Source: Lophium mytilinum
Lineage: Eukaryota > Ascomycota > Dothideomycetes > Mytilinidiales > Mytilinidiaceae
Direction: 5' to 3'
Length of the DNA stretch: 64,000 bases
NCBI GenBank assembly: GCA_010093605.1
Contig: MU004193.1
Location: 405,321-469,320 of the forward strand
Every line of letters begins with the position of its first letter. The first letter of the stretch is position 1. Of the stretch, positions 1 through 64,000 are shown one piece after another. Below the pieces are notes generated by a model. It was not told the origin of the DNA. It made no database searches and saw only the letters and a list, made by a program, of their open reading frames with translations. The position numbers were made by a program, and so were the translations under genes.

Positions 1-2750
1 ATTTGTCAACCCTTATTCTGTCTCCGCTAGCCGTATGTGGAGCAGACATAGATACGTTCAGCACGACAATGAACTCATCTCACATCCGAGGCATGCGTGG
101 AGCCATGTCAGGTCTGGTTGGGTTCCTGTCTCAGTGAATTCGTAACCCGACACTCGAAATGCAGATCTCATCTGCTTTCGTGGTCAAAAGCTACTTACAT
201 CCTAAACCTACGGCGAGGAGCATCATTAATAACATGCCGCATGCCTAAATCAAACAGGAAGACTCGCACACTGATCAGCACGAGAGAACCACAAATTCCG
301 CGTTCTCGATTCCCTTCCATTCTCAAGTCACCTTCTACCCCAATAACCAGAACCTTAACTTACCAACCCCACCTTAAGTCTATCGCCTAACCTCACAGTC
401 CTCATGCGGCCCCTCGCACCCAACGACCTCTCGCACCCAGCTTTCCCACACACCCCTCTTCCCACGCAAACCCCCTTCAACCCCTTTCAATCCCTCCTTA
501 ATCCACAATCACGTGCCTCCACGTGACCCCCACTTTCTACAACTCCCTCCTTTCCACCCCCCCCCTAACATCCCCACCATCTCCACCCTCCCCTCAAGCC
601 CCCTCAAAGCCCCTCCTACCATCTCCAGCATTCCTCAGCCGCTCCGCTACACAAAGGAGCCCACACCCCCATCTCTACGCTAGCACGCCCAAACCACGGT
701 TCAGAGTGGGGCATTACGCAGCCCGCACTACCGGCACCAGCCGTTAGACTACGGTCCGGACCGCCACGCGAGGTGGGGTATAGGGGTTTAGCTTGTTTCA
801 TGTGTATGGGGGGGCGGTAAGGGAAGGGAAGAGAGAGATGGAGATGGGGACGGGGTGCCGCGACGAGGACGGAGAGGTGAGAGCGCTGAGTTGTGGGAGT
901 GGACGCGAGGGACTGTGGGCTATGGTTGATGATGATGGGTGCGGGATTGTTTGGGCCGATGTGAGGGAGTTTTGGTTGGTCGTTGCAATGGCGGAGAGGT
1001 GGGTCGGCATTTGTACATCTCGATTCGCCTATAAAGGGAAAAGGCCGGGTTACGGGTTGGAGTGTTGGTAGAGACTAGATCCGCGTAATGAATGGATGTT
1101 TCAACAATGCAGTAGTGCTCATGACTCCCATCCATGTCTTCATGTCTTAATCTCGATCATAGTTAAACTTGATCTCGATGTTAATGCACGAGGTCGTACG
1201 AAAGATGATCGCAAATCTCAGAAACGTAACGATATCTTGAGGTGGGCTGGAAAGAGGATCGGGGTCTGAGGTTCTAGCGAGTCCAGACCGGTTGTCGGAC
1301 TAGTCGTCATGTCGATTAAGTTTGGAGCGGGGAAACTCCCTCACACCCTCAACCGAATGTGAAACGGGCTAGAGCACTGTGAACTTCGGCCATGGTAAGG
1401 TTCGTCCAATCTCTCTACGAAGTCGAGAAAAGCCTCATGTTCCGGGTTGCCGCATCGAAGATCCGACGTCTCGTGAGGTTCCTGAGATTGCAGAATCAGG
1501 AACCTGATCTCGATGAGAGATCTGCGAATTGGATTAAGTGAAATAGTATCATGCGGTAGAGGGATGATCTGCTCGTGGCTGGACGCCGTAGAAGAATGGT
1601 CCCGTAAGGGCTGGAGTCATGTTGAGAGGCCACCTTGCACGAATCTTCCCGGCCAGACAATACCCATGTGTTGTCCTGTATAAAGACCCTAATGGCGCAA
1701 CTATCCCGACCCTGGTGTTTGTGCACAGTTGAGACGCCGGAGTGCGGCATTGTCAACTGCCGCATCTTCAAGAGGTTGAAAGGCCGCATGCCGTAGGCTT
1801 GTGAGGCCACTTCGAGCATAACTCTTTCACGCGGTCGAGTGATCTCACTGCGTGTTGGAGCCTAGAATTAGCAGGAAGCCAAAACATATACAAGATAGTG
1901 ATTCACTTACGTCACAGTTAGACTTCGTGTTGATCTATTATATAATCGACTCGGAGTATCATCCGCCACCACCTTTCGATCGCGCAAACATCATCGCACT
2001 TCCAAATCTCCGAGCCTCACTCCAGACTGCACTTACATTCACACCAAACAAGACAGAGTGACATGAGAATGCGGAAGGAACAGGGGTAAGGTGACCATAC
2101 ACATATTTCTACTCTAAATCCACCCTCGCAGTTGGGGTGTGACATGTGTCGTGGCATTCGACCAGTTGGGGTATATACAAGACCCTCCCGTCCAGTCGAG
2201 TCCAGCTCCGAAACCGAGGACCTGACCTAGTCAATTCTAACGCCAGATTTGAACCCAAGAAATGGTACCGAGAACACTGTGAAACGCCGATTCCCATGCA
2301 AGCGAGTGTTTTAACTTTTGGTGCGCCGAGAAGAAAGCAGAAACGAAGGTGAAAATATCAATCAGAACAGAGCCTGGACTGACTTCGGCAAGCCGGCGTG
2401 ACAGCAGAGGGAGAAGCGAAGGACCGAGACCAGGCGATGTTTTTGAGGATCGAGATCGAAGGCGTTGAATGATGTCCACGAAACTCCTAGTAGCCGGGAC
2501 TGTGTTAGAACGCCGTTGATCTCATATCGGGAAAGTCCTCCATGGAAGCGGTAAAGAAAGCTGTCCGGGAATCCAGACCGAATAGGATGCCTATGGCGAC
2601 CAGCCGAAACCGCAAATAGAAAGCACTTTCGTGTGAAATAACCCCACTTCTTTTATAAACTCCAGCGATACTTCTTTCCCGCATTCGGTCCCATAGCGCC
2701 GCGAGCCATAAGTCATTAAGAATCAAGTATATGACTGGCCGGAGTCGTTT
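1..2750. other. Intergenic, no gene recognised
   Basis: The open frames here are short (under about 110 codons), overlap on both strands and show no recognisable motif. A C-rich tract lies around 410-610, with long runs of C and T on the plus strand. The rest is ordinary mixed sequence. The 3' end adjoins the stop of the minus-strand homeobox gene. Confidence 0.6.
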
Positions 2751-4459
2751 TTAGAGGCTCGGTTGGCCAGGGTAGGGTGGATTTCGAGAGAGGTTTAGAT
2801 GGCCATGGGGTTGGATCTGCCCAATGCCTTTTTCTAGCTGGGGGTGGGCAGCAGTGGGCTGGCAGTACTGTGGTTGGGGCAGGGTTTGTGAAAGAGGGAT
2901 TGACCCCTGAGAGGTGGTGGAGCCGTTCTGCTGGTGTGAGTCGTTCCTGCGAGCGCTCGGGTTACGCCGACGTTGGTTGATGAACCAGTTGCTGACCTTT
3001 GAAATAATTAGCTTTGCTCGGCTCTGTAACGCTCTCAGTGAGCCAATCGTGGTGTGGCTATCGAAGGTGGGGAGTCTGGTAGAGAAAGAGGGGCAAGGTG
3101 GATCTAGACCGCAGTCTTCTACCAATGTGAGGATAGTATGTAGCTAGAAAGGTCTGGGACACAGACTGATGTCCAATCTGACAGATACATGTCGAGCCAA
3201 GGATACCACAAACTTTCTTTAGCGGGTTTGATGCATATCTTGACGTACCTGGTTCAGGGTCAATTGAGTTTGATGCATCAGTTGATACTTCTCATCCTCA
3301 GTCGGGTATGGCGAATGCAGATGAGTGTTGTACCAGGTCTTGAGGATATTGGTCGCCTCCTTCGGCAGATTTCCTCGACGCTTGCGCTGGAATTGTCCAT
3401 CATCGACGCCAGCCATGTGCTGAAACTGGTAGTCGTTGTGCTGATGAGCCTGCTGCTGGTAGTTCGGGGTGGTGAAGAAAGGAGGACTCTGTGGAGATCC
3501 ATACGGAGCCCATGACGACCTGGAAGCAAACGAATCCTCGCTAGCGTAGCCCTGTGAGTTAGACCTAGAGGGTGCAGCACTAGGATACTGTGGTTGAACC
3601 CCGCGGTATTGCTGGTCAAAGGCAGTTGGATTGTGGGCGTGTGCTGGTGGTGAGATTGGTAGTGGTTCGAAGTAGGGCCTAGACGTCCTGGAAGCATCGT
3701 GTCGTTGCGTATCGTCCACAACCCTCAACCGTTGGAGAACGTCTATATCCTCTCGCTTCCGTTTGGTAGCCCCATTGGACTCTTCCAAACAATGTGCGCC
3801 GACCGGTGGCTCTATTGGGCCCCGCACGAGAGGAGGTTGCACTTGTACTGGCGTTGTGGGGGGTGTTTGCACACTCCTACCGTTCCCAAGCATCTAGAAT
3901 TCCGTTAGCTAGTGGTGACTGACAGTACACATTTTGACCACTGATTGGGGGACATCAGGATCCCCTTGAGAGTCTTTGATAGTCAGGATACCGTCGAAGA
4001 CTGCGGTAGGCCAGTTGGGACGGCTGACGATAGGCTGAAGTGCCCAAGCAGTGGAAGGATGCACACAATATCGGCCTGAGATTGGAAGTTACTTACTTGC
4101 TCAATTCCTGGTAGGACTGTGCCGGAACTGCGCGAGATGTCGCCCTCTTGAAACGGTGGAGAATGGCGTTGGGGATGTGAGCAGCCCTGTTCAAGTCCAC
4201 GTCGGATCAGCTTTGTCTCGCTTTCAACAAGTCTCTCTTCGAGACGCTTATTTGAAGTAGGAAGCTCGGGCGCGTAGCCCATAAGTTCAAGAAGCGTGAT
4301 GTGAGTCCAGATTGTGGCAGCTGCCAGTCCGGAGTCTCGCAAACTTTGAGGTCCTTCTTCTTTTGGCACAACACGGCGCAACGTAGGAGCGGCGGCACAG
4401 GGAGACGCTCGACTCTGACGAATCGTTTCGTACATGCTTTGAAAGAGAGGGGTCGACAT
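2751..4459 (-). CDS. TALE-class (KN-type) homeobox transcription factor
   Basis: Probable nuclear DNA-binding regulator. Helices 1-2 of a homeodomain are encoded up to 3249 (RRGNLPKEATNILKTW, then the TALE-type SPYPTEDEK). Helix 3 (SNWFINQRRRNP) is encoded from 2996. A CAG/GTACGT donor at 3249/3248 and an AAAG acceptor join them in frame. The extra residues before helix 2 and the PYP are diagnostic of TALE, the class of yeast Cup9/Tos8. Proposed exons are 4459-4097, 3893-3249 and 2996-2751; the first intron (GTAAGT at 4096) leaves the frame intact. N-terminal and middle parts are Ser/Pro/Gln-rich low complexity with a KRKRED basic patch. The homeodomain is secure. The 5' exon and start are tentative, because two ATGs in different frames (4472 and 4459) compete and the 203- and 252-nt introns are long. 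Confidence 0.75.
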
Positions 4460-7400
4460 CGGGAGTTGACATCGTGAACGAATCGTCTTATAGAAACCGT
4501 GCAGGCTTCGTCGCAGGAGCAGCTCAAGGAGAAAAAAGAGATGAGTTACGACGTACGTTGGAGATGGAGGGCAGCATGCCGTTTAAAGCGTGCGGCTTGA
4601 GTTGTGCGTAGGGATCTGGTATGTCTTTGAGAGTGAGATACTCCATGTCAATGTCTGCTCGGCAGTCAGAATCTACTGGAACGATGGCAGCGTATGTCGG
4701 TGACTGTCAAATGGCTGGCAAAGGATTGACAATTTGACGGAGACTCTAAGTTCGGGGGGTATTGAGAAGAACGGCCCTTGGCGAACAGGCAAAAGTGATA
4801 GTATTGGTGGTGGAGGGTAAGCGATGGATCAATATCGCAAAGTGTATCGCGGGCCACACCGGGATGATGATCCAACGCAAATTTCCAAAGACTCACCAAA
4901 GGGAATGAGATGCGCTGTAGATGGCTGTGCCAACCGGAGCAGGTTGATGCGGACACAGGCAGCTTATGTGGCGCCGCCGCGAGCGGACGTGGTGACTGGG
5001 AAGTGATGGTCTGGTCCAGTGCTCCGTGGTGGAGGGCGGTCAGGCACTCAGCAGCGATAGCAAGCGTGTTAATGATGCTCTGGTCCACGTACAGGTGAGG
5101 TGTCGCCGTCGGGAGCAGAAGTGCAGTCAGCGAGGGCCCTGGGAGCGGCTATGTACGTGGGAGTGGACTCGAAGGGCAGGGAGTGCTGAGAGGTGGAGCC
5201 CACGGCGGGAGGAGGCGTCTTGGATGGCGGCAACAGCGAACTGCAACGGGCCGTCCACTGGGTACGCTGCCAGGGCTCTATTAGCAAGCTCCCGTCGCAG
5301 GCCACTCGACACTAGCACGGCGCGAGGAGGCTCGTTGGAAGAGCCAGGGCTCCTGGACAGAGCGACACCACAGTGCGCTTCAGATGCGCCTTGACAGCAG
5401 CCAGGTCGCAAAACCACTAGAAACAGCTGCAAGAACGCAGGCGGCGCGCCGGCTTGGGCTTAAGGTTTGGTCTATATTCTCCGAGAGCATGGCGCCGCGC
5501 AGCACGAGCACGCCAGCGGAGTATGTCGTCGAGGCCGGTGATGGAGCGCGCGACGTACACCAGATGGACAAGGACAATTCCGCCACCGCAAGGCCACTCC
5601 ACTCTTCTGCTCAGGGCGCGCCCAGGGCTTGCTCCGAGTGCCATAGCCCCCAGGGCCCCATCAGCAGGCCCTTGGCCCACCACACCCTCCAGCCCAGTTC
5701 CCGGCACCTCCACCAGTGCTGGGCCACGCCCCCAACGCAGATCGCCTCCACCGCAGCTGACTCGCCGTGACGCGCAACACAGGGCCATCCCCGTCGCCCT
5801 TTCCGTGCCGCGATGCGGTTCGATATGCTTAATCTGACAGGAGACAGCAGTGAGAAGCGATACGCCCGCCCCGATCGTCTCTGCAAACGTGGGACCGAGC
5901 CTCATCTGTGGCGGCCGTGTTCGATGCGACGGCGGCAGATTGACGAGCAGGAGCAGCAGCAGGAGCAGAGTCCGCTGCCTGCGAGTGGCTGCCGTCCCAT
6001 CCGAGAGCCTTCTCTGCAGTCCCCTAAAGTCTCTTTGCATGCCCTCCGCCAGCAACCTCGTCTGTGCTTCGCACCTCGCGCCCACATCCCACCCGCCGCT
6101 GAGACAAGCGTCACCGCGTCTGCCACTGCCGACGAGGCGAGGCCGCTGCTGGAGCCGTCACCAGCCCTCGACCTCTGAAAGACGACAGTGAGCGCCCCAA
6201 ACGCCGTCACACGGCGCTAGCAGATGCTATAGCAGGGCTGACGGAGATATCAAGATGGATCGCAACAGCAGCAGCGCGAAGGCGGCCGCTGATTGCTTCT
6301 TCGAGTGAATTACATGGTGAATGGCATCCCACATGCCCGGGCCAATCACGGCGACCTAATCTGTCCGTCAACGTCCGGTAACGTCAGTCGGCATCGCGTC
6401 GTCTCACAGGCCGTCGGCACGAGATCGGCTGGCGAACGACTCTACAGACTTCTGGCGCTGCTGCTCCCGCGTGGGCGGCATGTCGCTGGATCTAGGGAGG
6501 TCGTGCATCGTGCATGACCTCGTTAGGAACGCACGGGAAGCAGGTGCTGGCCGGCTACCTCATCGGTCCTGGTCATGCGAGATTGGATCTAGCTGCGCAC
6601 TAGCGGGATTGAAGAGGAAACGGGCGTGGAAAAGGTGCACGCTTCAGGACAAGCAGAAGAAACGGCCTCCTCTTTCGGCGCGGTCGATCTCCCACGACGC
6701 CACGACACGACGGCGAGGGGAGCCGTTCGTACGCACCGCTATTGACCGACGCAGGCTGCTGGCCGTTGGGGGTGAGGCTGGGCGCAGAGAGCCGTGCGAT
6801 GTTGAGGTCTCTCGCACGGGGAGGCCTGCACAGATATCGATGCCGAGACAAACGGGCTCCGCGTGCCTGACAGGACGGCAGGAGAGGGTGGGCCAGCGCG
6901 AAAGACGACTGGCTAGGCGGTGGTTGACAGGTCTGACACGCTGCGTCCTGGTTCGGGGGCATGCGGTGGTGGTCGATGGAGGTCAAAATTGAGGCGCGAT
7001 TGGCGCAGACGCCAGCAATTAATCCCCGTCGGCTCGCGATCGGATGGTCGACTCGATGCCGCACCGCCCGTTCGCATGCTGGCTTCTGCACTGAAGCCCG
7101 CCCTCACCCTCCGTGGTTCAAAAAGGCCAGCTACGCACCCAAAACATCGTATCCACGCCCCGCCGCTCCACCTCTCCAGCGACGGCTCACGCACGGCACA
7201 TCGTCGTCGCAGGCTAGCGTGCCGAGTCCGAGCGGCCATGGACGGCATGGCACGTGAAACCATGCTGGCAGCGCCGGATCGGGCACAGCAAACCAGTGCC
7301 CACGGTGCAGCGGTCGGCATCAGCGTCTCGGCAGGCGTCCCGGACGTGCCAAGCTCTCTTTCTCTGCGTGCGGTGGTCCCGGCGCAGCAGCCGAGAAGAG

Positions 7401-9440
7401 ACGTCGCCGACCAGATGGCAGATGGAGGGCGCGCCTTGCAGCAAATCACCGGGCCGAGATCGCTGCCCCGAGCATCTCCACGCATCCCGCTCTTCACACG
7501 CAGGGAACAGGGCCCAAGTGCCGTCATCTCTCGCTCGTCCCCGACCGATCCCGCCTGCTCGGGACGCCGCCGCGCTGTGCTTGTCAACGTCTGCGATGGC
7601 ACTCTGCGGGCCGCCCGAGTGCGACACCTCCCCAGGGCACCGCGGCCGCCGTTGACAGGCCGAGGGAGAGCAGCACCTGCGCGGGAGAGAGACAGTTGAG
7701 AGCGAGCAGGGTGCTCGCGGCAGAGGAGCGCCGCTTGCGCCATTCATCTCGCAGCACCTGTCATCCGTAGCGCCATATCGGCGCTGGCGTCGAATCTACA
7801 CCGCCAAGCGTCCGCTCAATTCCCCGACTCCTGGCCAGCGTCTGAGAGGTCCAAAAATACGCATGCTTCCATCCCACCGACACCAACCCAGCACAACCCC
7901 CCAGAAGCGCGCACACACCCAGCACACCCTCTCCACGCGCACGGTAACATGGCCAAGGCATGGGACACCCGGGCAGCCACATCTGGCTAGTCCCACGGCG
8001 AGCCTTGCTGCGTCTGCTCCACGCGCTGCATCGGGGCCAGGTTGCTGAAATGGGCATCGCGATACAAGATCAAGCCACCAACGCCATCTGGTGCTCGCCA
8101 GCGGTTTCAAGCACCCCGTCGTGTACCTGTCTGCCCCCGCGCGCCCATCCTCCACTCCTGTCCACCGGGGACACCATGGCATCGACGCGGGGGGCCTTTC
8201 TCGAGGGCCTTCGAGGGGCTTTGGTGGAGCCCTTCAAGTCAGCCAAACTTCATCTCTCTGCGGCGCGAGCAGGGAAGCCGGTGTTGTCCTGACGCAGCGA
8301 GCAAGCAAAGGGCTGCTTTCGGACCTCTCGCGCGCCGCCGTCAGGGGACTATCCAGCATCTGGACCAACGCCATCGTCAAGGGTGCCGTGACAACCGCCA
8401 CGGCAGCGGCTTGACAGGCTTTCCTTCACGTCACACTTTGCGCCATTGCCCGTTGCTCGTGCAGGACGAGGCGGTTTAGCGTTCACAGCTTCGTGTGAAC
8501 CGCCAGGCCACCTCCTGAGTGGCCCCGCATCCTGACAGCTCGGGACCAGAGCGCAGGCATACGATGTCAAGACGATAATCACAATGGCAATCCGTGGTCC
8601 TGTGCTACAGAACATGCCCTCCTCAGGCGGCTGCCAGCTGGGTACGAGCCCGTGCAGCGTTACTCTGCTGCCTTCTCAACAGAATTGCTAGACATTCCTC
8701 ACCGTTCATCATCAATGCTCAAGATGCGAGCCAGTGACGACTCCTCATCCCCAGCTCGCCGCACATGGGCGTACAGATGTTGCAGGACATGCAATATACT
8801 GTCGGCCCATTGGCTCGCCGCCGTGCTTGGAATTCTGCCCCGGAAAAGGCCCCAAGAGTCCCAGCTCAATGCCACAGCAGCCGCGACGTCCTGGTATCTG
8901 GGTCCAAGTCGTCGTCGGTACATGCCACTTCCCGTTACATGGGCCTAAAAGACACCCGACCCTCGTCCCCCGGGTGCGTAACCTTGTTGTTGAAAATCAA
9001 CCGCAGGGGCATGATGGCCATCATACTGTGCGGAAGCCATGTCGAACAGTCCACTAGCATCTGGAGCGCGCTCCGGTGGTGGGGAAGAAGAACGATGGAG
9101 TTTCAGATGAAGTGCCTGCAAGCACGAGTCGCGCACGTTTCCAAAACGCCTCTACGGCTGTCAAGTACACCATGACTAGCCTCGGAACAAGCCAGGTATT
9201 TGAATTTCGCGCAGCTGCCGTCATGCCTTGGCCGCCGTCGTTCTCCCGTCGCTTTTGGAAACTCGCAACGGTGATCGTCAGCCAGGCCACCCTCACCCTG
9301 CAACCCGCCCACCTCCAGATCCTAACGAAGATCGTGGAATGCCGCCAGGTTGGTGATACGGATGTCGCACTCTGCTACCATGACGCGTCAACCCATTGGT
9401 CTTACCGCCTTTATCGTGGGTTCTTTAAGATGTAATCCCA
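4460..9440. other. GC-rich gene-free block
   Basis: From about 4900 to 9400 the sequence is markedly GC-rich. It contains many open frames of 100-280 codons that overlap each other on both strands, for example around 5417-6085 and 6913-7743. Their translations are Arg/Ala/Ser/Pro-rich with no domain, no consistent splice pattern and no signal I recognise. Chance open frames are expected at this base composition. I see no transposon ends or tandem repeat. It could hold an unrecognised gene or a long non-coding transcript, but nothing here supports naming one. Confidence 0.55.
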
Positions 9441-12400
9441 GCGTTCTATCAACGTCGCACAATTGACTTGCTGGCTTCACTACGGAAATACCTATCTGGC
9501 CGAGTGCTCCCTTGATGCGCCACTTCCGTACTGTCGGTAATTTCTTAGATAATGATCTTCGCATCTGCCGACCGTCCGACTACCCAACTCGAGATCACTT
9601 TGAGGCTCGAAACGTCTCGCTGACTTCTGGTATCAGAACGTCTCAAATCGCTAGCCTGAGTCAGTCCCTGCGAGCTGTCACACATCTGACAGTCTGTCAG
9701 TCTGTCAGTCTGTCAAACTCTGAAAGTACCGCTTCGGCCAGGTGCAGCCCGGGTTTCAGATCGAATTCTCAACCAAGCCTTACGTGTTTGAAACGTGAAG
9801 CATATGCGAAAATAGACCTGAGGCATGCCTCTCAGACACCCCTTTATCATGCATCCAGATGAAACGAAACTATCGATTTGGCGGGATCCTGCGCAATCGT
9901 CGCATGGATGCCCAGTCCAAGCGGTCGGGAGGATTCTGAGGCTACTGGGTGATTTCCGCGAACGATGGCTTGAGCTTCGACCACCATCATCTCGGGCGGG
10001 CTAACATTAATGCGGTTACTGGACTACCTATATCCAACTGCGGAGTAGACTGGGCCCAAGTTCTTGTCACTACCCCAGAATTCAGCCGAGGCTCAAAATC
10101 AATTAAGCGGACCATCAGCGGTTACTAGATACGGCAGATTGTCTCTCTCATCGTTCATCCGACTGCCACGACTCATGACAGAAGTACACGCGGATTCTTA
10201 CCCAGATGCAGCGTTGATGTCTTGCCGGTACGATTCGGTACACAGCCGCTATTGTATACATCGCTAACAGGCGCCGTCGCCAACGGACTAACAATCATTC
10301 AGATCCAGACGTGCTTTGCAAAGACTTCTAGGGGAAGGAGAGTCGAATTGAGGCAATTCCGTCTCATTATCAACCAAAACTACTAACTCATGACCATGAT
10401 AGAAGCGATATGCAATAGCTTACCGTATTTCAGAAAACAGTCTCCTGTCGTTACGGAGGCGTGAGCGATCAAAATCTATTCGCTCTAGCAAATGCGCTAT
10501 CAATTTGGTGCAATTTGGTGTTGAGGCCAACCACTTCTTCGATAGGCCATTTTCCCAAGCTACTGACGTCTGGTGCCAAAGTCACATGATAATCATGTAA
10601 CTCACGGATGATCTCCTCTAATTCGTTTCTTTGAAATTACTTTTCACACTTTAGCAAACAGTGCAGACGTTTGGACCCTTTTCAAGTTGCCACCCCCCCA
10701 GGGCTTTACAGGCGTCGAGTCACGGTAACGTTGATACGGCGACAGGACTGTGCGCAAGCTTAAAGCACGGAAACGCGATCGATTGAGAAAGGGTTACAAT
10801 TATGTGGAACGCAGATATCAATCGCCTATTATAAATCCACGCCAGTGCAACCCATCAATCACGGTCGTCAAATCAATCATCGCGCACAGCATTAAAGTCA
10901 ATCCCCCACCATTTCCAAAAACCAAACTCTCTGATGCGTCGCCATTGGCTGCAAGGGAGCAAGCAGCCGGCGGCTAGAAACCCGCAATCTGTCACGCAGC
11001 CCAGTAACGTGGTTCTTGGGGTTGATCAACAGCTTCTAGATTACCGGGCAATCGTCGAACGACGGCAGGAGACTCACCGCATCCAACTCCGATGTCACCC
11101 TGCCCTGCCACTCTGACGTCTGACGGCCTTCGATGCGCTGCCCCCCGCACGCTGGTACCGATGATAGACGCAGCGCGTTGCTTTTCGTCCAGTGTCTTAC
11201 CAGATCTGAAGTCGATCGCCATCTGCGGCAGACAGAAGCATCAAGTATTGGCGAGTGAACACGCGCACAGCCACATACCAATTTCCCAGCATCAAGGAAC
11301 CGACGAGCCCGTGGGCGGCAGTGGTTTCCAGCGCAGCGTCACTCTCTCACCGGAGTGACCGCGTCACCCACCTCAACCATCGCAACCTCACACTCAAAGT
11401 GTTGGAAAGCATTCGTCCACTCCGCAACCAATCAGCGCTCACCGCCTCACCCTCCATCCCGCTTAGCCGCGCCACCATCAAGACGACTCGCTCCGTTGCA
11501 GATCTTCCGCGCCGGTGGCCCTGCATCGGCGCTGCTTCCAAATACTCTCTCACAGCTCCGGACGCCCTTCCGCAGCCGTTTTGCTCGCCGTCGGACCCTG
11601 AGCTGTCAGATCAACCCTTCGCGATCCCGCACCACGTTCTCGCCGCCAGCCAACCAGACAACGCCCTCCCCGCGCCGTGCTTCCGGGCGCCGATCGCCAA
11701 GCCCGCCATGTGGAGCCTCCCATCGCAGATCCCCAGTCGAATTCGTGCGAGAGCGATTGAATAGTAATCAGGGCAGGTTGGCTAAACTTCGCCCTGCGTT
11801 TCTTAACGTTGGACCCGCGGCTTGGCGGCGACGTTGTTTCTCCTGCGTTTCTCCGGCGGGACAGCGGGAGGGCTATGGAGGTTTCGTTAGTGATGTACGC
11901 CTTCTGCAGCGGTTCGAGAAGCGGTAGCATGACGTCATTAGAGGGAGACGCGAGGAAAAACCCACGCAGGCTCAGGGATTGAGATCGCTGGCTTGGGTGC
12001 TGATCCCTCTGAAGATCGATAGTACAGCTGCCGAGGCTGAAGGTAGGATGGGGCAGTTCGGAGCGACGTGGGAAGGTTCGTGGGCTGTGTTTTTGTGGGA
12101 CCGGAGGCTGGGAGTGGCTGTGGGGAAGGAGGACGCGGGGTGGTGCCGGTTAGAGTTTGAAGATCGAAAGGGGTGCGATTCAGGTGACGATGAAAAACTG
12201 AAGTTACTGACAAGTGTGGATAGGTTTGAGAGGCTGAGGGCGATGCGAAGGCTTGGTGACGGCGAGGTTTGAGGATTGACTGATGGTGAGTTTGGCGAGT
12301 ACTGTCGGCCAATGAGCGTTTAGCGAGCCCAAAACATCACCAGCTGTCAGGAGCACGAGGAGGTAGGTCAATGGTATGGCAAGCTCATAGTATGTCTATT

Positions 12401-13870
12401 TCTATCGCCTTGAATATTTCTAAGATCAAGCTCTTCTCCCTTGCCGCGAGTCATCTAACAAGGGAACTTCACGAACTTCACAGCAAAAACAGATCACGTG
12501 GTATAAGACATCGCATCTTTCAAGCCCATAGGAAAGGTCGACGGCCATAACACCCATCCTCCAAAACCATTCTCTAAAGAGTCAAAAGGGCCGCGGTATA
12601 ATAACTTTCATGCCTAAGACTACCTCATGCCGTGTCCATTCATAATACATAGAATTCAACCCATCTCCAGTCTCACCAAATTCACAAACTCTAGTAAACG
12701 CAGGCCAGACTGCCATATATTAACCCCACTTCCTGAGGTCCTCTTGTCCTCTTGTCCTCTTCTTCCTTTTCTTTTCTTCCTTCTCCCCTTTGCTTCCTTT
12801 GCTTCTCCGCAAGACTTTCCCCTTCCTCATCGCTAAAAAGAGCATATCCCTTCACACCCTTACACCCCTAAGATCTCTCAAGAGAAATGTATTCTGATGC
12901 GCGCCAACTACGATCTCTTCCCTAAGGATAAAGAGTATCTCCTGCACGTCCAGCAAAGTGTTCTTGATACTCTTATCGTGAAGATAGAATATCTGAGACT
13001 AGGCAGTGAGCTTAGCCTTATCATCCAGACCAAAATCCGTGCCCCAAGTTTTGTACCTCACGTTCGGCCCACGGAAGCCAGCAACGCTTTCCGGAACGTA
13101 GCAAATCATCGAGGAGAATGAGCCGAGCTGCAGTAAGCTCCCTTTTACCTTACTTCCACCAGTGACTTTACAGAAGAGAGGCCCTCTACTCGTCGAGTTC
13201 AGGCGCACCAGCGAAGGTAGGGAAAGCTTCTGAGATGCTATTTAATCGGAGCGGAAGTGGAGACGACGTGGCAGGGCTTAATCTTCACGATCTAAGGGCT
13301 GCTAGAATTGCACCGGAATTGCTGCCGCTCTGCAACGGGCATTTCGAAACCGTCGTGCCACTAACAGTCTCACGGATTTCGAGACACATGTCCTCTTACG
13401 ATGAGTATGCGTCAAGGGGCAGATCCTATCACTATATGGAGTCTAATAAGGGCAGTGTCATTGGACCAATTCTCACTAGGTTGATTGTGAAGACTAAGGT
13501 TGTACGCCAAGTTCCTATGTCTGCTGGCTATTTCGTATCATTGTTCGAACTCTTTCTACAAGGCGTCTACAATTCAACCCAGATATCATTACCAGTGTGC
13601 TGCAAGTCAGATTGCAGCATTACGACCCTTCATTGCCAAAATTCGTCGCCACCGAAGGTCCTTCGGTAATTGCTCAAGTACTATGGATGCGTAAAGCTTC
13701 TCAAGGCTTTGAAGCAGGCTATTAGCATCACCCAGTCATAGAAAACGCGAAGTGCTTGTTAATAATGCATCAAATTTGGCGTCTTCCGGTTTAATGAAAA
13801 TAGCAAAGCATCCTCCGTGCGTCAAAATATCCTTTATAGGGATCGAATTATGATCGCTCTAGATGCTCTC
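9441..13870. other. Intergenic, no gene recognised
   Basis: Ordinary-composition sequence with open frames no longer than about 190 codons, overlapping on both strands (for example plus 11355-11927 and minus 11938-12312). Their translations are Ser/Pro/Arg-rich and lack a recognisable fold. A pyrimidine-rich stretch of repeated cctcttgtcc and cttcctttt lies at about 12735-12800, as seen in fungal promoters, but no convincing gene follows it. Confidence 0.5.
9686..9717 (+). repeat. Short tandem repeat, about 8-bp unit CAGTCTGT
   Basis: Three to four consecutive copies of cagtctgt, with the last degenerating into caaactctg. It is a simple microsatellite in non-coding sequence. Confidence 0.7.
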
Positions 13871-14327
13871 TTAAACGAAATCGGCGAAAGATAAACCGGA
13901 CTGAACCCGAAGATTAGTCACTACTTCTTCTGTACAGACATTCAGGAATCTTAGAAGGGTGTGGAAATGAGGCGCTTTAACAGACACCGCCGAGTTCCCC
14001 GCTAAACAATTCGACACTATCGAATCCGCGGAAAAGACGAGGGTTATAAGACTAAAATTCTCATCTGTAGTGCTCCAATCCGAGATTTGAGACTGAGTGT
14101 GGAGAAGCAGTTCATGTATTTCCGCCAATCATCGGGGGTTCGGGATACGTCCACTCCACTTCGCTGTGAGCCAAGGAATCCTGTAGTTTCATAGTCTCCA
14201 GACCCCGCAGTTGTCGGTTTGAGTTGATTAACTCTTTATGTTCCTCTATCTCCCGACCGGTCTCCTTATTCACTTGAATCAGGTATTTTAAGATCAAGGG
14301 ACGTGCTAAGGCCGATCGTAGAAGCAT
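13871..14327 (-). other. Two overlapping small open frames, possible gene remnant
   Basis: A 71-codon frame from 14327 ends at 14112 and looks helical and charged (ETGREIEEHKELINSNRQL). A second frame, 13871-14128, continues in another register for 85 codons (SQISDWSTTDENFSLITLVF). The overlap and change of frame could mean a frameshifted remnant or two exons, but I find no clean splice pair and no family. This may equally be chance. Confidence 0.2.
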
Positions 14328-14694
14328 CGCCGAGCGCTACTGCAGTTCTCTTGGAACAGCTCTGGCTCCAGAGGAATAGCTTTCTAGTATTTATTCCGTC
14401 GGTCCGGCCTAAATATACGACAAGCGAAGATGGCCAGTCCTGTGGAGAGTGCCAAGCGCACTAAAGTGCCAGCCAAATCGGAAGTTTCTCTTATAGTTGA
14501 GGATATGAGAGTTGGACTGTACTGCAATCTAACACACTCTATGCTCACCTCGCTTCCATATTACTACACAATCATGATCAAAAGCGTCTCAACCACTCCC
14601 TTTCGAACCAGTACAAAAACCTCAAAACTCCACCTCTCTATCAACCCTCACCCAACCCTACCCTCTCTCCTCCCCACCCCCCATCAATCCCAAA

Positions 14695-15630
14695 ATGCAC
14701 CCCCTCCTCTCCCTCCTCTCCCTCCTCCCCCTCGCCACCGCCCACGGCTACGTCGACAACGCCACCATCAACTCCGTCTCCTACCAATTCTACCAGCCCT
14801 ACTACGACCCCTACGTCTCGCCCCCGATCTCGCGCATCTCGCGCCCCATCCAAGGCAACGGCCCCGTGCAAGACGTCACGCTGATCGACCTCCAATGCGG
14901 CGGCTACACCGACGGCGGCGCCCCCGGCTCCTCCCCCGCGGCGCTGCACGCGAGCGCCGCCGCTGGCAGCACGGTGACGCTGTACTGGACGCTGTGGCCG
15001 GATAGTCATAAGGGGCCCGTCGTGACGTATATGGCGCGCTGTCCGGATGTGGGGTGCGCGAGCTGGGAGCCTGGGACGGAGTGCGTAGATTCCCATATCG
15101 TTTAACCCTTCCCTCAATCCTCAATCCGCTATATCAGAGCGGTTGGACAGTACCGCGAAAACTTAGATAGCTGACGCAAAGAGCGATTATTATAGGGCCG
15201 TGTGGTTCAAAATCGCCCAAACCGGCCGCACCGGCACCTCCGACACGTGGGGCGACTCGCCGCTCATGATCGCTGGGAACGCGGGGACGGCGTATACGAT
15301 CCCGGCGTGCTTGAAGCCTGGATACTATCTCATTCGCCACGAGATCATCGCGCTGCATTCTGCGTATGCGTATCCTGGTGCGCAGTTCTATCCGTCGTGT
15401 CATCAGTTGCAGGTGTCTGGGAGTGGGAGTACGGTGCCGGGGGGGTTGGTGGCGTTTCCGGGGGCGTATAAGGGGGCGGATGCGGGGATTACTTATGATA
15501 TGTATCAGGGTGAGTTTATTGAGGTGGTGGTGGGGGAGATTGGAGAAGGGGGTGGTGATTTAAGGATGAGGCTGACTTGTTAACAGCGCGAACGTATACG
15601 GTTCCAGGGCCAGATGTGTTTTCATGTTGA
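14695..15630 (+). CDS. AA9 lytic polysaccharide monooxygenase (secreted)
   Basis: Copper-dependent secreted enzyme of the AA9 family (formerly GH61), which oxidatively cleaves cellulose or hemicellulose outside the cell. Exons 14695-15080, 15196-15509 and 15587-15630 join in frame to 247 aa. The signal peptide MHPLLSLLSLLPLATA is followed by HGYVDNATI, so the mature protein starts with the copper-binding His. The second His is in WPDSHKGPVVTYMARC. The axial Tyr and supporting His/Gln are in RHEIIALHSA and GAQFYPSCHQLQV. The third exon gives the usual family ending YTVPGPDVFSC. No cellulose-binding module follows, so this is a single-domain enzyme of usual size. Introns of 115 and 77 nt have GTGCGT and GTGAGT donors. 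Family assignment is firm; substrate is not predictable. Confidence 0.93.
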
Positions 15631-16288
15631 GCATGATGTGGATGAGAGAAGATCAGAAAGATGGATTCGCGGGGATGAGAGGCTACTCGGAGGGGGAAAG
15701 GTTACATGAGTTTGGTCAAAGCGTCGTCTCGAATACATACAGTTCTCTAACCGGCACTACGGGAAAGTCTTTTCAAGGTTTCCCATGTTGTATCCAGGCT
15801 TTCGACGCTCCAATGAGCGCGTGTGTTTGTTGAATCCGCCAGCGGAATGCTTGTTTGGCTAAATTTGAAGTGCTTTCGTTCCCTCTCAACTATGAACCAT
15901 TACCATTGCTTCGCTCATTGATCTGTGGTCCTTTTGCTAGTACTGTGGTAGTGTTCCCTTCGGCCTTGTACTTGACCCATCCATTTGGTTCCACGATGTC
16001 GAGAAGAATGCAACCAATAGAGCTTCGAGTGATGAGAAATGCAGCGACACACTTGAGGAATACATGCCCTCTAGGCTTTTCGTACATTAGTCTAGCATCG
16101 CCTAAGGTCCCGTAGAACATTACAAAAAGTACGAAAAGACAATGCTGAAATGGCTGAAGCTTTGCGGGCCAACTGAAACGGTGGCAGACGATCCCTTCAC
16201 ACAGTACGTTCAACAGAAAGTCCGAGCGTTGTGCCACTACGGCCTGAGTGATACATGCCTTGTGAAACAGCAAGTAAACGATATGCCC
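15631..16288. other. Intergenic between AA9 gene and HET pseudogene
   Basis: The 3' flanks of two convergent genes. A 127-codon minus-strand open frame (15890-16273) is present but shows no motif and is probably chance. Confidence 0.5.
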
Positions 16289-18851
16289 TCAAGATATCTT
16301 GATCCTCTCGATCCGCGCCTCAGCTAACGGTTCCGTGGCCTCGTCAACTCTAGAGACTGACCCAACGCGGCGAAATGCCTGTTTTCCCAACGAATAGTCC
16401 TGCTCCAGAACGATACCATGGTGTACAACCCACCTATCGACCTCGTTTCGATCCTCACTCGTCACAAGGAAGAGCAATTGCAAGTCCTCCGTGCCGAACA
16501 TATAGCTTACCATACTAGCAGAAAGCAGTTTGCAATCTAGTTCAATGAAGGCCCCTCGTCCAATACCCCCGAAAGCGCTCTCACCCTGTCGTTGAATGTG
16601 GGAAGAGATGACCCGAATGAAGTCGAGGTCATCATGACCGTAATTTTCGAGCGAGTGGTCCCATATCACGCCTGACGCCACCGGCAACGATGCCCAAGAC
16701 CACGTAGGTGCATGGTAAGAAGTAGAACGAGTAGGGTCTCTGTCCCACCGAGCGGGTCCTGTTCGGGCTGTCAGGCCCTGGTGGCGAGGAGCAGTCCAGC
16801 AACGATCCAGCAGTATACTCTGCGCCCATAAACCGGCGAGATAATCTGAGCCCTGGAACAGATCAGCCATTTTTGTGGCCATTCCTGCAAGAGCGGGTAA
16901 GATGTCGGAAGCGTTCGTCAGTGTTCTAGCGGAGTAGTCTTCGACTACGTGGCGCCACAACCAATCTGGACGCGTGCGGTTCTGAGGCACTTCTTTCAGA
17001 ATCCATGGCTGGACCCTGGACGGCAGTGCCTGGCTGCGTTTTCTAGGTGTTGAGCCTCTTGGTAGTCGGAGGTGATGGTGACGACATTCGAACTCTAGCA
17101 AAGGTGTTCGGCGGTACTCTCTAGAAAGAGAGGTACCTATACCATCTGCATCATCTTCGATGCAGTACAGAACCCTGTTGGAGAGGGTCTCTTCCTGTAG
17201 AGTCCATCCGCGCCCTTTCTAGGAATACCGCGGAGCAGCTTGTATCGCTTTGGGAGCTGTGGCGCTGGTGACCGATAGCTCAAAATCGAACTCGTTCAAT
17301 CGGATTGGGATGTTGACAATCGTGGAAGGGAGATCATGGGCTGTGATAAAGCCTTCGGAAGCCTCAACTGCTTCTCCAGCAACTATCGTGAGATCAGCGC
17401 CGCCATAGATTCGCGACATTTCAGCAGCTTCTTTGCGCCAATCGCTATCAGAATCCTGGATGATGCCAGGCTATCAACCCAGATGCGGTCAAAGCCGAGA
17501 GCTCTCGCAAGCTGGATAGCATCCCGAATCGTTTTTGGTAGTTCGTTGGCGAAAAAACCTAGCCGTCTGCGAGCTAGGTTCTGTCGTGTGGTTACGTAGG
17601 TTGGCCGACCGACATTGTCAGATTCGGGTAGGCCCCAGCAATATGAAAAGGCAGCGTAAGGCTTCCCGGACCGACCTTCGAGACGTTCTGCTATCTGTAG
17701 ACTGCCATTGCCAACTGATATGTCTATCATGCGAGCTGGATCAAAATCTGATCGCATTCTGCAGAGTTCATGGGCTTTGGAGTCATTGCACTCTTTCATC
17801 CACTCTCTCGCTTTCTCGAAACGCTTGTCTGTAATGATGTCCATGGGAGGGGCAGGGGTTGGAGGGGAAAAATCTAATAGCTTCGTCAGCTAGTTGAGAA
17901 AAACAAAACGACATAGATAAGCCTTCCTACCAGGACTTCTTGCGTAGCCATGGGCTGGAGCATGGGGACAGTATTCGACCTCGAACTTGCGATGTCCCCA
18001 CATTTTCCCCGTAGGATCTGTGACACGGGTGTCGTGACCTATTGGGCCTTTGAACCGGGTCTGGGGCACATGATGTGAGCAATAAATGGACAGATCGCCA
18101 CAGCAGGGGCCGTAGCCAGACGCTGTGCTTGATGTGGAGTTGCCGTCAATAATTGGGACAGATTCCAGCAATAGCTGAATGTAGACTTCGTGAGGCCGTG
18201 CGTCTCGTGGACACAAGTCGTAGTACTTCCAGTTACGATATATCAGATCGCGTCTGAGAACCTGCCGGATGAATTTGCTCTTTTGACAGCCCGAATCTGA
18301 CTGCTCTTTGAGTTTGGGAAACTTGGGATATAGGTCCCACGACTCGAAAGAGATACGAGCATAAGTCAGTCCATCATCGAGTTCCCCATTGGTCGCCTGG
18401 CGTTTGAAGCAGGTCACTGTGACCTTAAAAGAATCTTGTCTGGTCCCCGGGTCGAAGTTGATTCTTGGTGGAGTGTTTCTGGTACCATCAGCCACTACTC
18501 AAACGCAAGGCACGAAGCGTTGGCATACTCCCTTTGCCACCCTTCCGGGGTTGGAGGGTCAGGAATCTCCGGCGGGGTTCCATTGAATGCCCATATTCGA
18601 CCGCTGGAAAGCCCAGTAGGACCGCTAGAAAGCCCGGTGGGACCGCTGGAAAGCCCAGTGGGACCGCTGGAAAGCCCAGTGGGACCGCTGGAAAGCCCAG
18701 TGGTACGAGTCGCTGAGGTCACTAAGCGTGAGGGAGTAGACCCGCCGTGAAGCTCAAACAGCGGTAATTTAATTTCTCCGTGTTGCAGCCCGATCTTAGT
18801 AACTCGTTCGGAAGGCCGCTCCTCTGACTCAATGGAGACTTCGACTCCCAT
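16289..18851 (-). pseudogene. HET-domain (heterokaryon incompatibility) pseudogene, frameshift plus stop
   Basis: HET-domain proteins trigger cell death on non-self recognition in filamentous ascomycetes. Exons start at 18851 (MGVEVSIESEERP). They join across 18528-18479 (50 nt, GTATGC donor) and 17930-17874 (57 nt, CTGAC branch point) with phases matching exactly. HET landmarks are PYAAFSYCWGLPES, LPKTIRDAIQLARALGFDRI, WVDSL, then MSRIYGGADLTIVAGEA and GRGWTLQEETLSNRVLY. Directly after WVDSL, near 17466, the frame shifts: the conserved continuation (IIQDSDSDW) is one base out of phase. An in-frame TAG at 17219-17221 then interrupts the sequence just before the GWTLQE motif. The remaining 270 codons to 16289 are open. 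Intact length would be about 818 codons. Either lesion could be a sequencing error; both together favour a dead allele. Confidence 0.85.
18601..18705 (-). repeat. 21-bp coding minisatellite (5 units)
   Basis: Five near-identical head-to-tail 21-bp units (ccgctggaaagcccagtggga and variants) lie inside the first exon of the HET pseudogene. On the minus strand each encodes TGLSSGP, so repeat number can change without shifting the frame. Confidence 0.9.
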
Positions 18852-20121
18852 GATATCTGTCAATGAGCGAGCTGACTGAAGGTAGAAGGCCAATACAGTG
18901 CTCTTGATAAAGCCTAGACACGTTGCTTTAGCACCATTAGAGGTGTCTCAACGCGCCCAAAAATTGTTTAGAGAGACGATATTTTCTTGAGAGCTTGAAT
19001 TAGAGGATTTCCGCACGCTGACCATTAGCCTGCTTGCCGCTGTTTATGGTGTCATAGCACGTTATGATACACAGCGAGGTGCTGGCAGACAGGCGAGGCT
19101 CTTTTCAACGTTTCGGGCCTTGAATGGAACGGTAGGGAGATTTAGTGGGAACAACAAGATAGACTGCAAATGTTCACAAAGGTGCAAAGAGATTGATAGA
19201 CGCTCGAGAAGGGACGATTAGTGTAGGAGACGGGGCATGCTTATCAGCAAGTTATGGTGTTGCCTGTTCAGCCTTCTTTGAGGCTGAGTCCTCGTGATGA
19301 AGTCTGTAGCCTTCCTACAAAGTATCATGTCGTTCACCTCTGATACTTGAACAACACAGCATGGCATCAGAGTCAAAGATTTGATTTGCAGGACGAATCT
19401 TGGAATTAGCATTGATCAGTTGAGTAAAGTGGTTCCTGGTGGTGGAAATAGTGTATCCAAAGTGCCAAGGTCAAGGACTTCGGGAGTATCGGAGGGGGTA
19501 AACTTTGTTGTCAGCAAATCCGAACGGAAGCCGAGCAAATCTGGGGAAAACGTCAGAACTGAAGCTAGACCTGATTTAGCTACGGTGACGACACTAGCTG
19601 TCTTTCCTCTCAGCTGTATCACGACGACAACAAGCCTCTCACGGCCGAGGGAGCATCATTTTTAGTATCTCAGGATCCAGAATACATTCACCGCTGACCT
19701 AGCATCCTGATACACGCCTGGCATAGGTGTGCAGGCCTTGGGGCCCTGAGGCCCTGAGCGAGAATCGGACCTCGGTCCTCCTTTATCACCACTAGCTCCA
19801 CAAGCAGAGCTTTCCCCACATTCACGGCGCTCCTGGCAAACGGCAGCGCCATGCGAGTCGTCGGCCGGGGATGCGCACGCAGCCTCTTTGAGGACGAGCC
19901 CGGGCCTGAGGTCATCATCTGACGCCGCGATGCAAGCATAGACAAGCATAGACATCCACAGCTTCCCTCTCGTCGGCCGACCTTCACGGGAACCTCACAC
20001 GGCAATTGAACCGAGCCCTCGCCTTGTACATATTCTCTCTCCAGTCACCCCCCCCCCAGTGAGGCCCCCAAGAAGCCTACTCACAGCTCTCCAGTTCCAC
20101 GCCCTTCCCTCTCCCCGCACG
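18852..20121. other. Divergent intergenic region upstream of HET pseudogene and CoA ligase
   Basis: This 1.27-kb stretch separates divergent genes, so it should hold both promoters. A C run (about 20047-20056) and pyrimidine-rich sequence precede the CoA-ligase ATG. No open frame with a recognisable product is present. Confidence 0.5.
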
Positions 20122-22101
20122 ATGCCCTTCCACCCGCCCTCATGGGTGCCACAGCTCCCGTTTGACCCGCCCGACTCGTGCACCATCGCCGAATTTATGT
20201 TCGACGAGAACTATGGTCGCTACCCGCTTGGCTACTCAAAACCACCCTTTACGTGCGGCATCTCGGGCAAGGAATACTCGGCCCTGGAGGTGAAGGAACG
20301 CGTTGACTTTCTCTCGCGGGGATTGGCCAAGGAACTGGGCTGGAGTCCGAATGTGGGAACCGAGTGGGACAAAGTGATTGGTGTGTTTAGTGTGAATACG
20401 GTGGGTTCCCCCAACACGGTGAATTGAGAATGTGAACAGCAGAGCTGATTCGTGACAGCTGGACACCCTTCCCCTGGCATGGGCGACCCATCGTCTCGGT
20501 GGAATACAGACGCCAGCGAACGCCGCCTATTCCGCTGCCGAACTCGAGTTCCAATTGAAGAACTCAAGCGCGAAATGTCTCTTTACTTGCCTCCCACTAC
20601 TCAAGACGGCTCTACAAGCCGCGAGCGGTGCCGGAATACCCAAGGACAGAATCTACATTCTCGAAGTCCCGAAGGAGGTGACTGGTGGACAGGGCACTCC
20701 AGCAGGCTTCAAGACCGTCGACGACTTGATCAAGGAGGGAACAGGGCTCCCACGGTTAGAGGCATTGGATTGGAAGGATGGAGATGGCGCACGGAAAACT
20801 GCGTTTCTCTGCTATTCGAGTGGAACGTCTGGCCTGCCGGTATTGCCTGAGCGTGAACATCTTCATCATTCTCATACTAATCGAAGCCACAGAAAGGCGT
20901 CATGATCTCCCACCGCAACGTAATCGCAAACACTCTGCAGATGGCCACTTACGACAAACCCAACCGGGATAGGCTACGAGAACCTGGCAGTCAAGTCGAC
21001 TACATTGAGACAACCCTAGGCCTCCTACCGTTCAGCCATATATACGGCCTAGTCGTTATTTGTCACGCAGGAATCTACGTGGGTGACGGGATATGTGTAC
21101 TACCCAAGTTTGAGATGAAACAGTTCCTGGATGCGGTCCAACGCTTCAAGGTGTCAATGCTATATTTGGTAAGAGGATTGAATGTCTCAACCCCTAAGCG
21201 CATTTCTGATCGTCCTAGGTACCTCCAATCATTATCGCTATGACGAAGAACAAAGCCATCCTAGACAAATACGACCTAAGCCACGTCAGAGGTATCTTCA
21301 CCGGTGCTGCCCCATTAGGTAAAGAAACAGCAGAAGACTTGCAAAGGATATTCCCGAAATGGGCTATCCGACAAGGCTACGGTATGCCCCCCTCCCCACA
21401 TCCACATCCAAACTCCCTCGCTCAATTCTAACCTACTGCCAGGCCTTACCGAAACCTGCACCGTCGTCTGCTCCACCAGCCCCGACGACGTCTGGTACGG
21501 CTCCTCCGGCTCCCTCCTCCCCGGCATCACCTGCAAAATCGTAACCCTCGAAGGCGCCGAAGTCTCCGGCTACGACCAACCCGGCGAGCTCTGCGTCAAG
21601 TCGCCCTCCGTCGTGCTCGGCTACCTCAACAACGACAAAGCCAACAAAGAAACCTTCATCGACGGCTTCATGCACACAGGCGACGAGGCCGTGATCCGCA
21701 AATCTCCCAACGGCCACGAGCACGTCTTCATCGTCGACCGCATCAAAGAACTCATCAAAGTCAAAGGCCACCAGGTCGCCCCCGCCGAGCTCGAGGCACA
21801 CCTCCTCACCCACCCCGCCGTCAACGATTGCGCGGTTATCCCCGTCCCGGACGACAAGGCCGGCGAGATCCCGAAGGCGTTTGTGGTCAAGTCGCCGAAC
21901 GTGTCGCTGGAGGAGAGCGAGCGCGTGCTTGCGCGGGACATTGCGAAGCATGTCGAGAAGCATAAGGCGCGGTATAAGTGGATCACCGGAGGCGTGGAGT
22001 TCATTGATGTGATTCCGAAGTCTCCGAGTGGGAAGATTTTGAGGCGGTTTTTGAGGGATAAGGAGGTTGCGGCGCGGAAGAAGAAGGCGGCGAAGCTGTG
22101 A
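20122..22101 (+). CDS. Acyl/aryl-CoA ligase (4-coumarate:CoA ligase-like), peroxisomal
   Basis: ATP-dependent adenylate-forming enzyme that activates a carboxylic acid to its CoA thioester via an acyl-AMP. Exons 20122-20400, 20459-20839, 20893-21168, 21219-21381 and 21443-22101 join exactly in frame to 585 aa. Visible motifs in order are the P-loop SSGTSGLPKGVMISH (about residues 212-226), LLPFSHIYG, FTGAAPLGKET, QGYGLTET, DGFMHTGDEA, IVDRIKELIKVKGHQVAPAE and PKSPSGKILRR with the catalytic Lys. The C-terminus is KKKAAKL; the final AKL is a PTS1-type peroxisome signal. Plant-like 4CL homologues in ascomycetes often act in peroxisomal fatty- or aromatic-acid breakdown, but substrate cannot be read from sequence. 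It is a separate gene about 9 kb from the cluster's own adenylation enzyme and probably housekeeping. Confidence 0.92.
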
Positions 22102-22722
22102 TCTTACGTGTATTTGAGATGCTTGGATTGGGGTGGTGAGTGCCTTAGATATGGGTGCTTTAGAGGGGTAGATCGGCTGTATATAGCTCTGGATGGGCGT
22201 GGGGTCCGAGACGCAAGCACCCGCTAAGTTGAGTACACAGGTGGTCGAATATTGTAACATGTACACATCGTTTGACTAGTTGTCGGTTTTGTGAGGAGCC
22301 TCCCTGTCTTTGGAAACTGGAGTACTTAATATGAATGTTGTCGTCGGATACAGCACCCGAACACGAGTCTACACTGCCCTGCCCTGCCCTTATCTAGGCA
22401 CTTCACATTTCATCGGAAACTACCTCGGAGGGCGATTTCGCAGTGTTGTCCAGGCCGGTCGGCACCACTCATCAGCAGTCACAGTGAAGTCTTAATTCAT
22501 TAAAGTGCCCATTCGTATACAATTGATCTACCTATGAAACGCAAGAGGATGTGCAAGTCGTGCCGGACCCCAGCGGGGTCCAGTCTGAATAAGACAGCTA
22601 TTTAAACAATTGAAAAAAAAACACAAAGAGACGCCCAGCGCAACCAGTCAATCGCTCTACCTGCCCGCAATCGGTTTGATAGTACCCGAACAAGAACTCC
22701 CAAATTCGAAGGAAAGCCCAAT
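22102..22722. other. Convergent 3' intergenic region
   Basis: Lies between the stops of the CoA ligase (+) and the His-rich membrane protein (-) and would hold both 3' ends. An A-run at about 22612-22621 is present. No gene is seen. Confidence 0.5.
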
Positions 22723-23899
22723 TTAGTTTTCGTCGGGAACAACCTCCTTCTCGGAAACCACCTCGTACACCGGTGGTGCCTCGCCCTCATATTCGGGGAG
22801 CTCGGAGTAGACCTCCTTGTCGCTGCCCTTGGGATCGACGTCCTCTTCGTCGTTCTGGGCGACGCTCTCGTAGTCACCTACCCTGCCGCCGCGGATCTTA
22901 GCCCATACAAGAGCAATGGCGGAGCCAATAACCATGCCGATAAGGTAGGTGAACGCTCCGGCGAAGATTCCAACGATGATGGGGAAGATGATGGTGAAGA
23001 GCAACCAGCGGGCGCGGGCCAGGCCCTTAGAGTGGTGATGATGATGGTGGTGGGGACGGTGCCCATCCTGGTTTTCGGAGTGATGCGGGCGATGGTGGGG
23101 ACGGTTGGGGCGATGGGCATGAGGATGCTTGCCATGTGCGCCCGGTCGCTTACCCTTGTGGCAGCCCTTTGAAAACTTCGTCTTGATCGCTTCGAACTTG
23201 TCGGCGACGATGGACTTCCACTTGCAGACCATGGGCCATTCTTTGCTGCACTCCTTGGTCTGCTCTTTCGGGCTTCCTTCGATAGCAGCCGGGGCAGGTT
23301 TAATAGATGCGATCATCAAACGTCCGGCGTTGTCCTTCAGAAGGAAGATGGTAAGAGCAGGCATGGAGACAGAGTGTGTCTCGACAGATGTGATTCGGAA
23401 AGTCATAGGTAGAAGCTCGGTACCAGCCTCGCTAATAGTCTCGCCGCTGTTGTAGTGGAAGGAGTAGCCTGTTACGCGGAGGCGGAGAGGCTTGTCGGAC
23501 TCGGCATCAACCTGTGTGACGGTGAAGGGCTCCGAGAAGTGGCTGAAGGATGGGGGGTATAGCTGAGCGCCGCTGATATCAAGTGTGGCCATGTCCTGGC
23601 CGATCTCGAAGTCGATGAGCTATACGGAGATGTCAGCGTCAAACGTAGTCTCGCGACCCGGAAGTACCTACATAAGATGTGCCGACATCCTTTGTCCACT
23701 TCAGCGTCTTCTCGCCCGATGCCACAGGGCAGCCGGGGCACTCGACAGTGACGGCCTGCTTGTAGGCATCGACGCCGAGCGTCTCGATACTGTTATCATC
23801 GCCGATGCTCTCGATACCGAGGTTTGGTGGGATGACGATGGCGCTCGCAGTGGCGGCCAGCGCCAGGGCAGCACCGAGCCCAGAGGAAGGGAAGCGCAT
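22723..23899 (-). CDS. Signal-peptide, His-rich, single-pass membrane protein of unknown function (DUF7728-like)
   Basis: Exons 23899-23672 and 23619-22723 join in frame across a 52-nt intron to 374 aa. An N-terminal signal peptide (MRFPSSGLGAALALAATASA) leads a lumenal or extracellular region containing a CPGCP cysteine pair. A His/Pro/Gly-rich stretch at about residues 225-268 ends in a run of seven His. One strong hydrophobic segment follows (LLFTIIFPIIVGIFAGAF, continuing to IALVW), then a short acidic cytosolic tail. The tail carries LPEY and PPVY, matching the LPxY/PPxY motifs bound by WW domains of Rsp5-type ubiquitin ligases. The architecture resembles a conserved fungal family of unknown function (Pfam DUF7728, from memory). 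Metal binding by the His tract is inference. The gene model is firm; function is unknown. Confidence 0.82.
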
Positions 23900-24690
23900 A
23901 GTGTTAAAGGTCGGCCAATACGCAGGAGATAGCCAGGGATAGAGTGTTGTTGAATGCAGAGGAGTGTTGTTGTGAGGTGTTGAGGGCGTGAGCGGAGACA
24001 AAGACGGCCTGGGGCTTAGAACCCAGGTGCGTCGTCATACAGATCACGTGCGCTACATAAATATCTCTCCACCGAGCGCTTCAACTCTCAACCCCCTTAC
24101 ACGCCCTTGACATCGTCTCACATCTGTTTCCATCTCGATATGCTCCAACTTTCCATAACGAGGTTTGTTTCTCGTCAAGAAGCCTACTCATCGTCTGAGA
24201 TCATGTGACTATGTCCTTGCTGAGGATGAACGTGTCCAGGATTCCCACCAGTGAACACCACTATCGCCTCAGCGTAACTGATTCCTCGCTATTCACACTG
24301 TCAGACGATGGCTCGGAGTACACATCGTAAGAATCAATAACTCAGATGCCGTGAAAACGAGGTATGGAGATTCTAGTGAGTTTCATTGGTACAGCGTTGA
24401 GAAGCATGGTATGGTTTTGGGCCCTTGTTTCTATGCAAGAGGAAAGGATCAAATTAACATTTGAGATGTTGCATATACTCTCTGAAGAACCAAAGCAAAC
24501 GCTGACTAGATAACGACGACGCCCGAGGCTCATGGCTCCTTATATCTACTAGATTTCCTAAACTGGAGCAATGATTGAAAAATAACGTTTGTCAAGTCGC
24601 GGTGGTCGACGTGCCCGAAAAGGCGGCCTTGGAGCTACGTCCTTCAGTACCGTGCAGCCAGGAATGCGAGCCTCCCCGAATTAGGCCAAG
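23900..24690. other. Intergenic, left flank of the gene cluster
   Basis: Upstream of the minus-strand His-rich protein and downstream of the rhodopsin-fold gene. A small minus-strand open frame (24342-24533) has no recognisable feature. No gene is called. Confidence 0.5.
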
Positions 24691-25905
24691 TCAATGACAG
24701 TGATACTCGCTGACCCCCAGTCTCTCAACCTTCGAGATTGAGCTCATGTTGGTAGTCAATGGTATCTCGTCTACCTGGCGCGTCTCCGTATGAGGAGCTT
24801 TACGATTTGGGTCGACGAAACTCGGTAACGAAGGGGCCGTTGCTTTCGAGGCTGTTCTTGTAGTTCGGCCGACCCATCCAGACGCGGAACGATAAAGTAG
24901 TCGAAGCTTACTGTTGACAAATCCATCCTCTTTAGGGAGGTAGACGCGGAAGACAGGCAAGGAAGTGCAAATTACAGCAAATCCGAGATGGAGACCCGTC
25001 CACAGTGAAAGGCCGGCCATCGAGGTGATGGTGTCGTCTTTGCCCGGATGATAGCCGTAGACCATGCGGATGACGCCCGTTAAAATGACCCTGTTTCATT
25101 AGAAAGAATCTTGACGTGTGCAATGCAGAGACTCACAATCCTCCGGTCAGGAATATCGTTGCAATACCAAGTCTCTCTCGCAGTGGCAGCCTCAAATGCC
25201 AAATGATTCGAACTGGCAGACATACGAGCATCAAGTCCAAGCACGCATTGAAAATCTCGCTAGATAAGAATCCGGTTTGATTGTCAAGGCATTCTCCTTC
25301 AACGGTAGCGTCGAGCAGGGCAGCGATGGGCTTGCATTGGAACGACACGGTGAAGATGAGGCAAAGAAGCCAGAGGATAGACAGAGCACCAACGGTTTTG
25401 AGGCTCCATCCAAGCCACCGTTTGATGCTGAAGAGTCTGTAATACAGAAATATGACAGACATGCGCGCAGCGACTTCGCAAGCATCGGTCAAAAGGATTG
25501 AGGCATAAGCCGTCTGGAGTCGTTAGCAAGCCGTCTAGTCTCTCGTTGTGTAGTCATATTCTCAAGATATCCTCAGGACTCACCCGCAATGCATAATTCT
25601 GATCGGTAATAGAGAGTTCATGGGTCGGTATCCTTTTCACATGAGGTACGTTCTCTTCATGCCATGCCCTTTAGTATTAAGTCCACATATCATACTTTGA
25701 AAAGAAAGGATTTACCTAGAATAGTACAGGCGAAATCACCCCACATGAAGAGAAGCGCAGAGAATGAGATCCAATCATCCCATTTCAGGACTGCTTTGGT
25801 TCGCCTCCTTGCTAAAAACCGAAGGATGATAGCGGTCGTAGCCGCAAGACCCATGACAGCATGCAAAAGCCATATTTTGAGATACTCTCTATCCGCCTGA
25901 TCCAT
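24691..25905 (-). CDS. Fungal rhodopsin-fold (SAT4-like) integral membrane protein
   Basis: Polytopic membrane protein of the ascomycete family with a rhodopsin-like domain (Pfam PF20684, typified by SAT4); biochemical role unknown. Exons 25905-25716, 25654-25584, 25513-25137 and 25090-24691 join in frame to 345 aa. Visible family features are an N-terminal helix (LLHAVMGLAATTAIILRF) before the charged RRRTKAVLKWDDW, then DACEVAARMSVIFLYYRLF, LKTVGALSILWLLCLIFTV with the FQC motif after it, and the CLDLMLVCLPVRIIWHLRL segment with its LRERLGIATIFLTGG loop. A final membrane helix ends at LPVFRVYLP before a hydrophilic tail of about 75 residues. Members often lie in secondary-metabolite clusters. 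It starts back to back with the aminotransferase, suggesting shared regulation. The acceptor of exon 2 could be 2 nt further on. Confidence 0.85.
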
Positions 25906-26484
25906 TGTGGAATGGTAAAAGAAGTAAGATTCACGAAGAGGAGAGAGACACCTGAAAGTTGAAGAGCGCGGCGTATACCTTTTGTGGCCTACGTCCTTTA
26001 GTTCTCGATGTCGTGGAACGTTTCCTAGATCCCGAGTCACTAATAGTGTGTCACTTGAACCACCGCCGACGAGGAAGTGTGGCTCCACGAGAAAATTAAC
26101 TGATATCGGCTGCAGTCCGTGGAATCAGCCCACAGCTTCCGGGCCGATCACTCCTCCATACTCGATCATTGCATCATTGTATATCCTCGTGTTGTGTGCC
26201 ATGATCACAGAAAAGCTGTCCCATTCTTTGTACTCCCCGAGGAGTAGTTACAATACCCGGTCGCACAGAAGCCCTTCAAGAGCCAGATGGGACCCGAGTA
26301 AATCCCCGACACGGACTCCGGGATTTAATAGAGGTTGCTTCTTCTCTATTACGCACGGGTCATTGTGCACTTGCAGATGCAAGGAGCTTCGATGTATCTA
26401 TCAGAGAATAACGCAACCTCGTCTTCGCAGCCCATCAGAAACTCCCCTGAGAAACAGCTCAAATAGTGGCGTTATTTGGCTCAT
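25906..26484. promoter_or_regulatory. Divergent promoter region (rhodopsin-fold gene / aminotransferase)
   Basis: A 579-nt gap between two start codons facing apart. It must contain both 5' regions; no specific binding site is identified. Confidence 0.5.
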
Positions 26485-27915
26485 ATGGCTAGCAGACTTT
26501 CGACACACATGACAAAAAGTCTAGAGGGCCTTCTTTCCAGACTCGCAGCCGTTACACAGCCCAGGGAGTCGTCAGCGGACCTTGTTGATCTCTCTTCTGC
26601 CGAGAACCTCCTAGTTCGAGACCAGGTCCGAGAGATATGCATCAACGCTGTTCAGGATCACCTGACCACTGACGTTAGTAGCCACAATCCCGTTCCTGGG
26701 CAGCAAGTTATTTTAGCTACTGACATTTCTCCAGGCCCTTTCTCAACTTCCGAGCTTTGGCGGAGATGTCGACACTCGCACGGCGTTGGCTTCTTTCTTT
26801 AGCGGCTACTTCCGACCAGCCAGTACTGTTTCTTTTGACCAAATCGTCCTCACTGCTGGCGCAGGAAGCTGCGTTGAAGCGCTGGTCTATAGCTTTTGTG
26901 ATGAAGGGGATAGTGTCCTTATTCCAGGTCCATATTGGTGTAAGTGGTGACTACTCCGGGCTATTCAACATAAGTAAAAGTAAACTGAGATAAGAAATCA
27001 GTCGGTTTCGAACCTTATATCAATCTACGTCCAAAAGTCAACATCGTCACAGCAAATCCTCAAAGTTACGCACATCACGCTACGGATCTGCTCGCCACCT
27101 TGCGCGCCACGTACGCCGCGACCGAGAACCCACAGCGTATCAAGGCAGTCATACTATGCAATCCACACAACCCGTTCTCGCAATGCTATCCAGAAAACAT
27201 CCTACGATCGTGTATGAGCTTCTGCCAGGAGTTCAACTTGCACTTCATTTCGGACGAGCTTTATGCGCTAGCCGAGATAAATCCCACTAAAGAGCAGAGG
27301 TCGAAATTTGTCTCTGCTCTCTCGCTCGCCTCCGATCCCAACGATCACGATGGGCTCATAGATCCCAGTCTTGTTCACGTAGTCTGGAGTGCAAGCAAGC
27401 TATTTGGGCTCAGCGGATTTAGAATTGTAAGCCATCCTTATCCATGAAGATGACCTTCTGATTTACATCCTTTCTAGGGCTGTTTGGTATCTCAGGCTAA
27501 CCCTCGAGTGCGGGCTGCTGTCTCACTGCTGACTTATTCCAACACCTCTTCGCTCAGCGCCATTGCTCTGAAAGCCCTTCTTTCATCGCTTGATCTTTCT
27601 TCCCTCATTAACGTCAGCTCGCAGCGCTTGACTGACTCATACTCGCGCTTCGTTGAACTATTTGAAGAACGTGGTATCGACTATCTACCGGCCAACTCGG
27701 GACTGTTTGTCTTTGCAAAACTTGGGAAGAAGGCGACCAATGCCGAAGAAGAAGCAATCTTCTTCGAGAAATTGAAATTTGGCGGTGTTATGGTCAGCCC
27801 AGGCAGATTCTACATTGGCTTAAGCACGGAGTTCGGATGGGCGAGGATCACGGTGGCAGTGCCATTGGAAATTGTCGAAGTCGCCCTGGAGAGGTTGAAG
27901 AGATGTCTTGAGTGA
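26485..27915 (+). CDS. PLP-dependent class I/II aminotransferase (ACC-synthase-like)
   Basis: Fold-type I PLP enzyme, probably transferring an amino group to a keto or aldehyde carbon of a cluster intermediate. Exons 26485-26673, 26735-26939, 27002-27426 and 27478-27915 join in frame to 418 aa. The PLP-binding pattern is clear: TAGAGSCVEAL (phosphate loop), AVILCNPHNPFSQCY (Asn-Pro pair), FISDELYALAEI (Asp contacting the pyridine N) and WSASKLFGLSGFRIG, whose Lys (about residue 264) forms the Schiff base. The C-terminal FGWARITVAVP supplies the substrate-carboxylate Arg. Length fits the ACC-synthase/alanine-aminotransferase branch, common in fungal PKS and PKS-NRPS clusters. Start is the ATG of MASRLSTHMTKS; no in-frame upstream ATG is evident. 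Substrate is unknown. Confidence 0.92.
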
Positions 27916-28226
27916 ATATCTGGGAGCTGTGCACTGACAGGTACTGTTTCACATATAACTTCACCACTCCGCACAATATAGCTCTCTAATGCAGCTCTAA
28001 TAGTCTTCCAGAGTATTCAATCTGCCTTATTTACATCTATCAAGATGGGTGGAACTGAACAAGTACAGATACTGTATGGAACGCCCAGGCTTTCTTTAAG
28101 TAGCAGTAAGAGAGCATAGAGTCTACCCACATTTACAGTACTAGTTCCATTCTTAGTGCTATCATCTCATACTCCTTAATTATGTGCCACGACCTGTCAA
28201 CCTATACCCTCCTGAGAGTCCTCGAT
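27916..28226. other. Convergent 3' intergenic region
   Basis: Separates the stops of the aminotransferase (+) and the MFS transporter (-). It should contain both polyadenylation regions; no coding potential is seen. Confidence 0.5.
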
Positions 28227-30241
28227 TCAACCTGGCACCTTAATCTGCTTCGTTTTCCAAACCATCAGAGCGGCGAGCACACACACTCCAGCAAAGGCGG
28301 TAATAACTTCCATCTGCAAGCGATACCCTTCGACAAAAACTTCGTCCACGACAACTTTCACCGCGTGAGGAAATTGATGAATCACAGCCGTGGACTGCAA
28401 CAGTGCCTCTAGTTGCGTTGGTTCCAAAATCGAAGGCAGGTCCGATTTAAGCTTCGCGTTCATGAGACTAGTAGCCACCGAAAGACCAATGGTACTGCCA
28501 AACTGGCGAAACTGCATGATTGCACCTGTCGCCGTTGCTGTTTCAGACCGTTAGCGCTTGCTTCATTGACATCAGACATCTGCTGCGCTACTAAGCTACT
28601 TATGTCAGATAACGTACCTAGATCTTGCGTATCAACACTCAGCGGCGTCATAACAACTAAAGTCCCGAACATCATTCCGAGTCCTAAACCAGCAATGATC
28701 TCGCACCCGTACTGCGTTCCGGAAATCTCTTTTCCGGTGCCGTAAACGCAAAATAAGGACAGTCCGATCAACTGGAAACACGCTCCGGTAATGACGAAGT
28801 ACACTGGCGCACAAGCTTTCTGGCGTGATATAACCACATTTGCGAACACCGCGCCGAAAGGAGCGAAAAGCGCGTACGGGAGGAGTTGAAGACCGGATTG
28901 GAAAGGTGGCATATCGGAGATCATTTGCAGTTTCTGCGGGATGGTGACGACGAGGACACAGAAAGGTACGCCGAGAAATAATGAAACTCTGGTTTGATGT
29001 AAGCATGAAAGCCAGAGGTGAAAGAGACGTGAGAACTCACAGTAGCATGCCCATCCATGCCCTGTTATGCACGAAGCGCCATGGAAAGATGGGCTCTTGC
29101 ATATTGGGCCTGTTCGTAATATACCTTTCCCACAAAACGAATGATATAGCTAGAGCTGCGGAGAGTACTAGCAGCACAATGGTCGGCGCCGAGGACCAGG
29201 AAAATGCTGTAGAACTCTCGAGGAGAGATGTTACGAAGGTAAAAGAGGCGCCGATGAAAAGAAACGCTCCAAAAAAGTCCATCCGTCGTAGATTTGGTAA
29301 CAACGAATCTTGGAAGGGTGTCGATGCAGATTTTCGGTCGTGATGCGGGAAATTATTGGGGAGTGTAATGAAGAGTAGGATGATTGTTGACGCTCCGATC
29401 GGAACACTGATACGTGTCACCTTGATGATCCGTAGTGAGCTAAAAGAGTCTTACTTTATGAGGAATACCCAGCGCCAGGAAGCCTTCTCACTTATCAAGC
29501 CGCCGATAATTGGACCAAGCAATGTTGCTAATGCAACGACAGCAGAAACAATGGTCCCATAGAATGGATACTTGTGCTTAGGTACCATTTCAAAAACGAT
29601 AATGGAGGCTACGGAGAAGCATCCAGCACCTCCAAAGCCTTGGAAGGCTCGCAATATGACTCTGGAGTAGCGATTTAGTACTTTGGAACTCATAGGATAG
29701 GTAGTCTTAGAGGTCTTACAACTGCGTGATCGTCTGTGCAGCTCCACACCCTGCAGAAAATGCCGTAAAGCCAACAAGGGAGGCTGTTAGGGTCATCTTT
29801 CGTCCAATGATGTCGCTGAGCTTTGCCCATATAATGATCAATCCTTCAAGAGCGTTAAACACCCTCTTGGAGAAATACAAGAGTCTGAACTTGACATGCC
29901 TACCTGTATAAGTAGTGAGATATGCGACTATGACCCACCCCGTTCGACTGAAGGCCCGGAGATCATTTGAAATATCGACCAAGGCTGTGCTCACTACTGT
30001 AACTTCGAAGTTCGGTAGAAAGACCGAGCAGCAGACGCTTTTCGAATTAGTTTGTTGAGCAAATCGGGAGATAAAATGCATACCATAATGTTACGAGATG
30101 AAGTCTCCATCCCGTTAAATGGGTTCTTTCAAGAGCGCTGCCTCCTACTTCTACCTCAGTGACCTCATTGTATACAATCGGCTCCAAGGGCAGGATTGTC
30201 GATATTGGCGAGGAATCCTTTTCTATCTGTGTTTCTGCCAT
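28227..30241 (-). CDS. MFS drug:H+ antiporter-type exporter (DHA2-like, about 14 TM)
   Basis: Plasma-membrane multidrug or metabolite efflux pump. Seven exons (30241-30084, 30037-29904, 29843-29720, 29661-29455, 29406-29041, 28988-28618, 28537-28227) join with consistent phases to 556 aa. Visible features are a hydrophilic N-terminus, then NFEVTVVSTALVDI in the first helix. The MFS signature loop is WAKLSDIIGRK between helices 2 and 3. The motif-C region is ATLLGPIIGGLISEKASWRW, typical of H+ antiporters, with ending GAIMQFRQFGSTIGLSVATS. Length and the central KLQMISDMPPFQSGLQLLP loop fit the 14-helix DHA2 group. Its position between the aminotransferase and adenylation genes suggests product export or self-protection. 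Confidence 0.9.
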
Positions 30242-31068
30242 CTTGATGCGTTCTGCATGAACTGCTTGCGCTTTCAAGAGACTAGTGACAATAACGACGT
30301 CGAGAGACCGTTTTCAAAGAGCAGTTCAGAGGGTATTTCTATTCATCGCCGAAGCTTTTCCGCGCGGAAAAGTCAACCTTACTGATGGTGTAGCCATAAT
30401 CAGCGTCAAACATAGTTGGACACCGAGGCAGGGCATCATGATTGTGAAATGTGCCACAGTGCGACCGTTATGGTGTTCCCATTCCATGCCGCACAACCAA
30501 AGGATCAATTACCCCCTCAATTACTCTATTTCGTTCCGGAACCAGATGCTCGGCTACAGATTCCTTCAGTCCCGTGGGACCAAAAGAGCATGTTGGAGTC
30601 GATCATTTCGTGTTTGATATCGTTACAACGTAACGATTCCGAATCAAAGTGTCTCGTTACAGATGTGACATATCCGCACGGTCCCTGTCGGTGTGTGCAG
30701 AGATGTAGGTAGAGAGCTAAGGCGATGAGATACCCTCTCGCGAATATACTGGCTGCCTGGAATGCTAACTTTCCACCCGATCGGAACTTCCGAAAGATCC
30801 ATAAGGTACCACAAGCATTTGCGAGATAGCGTACAGTTATCCATGACCCATCGTTGTAATCTACTCGGTCTCCGGGCCCCGTGCAAGGCAGACTATCACT
30901 ATCACAATACTGTAGGCTCGAAGGTAACCCTGTCGCGGCATCAAATGGTCTTAATATTACGTTCGAAATGACCCATCATCCTTCACACAGAGAGATCATC
31001 GATCAGAATCTCACGCACCTATCACCTTTAACGGTAGCGATTCTCAGTTTCTTCAGTATTGTTCAGAT
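30242..31068. promoter_or_regulatory. Divergent promoter region (MFS exporter / adenylation enzyme)
   Basis: An 827-nt non-coding gap between start codons facing apart. Short open frames on both strands have no recognisable content. No specific operator is identified. Confidence 0.45.
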
Positions 31069-32795
31069 ATGGCTTCCATACAATTTGAAGAAAGGACCGA
31101 TTTCCCGACCCCAATGCCTATTCATCGCCGTAAACAAGTTCTCGTCAACGTCGTAGATGGCCTGGCCAAGGTCAAGCCCCATGGGACCTACGCCTATCTC
31201 CCTATCTCCCCAACAGGATACGAGAAAGGATTCAGGAAGCTGACCTATCAAAAATTTGCGAATGCAGTTAACGGCCTTGCATGGTGGCTAACGACGCAGT
31301 TCGGAAAGAGCACGTCCTTCGAAGCTCTGACGTATGTCGGCCCAAATGACTTCCTACACAACGCGTTGATTCTGGCCTGTGCGAAGACAGGGTATAAGGT
31401 GAGAATCTTGACCGTTTCTCCCCTCGTTCATATTTTAACAGTGAGTTTTAGCTTTTTCTGGCCTCCTTTCGAAACCAGCGAGATGCACTCAAAGCACTTT
31501 TTGAGCAGATTGAAGTCAAGGCTGTACTCACCTCTGATCCAAAGTCAGAGCTCACAGCTAGATATCAAGAAGCGTCTCCGATGCCCGCATTCCAGGTCCC
31601 AAGCGTCGAGATCCTCCTGAAAGAAAGCTTTCCCCACTACCCTTACCACAAAACATTCGAGGAATCGAAGAATGACCCCCTGGTGATTTTCCACACTTCA
31701 GGAACGACTGGGTCTCCAAAGCCTGTCGTTTACACGAATGACTGGGTAGCAGCGTACATGCAAGCGATGCAAACACTTCCGCCGGAAGGCATGGAAATGA
31801 AAGACAAATACATGTGCGGAACTCGTTTTCTTGTGATGATGCCACCCTTCCACGCTGCAAACATCTTTACAGTTTTCTGGATCCCCTTTGCAAACGAGAC
31901 GACCATCATATACCCACCAAAGGCTCTTCCGCCAACACTCAAGACCTTCATAGAAGGAATTCAGAGCATTCAAGTCGACACAGCATTCATTCCACCCCAC
32001 TTCATCAGCCAGCTAGCTGCCAACGAAGACTTGCTCAACATTGTCTCTAATAACGTGGAAACGCTCTTCACAGCTGGCGGCAAAGCAGTAGATGCCCATG
32101 GCGATATCGTAGCCGCGAAAATGGCCGGCCAATACCTGACTACTTACGGCGCCACCGAGATTGGAAACACCCCAGACCTGCTACCAAAAGGTATCCCATC
32201 ATCCAAAACTTGGAGCTACATTTCTCCGCACCCAGCTGCGGGCTGGGATTTTCGCCTTCACAAGCAGACAGATACGCACACAATCTACGAAGCATTCATC
32301 GTGCGGAACCAGGACCCAGACGTGGAGCAGCCTGTTTTCAAAATGTTTCCCGAGCAACAGGAGTATTCGACTCGGGATCTCTACCTCCCACACCCCACAC
32401 ACCCAAATCTCTGGAAATGGGCCGGCAGAACCGATGACACTATTGTCCTTGCATCTGGCGCGAATGTGTCCCCCATGGTGATGGAAACCGGAGTCAGCGA
32501 GCATCCAGCCGTTCAGGGAGTCGTGATGATTGGGAGTGGACATTTGCGCCCCGCGCTCATTCTCGAGCCGAGAGATTCGGACATAGATGGGGAAGACCTC
32601 GTGGAAAATGTCTGGCCGACGGTTGAGAACTTGAATCAGAGTTATTTTGAGGATCATCGGATTCTAAGATCTCATATCTTGGTGACGGCGAGAGAAAGGC
32701 CGATGGCGAGGAGTATGAAGGGGAGTATTCAGAGGAGTATGACTGTGGATTTGTATGAGGTGGATTTAGAAGATTTGTATATGAAATCTGGGTAG
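31069..32795 (+). CDS. Free-standing NRPS-like adenylation enzyme
   Basis: Activates a carboxylic acid as acyl-AMP. Exons 31069-31398 and 31452-32795 give 557 aa. Core motifs are HTSGTTGSPKPVV (A3, about residues 191-203), MMPPFHAANIF, LTTYGATEIGN (A5), YSTRDLYLPHP (A7), KWAGRTDDTIVLASGANVSP (A8) and SMKGSIQRSMTVDLY (A10, with its Lys). The sequence is closest in style to the A domain of fungal NRPS-like carboxylate reductases (A-T-TE/R). Here the frame stops about 15 residues after A10. No thiolation or reductase domain follows before the convergent hydrolase, and the 364 nt after the stop hold no remnant. It may load the PKS carrier, a CoA or an amine acceptor; which one is unknown. It could be a truncated former multidomain enzyme. 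Confidence 0.88.
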
Positions 32796-33159
32796 GGCAT
32801 TGGTCGTTTCTGTTGCAGGCGTTTCATCTGGTCTTAATTTTGTTCTCTTGTAGCTCCTACGCACACCTTCAAACAGCCTTCATATCATTCGATCACTTAG
32901 AACGCTCGGAAGGTGACCCACAACGCTAAATTCAAGGGACACCAACAATTCAAGGTCAGAAACTTTGCAGAAGTAGTGTTTGAAATTGGGGGTTGATGTT
33001 TTGTTTAAGGATTTTCGTTCACCGAGTTCAACTCATGAACGGATGTTCTCCTCCGCAGATCCTTTTTTTTTCGCTCGGAGACAGCATGGATCGCAGCTGT
33101 CAATGTGTGTCATCCGCTTAGACAATTTCCGGAGCCGAGTTCGGCCCCAGCTTCCCTCT
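32796..33159. other. Convergent 3' intergenic region
   Basis: Separates the adenylation enzyme (+) and hydrolase (-) stops. I looked here for a carrier-protein Ser motif or reductase remnant and saw none. A T-run lies at about 33063-33070. Confidence 0.5.
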
Positions 33160-34007
33160 CTACTTCGCATCGCCTGTAATCGCTCCCAACAGTTCCACAA
33201 GACGGTCCACCAATTGGACTGGTTGTTCAAGATGTGGAGAGTGAGACGAACCCTTCAAGATCATCGTCTTCTTAATGCCTCCAATCTCGACGAACTTCTG
33301 TTGAAGCTCATAAGGGAGTACCCTGTCTGCCTCTGTGAAGATGTACCCAAAGGTGCCCTGAAAATTCGGGTCATCATACGGGTCATAGTGGACGGGCAAG
33401 GCGAAACAGGAGTATGGCTGTCTGGGGAGTGCATTGGCCAGCCTTTCGGCTTCTTCGTCTGGGAGGTCGTGGAAAAGCATTGATTTTGCTTGCTGCTTTG
33501 GAATGACAACCCAGCCGGTAGATTTCTATAACGAGCTCGTTAGAGTCCATTTACGTGCGCAGTATTTCGGCCACTTACATCGTAATCAATCCAGTCGGGA
33601 AGGTTGTTTGGATCCATGCCCATAGCCGACATTGCTGATGTTCCTTTTCGAGCCACGAAGGAGGCGACCCAGAGTAGCGCAATAACACCGCCCTTCAGCC
33701 CATTCTCAGCCCTCTGCTTCTTGCTCAATCCCTCCACAGCGGACGGCCCGTAGATGCCTCCATATGAGTGCATGAACAGGACGACGTCTTTTCCTTCCTC
33801 GACAAGTGGAATGAGGACCTTCTCGCGGAGGTACTTCGCATCGAGGTTCATAGGCGGCATCACGGCTGGGTCATGTTCGGGGTAGCCCGGTGAGATGTCC
33901 CAAACGGTGGGAAAGCCTTTAGCCTTGAACGCCTGCATGACCGGGTCGAAGAACTCGACTGAAGGCCATCCGCCTGGGCAGATAGCCACGGTAGGTTTAG
34001 ATTCCAT
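33160..34007 (-). CDS. Alpha/beta-hydrolase fold protein (esterase/thioesterase-like)
   Basis: Small cytosolic hydrolase, 264 aa, from exons 34007-33579 and 33525-33160 (53-nt intron, GTAAGT donor). There is no signal peptide. The N-terminal strand TVAICPGGWP gives the oxyanion loop. VVLFMHSYGG contains the nucleophilic Ser (about residue 81) in a G/M-H-S-Y-G-G elbow. LKGSSHSPHLEQPVQLVD near the C-terminus supplies the catalytic His. The acid residue is probably in the FGYIFTEADRVLP region. This matches the AB-hydrolase family of small esterases that includes plant methyl-salicylate esterase-like proteins. Lying between the adenylation enzyme and the PKS, which has no thioesterase domain, it could release or trim the polyketide; that role is inference. 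Confidence 0.87.
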
Positions 34008-34186
34008 GATATGTTTGGACAATTGCCTCGGAAGCAAGAGGGAGAGAGAGGCTGGGTGGCAATGGCAGTTGTGTCGGGGTGAAGTCGATGTCGACGTTGC
34101 GATGTTGCGAGTACTAAGTGCTGGAGGCCTAAAGTAGCCGTGTGACGTTGTGCAGACCAATCATCTGATAGACTCAAGTGGAACAC

Positions 34187-34204
34187 CCGAGCGGCGCAGC
34201 GGGC
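34187..34204 (+). repeat. 18-bp motif copy 1 (ccgagcggcgcagcgggc)
   Basis: Matches the second copy at 34575-34592 at 17 of 18 positions and in the same orientation. Both copies follow a similar g(t)gaac lead-in. It could be a regulator site or debris of a repeat. Confidence 0.5.
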
Positions 34205-34574
34205 GCAACACAGTATTACTTGTGTTCCCCCCCGATTGATAACTAGGGCGTGTGCAACCAAGGTTGCGTATTCGCGAGTCTCGGTTTGTACACCCGCCCG
34301 TCTACCAATTAGTGGCGAAAGTGCGCTATCTTATCCCCCGTTTATTGACAAGCCAGTTAGAGCAATAACCAGGCATTAGCGAATGTCTATATAATTAGTT
34401 GGTTTAGCCCCCGATTAGCGGTAATCAGCGAATCTCGACAAGGATTACGGTTGATGTTTTGAGGCCACAAGTTTTAGTTCAGCAAACGGAATCCTCTTTC
34501 AGAAATAATGAAGAAATGTAAAGCCGGAAACATAACCAACTGGAAAAATCGTCCAATCCATGCCTGTGAACCGT

Positions 34575-34592
34575 CCGAGCGGCGTAGCGGGC
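34575..34592 (+). repeat. 18-bp motif copy 2 (ccgagcggcgtagcgggc)
   Basis: Second copy, 388 bp downstream of the first in the hydrolase/PKS divergent region, differing by one C/T. Confidence 0.5.
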
Positions 34593-35442
34593 TGGCGGCT
34601 GTCGCTCAGTATCACCAATGGCGTGTCACAAGACAAAAGCTTCTACCCCTACAATTTAATCAACAACTATTAGATTGTATTTCCCGAGAAGTAAGGCTAA
34701 GGTGTAGTCACACCAAACTACCAGGCTACAGTCGAACGGATGACGGTTGCGTAAGCCTGTGGTCCGTGCATAAAGGCTCTTCTTCCTGCACGGGCTGCTT
34801 CTTACGCTCATACCCCCTCCATTCACCAGTCCTACACACATCCCAGCATGCTCCAGCTCCATTCCTTCGCCGGGTTTGAGAAGTCCGTGGGAGATCCTCC
34901 AAATCACGGTCGCCGAAGAATCGAGCCGGGTACTACTAGAATACCTGCCCGTTTGTCGTCATGTCAAGACCTAGGCGAACCAATCTATTCCATCGCTAGG
35001 ATGTTGTTGCCCTCGTGTATCGAGCTCGGATTCCGAGAGCATCAATTCCATACAGTGCGATGCCGTGTGGTTGGAACATCTCCCCCCTTACTTGCCGACC
35101 GGCCACGATAGGTAGTGAAGGGCTTGAGTGCAGTGGTCTTGATACCAGAGCTATGGAACACCGGTAGCACACCCACATTCGTCTATAGTATTCTTCACTG
35201 TATTTCGAGTTAGGCAAGTACTCACCGGCATGGGGCAAGGCAGCCTAGATGTAACCGTTGTCAAGAGAGCCCCCGAGACTCTACGAGACTTTGGAGCCTA
35301 ACTATCTTTACGGGGTTGCTAAGAAAATCCTCTCCTTTTATCCCATAGCTCTGTTTCCGAATTCCTCAAATTGTAGCGATCAATTTTTCAATCCTAGAAA
35401 CCCTTTACGAATGTGCTTTCGCATCATCGTGAAAACAGCCCA

Positions 35443-38400
35443 ATGTCTAACTCTTTTCCGGTCGAGCCTCTTGCAATCATCGGATTCTCCTTTCGATTTC
35501 CCCAAAATGCAACTTCCGCAGAAGGATTCTGGAAGTTCATGGATGAGAAAAGATGCGCTGCGGGAAAGGTCCCGAGAGAGAGATTTAGCCTTGATGCATT
35601 CTACCACGCAAGTAAGGAAAGAAGAGATACGGTAAATATACAAGAAGGGCACTTCATGGACGGAGATACAGGAGCTTTCGACGCCCCCTTCTTCTCCATC
35701 AGCCCCGCTGAAGCTGCAGCGATGGATCCGCAGCAGCGAGGTATGCTTGAAACATCTTACCACGCACTTGAGAATGGTATGTAACTCGCCCAAGCTGATC
35801 GCTTTTCTTTTGCATTCGCTAAACTTTTCGGACTAGCGGGACTCCCGCTCGAATCAGTCGCCGGGTCCAAAACAGGAGTGTACATCGGCTGCTTCTCAGA
35901 CGACCATAGAATTCTGACACTCAAAGACCCAGAGCGGCTATCTAAGTATGCCGGCACTGGAACGGAATTTTCGATCCTTGCGAACCGACTGAGCTGGTGG
36001 TTCGATTTCAAGGGTCCTAGTTTCAACCTCGATAACGCGTGTGCAAGCGGTTTGACCGCGTTTCATTTAGCTTGCCAATCACTCAGGAACAGAGAGACAT
36101 CAATGGTAAGCGACTTCCATTTGCGCATTACAGGCGCGATACTAAGGCACGTCCACTTCAGGCTCTTGTAGGCGGCAGCAACCTCATGACCTCAATCGAA
36201 CAGTTTCTCCTTCTCTCGAATCTTTCTATGCTCTCTCCTTCGGGCCGTTCATTTAGTTTTGATCATCGCGCCAATGGCTACGGCCGTGGCGAAGGCTACG
36301 GTGTCATCATCATCAAAACACTTGCGGACGCTCTTGGCAGCGGCGATTGCATCCGCGCAGTCGTGAGAGCAACCGGGGCGAACCAAGACGGGAAGACTCC
36401 CAGTTTGACGTCACCCAGCCAGACGTCCCAAGAAGCATTGATTCGAGAGACGTATGAGCGGGCCGGCCTAGACTTGAAAGCAACGGCCTTCGTTGAGGCG
36501 CATGGGACTGGAACGGCTATGGGTGATCCAATCGAGGCTCGGGCACTTGGTCATGTGCTTGGAGCTGAAAAGAGTACGGACGATCCTCTATATATGTACG
36601 TCCTTGATCGCGCAGCGTTTGGGGGTAGTGGCTAATGCACAAACCGTCCATATAGTGGCGCGGTTAAGTCAAATATTGGCCATCTTGAGGGCGCGAGTGG
36701 GATCGCTGGCATCATCAAAACGATCCTGACTCTTGAGCGAGGAATAATCCCGCCAAACGCAAATTTCGAGAAACTCAATCCGGAAATCGATGCTAAAGCG
36801 TTGAATATCACAGTGAGTCTGATTTGTCAAACCATGCCAATCTAAAATTGACACAAGTGATACAGTTCCCCCAAGAATCTACACCATGGCCACACGACGG
36901 GCAACGGCGAGCATCAATCAACTCGTTCGGCTTCGGTGGATCCAACTCACATGCAGTTCTCGATGATGCCTGCAATTTCCTAAAATCTAGAGGGTTCAAT
37001 GGAAATCACCAATCAATTGATCTTGATGCAAGATGTGGAAGTTCTGGGCCGATTACCTTCCAAGCTTTCGCCTCCAGGGTTTCTGATCCGGCTCCGCCAA
37101 AGCTGCTCGCCTGGTCTGCGTTTGACGACAACGCCGTGTCCCGACTGATCCAAGCATATGCAAGTTACTTTGCAGCCGGTCCACCTAGAGCGCTGTCATC
37201 ATCCTATCTCGATAATTTTGCTCACACACTATCAGTCCGACGGACCGCGCTTCCTGTGAGAAGTTTCGCGATCGTGAAATCACCCTCACAGTTACGCGAC
37301 TTAGCAAATGCTACCTCAAAGCCGGTCAGAGCGAGACGGCATCATGGCCTGGCATTCGTGTTCACAGGCCAAGGCGCACAATACAGTCGAATGGGAATTG
37401 ATCTTTGCATCTTTCCGATATTCAAATTGAGTTTAGAGAAATCCAATCTGTGCTTTCGTGAGTACGGCGGCGAGTGGGATTTGCTCGGTAAGCCATAGTA
37501 TGGTGCCTTGTCGTCGATCCATGTACACTGTTCTGCCATTGCTTGTGGTGCTCCAAGAAACTTACCGAAGTCTGGAGCGACAAACAGCATAGCTAAGTGT
37601 GTACCTCCATCAGCAACCGCCTGATGTAGCCCAGCAAGCTTGGTGATAAGTCCGATCGACGAAGTTTAAAATGATCAAAATGTATCGAGGAGCTTCAAGC
37701 AGCGGCAGACAAATGCACACGGATCGGTGACGAGATATTGTATCTTTCGAACCCCTCCCTCTATTTTTACTGATGGCATACAGAGGAGCTAGCGAAGCCA
37801 GAACCGGAATCAAATATCCACGAACCAGAATTTAGCCAGCCTATTTGCACAGCACTACAGATTGCATTAGTAGATTTGTTACGGGATTTTGGCGTCATTC
37901 CACAGAAAGTGGTCGGTCATTCTTCAGGCGAGATCGCCGCTGCGTCAGTACATCAACTACTCTTATGCGATTTGGAGAAGCTGACTTAAACAGATACTCA
38001 ATCGGAGCACTCTCATTCTCTTCCGCCTTGAAAGTTGCCTTCTTCAGGGGCAAGGTGTCTGGAAGTCTTGCCAGGACCCCGGGTATCCAAGGTAGCATGC
38101 TAGCAGTTGGGCTCTCTGAGACTGAAGCGGGCGTCTACTTGGACGTGCTCCGGAGAGAGAAACCCTCGCAGAAGGCAGTGGTGGCCTGCATCAACAGTCA
38201 CAAGAGCATGACGCTTGCAGGTGATGCGATTGCGATCAGTACACTCAAAAAGCAGCTCGACGAAGATGGTGTCTTCGCACGCAAGCTCCACGTCAATGTC
38301 GCATATCATTCCCATCATGTCAAACCATTCTCCGAAGAATATCGTCAATCTCTGAACGGCCTAGAAGCTAGAGATCAGCACGATGAGACACAGCCTGTGA

Positions 38401-41400
38401 TGATTTCATCCGTGACAGGGCGGCCGGTGGATCCAAGCGAACTGGTAAAAGTGGAGTATTGGGTCAGTAATATGGAATCTTCCGTGAGGTTCATGGATGC
38501 TGTCAGCCAACTAGTTTCCTCCCCATGCGTCTCAAACGGCCTGAACGGCCAGAGAAGTACAAGCGAAGTCTCTGACATGTTAGAAATCGGCCCCCATGCT
38601 GTTCTACAAGGGCCGGTAAAGGACACTCTGACGGCACTAAATCAGGCTACAGCAATCCAGTACGGCTCGGTGCTCAATAGAAGGGTTGGTGGCGTAGAGT
38701 CATTCTTGAATGCTATGGGGCGCTTTTATTGTCTTGGCTACCCCGTTGACCTGGCCGCAATCAATGGACTATCGGAGAAGCAAAAGGACGAAACAAAAAT
38801 GCTTACCGATCTTCCTTCATATCCATTTGACCATTCAAAAGTCTATTGGAACGAGAGTCGACTAGGACGAGCCTTCCGTTTCCGAAAAGAAGCTCGCCTA
38901 GATCTACTGGGGCTACCAATCGCGGACGGTGGTCCTCCAGAGCTAGGACGGAGGTGGCGAAAAATCACAAGGATATTTGAGACTCCATGGGTGCAGGACC
39001 ATGTGGTATGTCTCCCTAATGATAGAGGTGCTGAAAGAGCTAATCGCTACAGATCAGCGAGACGACTATCTACCCTGCAGCAGGCATGCTTTGTATGGCG
39101 CTTGAGGCTATTCGGCAGATGGCTGATTCAGCAAAGAAGATCGCGGCGTACACTGTCAGAGATGCCGAGTTTCTCACTGCCCTTCGCTTGTCTTCTAAAG
39201 ATGAAGGGACGGAGTCGCATTTCTACGTACGCCCGCTGAATGACACGACTCATGAAGGAGATCTAACGGCAGAGTTCAAGCTGTATACGTTTCTAGAGGG
39301 TGTCTGGGCCGAGAATTGCCGCGGCACTATCCAGCTTTCATATGATGAGGAAGACATTAACCCTAGCCTGTCTCTGGAGATTCGCGAGAATATTCAAACA
39401 TGCACTCAGAGCGTCGATCGAAACAGTATGTACAGCGAACTGTTCGCTATGGGGATGCAGTACGGGCCAACCTTTCAATGTATGGACAGTATCTCTGTGG
39501 GACAAAGCAAGGATGCATTGGCCGTGGTTCGTACCTTTCAATGGATGGAGGAGCCACAGGATCATATCATCCATCCCGTCACCCTGGACTGCATCTTCCA
39601 TCCCACGCTAGTTGCGCTTACCAAGGCCACACATGAAAAGTCACGAACAGCTGTCCCGACAAGGCTACACAACCTGAGGCTATCTGGGGGTGGGATTTTT
39701 CATCCACTCACTTCGAAAGTCGAAGTGTATGCCAAGGTCGAGACACAAACTTCCAGAACTGCCACAGCTTCGTTGTATGGAAGCGACACTCGAGGCAATG
39801 CGCTAATATCCGTTGAATCATTGGAAGTTACTTTTGTTGACGACGGCAGCAAGGAAGAAGTCGGGACGACTCTACAGCATATATGCTACAACATTGATTG
39901 GAAGGTAGACATTGACATGCTTGATCAGTTCAATGTAGCAGATTACTGTCGATTTCATCTTAGAACCTCTTGCCACCGAAATCCAAACGATCGAATAAGG
40001 CCCGCTCTCGAGAGTTTGATGGACCTCATGGCTTTTAAGAATCCAGGACTCCGGGTGCTGGAGATTGGTGCAAGAGAAGGATCAACCACGCGAGAAGTTC
40101 TCAAGAGTGCTGCGATACGAACAGTAGACGGGCAGAAGTTGCCGGCTATTTCACTCTATCATCTTACTGACACCGAACCTGATCTCTTGGAAGCTGCCAA
40201 AAAGAAATTTGAGGATGAAGGCATTAAGATGGAATTCTCAATCCTTGACATCAATGAAAATCTGACGGATCAAGGCTTTCAAGAGGGGGTTTACGATGTT
40301 ATCATCACCAATGACGTGAGTTATGTCCCTGCCAGCTACTATCTTTACGCCTATTAACTCCCTTTACTTCAGCCTCAGCATTTGACCAGTCTGACGATGG
40401 CTAATATCAGAAAGCTCCTCAGAAAGTACGTATCATCTGCCGAAAGAACTAAAACCTTATCTAACATCACAGTGAGGGAAAACTTTATATGGTCGGTGTG
40501 GCGGAAGAAGATGTATGCAACCAAGTTCTGTCTCAAAATGGGTTCTCGCAAACGGGCATCTTCGTCTGCGACAGCCAACATCCGGTCAATCAGAGAATGA
40601 GTGTCGCTTTGTTTAGTGCTCTCGATAATAACAACCAGGAGATAGCCTGGCCCGATACTATCATCGTAGTCAACGACGAGACTTCGACAGACGCCCAGAT
40701 CGCGAATACCTTGCATGAAGCACTTCAACACTCGGGGCTTTCAACCATCTCGACAGTACCACTTCGTGAGGTTTCCACTATCGACTTGCATGGCAAGTTC
40801 TGCATCTTTCTAGCAGAGCTATCCAGACCGCTTCTGGCTGACTTGGATGAATCCACGTATTTGGAGCTTCGTTCCTGGCTTTCGAATGCTGGGGGAGTTC
40901 TCTGGGTGCATAGCAACGACAACCCAGCCTCCCATATGATCACTGGTGTTGCTCGCGTCTGTCGATCGGAGAATCCTGATGTCAAACAAGTCACGTTTGC
41001 GGTCGATACATCATCTTCAACCACAGTCAGCAACATTCTTCGTATTTTCCGGGAAACAATTACGTCTTCGGTCGATGAGATTGAACTGGAGTATAAGGAG
41101 ATAGACGGTCTTTTGGCAGTAAACAGGGCCATCCCCGCGCCTTATATCGATGAGAACATCCGGAGGAATGTAGCTCCACTGGAAGAATGCTCGAGAGTCC
41201 ATGTAAGTCCTCTTCTTGAAGGGCCAGGTGTCATATACTAATTTAATTCAGGCCACGATCCCAGCCTTTCCAGCCTCCTACTCATTCCCTGAGTACTCCA
41301 CTTACGTCCTCGCTGGGGGCTTTGGCGGTATCGGGCCAACGATCTGTCGCTGGATGGCAAGCAGAGGTGCCAAAAACTTCATCGTCTTGTCTCGCTCCGG

Positions 41401-42475
41401 TCCCAAATCTGATGCAGCTAAGATGTTGCTGCAAGATCTCTCTGTGCAGAATGTGCGAGTCGAACATCCAACCTGCGATATTTCATCCAAGGAACAGGTC
41501 AAAGCAGCATTAGCACTGTGTGCTGGAAAGCTTCCACCAATCAAGGGATGCATTCAAGCATCCTTGATACTCCAGGTATTCCAATCTTTCATTCCAACCC
41601 GAATAATTCCAGCTCCTGACTAGTACGCTAATCTCCATAAGGACTCCGTCTTCGAAACAATGACCTACAATGAATGGACAACCGCAATAGCCCCCCGCAT
41701 GCAGGGAACCAGCAATCTCCATGAACTCTTGCCAAACAACATGGATTTCTTCCTTCTCCTCTCTTCCATCAACGGTATACTAGGCGCCCGCTTCCAAGCC
41801 AACTACGCAGCTTCAAACACTTTTCTCGACGCCTTTGCGCATACGCATTACAAACAACGCGTCGTCTCCATTGATCTGGGCTGGTACGCCGGCACTCTCG
41901 CCACCAACGAATTCTTGAAGGGAAGATTTGAAGGCCTTGGATGCGTATACCAAGTGCCGGACTCGCAACTGTTAGGCTTGCTTGACTACTACTGTGATCC
42001 TACACGATCGGTTGACATCGGAAAGTGTCAAACAATGATTGGTGTCGCACCTCCGTCCTACGCAAGAGCTCAGGGCAAAGAATTCCCGGCATTGCTGAAG
42101 AGGCCGATGTGGAGAGTTATGAATTCTCTCGATACCGCAATCAGTGCTAAGGCCCAGACGGAAACATCGGAGCAAAAGCCCCTCCCGCTTTGCACACTCC
42201 TAGCCTCCACGGAATCAATCGCCGAAGCAGCTGATCTTATATGCAATACCATGTTAGGGAGGTTGGCGGAGCAATTAGGCATTCATGAGGAAATGATTGA
42301 CAAAGAAAAACCTTTTCATGTGGCGGGAGTGGATTCCCTGATGGCGGTCGAATTGAGAACTTGGTTCAGGAGAGCAATTGGAGTGAGCATCAGCGTCTTC
42401 GAGATCATGGGAAATGGGGGTATGTTTGGACTGTGTGTAAAAGCGGCGGAGAAAGTGGAATATAACAGGAAGTAA
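35443..42475 (+). CDS. Highly reducing-type polyketide synthase, KS-AT-DH-(short MT)-KR-ACP, no ER
   Basis: Iterative type I PKS, 2063 aa from 12 exons: 35443-35776, 35837-36105, 36162-36595, 36656-36812, 36866-37487, 37784-37943, 37994-39005, 39053-40315, 40373-40425, 40473-41202, 41252-41575 and 41642-42475; all phases agree. KS: Cys about 180 in LDNACASGL (usual form DTACSS), His in EAHGTGT and KSNIGH. AT: GHSSGE (Ser about 652). DH: His about 995 in WVQDHV and Asp about 1175 in [11 protein letters not shown]; Glu replaces the usual Gly after the His. [21 protein letters not shown], but only about 55 residues separate it from the DH. There is no ER: the structural-KR segment runs directly into the KR ([20 protein letters not shown]). 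The KR Lys position reads APRMQG (Arg about 1805). [13 protein letters not shown] (Ser about 2018). There is no thioesterase. Confidence 0.93.
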
Positions 42476-43077
42476 GGTTGTTTGTTATTTATGATGAGTA
42501 ACAGGAGGCTCTAAAGTTTACATTCGAGAACTAAAAACAATTGTTGATCAACTGTATCCCATAGAGAGTCACCGATTTTCGTGCACTTTTAAAGCACCTG
42601 GTCTAGTCCTGCATTAGCGCGTGTCTGGTGTTGCTGCTTATAAGGGGGCCCCTACTAATGTATTATCTCCAACATGCCGACGCTGAATGCACAATTTTGC
42701 ACACTATAAAACCATAAGATATATTATATCTACTTTTTAAATTATCTAAAGCTCTATAGATAAGGAAGCGGTAGTATCCGCTATTTATCTACGCCTGTCC
42801 CACCTAAAATCGCTTAAAAGTTGAGTTCTATCTGAATTTTTCAAGTTTAGAGTCACGTGGGAGTGTATCTAGCACAGGCCTCCCAAGCTGCGGCTGGTGA
42901 TTACGGTGTTGGACGCTAGGAAGCCAGCCCCGCTTGCTACTACGTCGCATCAGGCCTACAGCCTTTGTGCACGAGCCAACGCTAGCAGCTGTCTTACGAT
43001 GGGATCTACTTTATCTTAATAGAACTCTCTATAGAGATGTTATTGTTATTGATAAACTCTATTATGCTTGCGTAGCG
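42476..43077. other. PKS 3' flank grading into AT-rich block
   Basis: The first few hundred bases after the PKS stop are ordinary sequence, then composition becomes AT-rich with short TA-rich runs. No gene is seen. It ends at the target-site duplication of a solo LTR. Confidence 0.5.
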
Positions 43078-43082
43078 CCCGT

Positions 43083-43346
43083 TGTCAAAGGTATAGAGTT
43101 AATGGGAGAATAGATAGATAGATAGATAGATAGGAATTGTATTGCTTGAGTTCTATTCTGTATCGACAGCAACGGAGTTGTATATATACAGCATTTAATG
43201 CATTGTAAAACGTTTCTCTAACGTTCTTGTAACGTTATCTAACGTTTGTTGTATCACGTTTAAACGCTCACGGTTTCGTTCCGTTTAAAGGCTTTTGAGC
43301 CTATTATGCGTAAGGATATAACGCTTATGCTATTTTAATCCTTACA
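43083..43346 (+). mobile_element. Solo LTR, copy A, with 5-bp target duplication
   Basis: A 264-bp element starts TGTCAAAGG and ends CCTTACA. It is flanked on both sides by CCCGT (43078-43082 and 43347-43351), the signature of LTR insertion. It contains a GATA tract near its start and the motif ggatataacgcttatgctatt near its end, shared with copies B, C and D. No internal retrotransposon sequence is attached, so it is a solo LTR. Confidence 0.85.
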
Positions 43347-43351
43347 CCCGT

Positions 43352-44093
43352 TAGGGTCCATGCAGCTGTTCTATTTAGGCTAATTTACAAAGAGAATCCG
43401 CTTGCTGCCGGGCAGCGTTTGGATAAAAACGCGGTCTTCTATAGTATATAGTGCCGAGCTCTCTTTTATAGTGCTGTGTGACTGCTGGGGAAGCATGGCA
43501 GGTCTGTCAGGTCTACCACAGAATAAGCAATCTTAATGCGTCATCCTATCTCTATAGAGATAAAGATATATCTTTATAGTTTATATCTTATATATAGTAG
43601 TTCTCTTAGGTAGATAGATTATATAGGAGATAAGGCCTAGACTATAATAAGTAATAATAATTATATTCCAGAATCTAAAATAGGTAATAGGGGTGTTATT
43701 ATGCCTTAAATAACTTTTAATAAGATATAGTCTTTGACCTAATAAAAGTTTAGTATCTATTTGTTAAAAGAAAGTGTCTTTATAGAATAAGAGGTTTTGT
43801 AGATATAGAAAACCACCTTATCTATAAAAAAGGAATAAAGAATTCTTTATATACTTAAAGTTATAAAGAGTATTAAAAGGGTCTACCTATTAATAGATAT
43901 GGATAGAACAGAATAGAAATATATTACTTACTTTCATTCTAATACCCCCCTATAGAAGGTATACTCTATATTAATTATTTCTACTAAGTTTTAGCTAGTT
44001 AGTAAATACGTAGACTAATAGATAGATATAGAGATGTACAGGTAGAAAGAAAAATAGATAGATAGATAGATAGATGGATGGATAGATAGATAA

Positions 44094-44099
<6 letters not shown>
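43352..44099. other. AT-rich degraded sequence with GATA tract
   Basis: Very AT-rich sequence depleted in CA and TG dinucleotides, as expected after RIP. A GATA tract spans about 44053-44130. No reading frame is recognisable. Confidence 0.5.
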
Positions 44100-44125
<26 letters not shown>

Positions 44126-44342
44126 ATAGAAATTATATTACTTTAGTTCTATTCTATACTAACAGCAATAGAGTTGTATATATACACTATTTAACGCATT
44201 ATAAAAGGCTTCTCTAACGTTCTTATAATATTATCTAACTTTTATTATCTTACACTTAAACGCTTACAGTTGTGTTCTATTTAAAGGCTCTTAAATCTAT
44301 TATGCGTAAGGATATAACGCTTTTACTATTATAAAACTTATA
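44100..44342 (+). mobile_element. Degraded LTR, copy D
   Basis: Aligns along most of its length with solo LTR copy A in the same orientation: GATA tract, then ttctattctatac, agcaatagagttgtatatatac, cgcattataaaa, tattatgcgtaaggatataacgc. Many C-to-T and G-to-A differences are present. The TGTCAAAGG start is lost in the microsatellite and no target duplication is visible. Confidence 0.7.
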
Positions 44343-44826
44343 ATCAAGCGTTCATTTAGAAGTTGCTAGATTTAAGAGCTTAGTCATATTATAAAAAAAA
44401 TTGCACTAAGTTATATTTAGAGACATTTACATTAATATAAGCTTTAAAGTCTGTAAGACTAGATCTGCAGTATCCCATTAACTAGCTAAACTCACAATCA
44501 TCCCAAGTCTCTCTGCTATAATCCCTAACTGGCAAATCATTATAGCAAAGACAATGCCTTCTAAAAATCCATCTAGTCTTGTTCTATCCACAAAGGTTTC
44601 ATAAGAGATTAAAAGAAACTCCGCTAGCTGCTCTTCTTTTAAATCGTGGCTGGCGCCAAGAATAAGAGGAATTTGTGTTTCAGTTTGTCCGTTCTTCCAA
44701 TATCTAAGCCCAGTGGAGATTCGCTGCCTGTTTTTATCTAATGCGTAAAAGTCGGAATCATTAACCATGTAGTTAGGTTGTTGATCAATGCCATGAAGGT
44801 AGTAATCGTGAGACTTTGACACAATA

Positions 44827-45331
44827 AAGCGGTTTTTCTCCCTCACACACCTCCGCTGCCACACCTCCCGCACGGCCCCGCACGGACTAGCTCGCCCGTG
44901 AGAGGAAGGGTTGGGGCTAAGGCCCCTGTACGCCACTAAATAAAGAGACCTACATAACTCCTTTATAAACAGTATAGTGTGTGTCAAGCACTATACTTAG
45001 TATAGTACTTACTATACCTCTACACCAGCCTAATTTAGCAGCCTCTATACCTGCTTAGGCCTCGCGTGCCTATACATGCAGGACACCTTTACAACTAGGG
45101 CTTAGAGGGCCCCCTTAGCGCTGTGCATTAGCCCTTACGGGCACTTAGCGTTGCGCATCTAAATTAAAATAAACACAGGCCTTATAGACCTTAGCTCCCT
45201 GCCTCCAGGCGCTAAGTAGGGCTGCAACAAGGCCCCCTAGCTTTGGCGCACGCCGAACGTTCGCTTGCGAGCCGCCAGGCCTCATCTGGGGGGGTGTGTG
45301 AGCGGAGGTGTGTCTGGGAGAAAAACCGCTT
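44827..45331. mobile_element. 505-bp MITE-like element, TA target duplication
   Basis: The ends are inverted repeats of about 40 bp: AAGCGGTTTTTCTCCC then ACACACCTCCGCT on the left, and GGGAGAAAAACCGCTT on the right. They are flanked by TA on each side (44825-44826 and 45332-45333). TA duplication suggests mobilisation by a Tc1/mariner-type transposase. The interior has no transposase frame. Excision in silico restores an open reading frame across the flanks, which proves the insertion. Confidence 0.8.
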
Positions 45332-45468
45332 TAATAAGGGTATTTCGTATTTCTAACGTGATGACGAGCTTCTTTTCAGTCAGGCTTCCGGCAAAATTTA
45401 TTTTGCATATTCTTTGGAGTTTGCCCTCTGAATCAAATTTGAGATAATTCCAAGATGATCCTAAAGAA

Positions 45469-45973
45469 ATCAAGGTTTACAATAGCATAAGCGTTATATC
45501 CTTACGCATAATAGGCTCAAAAGCCTTCAAACGGGATGAAACCGTCTCTACGGCGCCGAAAAACAGGGCCGGAATCCAGCACCGTGCGCACCACCTCAAA
45601 TCAAGCAAATTCCTCTAAATATTTACCGAGTTTCTTCAAATAAATCAAATTTGAAGTCTCTAGAGATGTCTCTCAAGTATAGCTTTTTGGAAATTTAATT
45701 TAGTAAGAAGTTGGTGGAGTTTTGTTTGTTTTGGTACGGTGCCCACGGTGCTGCATTCCGGCCTTGAATTTCGGCGTCGAAGAGCCGTACCGTGAGCGTT
45801 TGAACGTGATACAACAAACGTTGGATAACGTTACAAGAACGTTAGAGAAATGTTTTACAATGCATTAAATGCTGTATATATACTCCGTTGCTGTCGATAT
45901 AGAATAGAACCCAAGCAATACAATTCCTATCTATCTATCTATCTATTCTCTCATCGACTCTATACCTTTGACA
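45469..45973 (-). mobile_element. Solo LTR, copy B, carrying a nested MITE
   Basis: Minus-orientation relative of copy A, starting TGTCAAAGG at 45973. It is flanked by AAGAA on both sides (45464-45468 and 45974-45978). Without the 243-bp insert and one duplicated ACCGT it is about 257 bp, close to copy A. It retains C and G at most sites, so it looks less mutated than copies C and D. It has inserted into the HET-type gene fragment. Confidence 0.8.
45546..45788. mobile_element. 243-bp MITE-like element inside LTR copy B
   Basis: The ends are imperfect inverted repeats: TACGGCGCCGAAAAACAGGG, then GGAATCCAGCACCGTGCGCA, mirrored on the right as TGCCCACGGTGCTGCATTCC, then TTTCGGCGTC and GCCGTA. 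ACCGT occurs on both sides (45541-45545 and 45789-45793), and comparison with LTR copy A shows the LTR is contiguous without this segment. There is no coding capacity. Confidence 0.75.
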
Positions 45974-46190
45974 AAGAATAAGTAGGATAGAGTTTTGGTC
46001 GGTATTTTGTCCAGCGGAAATACTGCCAAGATCCCCTCCATTCAGCCCAAGTCCAGGATGGCAGGATCTTTTGCCGACTTGGGGTCTGATCTGCCAAGTC
46101 GTGTATCCTTTTAAGTGCATTTACAAAACCACCCTCTAGTAGCCCATGAAAGTATTACGGTATATGAGGCACATAATGGTGAAGGTTGAT

Positions 46191-46550
46191 AAGTTCATAG
46201 TAGAGTAATGATAATTGTACGTTCTACAGTTCTACGGAGAGGGCAGCAGGCTCATATACCTAATGTTCCTTTATTAGAACGTACTCTTTGTATTAATAAA
46301 GAGCCTTTCAACTGTAATAGAGAGCTGTGTTTCAAACAAAGAGAACAGAGAGTTCTCTGTCTGAATAAAGGCATAAAGGATATAGAATCTATCTATTTAC
46401 ATACATAGATAGATACATAAATAGATAGATGAACAATAAAGGAATATATCGCTTATTGTTGTTCTAATACACCCCCATAAGTGGTATATTCTATTCTATC
46501 TTATTTTTGCTTGTGTATAGATGGATGAATAGATAGATAGATAGATAAAT

Positions 46551-46589
<39 letters not shown>

Positions 46590-47555
46590 ATCTATATATC
46601 TAAACAGACAGATAGATAGATAGATAGATAGATAGAAAGATAGAATCTATCTATTTATGCAGATAGATAGATAGATAGATAGAAGTTATTCATCTATCTA
46701 TTAGTATATCTTAATAGATATTAGTTGAAAGACGTTCGTTTTAACAGCGTTGTAATAGTTATATAATATCTTGTTAAACTTACTATCTTCTAGTAAAACC
46801 CTTTAAACGTTGGCTAAATTACAAGTTATAGAGGGTATAATATAAGATAGATAAAAACTCCTTATAAATTACGAGAAATATATCTTTTGTATAGCTTAAT
46901 TAGGTTTAGATAGACAGGAATAGTAAATCTTAATGCTACTAGGTAGCTTTAGTTAAGTTGGTGTATTAAGGATAGATAGTATAGAACTTACGTTCATCCT
47001 TAATATTATAGAAAAAGGTACTAGATAGTAGTCTTTTTTCTAGTACCGCTAGTAAGAGATTCTAGCTTTTAATCTTATCTTTATCTTTTTCCTTATAATG
47101 AAATATACTCTTATTATAATAAGATATGCCCTTAATTCCTAATATTTCTTTTCTATTTCCTACTAAATTGTAATAATCTAGGCTTATTAGAGCGTATCCA
47201 GGTAATAATAGTAGAGAAGGGCTATCGCGCTTTTATTTAATGTTGGAATAAACAGATGAAGCTATAATTGCATGCGTGCGGGGTAATTTAATGTATTGGT
47301 TGCTTTTGTCGGAATAAAGGTGACGTTTTCGTTGACTTTTTATGTTTGTGCAGGGCAATTAGTATTTATTAATGCCATATTACTTTTTATTTAATTTGCG
47401 ATTAACTTAAACATTTTTAAGCTAGTATTATAATTCTAGGCTTGTCTTTCTAACTTATCTAACCACTGCAAACACCGGCTACATTTCTATTGCTAAGCCT
47501 ACAACAAGGTAGTCCTCTCTACAACCCATCTTATTAGATCACGCAACTACTTATT
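46191..47555. repeat. AT-rich degraded sequence with GATA microsatellites
   Basis: GATA/TAGA tracts occur at about 46405-46430 and 46525-46680, separated by AT-rich sequence with very few CA or TG dinucleotides. No gene is recognised. A 66-codon plus-strand frame at 46208-46408 has no recognisable content. Confidence 0.6.
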
Positions 47556-48725
47556 AGTGCAATGGTTTAGTGGACTGAAGTTCCAAGTCAAATTCACTGG
47601 TATGTACAACCGTCCTTACTTCAACATCACTGGTCAGCATGGTGACGGACTGGGCTTCTAGATAGGCACAGTGCGCCAAGCTTGCGTCGACTACTACGTT
47701 TCCAGCGGCCTCTATCCCAGTCACATCGTAATGGTCAGCTGTATCTTGAACAGCCTCGATGCGGGCACAACATCCACCTCTGCTAGTCACACTTATTTCC
47801 TAACTCTGTGGCCTGCGTTCATCAGCATCATCGTCGCGCTGGGGCCCGATGGCAGTCCGATTGCCTACGACAACCTCCTTTAGTTAGGTTTCTTCGCACT
47901 AACGAGCGGCTCCTTACCCGGCTGTAAGCCTCTCTCGCTAGCGCACCATTTTGAGACTGCGACGCTGAAAGAAGCCCGGAGGATATGCGAAAGCTGGCAC
48001 GACAGCGAGTCTAATCCACGAAAGAGCTCGAGAGGAGGTACCCTTAGAGCAGATAAGCATGCCTCTGAGAAAATCAACTTCGCGCTCGCCTTCGCTTGTA
48101 TAATTTTGTGGACTTGGTTTGTTTCGTGGTATCTAATCACTCTGCGCACAGCACTTTACTTTAGCGACGGTCTCCCCTCAAGTTGTGGTGCAATATGGTA
48201 CTTGGGGGCTGCCATTGTGTGCGAAGGGATATTTAAATTATCGCTCAACAACGTCGAGCTCTGGGAATCGACTCAGAATCATAGCCCGCCGCGGTCCACG
48301 GAGAACGCCCGCAACAAGAATACCCCTTCTGACCCTATCGAGCCCGCTCAGAATTCTGTCATCAAGAATCCAGACCCCCACCCGAATTTCACAAACGCTC
48401 CCCAGTTCTTCAAACGAGAACGCTTGAACGGGTTCCAGACATGGACTCGCATAGCACGCCTCCAGCTCACGCGCCAAAGTTACCGCATTCTAGTGCGGGC
48501 AAACGAACCGACTGTGCTTAAGTCCATTTTCCATTATTGCGCTCGTATGGGCCAAATGTCACTTTCTGTCTGGGGCTGCACGGTGCAGGGCAGCATTTTT
48601 TTTATGGAGACTCCAACTTATCTCAGGTGCCTCAGCCGCGTCTCCGAGTCATTTTTTGAGGCGTTACAACTCAATACAGTAAGGACCGCCCCACCACCCC
48701 CTTACCTACCGCCCTCAGCCCCCTA
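47556..48725 (+). pseudogene. Multi-pass membrane protein pseudogene (family unknown)
   Basis: One plus-strand frame is protein-like for about 390 codons but is cut by TAG at 47659-47661 and TAG at 47881-47883. Hydrophobic stretches are LTLWPAFISIIVALGPDG, FALAFACIILWTWFVSWYLI and GAIWYLGAAIVCEGIFKL, separated by polar loops. The C-terminal part (RMGQMSLSVWGCTVQGS) also looks coding. Base composition is ordinary, unlike the AT-rich flanks, so it is an island that escaped RIP. The 5' end dissolves into AT-rich sequence and no start ATG is evident. I do not recognise the family. Confidence 0.6.
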
Positions 48726-49332
48726 GCCCTCCTCCCTCCCGCCCTAAAAATCCTCTAAGACGCGTCTAAGGACTTTTAGGCGCCTGTTTAGTGCAAACTA
48801 GTCTATTTTTTATAGGTATACCTTTTTTAAATATTAACTATAAGGTAAATTTATTAGCCATAGTCTTAGTATTTAATATATTTTAATAATAAGTTTTTTC
48901 TCTACTATCTTTTAAGAGTTATACCTAGCTAGCTATAGTATTAAGGGTTAATATATAGCGTTAAAAATAAAAGTATATTTTTTTAAACTAGACTACCGGC
49001 CTTACCCCTCTATAAGAATCTATAAGAATTTCTTAGCACGCCTCTATACCTTTTAGTATGGGTTCTACTCTCTTAGAATTATAGCCGCGTTATAGTATAA
49101 CTAGACTTAGTATTAGATATAGGAGATAGAGTAGGAGATAGGCTAGCACTTTATAGTTATAGCAGGTTGTTTAGAGTTATATTAAGGGTTAATATATAGT
49201 ATTAAATACAGCCATTTTATTTATATAAGGCCGGCCGCTTATCCTTATAAACTGTGCCTAATTGTCCTTAGACGCTCTATAAGGAATTGCCCCATTATAT
49301 AAACTACTAAATTCTGCCGTGCACCGTCCGTG
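48726..49332. other. AT-rich degraded sequence
   Basis: TA-rich sequence with scattered degraded repeats (for example aagggttaatatatagcgttaaa at about 48943 and again near 49186). No gene is seen. Confidence 0.5.
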
Positions 49333-49592
49333 TGTAAATTCTATAATAGTATAAGCGTTATATCCTTATGCATAATAGGCTTAAAAGTCTTTAAACGGAA
49401 CGAAACCGTAAACGTTTAAACGTGATACAATAAACGTTAGATAATATTATAAGAACGTTAAAAAAACGTTTTATAATGCATTAAATGCTATATATATATA
49501 ACTCTGTTGCTGTTAATATAGAATAGAACTTAAGTAATATGATTCCTATCTATCTATCTATCTATTCTCCCATTAACTCTAAACCTTTGACA
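49333..49592 (-). mobile_element. Degraded LTR, copy C
   Basis: Minus-orientation copy of the A/B LTR family, ending in cctttgaca at 49592. Against copy B it differs almost entirely by C-to-T/G-to-A changes, for example gctgtcgatatag becoming gctgttaatatag and gaacccaagcaat becoming gaacttaagtaat. No target duplication is visible. Confidence 0.75.
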
Positions 49593-50242
49593 GGTTATAA
49601 GCACGGATTGCACCACGCAATCTATAGCTATATAAAGTACTAATAGGCAGGTTCTATCTTAAAATCAAGTAAATATTGATTGAAACCTTCTAAATTAACT
49701 AAATATTGGACAAAAACGCCGCCGTTTACTATTACTAGTATATAAACCTACTACACCACTGTATAAGTGGTTTTAAGCTCAAAACGAAGCCGAAATAGCT
49801 GAAACTAGCTGAAAATATAGCTGAAATTCAAGAAGATAAAGTTATCAACTATAAACCCGCCATACAACAGCTAGAATGTAATCTAGAATTGCAAATCCAT
49901 CACGAACAAAATTAAACTAAAGAAATATCACCTATTTATTATATCTATTAACACGAAGCTTCTATAAGCTTATACTACGTTATAAACTATGTAATTAACC
50001 TTCCAACCTCTATTATTTATTATATATTAAATCCAGATACTCCAGATTAGATTATAACCTTCTATCCTATTATCTCATCTAACACAAGATAAATCAATTA
50101 AAAATTAAAATATTTCTCTTTCTATCTATCTTTCTATTTATTAAATACATAGATAGATAGAACTCATTTATCTATCTATTCGCTAAATACATAGATAGAT
50201 AGAAATCTATCTATTTAATAAATATAGAGATAGATAGAAATC
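49593..50242. other. AT-rich sequence upstream of the Copia element
   Basis: AT-rich, with TAGA/TATC tracts from about 50125. It may include the leader of the Copia element below, but I could not identify its 5' LTR or primer-binding site. Confidence 0.4.
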
Positions 50243-50434
50243 TATCTATCTATTTGCCTAACGGGCTATCTATCTATTTGCCTAACGGGCTATCTATCTA
50301 TTTGCCTAAAGGGCTTTCTATCTATTTGCCTAACGGGCTATCTATCTATTTGCCTGACGGGCTATCTATCTATTTGCCTAACGGGCTATCTATCTATTTG
50401 CCTACCGGGCTATCTATCTATTTGCCTAACGGGC
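50243..50434 (+). repeat. 24-bp minisatellite, 8 units
   Basis: Eight head-to-tail units of tatctatctatttgcctaac + gggc with single-base variants. Because 24 is a multiple of 3 the array is open and reads LPNGLSIY repeatedly, but it abuts a degraded gag-like frame and is not itself a convincing gene. The TATC half is the same tetranucleotide found throughout the block. Confidence 0.9.
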
Positions 50435-50460
50435 TATCTATCTATCTATTTAATCTAAAA

Positions 50461-53400
50461 TGGATAAAATCAGTATTACTAAGCGTTAATCTAACTATAA
50501 AGTTTGGGCTCTAAGAGTACAATCTCTCTTAGTAGAAAAATAATGTAGTAATGCTATTAGTAGTACTACTACTATGCCTATTAATAAGGAATACGACGTA
50601 AAAGCATTAGCCACTATTAGGCTTACTATAGAGGACAGTCCTCTATTATAATTATAATATTCTGCTACTGTAATAGAAGCTTAGAAGCTACTAAAGAAGC
50701 TATATAGCCTAAAGGGCTTTAGTTCTAAGTTCCTTATTTATAAGGAGCTATTTAATACTGTTTTATTTAAGTTTTTAAGTATAGAAGATTACTTAAATAA
50801 GATAGCATAGTTGATAGATTAATTAAAAGCGGAAAAGCTTAAATTTCTAAATTAAGTTATTATAGCCTGGGTTTTAAATAGCCTAACGGACCCCTATAAT
50901 GGCTTTATAATAATAGTTACACAATTCTATAGGGAAAATTCATCTAATATTAAATTAGATGATTTATTCTCTAATTTAATAGATAAAGTAAGAAGATAAG
51001 AGTTTAAAGAGCACGAAACGGCTCTACTTAATAAGACTAAAAAGTTCTTGCCTAAAAATAAGAATAGAATAGAAAAACAGTACTATAAGAAGTGTAAAAC
51101 AGCTATATACCTTATAAAGGATTATTTCTATCTATTTCCTAAAAGGGCACTAAAGTGGTTTAGAACTGAAGAATATTTTAAACTACTAAAAGAAAATAAG
51201 GAAGAATCCTTAATTATAGAGGAATCTAACCCTAGATAGGACAATTTTAATATAGAACTAGATGCAACTAAAGTAATAGTATTTCTAGCATCCTATTATA
51301 CCCCTAATAACAAAGCTAATTATATATTAGACTCCGGGAGCACAAGCCATATAATAGTAGATAGAAATCTATTTACTACCTATAAGGAACAAGCTATTAT
51401 ATTAAATTAGGGAGAAAACAAAACTACAACCGCAGAAGGTGTAGGAAATATATAATTAAAACTAAATAGGAATATATTTATACTAGAAAAGTGCCTTTTT
51501 ATACCTAACTTTAGATATAATCTAATATCTATAAGTAAACTAGATTCTATAGGAATAAACGTTGCGTTTAAAAATAGAACGGCTGTTATATATAAGAATA
51601 ATACTATATTAGCAATAGTAATGCTTAAAAACTCTTTATATTTTATAAATATAGAAAATACAACGCTTTTTACAAACTAAATATATAAAGAGATAGATAA
51701 AAGCAATTTAATAAATACATATATAGATAGAAATAATCTATCTATTTAGCACTAAAGAATAGGCTATATAAGCTCTAGAAAGCTTAGTATAATACTAGGT
51801 ATAACTATAAAAGAACCTATATAATGCGAAGCCTTTATAAGAACTAAAATAATAAAAAATAAGAGAAGTAAGGAAATAATACTAAAAATAATAATTTCTT
51901 TATATGAAGTCTCTTTAGATTTAGCAGGGCTTATAAATCCATCTAGTTTAGGGGGTAATAAATACATTATCTTCTTTATAGATACAGCTTTAAGATATAT
52001 AGAATATAAACTATTAAAATCTAAAGATAAAGCTTATAACGCCTTTTTAGAATATAAAGCTAAGGCTAAGAATATAGGAGGTAAAAGAAAGATATAAATC
52101 TTTAAATCTATTAATGGGGGAGAATATATAAATAAGAAGTTTAAAACAACTCTTTTAAAAACGGGTATAACCCATTAATTCTTAAGCCCCTATACGCCGG
52201 AACAAAACAGTTTAATAGAGCGAATTCATTTAACTATATTTATTATAGTAAGGGCTCTATTATATATAGCTAATTTACCTTTTAATCTATAGGGAGAAGC
52301 TATAAATGCGGCCGTATATATATATAATAGAACGCTGCACTCTAGCTTAAAAGATAAAATGCTGTTTAAGCTATATTATAAAAGAAAAGCTAAAATAGAT
52401 AATATAAAAATCTTTGGCTCTACAGCCTATTATAAGGTTAAAACGTAAATAACTAAATTAGAACTAAGAGCTAAAAAGGCTATAGTATTAGGCTATAGTT
52501 CAAATGCGTATAGACTGTTAGATCTAGAAACTAAAAAGATCTTTTAGGTAAGAGATGTATCTATAATAGAAGGCTTCCTTAATAAAAGGAGTGAAAATAA
52601 CATTAATAAAAAGGGAAAACCCTTAGAATACGTTATTAATATAGAGCCACTAAAAGATAATACTATAAGCAATAATACTACAAGTAATAGTATAAGTAAT
52701 AATACTATAAGTAATACTATAAGTAATAATACTCTAAGTAGTAATAATTTAATAATAAATAAAAGCTCTAAAGATGAATTAGCTTTAGAACCATCTAGAA
52801 ATCTATCTATTTAAAGAAATACACAGAATCCAAATTTAATAAATAGATATATAGATAAAATTAATCATTAAATATATATATAGATAGAAACTAAACTTAA
52901 TTATCTATAAATATATACATAGATAATCTATCTAAAGATAAATTAGCCTTTATTATTAATAATAATAATAAGCCAAATATATATAAACAAGCTATAGAAT
53001 CTCTATATATTAATAAATAGAAAGAAGCTATATAAATAGAAATAGACCAGCTTAATAAGCAAAATACCTAGGAGTTAGTAGACTTACTAGTAAATAGAAA
53101 TGCGTTAAAAGGACGCTAGGTCTATGGAATTAAAACTAATATAGATAATAATATATCTAAATATAAGGCAAGATAGGTAGTAAAACGTTTTAGCTAAACT
53201 TACGGTATAGATTAAAAAGAAACCTTTATAAATACCTGCCGCCGATAAGTATATAGGCTATTACTTATAATAGCTACTTATTATAACTGGGAAGTAATAT
53301 AATAGGACTTTAAAAATATATTTACACTTGCAGATTTAGATAAAGAACTATACGTAGAACAACTATATAGTTTTAGTAAAGATAATAAAGTCTATAAACT

Positions 53401-54511
53401 AAATAAAGCCTTATACAGCTTAAAATAATTACCTAGATAGTAGTATTTACATCTAGCTACTTATCTAGAAAAGTATAGTTTTAAAAGTACTATTATAGAC
53501 TAAGCAGTATTTAAAAATACGCAATTAAATATAATAATAGTCTACTACGTAGATAATTTATTAGTATTTGGCCTAAATATAAAAGATATAGAAAATCTAT
53601 AATAAAAACTAAGCAAAGACTTAGAATTAATAAATCTAGGCCCTATATCCTATTTTCTAGGCATGGAAAAAACCCGTAATAGAAAGGAAAGAACCCTATT
53701 ATTAAGCTAGAAAAGGTATACAAAAAGTCTATTAAAAAGATTCAATAAAGAGAAACTAAATCCCGTTTCTATACCAGGAGAAATAGATATAAAACTAGAG
53801 AAAAATAATAAGTAGGCATTAAAAGCGGATATAAAACTATACTAATAATAAGTTAAAAGTTATATCTATCTATCTATAAAAACAAGACTAGATATTGCCT
53901 ATAGCGTAAATCTATGCGCTCGTTTTATATCTAATTCTAGTCCTATTTACTTTAAAGCCTTGAAAAGGATATAGAAATACTTATTATATAAGCCTACGCA
54001 AGGAATAAGCGTTAAATTTTCTTCTAATAATCCTGCACCTTATATATTAGGCTATTCCAATGCAGATCATGGGGGTAATATAATAGGAAGAAAATCTACT
54101 ACAGAATATTACTTTTCCTATAGAAAAACACCTATTAGCTGGAGTAGTAAACTACAGAAATCTATAGCACTATCTAATTACAAATCTAAATATATAGCAT
54201 TAAAAGAAACTATAAAAGAATATATATACTTTATAAGTATATTAAAACAACTTAATATTAAAAATAAAGAAGATTTCTATCTATTTACGGATAGTTAGTC
54301 AGCTATAGAATTAGCTAATAATCCTGAACATCACTTAAAACCTAAACATATTAATATATAGTATTACTTTATAAGAGAGAATGTTTAAAACGGCTTAATA
54401 AAGCTAGCTTACCTTAATATAAAGGAACAAATAGCTGATATATTCACTAAGCCATTAGTAGGAAGTAGTTTTACTAAAATAGTAGACTATATAAGATTAG
54501 GCACTAAATGA
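50461..54511 (+). mobile_element. Ty1/Copia retrotransposon coding region, RIP-degraded
   Basis: Remnant of a Copia-type polyprotein, in order: gag-like start (YKVWALRVQSLL at about 50490), a degraded zinc-knuckle region (about 51070), protease DSGS motif (about 51330), integrase core ending SPYTPEQNSLIERIH (about 52180-52230), reverse transcriptase with a YVDN active-site box (about 53550), and an RNase H region to about 54511. The frame is broken by dozens of TAA/TAG codons, mostly at positions where Gln or Trp is expected, so it cannot be expressed. Composition is extremely TA-rich. I could not match flanking LTRs to this coding region; a purine-rich tract near 55090 (agaggggggcg) might mark its 3' end. 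Confidence 0.85.
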
Positions 54512-54529
54512 CTATAAAAGTATAGATAA

Positions 54530-54667
54530 AAATCTATCTATATAGATACATAGATACATAGATATATAGATGCATAGATACATAGATACATAGATACATA
54601 GATACATAGATACATAGATACATAGATAAAACTCTATTGCGCAAATACATAGATACATAGATTCTAC

Positions 54668-54731
<64 letters not shown>

Positions 54732-54770
54732 ATATCTATCTATCTATCTATCTATCTACTAGTAAGTATA
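54530..54770 (+). repeat. TATC / ATAGATAC microsatellite tracts
   Basis: Repeats of agatacat at about 54540-54625, then about 25 TATC units at about 54660-54757 with one interruption, immediately after the Copia coding region. Confidence 0.9.
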
Positions 54771-55429
54771 TACTAATAAGTATATAGCTTATTAGTAGTA
54801 GGCATAAATAGTAGTATTTATTAATAAAGTATAATATATAAAAAGTGCATTGGTACCTATCTACCCTATTGAGTACCTCTATACTCCACTCTTATCTAAT
54901 CTTCTAATTAGCTTAGAGACTAAACTGGTAGCTCTATTTTACTTGCTTAGTTTGCTTATAAATTTTAAAGGCTCTCCTTAAAACTTAACTATATAGTCTA
55001 ATTTATTATATACCAATTTTTACCCTCTACTACAATACGAACTGTGGCCGACTAGCAGGTATATAAACATGCAGTACTAGAGTCTAGAGGGGGGCGTAGC
55101 TTATTATAAAGAAGCTATATTAAGAGATAGTAATTACATCCTTATAGCGCTAGGTGTAGCAGAGTACAAAGTAATATTTTATTTAGCCTATTCCCTCCCT
55201 TATACATTTATAGTCTTATAGATATGTACATTATTATAGATGATAAAGGTTAAGATAGACAGGAGTGGAGGTATAGAGCGGTTAATCTAGAGTAAAAAGA
55301 GGCTTTGTGAATAATGGCCGGTATAGACAGTTAACCTCGCAAATAGTAGCTATAAATAGTAACTAGAAGTAGAGTAGGTGCAGTTGCAGTTATACACAGC
55401 ATTCTGCTTCAGATTGGTCTTTCCCTTCG
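54771..55429. other. AT-rich right edge of the transposon block
   Basis: TA-rich, CA/TG-poor sequence that shifts abruptly to ordinary composition near 55380, just past the stop of the Zn2Cys6 gene. It contains the G-run agaggggggcg at about 55090. No gene is seen. Confidence 0.5.
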
Positions 55430-57787
55430 TCATGCATTCGGCCCTTGCACCTGAAAATTGTGAAGTAAACTTTCCCACTGCTGGTCAAACTCCATGGGTG
55501 CGAATGTAGAAGAAGACAGTGGATCGAAAGGTTGACTGAAGTCAAACGTGGAGGCAATTCCATCTCCTCCCCATAGTGGCTCTATAGGTTTCTCAAATTC
55601 CCCAAGGCTAGTAGCTATATCGTCCATAGAAAGGCCATCTTCTGGCCGTGGTTTAGAGTGTGGTACTCCTGCTTGTAGAGGTCTTTGAGCGCGGAGCATC
55701 TGAATGAAATGAGGATCGTCCTGCTCAGAATCCGATCGTTCCTCTTTGAAGGCTTCCCAGGCTTTGATAGTCAAGTTGCCGATTGCAAACAGAAGCGGCC
55801 GTTTCGGTCCGTCCCTAATGAACTCTGGATGAAATTCGTATGTCAATTCGAGCTGCCGCCAAGCCTCATGGTCACCTTCTCGACCTCTACGGCGCAATTC
55901 TTGCAGGAGATAAATACACGCCTTCCACTGAAAGTGTGTATTCACATGCCACGCAAATCCCTTGACACCCTTTTGTGTATATGCTAGATTCTGATACGAG
56001 ATGATTCGCAGACAGTTGCCGAACAACATGTCCTTCTCCCACTGTGGCATGCTCGCGCCGTCGTCATCATGTTGATAAGGATTGTGGGCCACAAACCTCA
56101 TCGTGCAGATAACAGCCTTGCCAAGGAATGCGCACATGAAGTGCCATGGTATTGATTCGTCACAGTGTCTCAAGAACTTTCGCTCGAGGAGTTCTTCAAA
56201 CTCATCGATGGCCTTGTCTTTGCGCTCATTCGGAATGGTATTGCCGCTCAGTCGACCCCAGCTCCCATCAAAGGTGGTCTTAGGCGCAGAGCGTCGGAGG
56301 AAGTCTCCCACATGACTTCGAAGTAAGAAGAACATCATTTCCGTCGGCCCATCGTGCTCCTTCGGGAGTTCCTTCATGTCGGGGAATAGATCGCTATCAT
56401 TCAGGTTTGCAGGCATTTTAGTATCGCCGATAGTCATGACGGTGCCTGTCCCAGCAAGCTTTTCGGCGTAGCCATCGTGTCCAACAATTTGCCACCAGAG
56501 TCTTCTTCGCATTTCTGTTTCAAACGCAGGCAAGCCGAGGGTATCACCGTCGCGATGAAGGCCGTTCCGTTGTCCAAGTCGACTCGCTACCCCCGTCAGG
56601 ATCCACAGCGCTTTAGCGTCATAGCCGTTCAAAGAAATCTACCAGATAGCGTCAGCTTATTGGCCGTTCAAGGAGCGCATTGTGATCCTTCAGAGCACTG
56701 CAACCGAAGCGATTCTTCCATAATGTCTTAGGTTGGGTGTGATTGTGCAAAGCAAGAAAGGATTGAATCATAATCGAAGGAACGGCACTTCGGTGATAGC
56801 AAGACGACAACTTACCAGATAGAGTACAAATGCCTGGAGTACCACAATATCACTAGATTTGAGCAAGCCCGCGTTTACGAGGGCCTGGCGTGATCCTGTT
56901 CGGAATCTTCTGACACAGGCAACTTTCGACTGACCTAATATAGCATCGCACTCCGAATCGTCCAGTGTATTGATTGCGCAACAGTATATTGAAAATAACA
57001 AAGCCTCCAGATTTCTCGGCAAAGCTACAAGATTGCCGATTGAATTAAGGAGAGACTGTTGGACAGTTGGACTGTGAAGGACCTTTACAAGAGGGTGAAC
57101 ATTGTCTAGATAGACTTGCCAGAGCCTGAAAATCTGTACAGGTTGAGGATGAAAATGGTGAAGAGAGCCGCTGGGACGAGGGAAGCCCAAGATCATGTCG
57201 TCCACTTCAGAGAAGAATTCTGGCGTGGAATATTCGGTGCCTTCTGGTTCCTCGTCGCCTGACGAGTCTTGGAGCAAAGCTGCTGGATCTCGAAATTCGC
57301 CTTTCAGGCTCGTCCATAAATTATTCTCAAGGTACCTTGACTTGCCGTCTTCGACCACGAATAGGCCTTGATCAACTCGTGACGCTTCGGCGTTGCCGTC
57401 AAACAGAGTATCATCAGCGCCATTCCCAGCTGGAGATGCAAAGCCTCCACCCTGAAGTAGATGGCTTGCATCTCCATTAGCTACATCCGCGGGATTGACT
57501 CCAAGCCTTCTAAGAGCCGCCTCATATAACTTGATCCTTGTAGTGATATCCACTTCCTGCCCTCTTTTCTTCCTTCGACGAGGTGGGGGCGGGGCTCGAT
57601 AATCGCATCGGACGCGAGCTTTGTTGCAATTGGAACAGCCGCGAGGGTTCTTGTCGCACTTGACTTTGCGTTGTGAGCACGTAACGCAAGAAAAGCTCTT
57701 CTGCACGGCAGGTGTATGGGGATTGGTTGATGGCGACGTCGAAGAGGTCATGGGTGGAGACGGGAGAGATGCGTCCAGCGTCTCCAT
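55430..57787 (-). CDS. Zn2Cys6 fungal transcription factor with Fungal_trans domain
   Basis: Nuclear regulator, 726 aa, from exons 57787-56816 and 56638-55430 (177-nt intron, GTAAGT donor). The Zn2Cys6 binuclear cluster is complete at residues 34-61 (CVTCSQRKVKCDKNPRGC then SNCNKARVRC). A Pro/Arg/Lys-rich linker (PPPRRRKKRGQ) and a short coiled-coil (RIKLYEAALRRLG) follow. The middle-homology domain starts near residue 220 (IFRLWQVYLDNVHPLVKVLH) and includes ILTGVASRLGQRNGLHRDG and FETEMRRRLWWQI, joined exactly across the intron. It lies 13 kb from the PKS on the far side of the transposon block. It could be a cluster regulator displaced by insertions or an unrelated neighbour; nothing in the sequence decides. 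Confidence 0.92.
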
Positions 57788-58606
57788 TTTCGATTGAGTT
57801 GCCTCGTAGCTGAAATGTCGAGGTTAGTAGATTAGCGTTATATATGCGCAGTATTCTCCATGCACTTGTCCGTTGTAAGACCTGCAGTATCGGTTGCGGA
57901 GGCTTGCTTATGTCTGGATTTAGGCAGTAGTTTTCAGGGCCTATCCCTTAGTTGTAGAGAGCGCACTCGGGATATTGTTGAAGGAGCGTCGTCAATTCAA
58001 ACACCGTAACACAGTCGTGACCAACATCCCTCATCGAAGATTGTGACAGGCGTGGACTCTCTGTCGCTCTGCTGTCGTTACGGAGTGGACAAAGGCGGCG
58101 TCGGAGATGTTGTAGCGGCATCCCCGACAATCTGCCTCGAGCTTCATGACGTCTATTGCTACATCCGCGCAATCAACACACGGCTAGCTACGGGCAACGG
58201 AATTCATCTGATTAATGAAGACTTCACGTTCAACTAACGGATTTACGGCTAAATCTGATCGCGAAGAAACATTCTGTCTTCAGTAGATTGGAGAACGTCC
58301 AATGGAGACTGATATTCTGTAACCCATGTGACCCTAGCGATGAGATAAATACACAACTAAATAGCAATCAAGAAACCTGTACCGTTTGACCATCCCTAGT
58401 GCAGCTCGCCATTCAGCTATGCAAACCCGAGTGCGAACAATGAATGCACTTTCCCAGCAATAATCACGCCAAATGAGAGCCGAATCGGGCCCACCCTGAG
58501 AATAAAGAGCAACAGCATAAGCTACGCAGTGTCATCCAAACTCAGGTATCAAATGCACATGAGGTCCCTGACAGAACGTCAAGCGGCTTCCGTGACTCTG
58601 AATGTC
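57788..58606. other. Intergenic between Zn2Cys6 gene and protease
   Basis: The promoter of the Zn2Cys6 gene and the 3' flank of the protease. Only open frames under 75 codons are present, without recognisable content. Confidence 0.5.
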
Positions 58607-60448
58607 TTACTCGGGCTTAGCGGCCTTCATGCGGGAACGGAACTGGTCAATAAGCTCCTCCATCTCGTCGGCAACAAGGTCCTCGAGCTGAGCGGAGATC
58701 TTCTCAATCTTCTCCTGGATGCTAGCGGATTCCTCCTTGACTTTGTGGGTACCCTCTTCGATGGTCTTCTTGAACTCGGTCAGGGAGGGCTCATCTTCGC
58801 TTTTGCTAGCGACATAGCCACCCTTACCGACAATGTCGGTGTAGTTGGAAGATCCTCCACCGTTCCATGCAAGAATCTGGGAGACGATTAGCAATGCTTA
58901 CGGACAGGTGCGAATTATGTAGACTTACGTTCTTGGTGTTGCTAGGGACATCAGAGAGAGCTCCCTCGGTGGCAATCGAGATCAAGTTCGCCTTCAGCTT
59001 CTTAGGTGTGATGTCGGCAACGGCATAAGCAGAGTCCTTGGATGGCTGGAGAGAAAGGAGATAGGCGAGAAGACCGGCGATGTGAGGGGAGGCCATGGAA
59101 GTGCCAGAGATGGTGTTGGTGGCATGGTCGCTACCGATCCAGGTGGAGAGAATGTTCAGGCCGGGGGCGAAGATGTCATTGCACTTTCCGAAGTTGGAGA
59201 AGTACGCACGCTCATCGAGGAGAGTTGAGGCACCAACGGTCACGGCGTTCGCGGCGGCAGCCGGGGAGTAGTTGCAGGAGTCGGCGTTGTCGTTGCCAGC
59301 AGCGACGGCAAAGTGGATGCCAGCGTCAACGGCGGCATTGACAGCTAGATCGAGGACAGTGGACTTGCCGCCGCCCAGACTCATGTTGGCGGCGCTACCC
59401 TTGAAGCTCTTCTTGCCCTTACCGCTCTTCGCAGCCGCAACCTTCTTGGAGTGGGCCTCAGCGGCGTACTCAACACCCTTGACAACGTCGGACATGGTGC
59501 CGGAGCCGTTGGAGCGGAGGACCTTAACGGCGTAGACGTTGGCCTTCTTGGCGACACCGTATTTCTTGCCGGCGACCGTACCAGAGCAGTGAGTGCCGTG
59601 GCCGTTGCCATCCTCGTCAGCGTCTCCGGAGGGAATGGTTTTGCCCCAGGTGGCGCGACCCTCGAAGTCAACGTGCTTGACGTTGGTTCCGGTGTCAATC
59701 ACGTAGACATCGACGCCCTCGCCGCCATCAGCGGAGTAGAGGTACTTGTTCCATGTGCCAAAGCTAAGGCTGCTGCGGTGCGAGATACGGGCAAGGCCCC
59801 AGGGCGCGTTCTTCTCTATCTCGAAATCGTCGTCTTTCATGGTGTGGACCTCGGAGTCTTTCTCGATGTACTCGACCTGATGAACACAAGATGCGTTAGC
59901 TGTGATTCATTGTCACGTGCGAAATGCGCGGCCTCGGCGGAGCCAGGGCGGAGATAAGCGCTGATGCCTCGAGAGCACCAGTAGGCCATCACCACCGATC
60001 TTTGACTCTGGACATCGGCCACAGGTTGTGATAGCAACAGCCGCCCGGAGTCTGGGAAGATGATGATGGAAGATGGGACAGAACTTACGTCGGGATGCCT
60101 CCGGATCTGCTCGATGGTCTCATCGTCGAAGTGACCAGAGTACCCTAGCAGCGAGCCAGCGATGTCGTAGGTGTGCTTGAGGCCCTCGAAGATCTCCGTG
60201 GTGATGGGGAACTGCGAGCGCTTTCGCAGCTCGCTGCGCTCCTTCTGGCTGGCCAGATGGATGCCTTGCACCCAGTCGTGGTGCTCGGCGGCGACGGCGT
60301 CCTTCTTCAGGACGACCATGTACGAGTTAGGCACCTCCTTCGCGTTGACGGACGAGAGGATAGGGGCGGCATCCTTATGGATAGTGGCGATGCTCAGCGG
60401 CGAGGCAGACGCAAGCAGCGGTAGCAACGATAGGGCGAAGGACCTCAT
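58607..60448 (-). CDS. Subtilisin-like serine protease (S8A, vacuolar proteinase B type)
   Basis: Secretory-pathway protease, 525 aa, from exons 60448-60089, 59876-58929 and 58876-58607. The start ATG opens a signal peptide (MRSFALSLLPLLASASP). An I9 inhibitor propeptide follows (SYMVVLKKD to RRHPDVEYIEKDSEV). The catalytic triad is complete: Asp about 181 in VYVIDTGTN, His about 213 in NGHGTHCSG, Ser about 380 in SGTSMASPHIAG, with oxyanion Asn in AAGND. After the catalytic domain comes an acidic, helical C-terminal extension of about 80 residues (EKIEKISAQLEDLV). This is typical of cerevisin/PrB-like vacuolar proteases and absent from secreted alkaline proteases. The lysine-rich KSGKGKKSFKG insert is usual in the group. 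The first intron (212 nt) is long and could hide a further small exon. Confidence 0.93.
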
Positions 60449-61566
60449 CGTGGCGGCTATCCTCGCTGTGGAGGGCTGGGGACAAAGAAACAAGGGGGGT
60501 GCGAGTGCAGCGCGGGGAGGAGACTGTAGTGCGGAGATGGAAGTCTAACAGAAATGGGGGAGAATGAGATGGGTGGAGTGGGAGATGGAGAGGGAGGAGT
60601 GAACGAGAGATGGAGGGTGTTGCTGGAGGAACCTCTTATCAACGTCAGGGCGGCTGAGCTCGCGCACGGACTAGCACGTGACTAGTTGCCAGGAGTCATC
60701 CCCCCCTCGTCATCACGAGGCTGGCTGGCGTGCCAGCATGATCAACTTCGGTAAACAGTGCTTGCGTGGCATCTTGAGGCCTGGTACAGAGTACCTGAGA
60801 AACACCAAGCACTGCCATCTATCGCTACAGCGCCTCCGGCCTCGCAACGCCCCATCGCTGCCTTGAAACTTGGGGACGAGTGCTGAGACGTGAAAGACGG
60901 CGGCCCGTGCTTCGACAGCCTCGCCAGCGACAGAAAAACCCATACACTAAAACCACTTGTCGCTTTCGGCAGGCAATAAAGCTGTCTCTTTCTGAGAGAA
61001 CAATATCCTCAAAGTAGACAGAAGTAATCCTCAGAACGAGCTATATCCAAAGATGTAGCTTTCGTATGATACTAATTAGAATTGGTGGTTGGAAGATGCG
61101 CTCCTTTTAGGTGTCTTTTGCTGATCTAAGCGATTTCGGTGGTTTGGTGTACGCGTTTTTCTGTCACCCGCCACAGCTGCCTACCTGCTGCGTCGCTATT
61201 ATTGGAGGCATCATGTACACAGTCCCTGGCGCACTACGAGTACCTAGATAGGCTGCGATGAGGTTTCGGTGAATTGCAACTGCCCCCGACGCTGGCCTCT
61301 GCAACTGCCTGCAATATCACGCCCGCCGTCTGATAGCCCGCAACCTCGTCTTAGGCCCGCTCTCAGCCACCCCACACGGCGAAGCAGCAAACCCAGCGCT
61401 GGCGACTGCGACTTCACCCCCAAAATACTCCCAGTATCCCCGGCGGCTGGTGTGTCTGCTCTGGCTTACTCCTAAACTCCCCCCTCCCCCAGAGACATGA
61501 CCGTTTCGTCTATTCGTCGTACCCCCTCTCTCCTCCAGCACCCCCGCGGCGGCGGACGACCAGAAC
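60449..61566. promoter_or_regulatory. Divergent promoter region (protease / BEACH protein)
   Basis: A 1.1-kb non-coding gap between start codons facing apart. Purine-rich on the plus strand just upstream of the protease (60490-60625) and pyrimidine-rich before the BEACH start. No specific site is identified. Confidence 0.45.
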
Positions 61567-64000
61567 ATGGACGGCCAGCGGCGCCGACACAGGTCCTCGA
61601 CAGCGGCGTCCCGGCACAATCCAATATACAACCAGCTTCTCTCCGAGCTGCATGCCCTCATTGACGACCTCACCAAAGCCGGCGACCTCGTCGAGCCTTC
61701 CGCGCCCACCCTCCAAACCCAGAGCACCGCGCTCCGCCACATCCGCCAGCTGCTGATAGATTCCTCCGAGAAGACCCAGGCCAGAGACGCTTTCCGCCAT
61801 GTGAAGGGCTTCTCCGTCCTGATATCCACCATTCGGTCCCTCTCCGGGTACTATGACCCCTCGAAACGATCCCCGGAAGAGCGCGCCGAGCTGCTCGAGG
61901 TCATAAAGGCGGCGCTAGACGTGCTTTCCGAAGCGCTCAGTGAGCATCCAGGCAATCGCAGATACTTTGCGAAAAGGGCTGAGGACGGGGGATGGAGTGC
62001 CCTCGAGCAGGCGCTGGGCAGCACCGGTGTCGTTGGTATGCACCGCGAGAGTCAGCCAGATGACGGGGCACAAGAGCAGCTATTCGGCTATCTGTTTGCC
62101 TTCGCTTTAGGGGAAGAGACTATGACGCGTATTTTCCGGAACATCAACGCGGTCGAAAGCAGTCTTACAGACGCGCCACAGCCACAACCGCAAGCCCAGG
62201 CAGAAAGCGATGCTATCAGCCGTCTGGCCGCCGAGACTGATAGTGCCCTTAAGACCTCCGACCCGCTAGTAGACCCGCTCCGGAGCCAGATTCGGAGTGT
62301 GTTCAGCGGAAATGAATTGCTTCAGAACCCAGATATGCTTCCAATAGTCCTAGGCTTCTGGGTCATGCTCGCGGGCGACCATGTCTCCATTAGCAACACG
62401 TCTCCTTTGTCGATATCAGTGCTCCTCGCCATCCAGGAAATTATAGATATGTCTACTCACAACAAAGCTATGGGCCACGTTACGGGAATTCTGACTCTGA
62501 TATTACATCTTCTGTTCGAGAAGAATTTTGTTGCTCCTATCAGCAGCCTCCTACGCGGCCTTGCCGACAGCTTGATCGGATTTGGCATCAATCAGTTGGA
62601 AGACGCGTACTACCTCTTCCGACAGTCGTCTGTTTCGGACCTCGCTGCAGAATTTCTCCTCCAGGGCATGCGGACTTCTCGTGGCCCACCTTTCATACAA
62701 TTTGACCTCTCATTACAAGGCTACAGTGCCATTGAGCTTGCAGATCTCGGCCGACCGTTCCCTCCAGCTGCTGCCGGCGGCGGATACACATTTACGGCGT
62801 GGATCCGTGTGGACCACTATGACAGCGATTGCCACACCACCATTTTCGGAGCTTATGATACCACTCAGACATGTTTCGTTATGGCTTACCTGGAGAAAGA
62901 CACTCGCCGATTCATCCTGCAAACTTCCATGCCCACATCCGCGAAGGCGTCCCGGCTGGCTAGCATTCGCTTCAAGAACTCAAGTGTCTTGAAGGAGGGT
63001 TTGTGGTATCATGTCGCCGTGGTTCACCGACGTCCTAGTGCGAAGACAATGGGGATCGGTTCTGCCCATGCGTCCCTGTACCTCAACGGCGAGTTCACTG
63101 AATCTATGAAATGTCAGTATCCCGCCACCCCTCCCCTTATAGACGGCAGTACGGAAAGCTTTGCCTCCTTGTCTTCCACCACACAACGACCGGCACCAAT
63201 CCTTGCTTTTCTTGGGACCCCTCAGGATCTTGCTCCTCGCCTTGGACTAAATGTCACATCGTCGAAGATGTCTGTAGCCTCATTTCACTTGTTCTCCGAG
63301 CCGCTATCGGATGAAATGATTGCCGTTCACCACAAGCTCGGCCCTCGATACTGCGGGAACTACCAAGACCGACTAGGATCTTTCCAAACCTACCGTGCTT
63401 CTGCTGAGCTCCACGTTCAGAACGAGATTCTCCATCCAGGAAAAGAAGAACAGTCGGACATTGTGTCGGCGATCCGAAGCAATGCTGGAGCCATTGTCCC
63501 CGAAAATCGGGTTTTGCTAAGCTTCTCGCCAACCTCAGTTATGGACGACGATGACCGCAACAACGTCGACGAGTCGCAGTTGATTCAATCTCTTTCACGC
63601 GAGGCGGCGTTGAATCTACACAAGCATACCAGAATGCACGGCACTCCAATTATCATAAATGCCGCAGTCCCGTCTATCAACGACGCTCTCACCCAGCAAC
63701 GCGGGTACGGGCTACTTGCTGGGAAACCAGTGGTAGTGGTTCCTCAGTGCCTTGACGATGCTATGTGGAGAGCTGGTGGCTGCGTTGCAGTTGGCCTGGG
63801 GCTCGTCCAGCTGGCGCAGACCCCCGACGCTATCTTGCGCGCCGTCAAGATTCTCTTAGAGGCTGTGGAAGGTAATTGGCGCAATTGCGAGGCTATGGAA
63901 AGCAAAAATGGCTTTGCTGTACTAGCTGAAGTTCTCCGTCAGAAACTGGGATACAGCCTCGGGACACGTGCTTTTGGGCGCAAGACTACTGAAATCAACA
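61567..64000 (+). CDS. BEACH-domain family protein (Bph1/LRBA-like), N-terminal part
   Basis: Large scaffold protein of membrane traffic and vacuole/lysosome biology; only the first 811 codons lie in the window and the frame runs off the end. The first ATG after an in-frame TGA at 61498 is at 61567 (MDGQRRRHRSSTAASRHN); an upstream exon spliced at the tctcctccag near 61525 cannot be excluded. The N-terminal part is helical armadillo-like repeat sequence (QLLSELHALIDDL, FVAPISSLLRGLADSLIGFG). A concanavalin-A-like sandwich domain follows: GGYTFTAWIRVDHYDSD, LKEGLWYHVAVVHRR, SLYLNGEFTESMKCQYP, VASFHLFSEPLSDEMI, about residues 400-600. This arrangement is characteristic of neurobeachin/LRBA/Bph1 proteins. 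The PH-BEACH-WD40 part would lie beyond the window. No intron is seen in these 2.4 kb. Confidence 0.85.
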   Translation, partial: MDGQRRRHRSSTAASRHNPIYNQLLSELHALIDDLTKAGDLVEPSAPTLQTQSTALRHIRQLLIDSSEKTQARDAFRHVKGFSVLISTIRSLSGYYDPSKRSPEERAELLEVIKAALDVLSEALSEHPGNRRYFAKRAEDGGWSALEQALGSTGVVGMHRESQPDDGAQEQLFGYLFAFALGEETMTRIFRNINAVESSLTDAPQPQPQAQAESDAISRLAAETDSALKTSDPLVDPLRSQIRSVFSGNELLQNPDMLPIVLGFWVMLAGDHVSISNTSPLSISVLLAIQEIIDMSTHNKAMGHVTGILTLILHLLFEKNFVAPISSLLRGLADSLIGFGINQLEDAYYLFRQSSVSDLAAEFLLQGMRTSRGPPFIQFDLSLQGYSAIELADLGRPFPPAAAGGGYTFTAWIRVDHYDSDCHTTIFGAYDTTQTCFVMAYLEKDTRRFILQTSMPTSAKASRLASIRFKNSSVLKEGLWYHVAVVHRRPSAKTMGIGSAHASLYLNGEFTESMKCQYPATPPLIDGSTESFASLSSTTQRPAPILAFLGTPQDLAPRLGLNVTSSKMSVASFHLFSEPLSDEMIAVHHKLGPRYCGNYQDRLGSFQTYRASAELHVQNEILHPGKEEQSDIVSAIRSNAGAIVPENRVLLSFSPTSVMDDDDRNNVDESQLIQSLSREAALNLHKHTRMHGTPIIINAAVPSINDALTQQRGYGLLAGKPVVVVPQCLDDAMWRAGGCVAVGLGLVQLAQTPDAILRAVKILLEAVEGNWRNCEAMESKNGFAVLAEVLRQKLGYSLGTRAFGRKTTEIN

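Follow-up and report, generated by a model that had tools for sequence, protein, structure and literature searches.

A putative reducing polyketide synthase gene cluster of Lophium mytilinum with a predicted sister cluster in the same genome

Six neighboring genes on a 64-kb stretch of Lophium mytilinum DNA, transcribed from alternating strands as three divergent pairs, raise the question of whether they form a single biosynthetic unit and what such a unit would make. The window, that is, the whole 64-kb stretch analyzed here, corresponds to C13:405321-469320, and searches of the organism's own genome covered 43.18 Mb in 24 contigs. Our tentative answer, which we favor but hold somewhat short of probable, is that the genes form an intact secondary-metabolite cluster built around a reducing polyketide synthase (PKS), a rebuilt sister of a cluster on another contig (C17), whose acid product would be activated by a free-standing adenylation enzyme (ADE) and joined to an amine.

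Six genes encode uninterrupted proteins

Gene models were spliced by testing GT-AG introns between open reading pieces, and all six models gave uninterrupted proteins. The six genes, 24691-42475, their alternating strands, and the three divergent pairs agree with an earlier note on this DNA, as do the gene families it had named, with Pfam domains above the cut-off in every protein; the exception is the methyltransferase models in the PKS, discussed below.

RHOD, 24691-25905, minus strand: 345 aa; exons 25905-25716, 25654-25584, 25513-25137, 25090-24691; membrane protein, Fung_rhodopsin PF20684 (E 2.6e-44)
AT, 26485-27915, plus strand: 418 aa; exons 26485-26673, 26735-26939, 27002-27426, 27478-27915; predicted ACC-synthase-like PLP enzyme, PF00155 Aminotran_1_2
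MFS, 28227-30241, minus strand: 556 aa; seven exons; putative exporter, MFS_1 PF07690 (E 8e-44) and TRI12
ADE, 31069-32795, plus strand: 557 aa; exons 31069-31398, 31452-32795; predicted free-standing adenylation enzyme, AMP-binding PF00501 and AMP-binding_C_3 PF23562
ABH, 33160-34007, minus strand: 264 aa; exons 34007-33579, 33525-33160; predicted alpha/beta hydrolase, Abhydrolase_6 PF12697 (E 2.2e-13)
PKS, 35443-42475, plus strand: 2063 aa; 12 exons; KS-AT-DH-(methyltransferase relic)-KR-ACP, no enoylreductase

A broken PKS gene was considered and rejected, as each break between the PKS fragments can be read as a GT-AG intron. This includes the intron of 296 nt at 37488-37783, at the corresponding place of which the C17 gene has a gap of 58 nt.

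The closest relatives found for three genes sit together elsewhere in the genome

Regions around C17 (two places, C17 and C17b), C15, C5, and others were fetched and compared by tblastn. Relatives of the window KS were found at C17 (both places), C15, C5, C2, and C3, plus two weak further places; the summed KS pieces scored ~470 bits at C17, 441 at C17b, 423 at C15, 390 at C5, 315 at C2, and 236 at C3. When the whole PKS was compared with the four fetched loci, the C2 and C3 PKS loci being left out, C17 scored 1497 bits, C5 1311, C17b 1224, and C15 1139. The best ADE relative was also at C17 (381 bits), followed by C15 (282), C2 (225), and C10 (203). For the MFS protein, C17 scored 298 bits and C17b 91 among the fetched loci, and in the genome-wide search, with 78 of 162 candidates scored, six C17 pieces gave ~365 bits, the next places being C4 (~175 bits, four pieces) and C5 (159).

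Two PKS places in the genome are near ADE places, and C17:749-765 kb holds a PKS, an MFS gene, a Fung_rhodopsin gene, and an ADE gene within ~16 kb (tblastn). Intron positions were compared in a coarse test read on 10 of the 11 window PKS introns, with the one at residue 1678, where the relatives carry the enoylreductase (ER), omitted. C17 shares 8 of the 10 positions (seven as alignment breaks and one inside an alignment), C17b and C5 share 5 each, and C15 shares none. Because the closest relatives found of PKS, ADE, and MFS occur together at C17, these three genes look like an inherited unit, in line with the biosynthetic cluster that the earlier note had proposed, and we predict from these comparisons that the window cluster is a rebuilt sister of the C17 cluster.

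Like the window, the C17 cluster has a PKS, an ADE without T or R domains (in the frames scanned), an MFS gene, a Fung_rhodopsin gene, and a hydrolase gene divergent from the PKS. It differs in that its own PKS carries an ER and a GAGTG methyltransferase motif, its hydrolase belongs to the FSH1 family, a P450 gene is nearby, and no match to AT or ABH is present. The cluster at C15:1553-1568 kb likewise combines a PKS, an adenylation domain of the same type, a PKS-divergent hydrolase, and a Fung_rhodopsin gene, but its adenylation gene is of the A-T-R type, its PKS has a weak ER match, its hydrolase is FSH1, and it shares no tested intron position; its MFS gene does not match that of the window, and it has no AT match.

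The window PKS lacks an ER and part of the methyltransferase

The window PKS is a single chain in which KS, AT, DH, KR, and ACP models match above the Pfam cut-off in this order. A motif comparison with the four relatives showed that the positions we take to be catalytic are kept in all five domains. Overall, its best match in the PDB was a "putative polyketide synthase" (7zma, E 1.4e-158), and the best named fungal KS match was LovB, the lovastatin nonaketide synthase (E 2.3e-119). Unlike LovB, the window PKS has no ER, a predicted broken methyltransferase, and a changed KS motif, and it is 2063 aa long, compared with 3046 for the listed LovB chain.

To look for relics of domains and genes, the whole 64 kb was searched (E up to 1) with pieces from the loci of this genome that are related to the cluster, namely, three FSH1, two ER, one P450, one T+R, and one methyltransferase query. 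As a positive control, the C17 ADE query matched the window at 8.5e-57. The best match of the relic search was an ER piece with an E of 0.047 at 21103-21228, outside the six genes.

No Pfam ER match was found in the window PKS, and neither the C17 nor the C5 ER query had a convincing match in the 64 kb, which sets this PKS apart from highly reducing PKSs that carry the complete reductive set. The four fetched relatives all have ER-type (zinc-dehydrogenase) Pfam matches, which are strong in C5 and C17, weak in C15 (29.0 versus a cut-off of 27), and limited to the first part of the ER in C17b, in the frame scanned. In the relatives, KR and the preceding match are ~1 to 2 kb apart and ER-type frames occur there; the window PKS has no such stretch.

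The methyltransferase motif reads LEIGAREG in the window, GAGTG in C5 and C17, and GSGTG in C17b, and C15 has another degenerate motif. Methyltransferase Pfam models match the window PKS only below the cut-off, and the C17 piece that precedes the motif has no match in the 64-kb window. From the motif and these sub-cut-off matches, we predict that the methyltransferase of the window PKS is broken, a condition not peculiar to this PKS, since the C15 motif is degenerate too. The KS active-site motif also differs, being DNACASG in the window versus DTACSSS or DSACSSS in the four relatives.

The adenylation enzyme has no carrier or reductase domain

ADE has the ATP-site motifs, and the protein stops after AMP-binding_C_3, with neither a carrier nor a reductase domain; it does not have the A-T-R architecture of fungal carboxylic acid reductases. 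No T or R relic was found in the 64-kb window with the C15 T+R query. ADE relatives in the genome occur at C17, C15, C10, and C2. A scan of the C15 and C17 relatives for T and R domains showed that the former is an A-T-R enzyme; neither domain was present in the scanned frames of the latter.

In adenylation domains that activate amino acids, an Asp typically binds the alpha-amino group. The PPFHAANIF stretch of ADE has no Asp, which makes a plain carboxylic acid the likelier predicted substrate. NCBIfam gave no family above the cut-off for ADE, AT, or ABH among the matches listed; for ADE, a fatty-acid ligase model (66 bits) and an amino-acid adenylation model (58 bits) are both far below the cut-off and do not settle the substrate.

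The PLP enzyme resembles ACC synthases

PLP-site motifs were found in the AT protein. In the PDB it matches ACC synthases best (E 1.4e-38), the first aspartate aminotransferase appearing at 1e-14. When its C-terminal piece was searched alone, the six sequences matched at E up to 1e-5 were all ACC synthases. Where the aligned ACC synthase reads PYY, the AT protein reads PYW, and Trp at this position is common in aminotransferases. A fumonisin-like oxoamine synthase was also considered and is unsupported, as none of the 55 PDB sequences matched bears such a name.

One close relative of AT exists in the genome, at C2:2154 kb (35% identity). Its neighbors are DMATS, NRPS, and GST genes, two methyltransferase frames, a pyridine-nucleotide-disulphide oxidoreductase frame, and a Fung_rhodopsin member; the scanned frames of this locus include neither a dipeptidase nor a P450. 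By gene content, the locus resembles an ETP cluster. ETP clusters, such as those for gliotoxin and sirodesmin, carry an ACC-synthase-like gene, "I" (PMC2045112), and the close relative of the window AT is situated in an ETP-like locus; the six window genes, in contrast to ETP clusters, include no NRPS, GST, or thioredoxin-reductase-like gene. Aminotransferase is thus one option for this predicted PLP enzyme, and a lyase or other PLP reaction is equally possible.

ABH and RHOD differ in their ties to the related loci

ABH is divergent from the PKS gene, and FSH1 genes at the four related loci likewise point away from their PKS genes. An FSH1 hydrolase is near all four PKS relatives; at C17b an MFS gene lies between FSH1 and the PKS. 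In the window, an Abhydrolase_6 gene occupies the divergent hydrolase place instead, and no FSH1 was found with the three FSH1 queries (64 kb, E up to 1). Neither AT nor ABH has a match in the fetched C17, C15, C17b, and C5 regions (tblastn); given their absence from C17 and C15, both may be later neighbors.

These results bear on the route that the earlier note had read from the families, namely, a polyketide acid that is released, adenylated, and aminated. Release is plausible, with ABH divergent from the PKS in the manner of FSH1, and so is adenylation by an ADE with its ATP-site motifs kept and with neither a carrier nor a reductase domain. A plain amination step is only putative, as ACC synthases are the nearest PDB matches of the PLP enzyme and its single close relative in the genome is in an ETP-like locus.

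RHOD belongs to a large family, with at least 138 Fung_rhodopsin-matching pieces in the genome (a single gene can give several), and a crude hydropathy scan showed 4 strong membrane segments, not seven. The family is represented in the C17 cluster, next to the PKS of C15, and in the neighborhood of the ETP-like locus on C2. Since RHOD is not most closely related to the copies at C17 and C15, coinheritance with the PKS was not adopted. RHOD is the weakest member of the cluster, and its membership is no more than suggestive.

Tailoring genes appear to be few. The earlier note had listed no P450, which stands as far as the search goes: none is among the Pfam families of the six proteins, and the C17 P450 query had no convincing match in the 64 kb, although a single query cannot cover every P450 family. 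Its expectation of limited tailoring fits both the gene list and the PKS domain losses.

One type of site occurs in all three divergent promoters

Each divergent pair has a shared promoter, and a Zn2Cys6 gene is present further along the window.

RHOD/AT divergent promoter, 25906-26484, no strand: one CGG-N3-CCG site (26312)
MFS/ADE divergent promoter, 30242-31068, no strand: two CGG-N3-CCG sites (30866, 30873)
ABH/PKS divergent promoter, 34008-35442, no strand: two CGG-N3-CCG sites (34907, 35027)
Predicted Zn2Cys6 transcription factor gene, 55430-57823, minus strand: PF00172 and PF04082; two open frames

The three promoters do not share any word of 8 bases or longer. CGG-N3-CCG is the kind of site that Zn2Cys6 factors bind. 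Its 12 copies in the window match chance overall, but 5 of them fall within the 4.4% of the bases that the three promoters occupy, and every promoter is hit. Under uniform placement the probability is 7e-5, or ~0.003 after multiplication by 45, the site having been chosen after inspection of 45 site types. Of the other types, CCG-N2-CGG is present at six sites, which are confined to two of the promoters. No CGG-N3-CCG site was found in the C17 PKS/FSH1 or RHOD/ADE promoters, and a scan of 17 fetched loci gave 21 sites in 170 kb. The candidate sites in all three promoters hint at one common regulator.

No regulator gene is present within the six genes, as the earlier note had stated. The Zn2Cys6 gene at 55430-57823 has a CGG-N3-CCG site on its upstream side (58584) and is a possible cluster regulator. 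An AT-rich block of the RIP type separates it from the PKS gene. Measured in 2-kb steps, a RIP signature is present throughout 42001-56000, and the composite RIP index stays below zero in all steps of 24001-42000.

Proposed pathway and alternatives

The genome carries the PKS-ADE-MFS linkage in two places, and in the window the gene content is altered: the PKS has no ER and is missing the first part of its methyltransferase, and the hydrolase is of a different family. For such a gene set, the most likely product route that we infer starts with a PKS that, having no ER and a broken methyltransferase, would make an unmethylated, polyunsaturated chain. ABH would free this chain as an acid, and ADE would convert the acid to an acyl-adenylate. 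With no carrier domain, ADE would probably hand the acyl-adenylate over to a free acceptor. The likeliest acceptor would be an amine or amino acid that the PLP enzyme provides or modifies, and the MFS protein would export the product. We consider unlikely a more specific form of this scheme, a carrier-free amide or ester assembly in which a reductase-type ADE without T and R, an ER-less PKS, and an ACC-synthase-family PLP enzyme together give a polyunsaturated polyketide acid joined to an unusual amine that the PLP enzyme produces, the hydrolase family and PKS domains having changed since the split from C17.

ADE and the PLP enzyme might instead act before the PKS, making and activating an unusual starter acid that is loaded onto it. 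The KS motif DNACASG, which differs from the DTACSSS or DSACSSS of the four relatives, would fit an unusual primer, and an ADE with no carrier domain of its own could have the PKS ACP as its partner. The scanned frames of the C17 ADE, however, likewise show neither T nor R, even though the C17 PKS has DSACSSS. The lone state of ADE is therefore not tied to the altered KS motif, and we regard a starter role as rather improbable. To a similar degree we doubt that the functional unit is limited to PKS, ADE, MFS, and ABH, with RHOD and the PLP gene as neighbors with other roles. A smaller unit would agree with the lack of an AT match in the regions fetched from C17 and C15 and with RHOD, from a large family, not being closest to the members there; the CGG-N3-CCG site in the RHOD/AT promoter, as in the other two, and the presence of Fung_rhodopsin genes both in the C17 cluster and beside the PKS of C15 argue against it.

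Very improbable, in our view, is a decaying cluster with no product, in which loss of the ER and of part of the methyltransferase beside a RIP-mutated block would reflect erosion. The PKS domain losses and the RIP signature in the 2-kb steps from 42001 to 56000 are what such decay would leave, but all six frames are complete, including 2063 PKS codons with catalytic motifs kept, and the composite RIP index is negative in each step from 24001 to 42000. More probable than decay, yet less so than the starter and smaller-unit readings, is a route like that to fusaric acid, in which a reductase encoded elsewhere would convert the activated polyketide acid to an aldehyde, and fusion with an amino-acid fragment from the PLP enzyme would then yield a nitrogen-containing ring. 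The functional set is similar to that of the fusaric acid (FUB) cluster, which has a PKS, a serine hydrolase, an O-acylhomoserine (thiol) lyase, an NRPS-like enzyme, and an MFS protein (PMC10967133); Fub8, a fungal A-T-R enzyme, reduces trans-2-hexenoic acid (PMC9605436); and the C15 relative of ADE is itself an A-T-R enzyme. Against this route, the C15 T+R query found no reductase or carrier relic in the window, AT is nearest to ACC synthases and not to O-acylhomoserine lyase, and aspartate kinase, homoserine acetyltransferase, and an FMN enzyme are absent from the six genes.

Known systems and significance

By function, the fusaric acid cluster is the closest set described. It shares with the window a PKS, a separate hydrolase, a PLP enzyme, an NRPS-like enzyme, and an MFS protein (PMC10967133), and it differs in its acid-reducing NRPS-like Fub8 (PMC9605436), its O-acylhomoserine (thiol) lyase, further enzymes, and two regulators; its acid reductase and its type of PLP enzyme were not found among the six genes. 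Searches of an open-access library gave no matching cluster among the papers listed, which is weak evidence; the terms "aminotransferase," "rhodopsin," and "AMP-binding" are absent from the accessible part of PMC4205913.

The window cluster is more interesting for the comparison with its predicted sister than for its list of genes. Two sister clusters in one genome offer a natural comparison of a PKS, an activating enzyme, and an exporter of the same types, accompanied at C17 by an ER, a nearby P450, and FSH1, and in the window by a PLP enzyme and another hydrolase, with no ER. Comparing their products would reveal how the loss of PKS domains and the exchange of accessory enzymes alter the chemistry of a fungal pathway, and what role is played by an adenylation enzyme of the reductase type that has neither of its carrier and reductase parts.

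Sequence features in and around the cluster

Features located in the window:
18599-18703, tandem repeat of five 21-nt units
19942-22101, gene of the CoA-ligase type on the left side of the six-gene cluster, with AMP-binding plus AMP-binding_C in its second frame
34187 and 34575, the word CCGAGCGGCG(C/T)AGCGGGC, present twice in near-identical form in the divergent promoter between the hydrolase and polyketide synthase (PKS) genes
37488-37783, PKS intron of 296 nt
42000-56000, AT-rich block by base composition (GC down to about 25%)
43114, 44110 and 49329 (partial at 45457-45883), an approximately 235-nt repeat whose copies run in both orientations

The PKS of the sister cluster on C17 has a gap of 58 nt at the position of the 296-nt intron. 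Among the fetched loci, the intron sequence matched nothing but its own copies. The paired promoter word has no further exact copy elsewhere in the window on either strand. Dinucleotide composition reveals a RIP-type bias in the AT-rich block, within which the 235-nt repeat lies.

On the left, the open frame holding the 21-nt units encodes a repeated GLSSGPT, and the CoA-ligase-type protein ends in AKL, which we take to be a possible peroxisomal signal.

The one close relative in this genome of the cluster's PLP enzyme, an ACC-synthase-like enzyme, lies at C2:2139-2169 kb (L033, L038, and L039). NRPS, DMATS, and GST also occur there, as do a Fung_rhodopsin gene, two methyltransferase frames, and a disulphide-oxidoreductase-type frame. 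Judged from this gene set, the region is an ETP-like locus.
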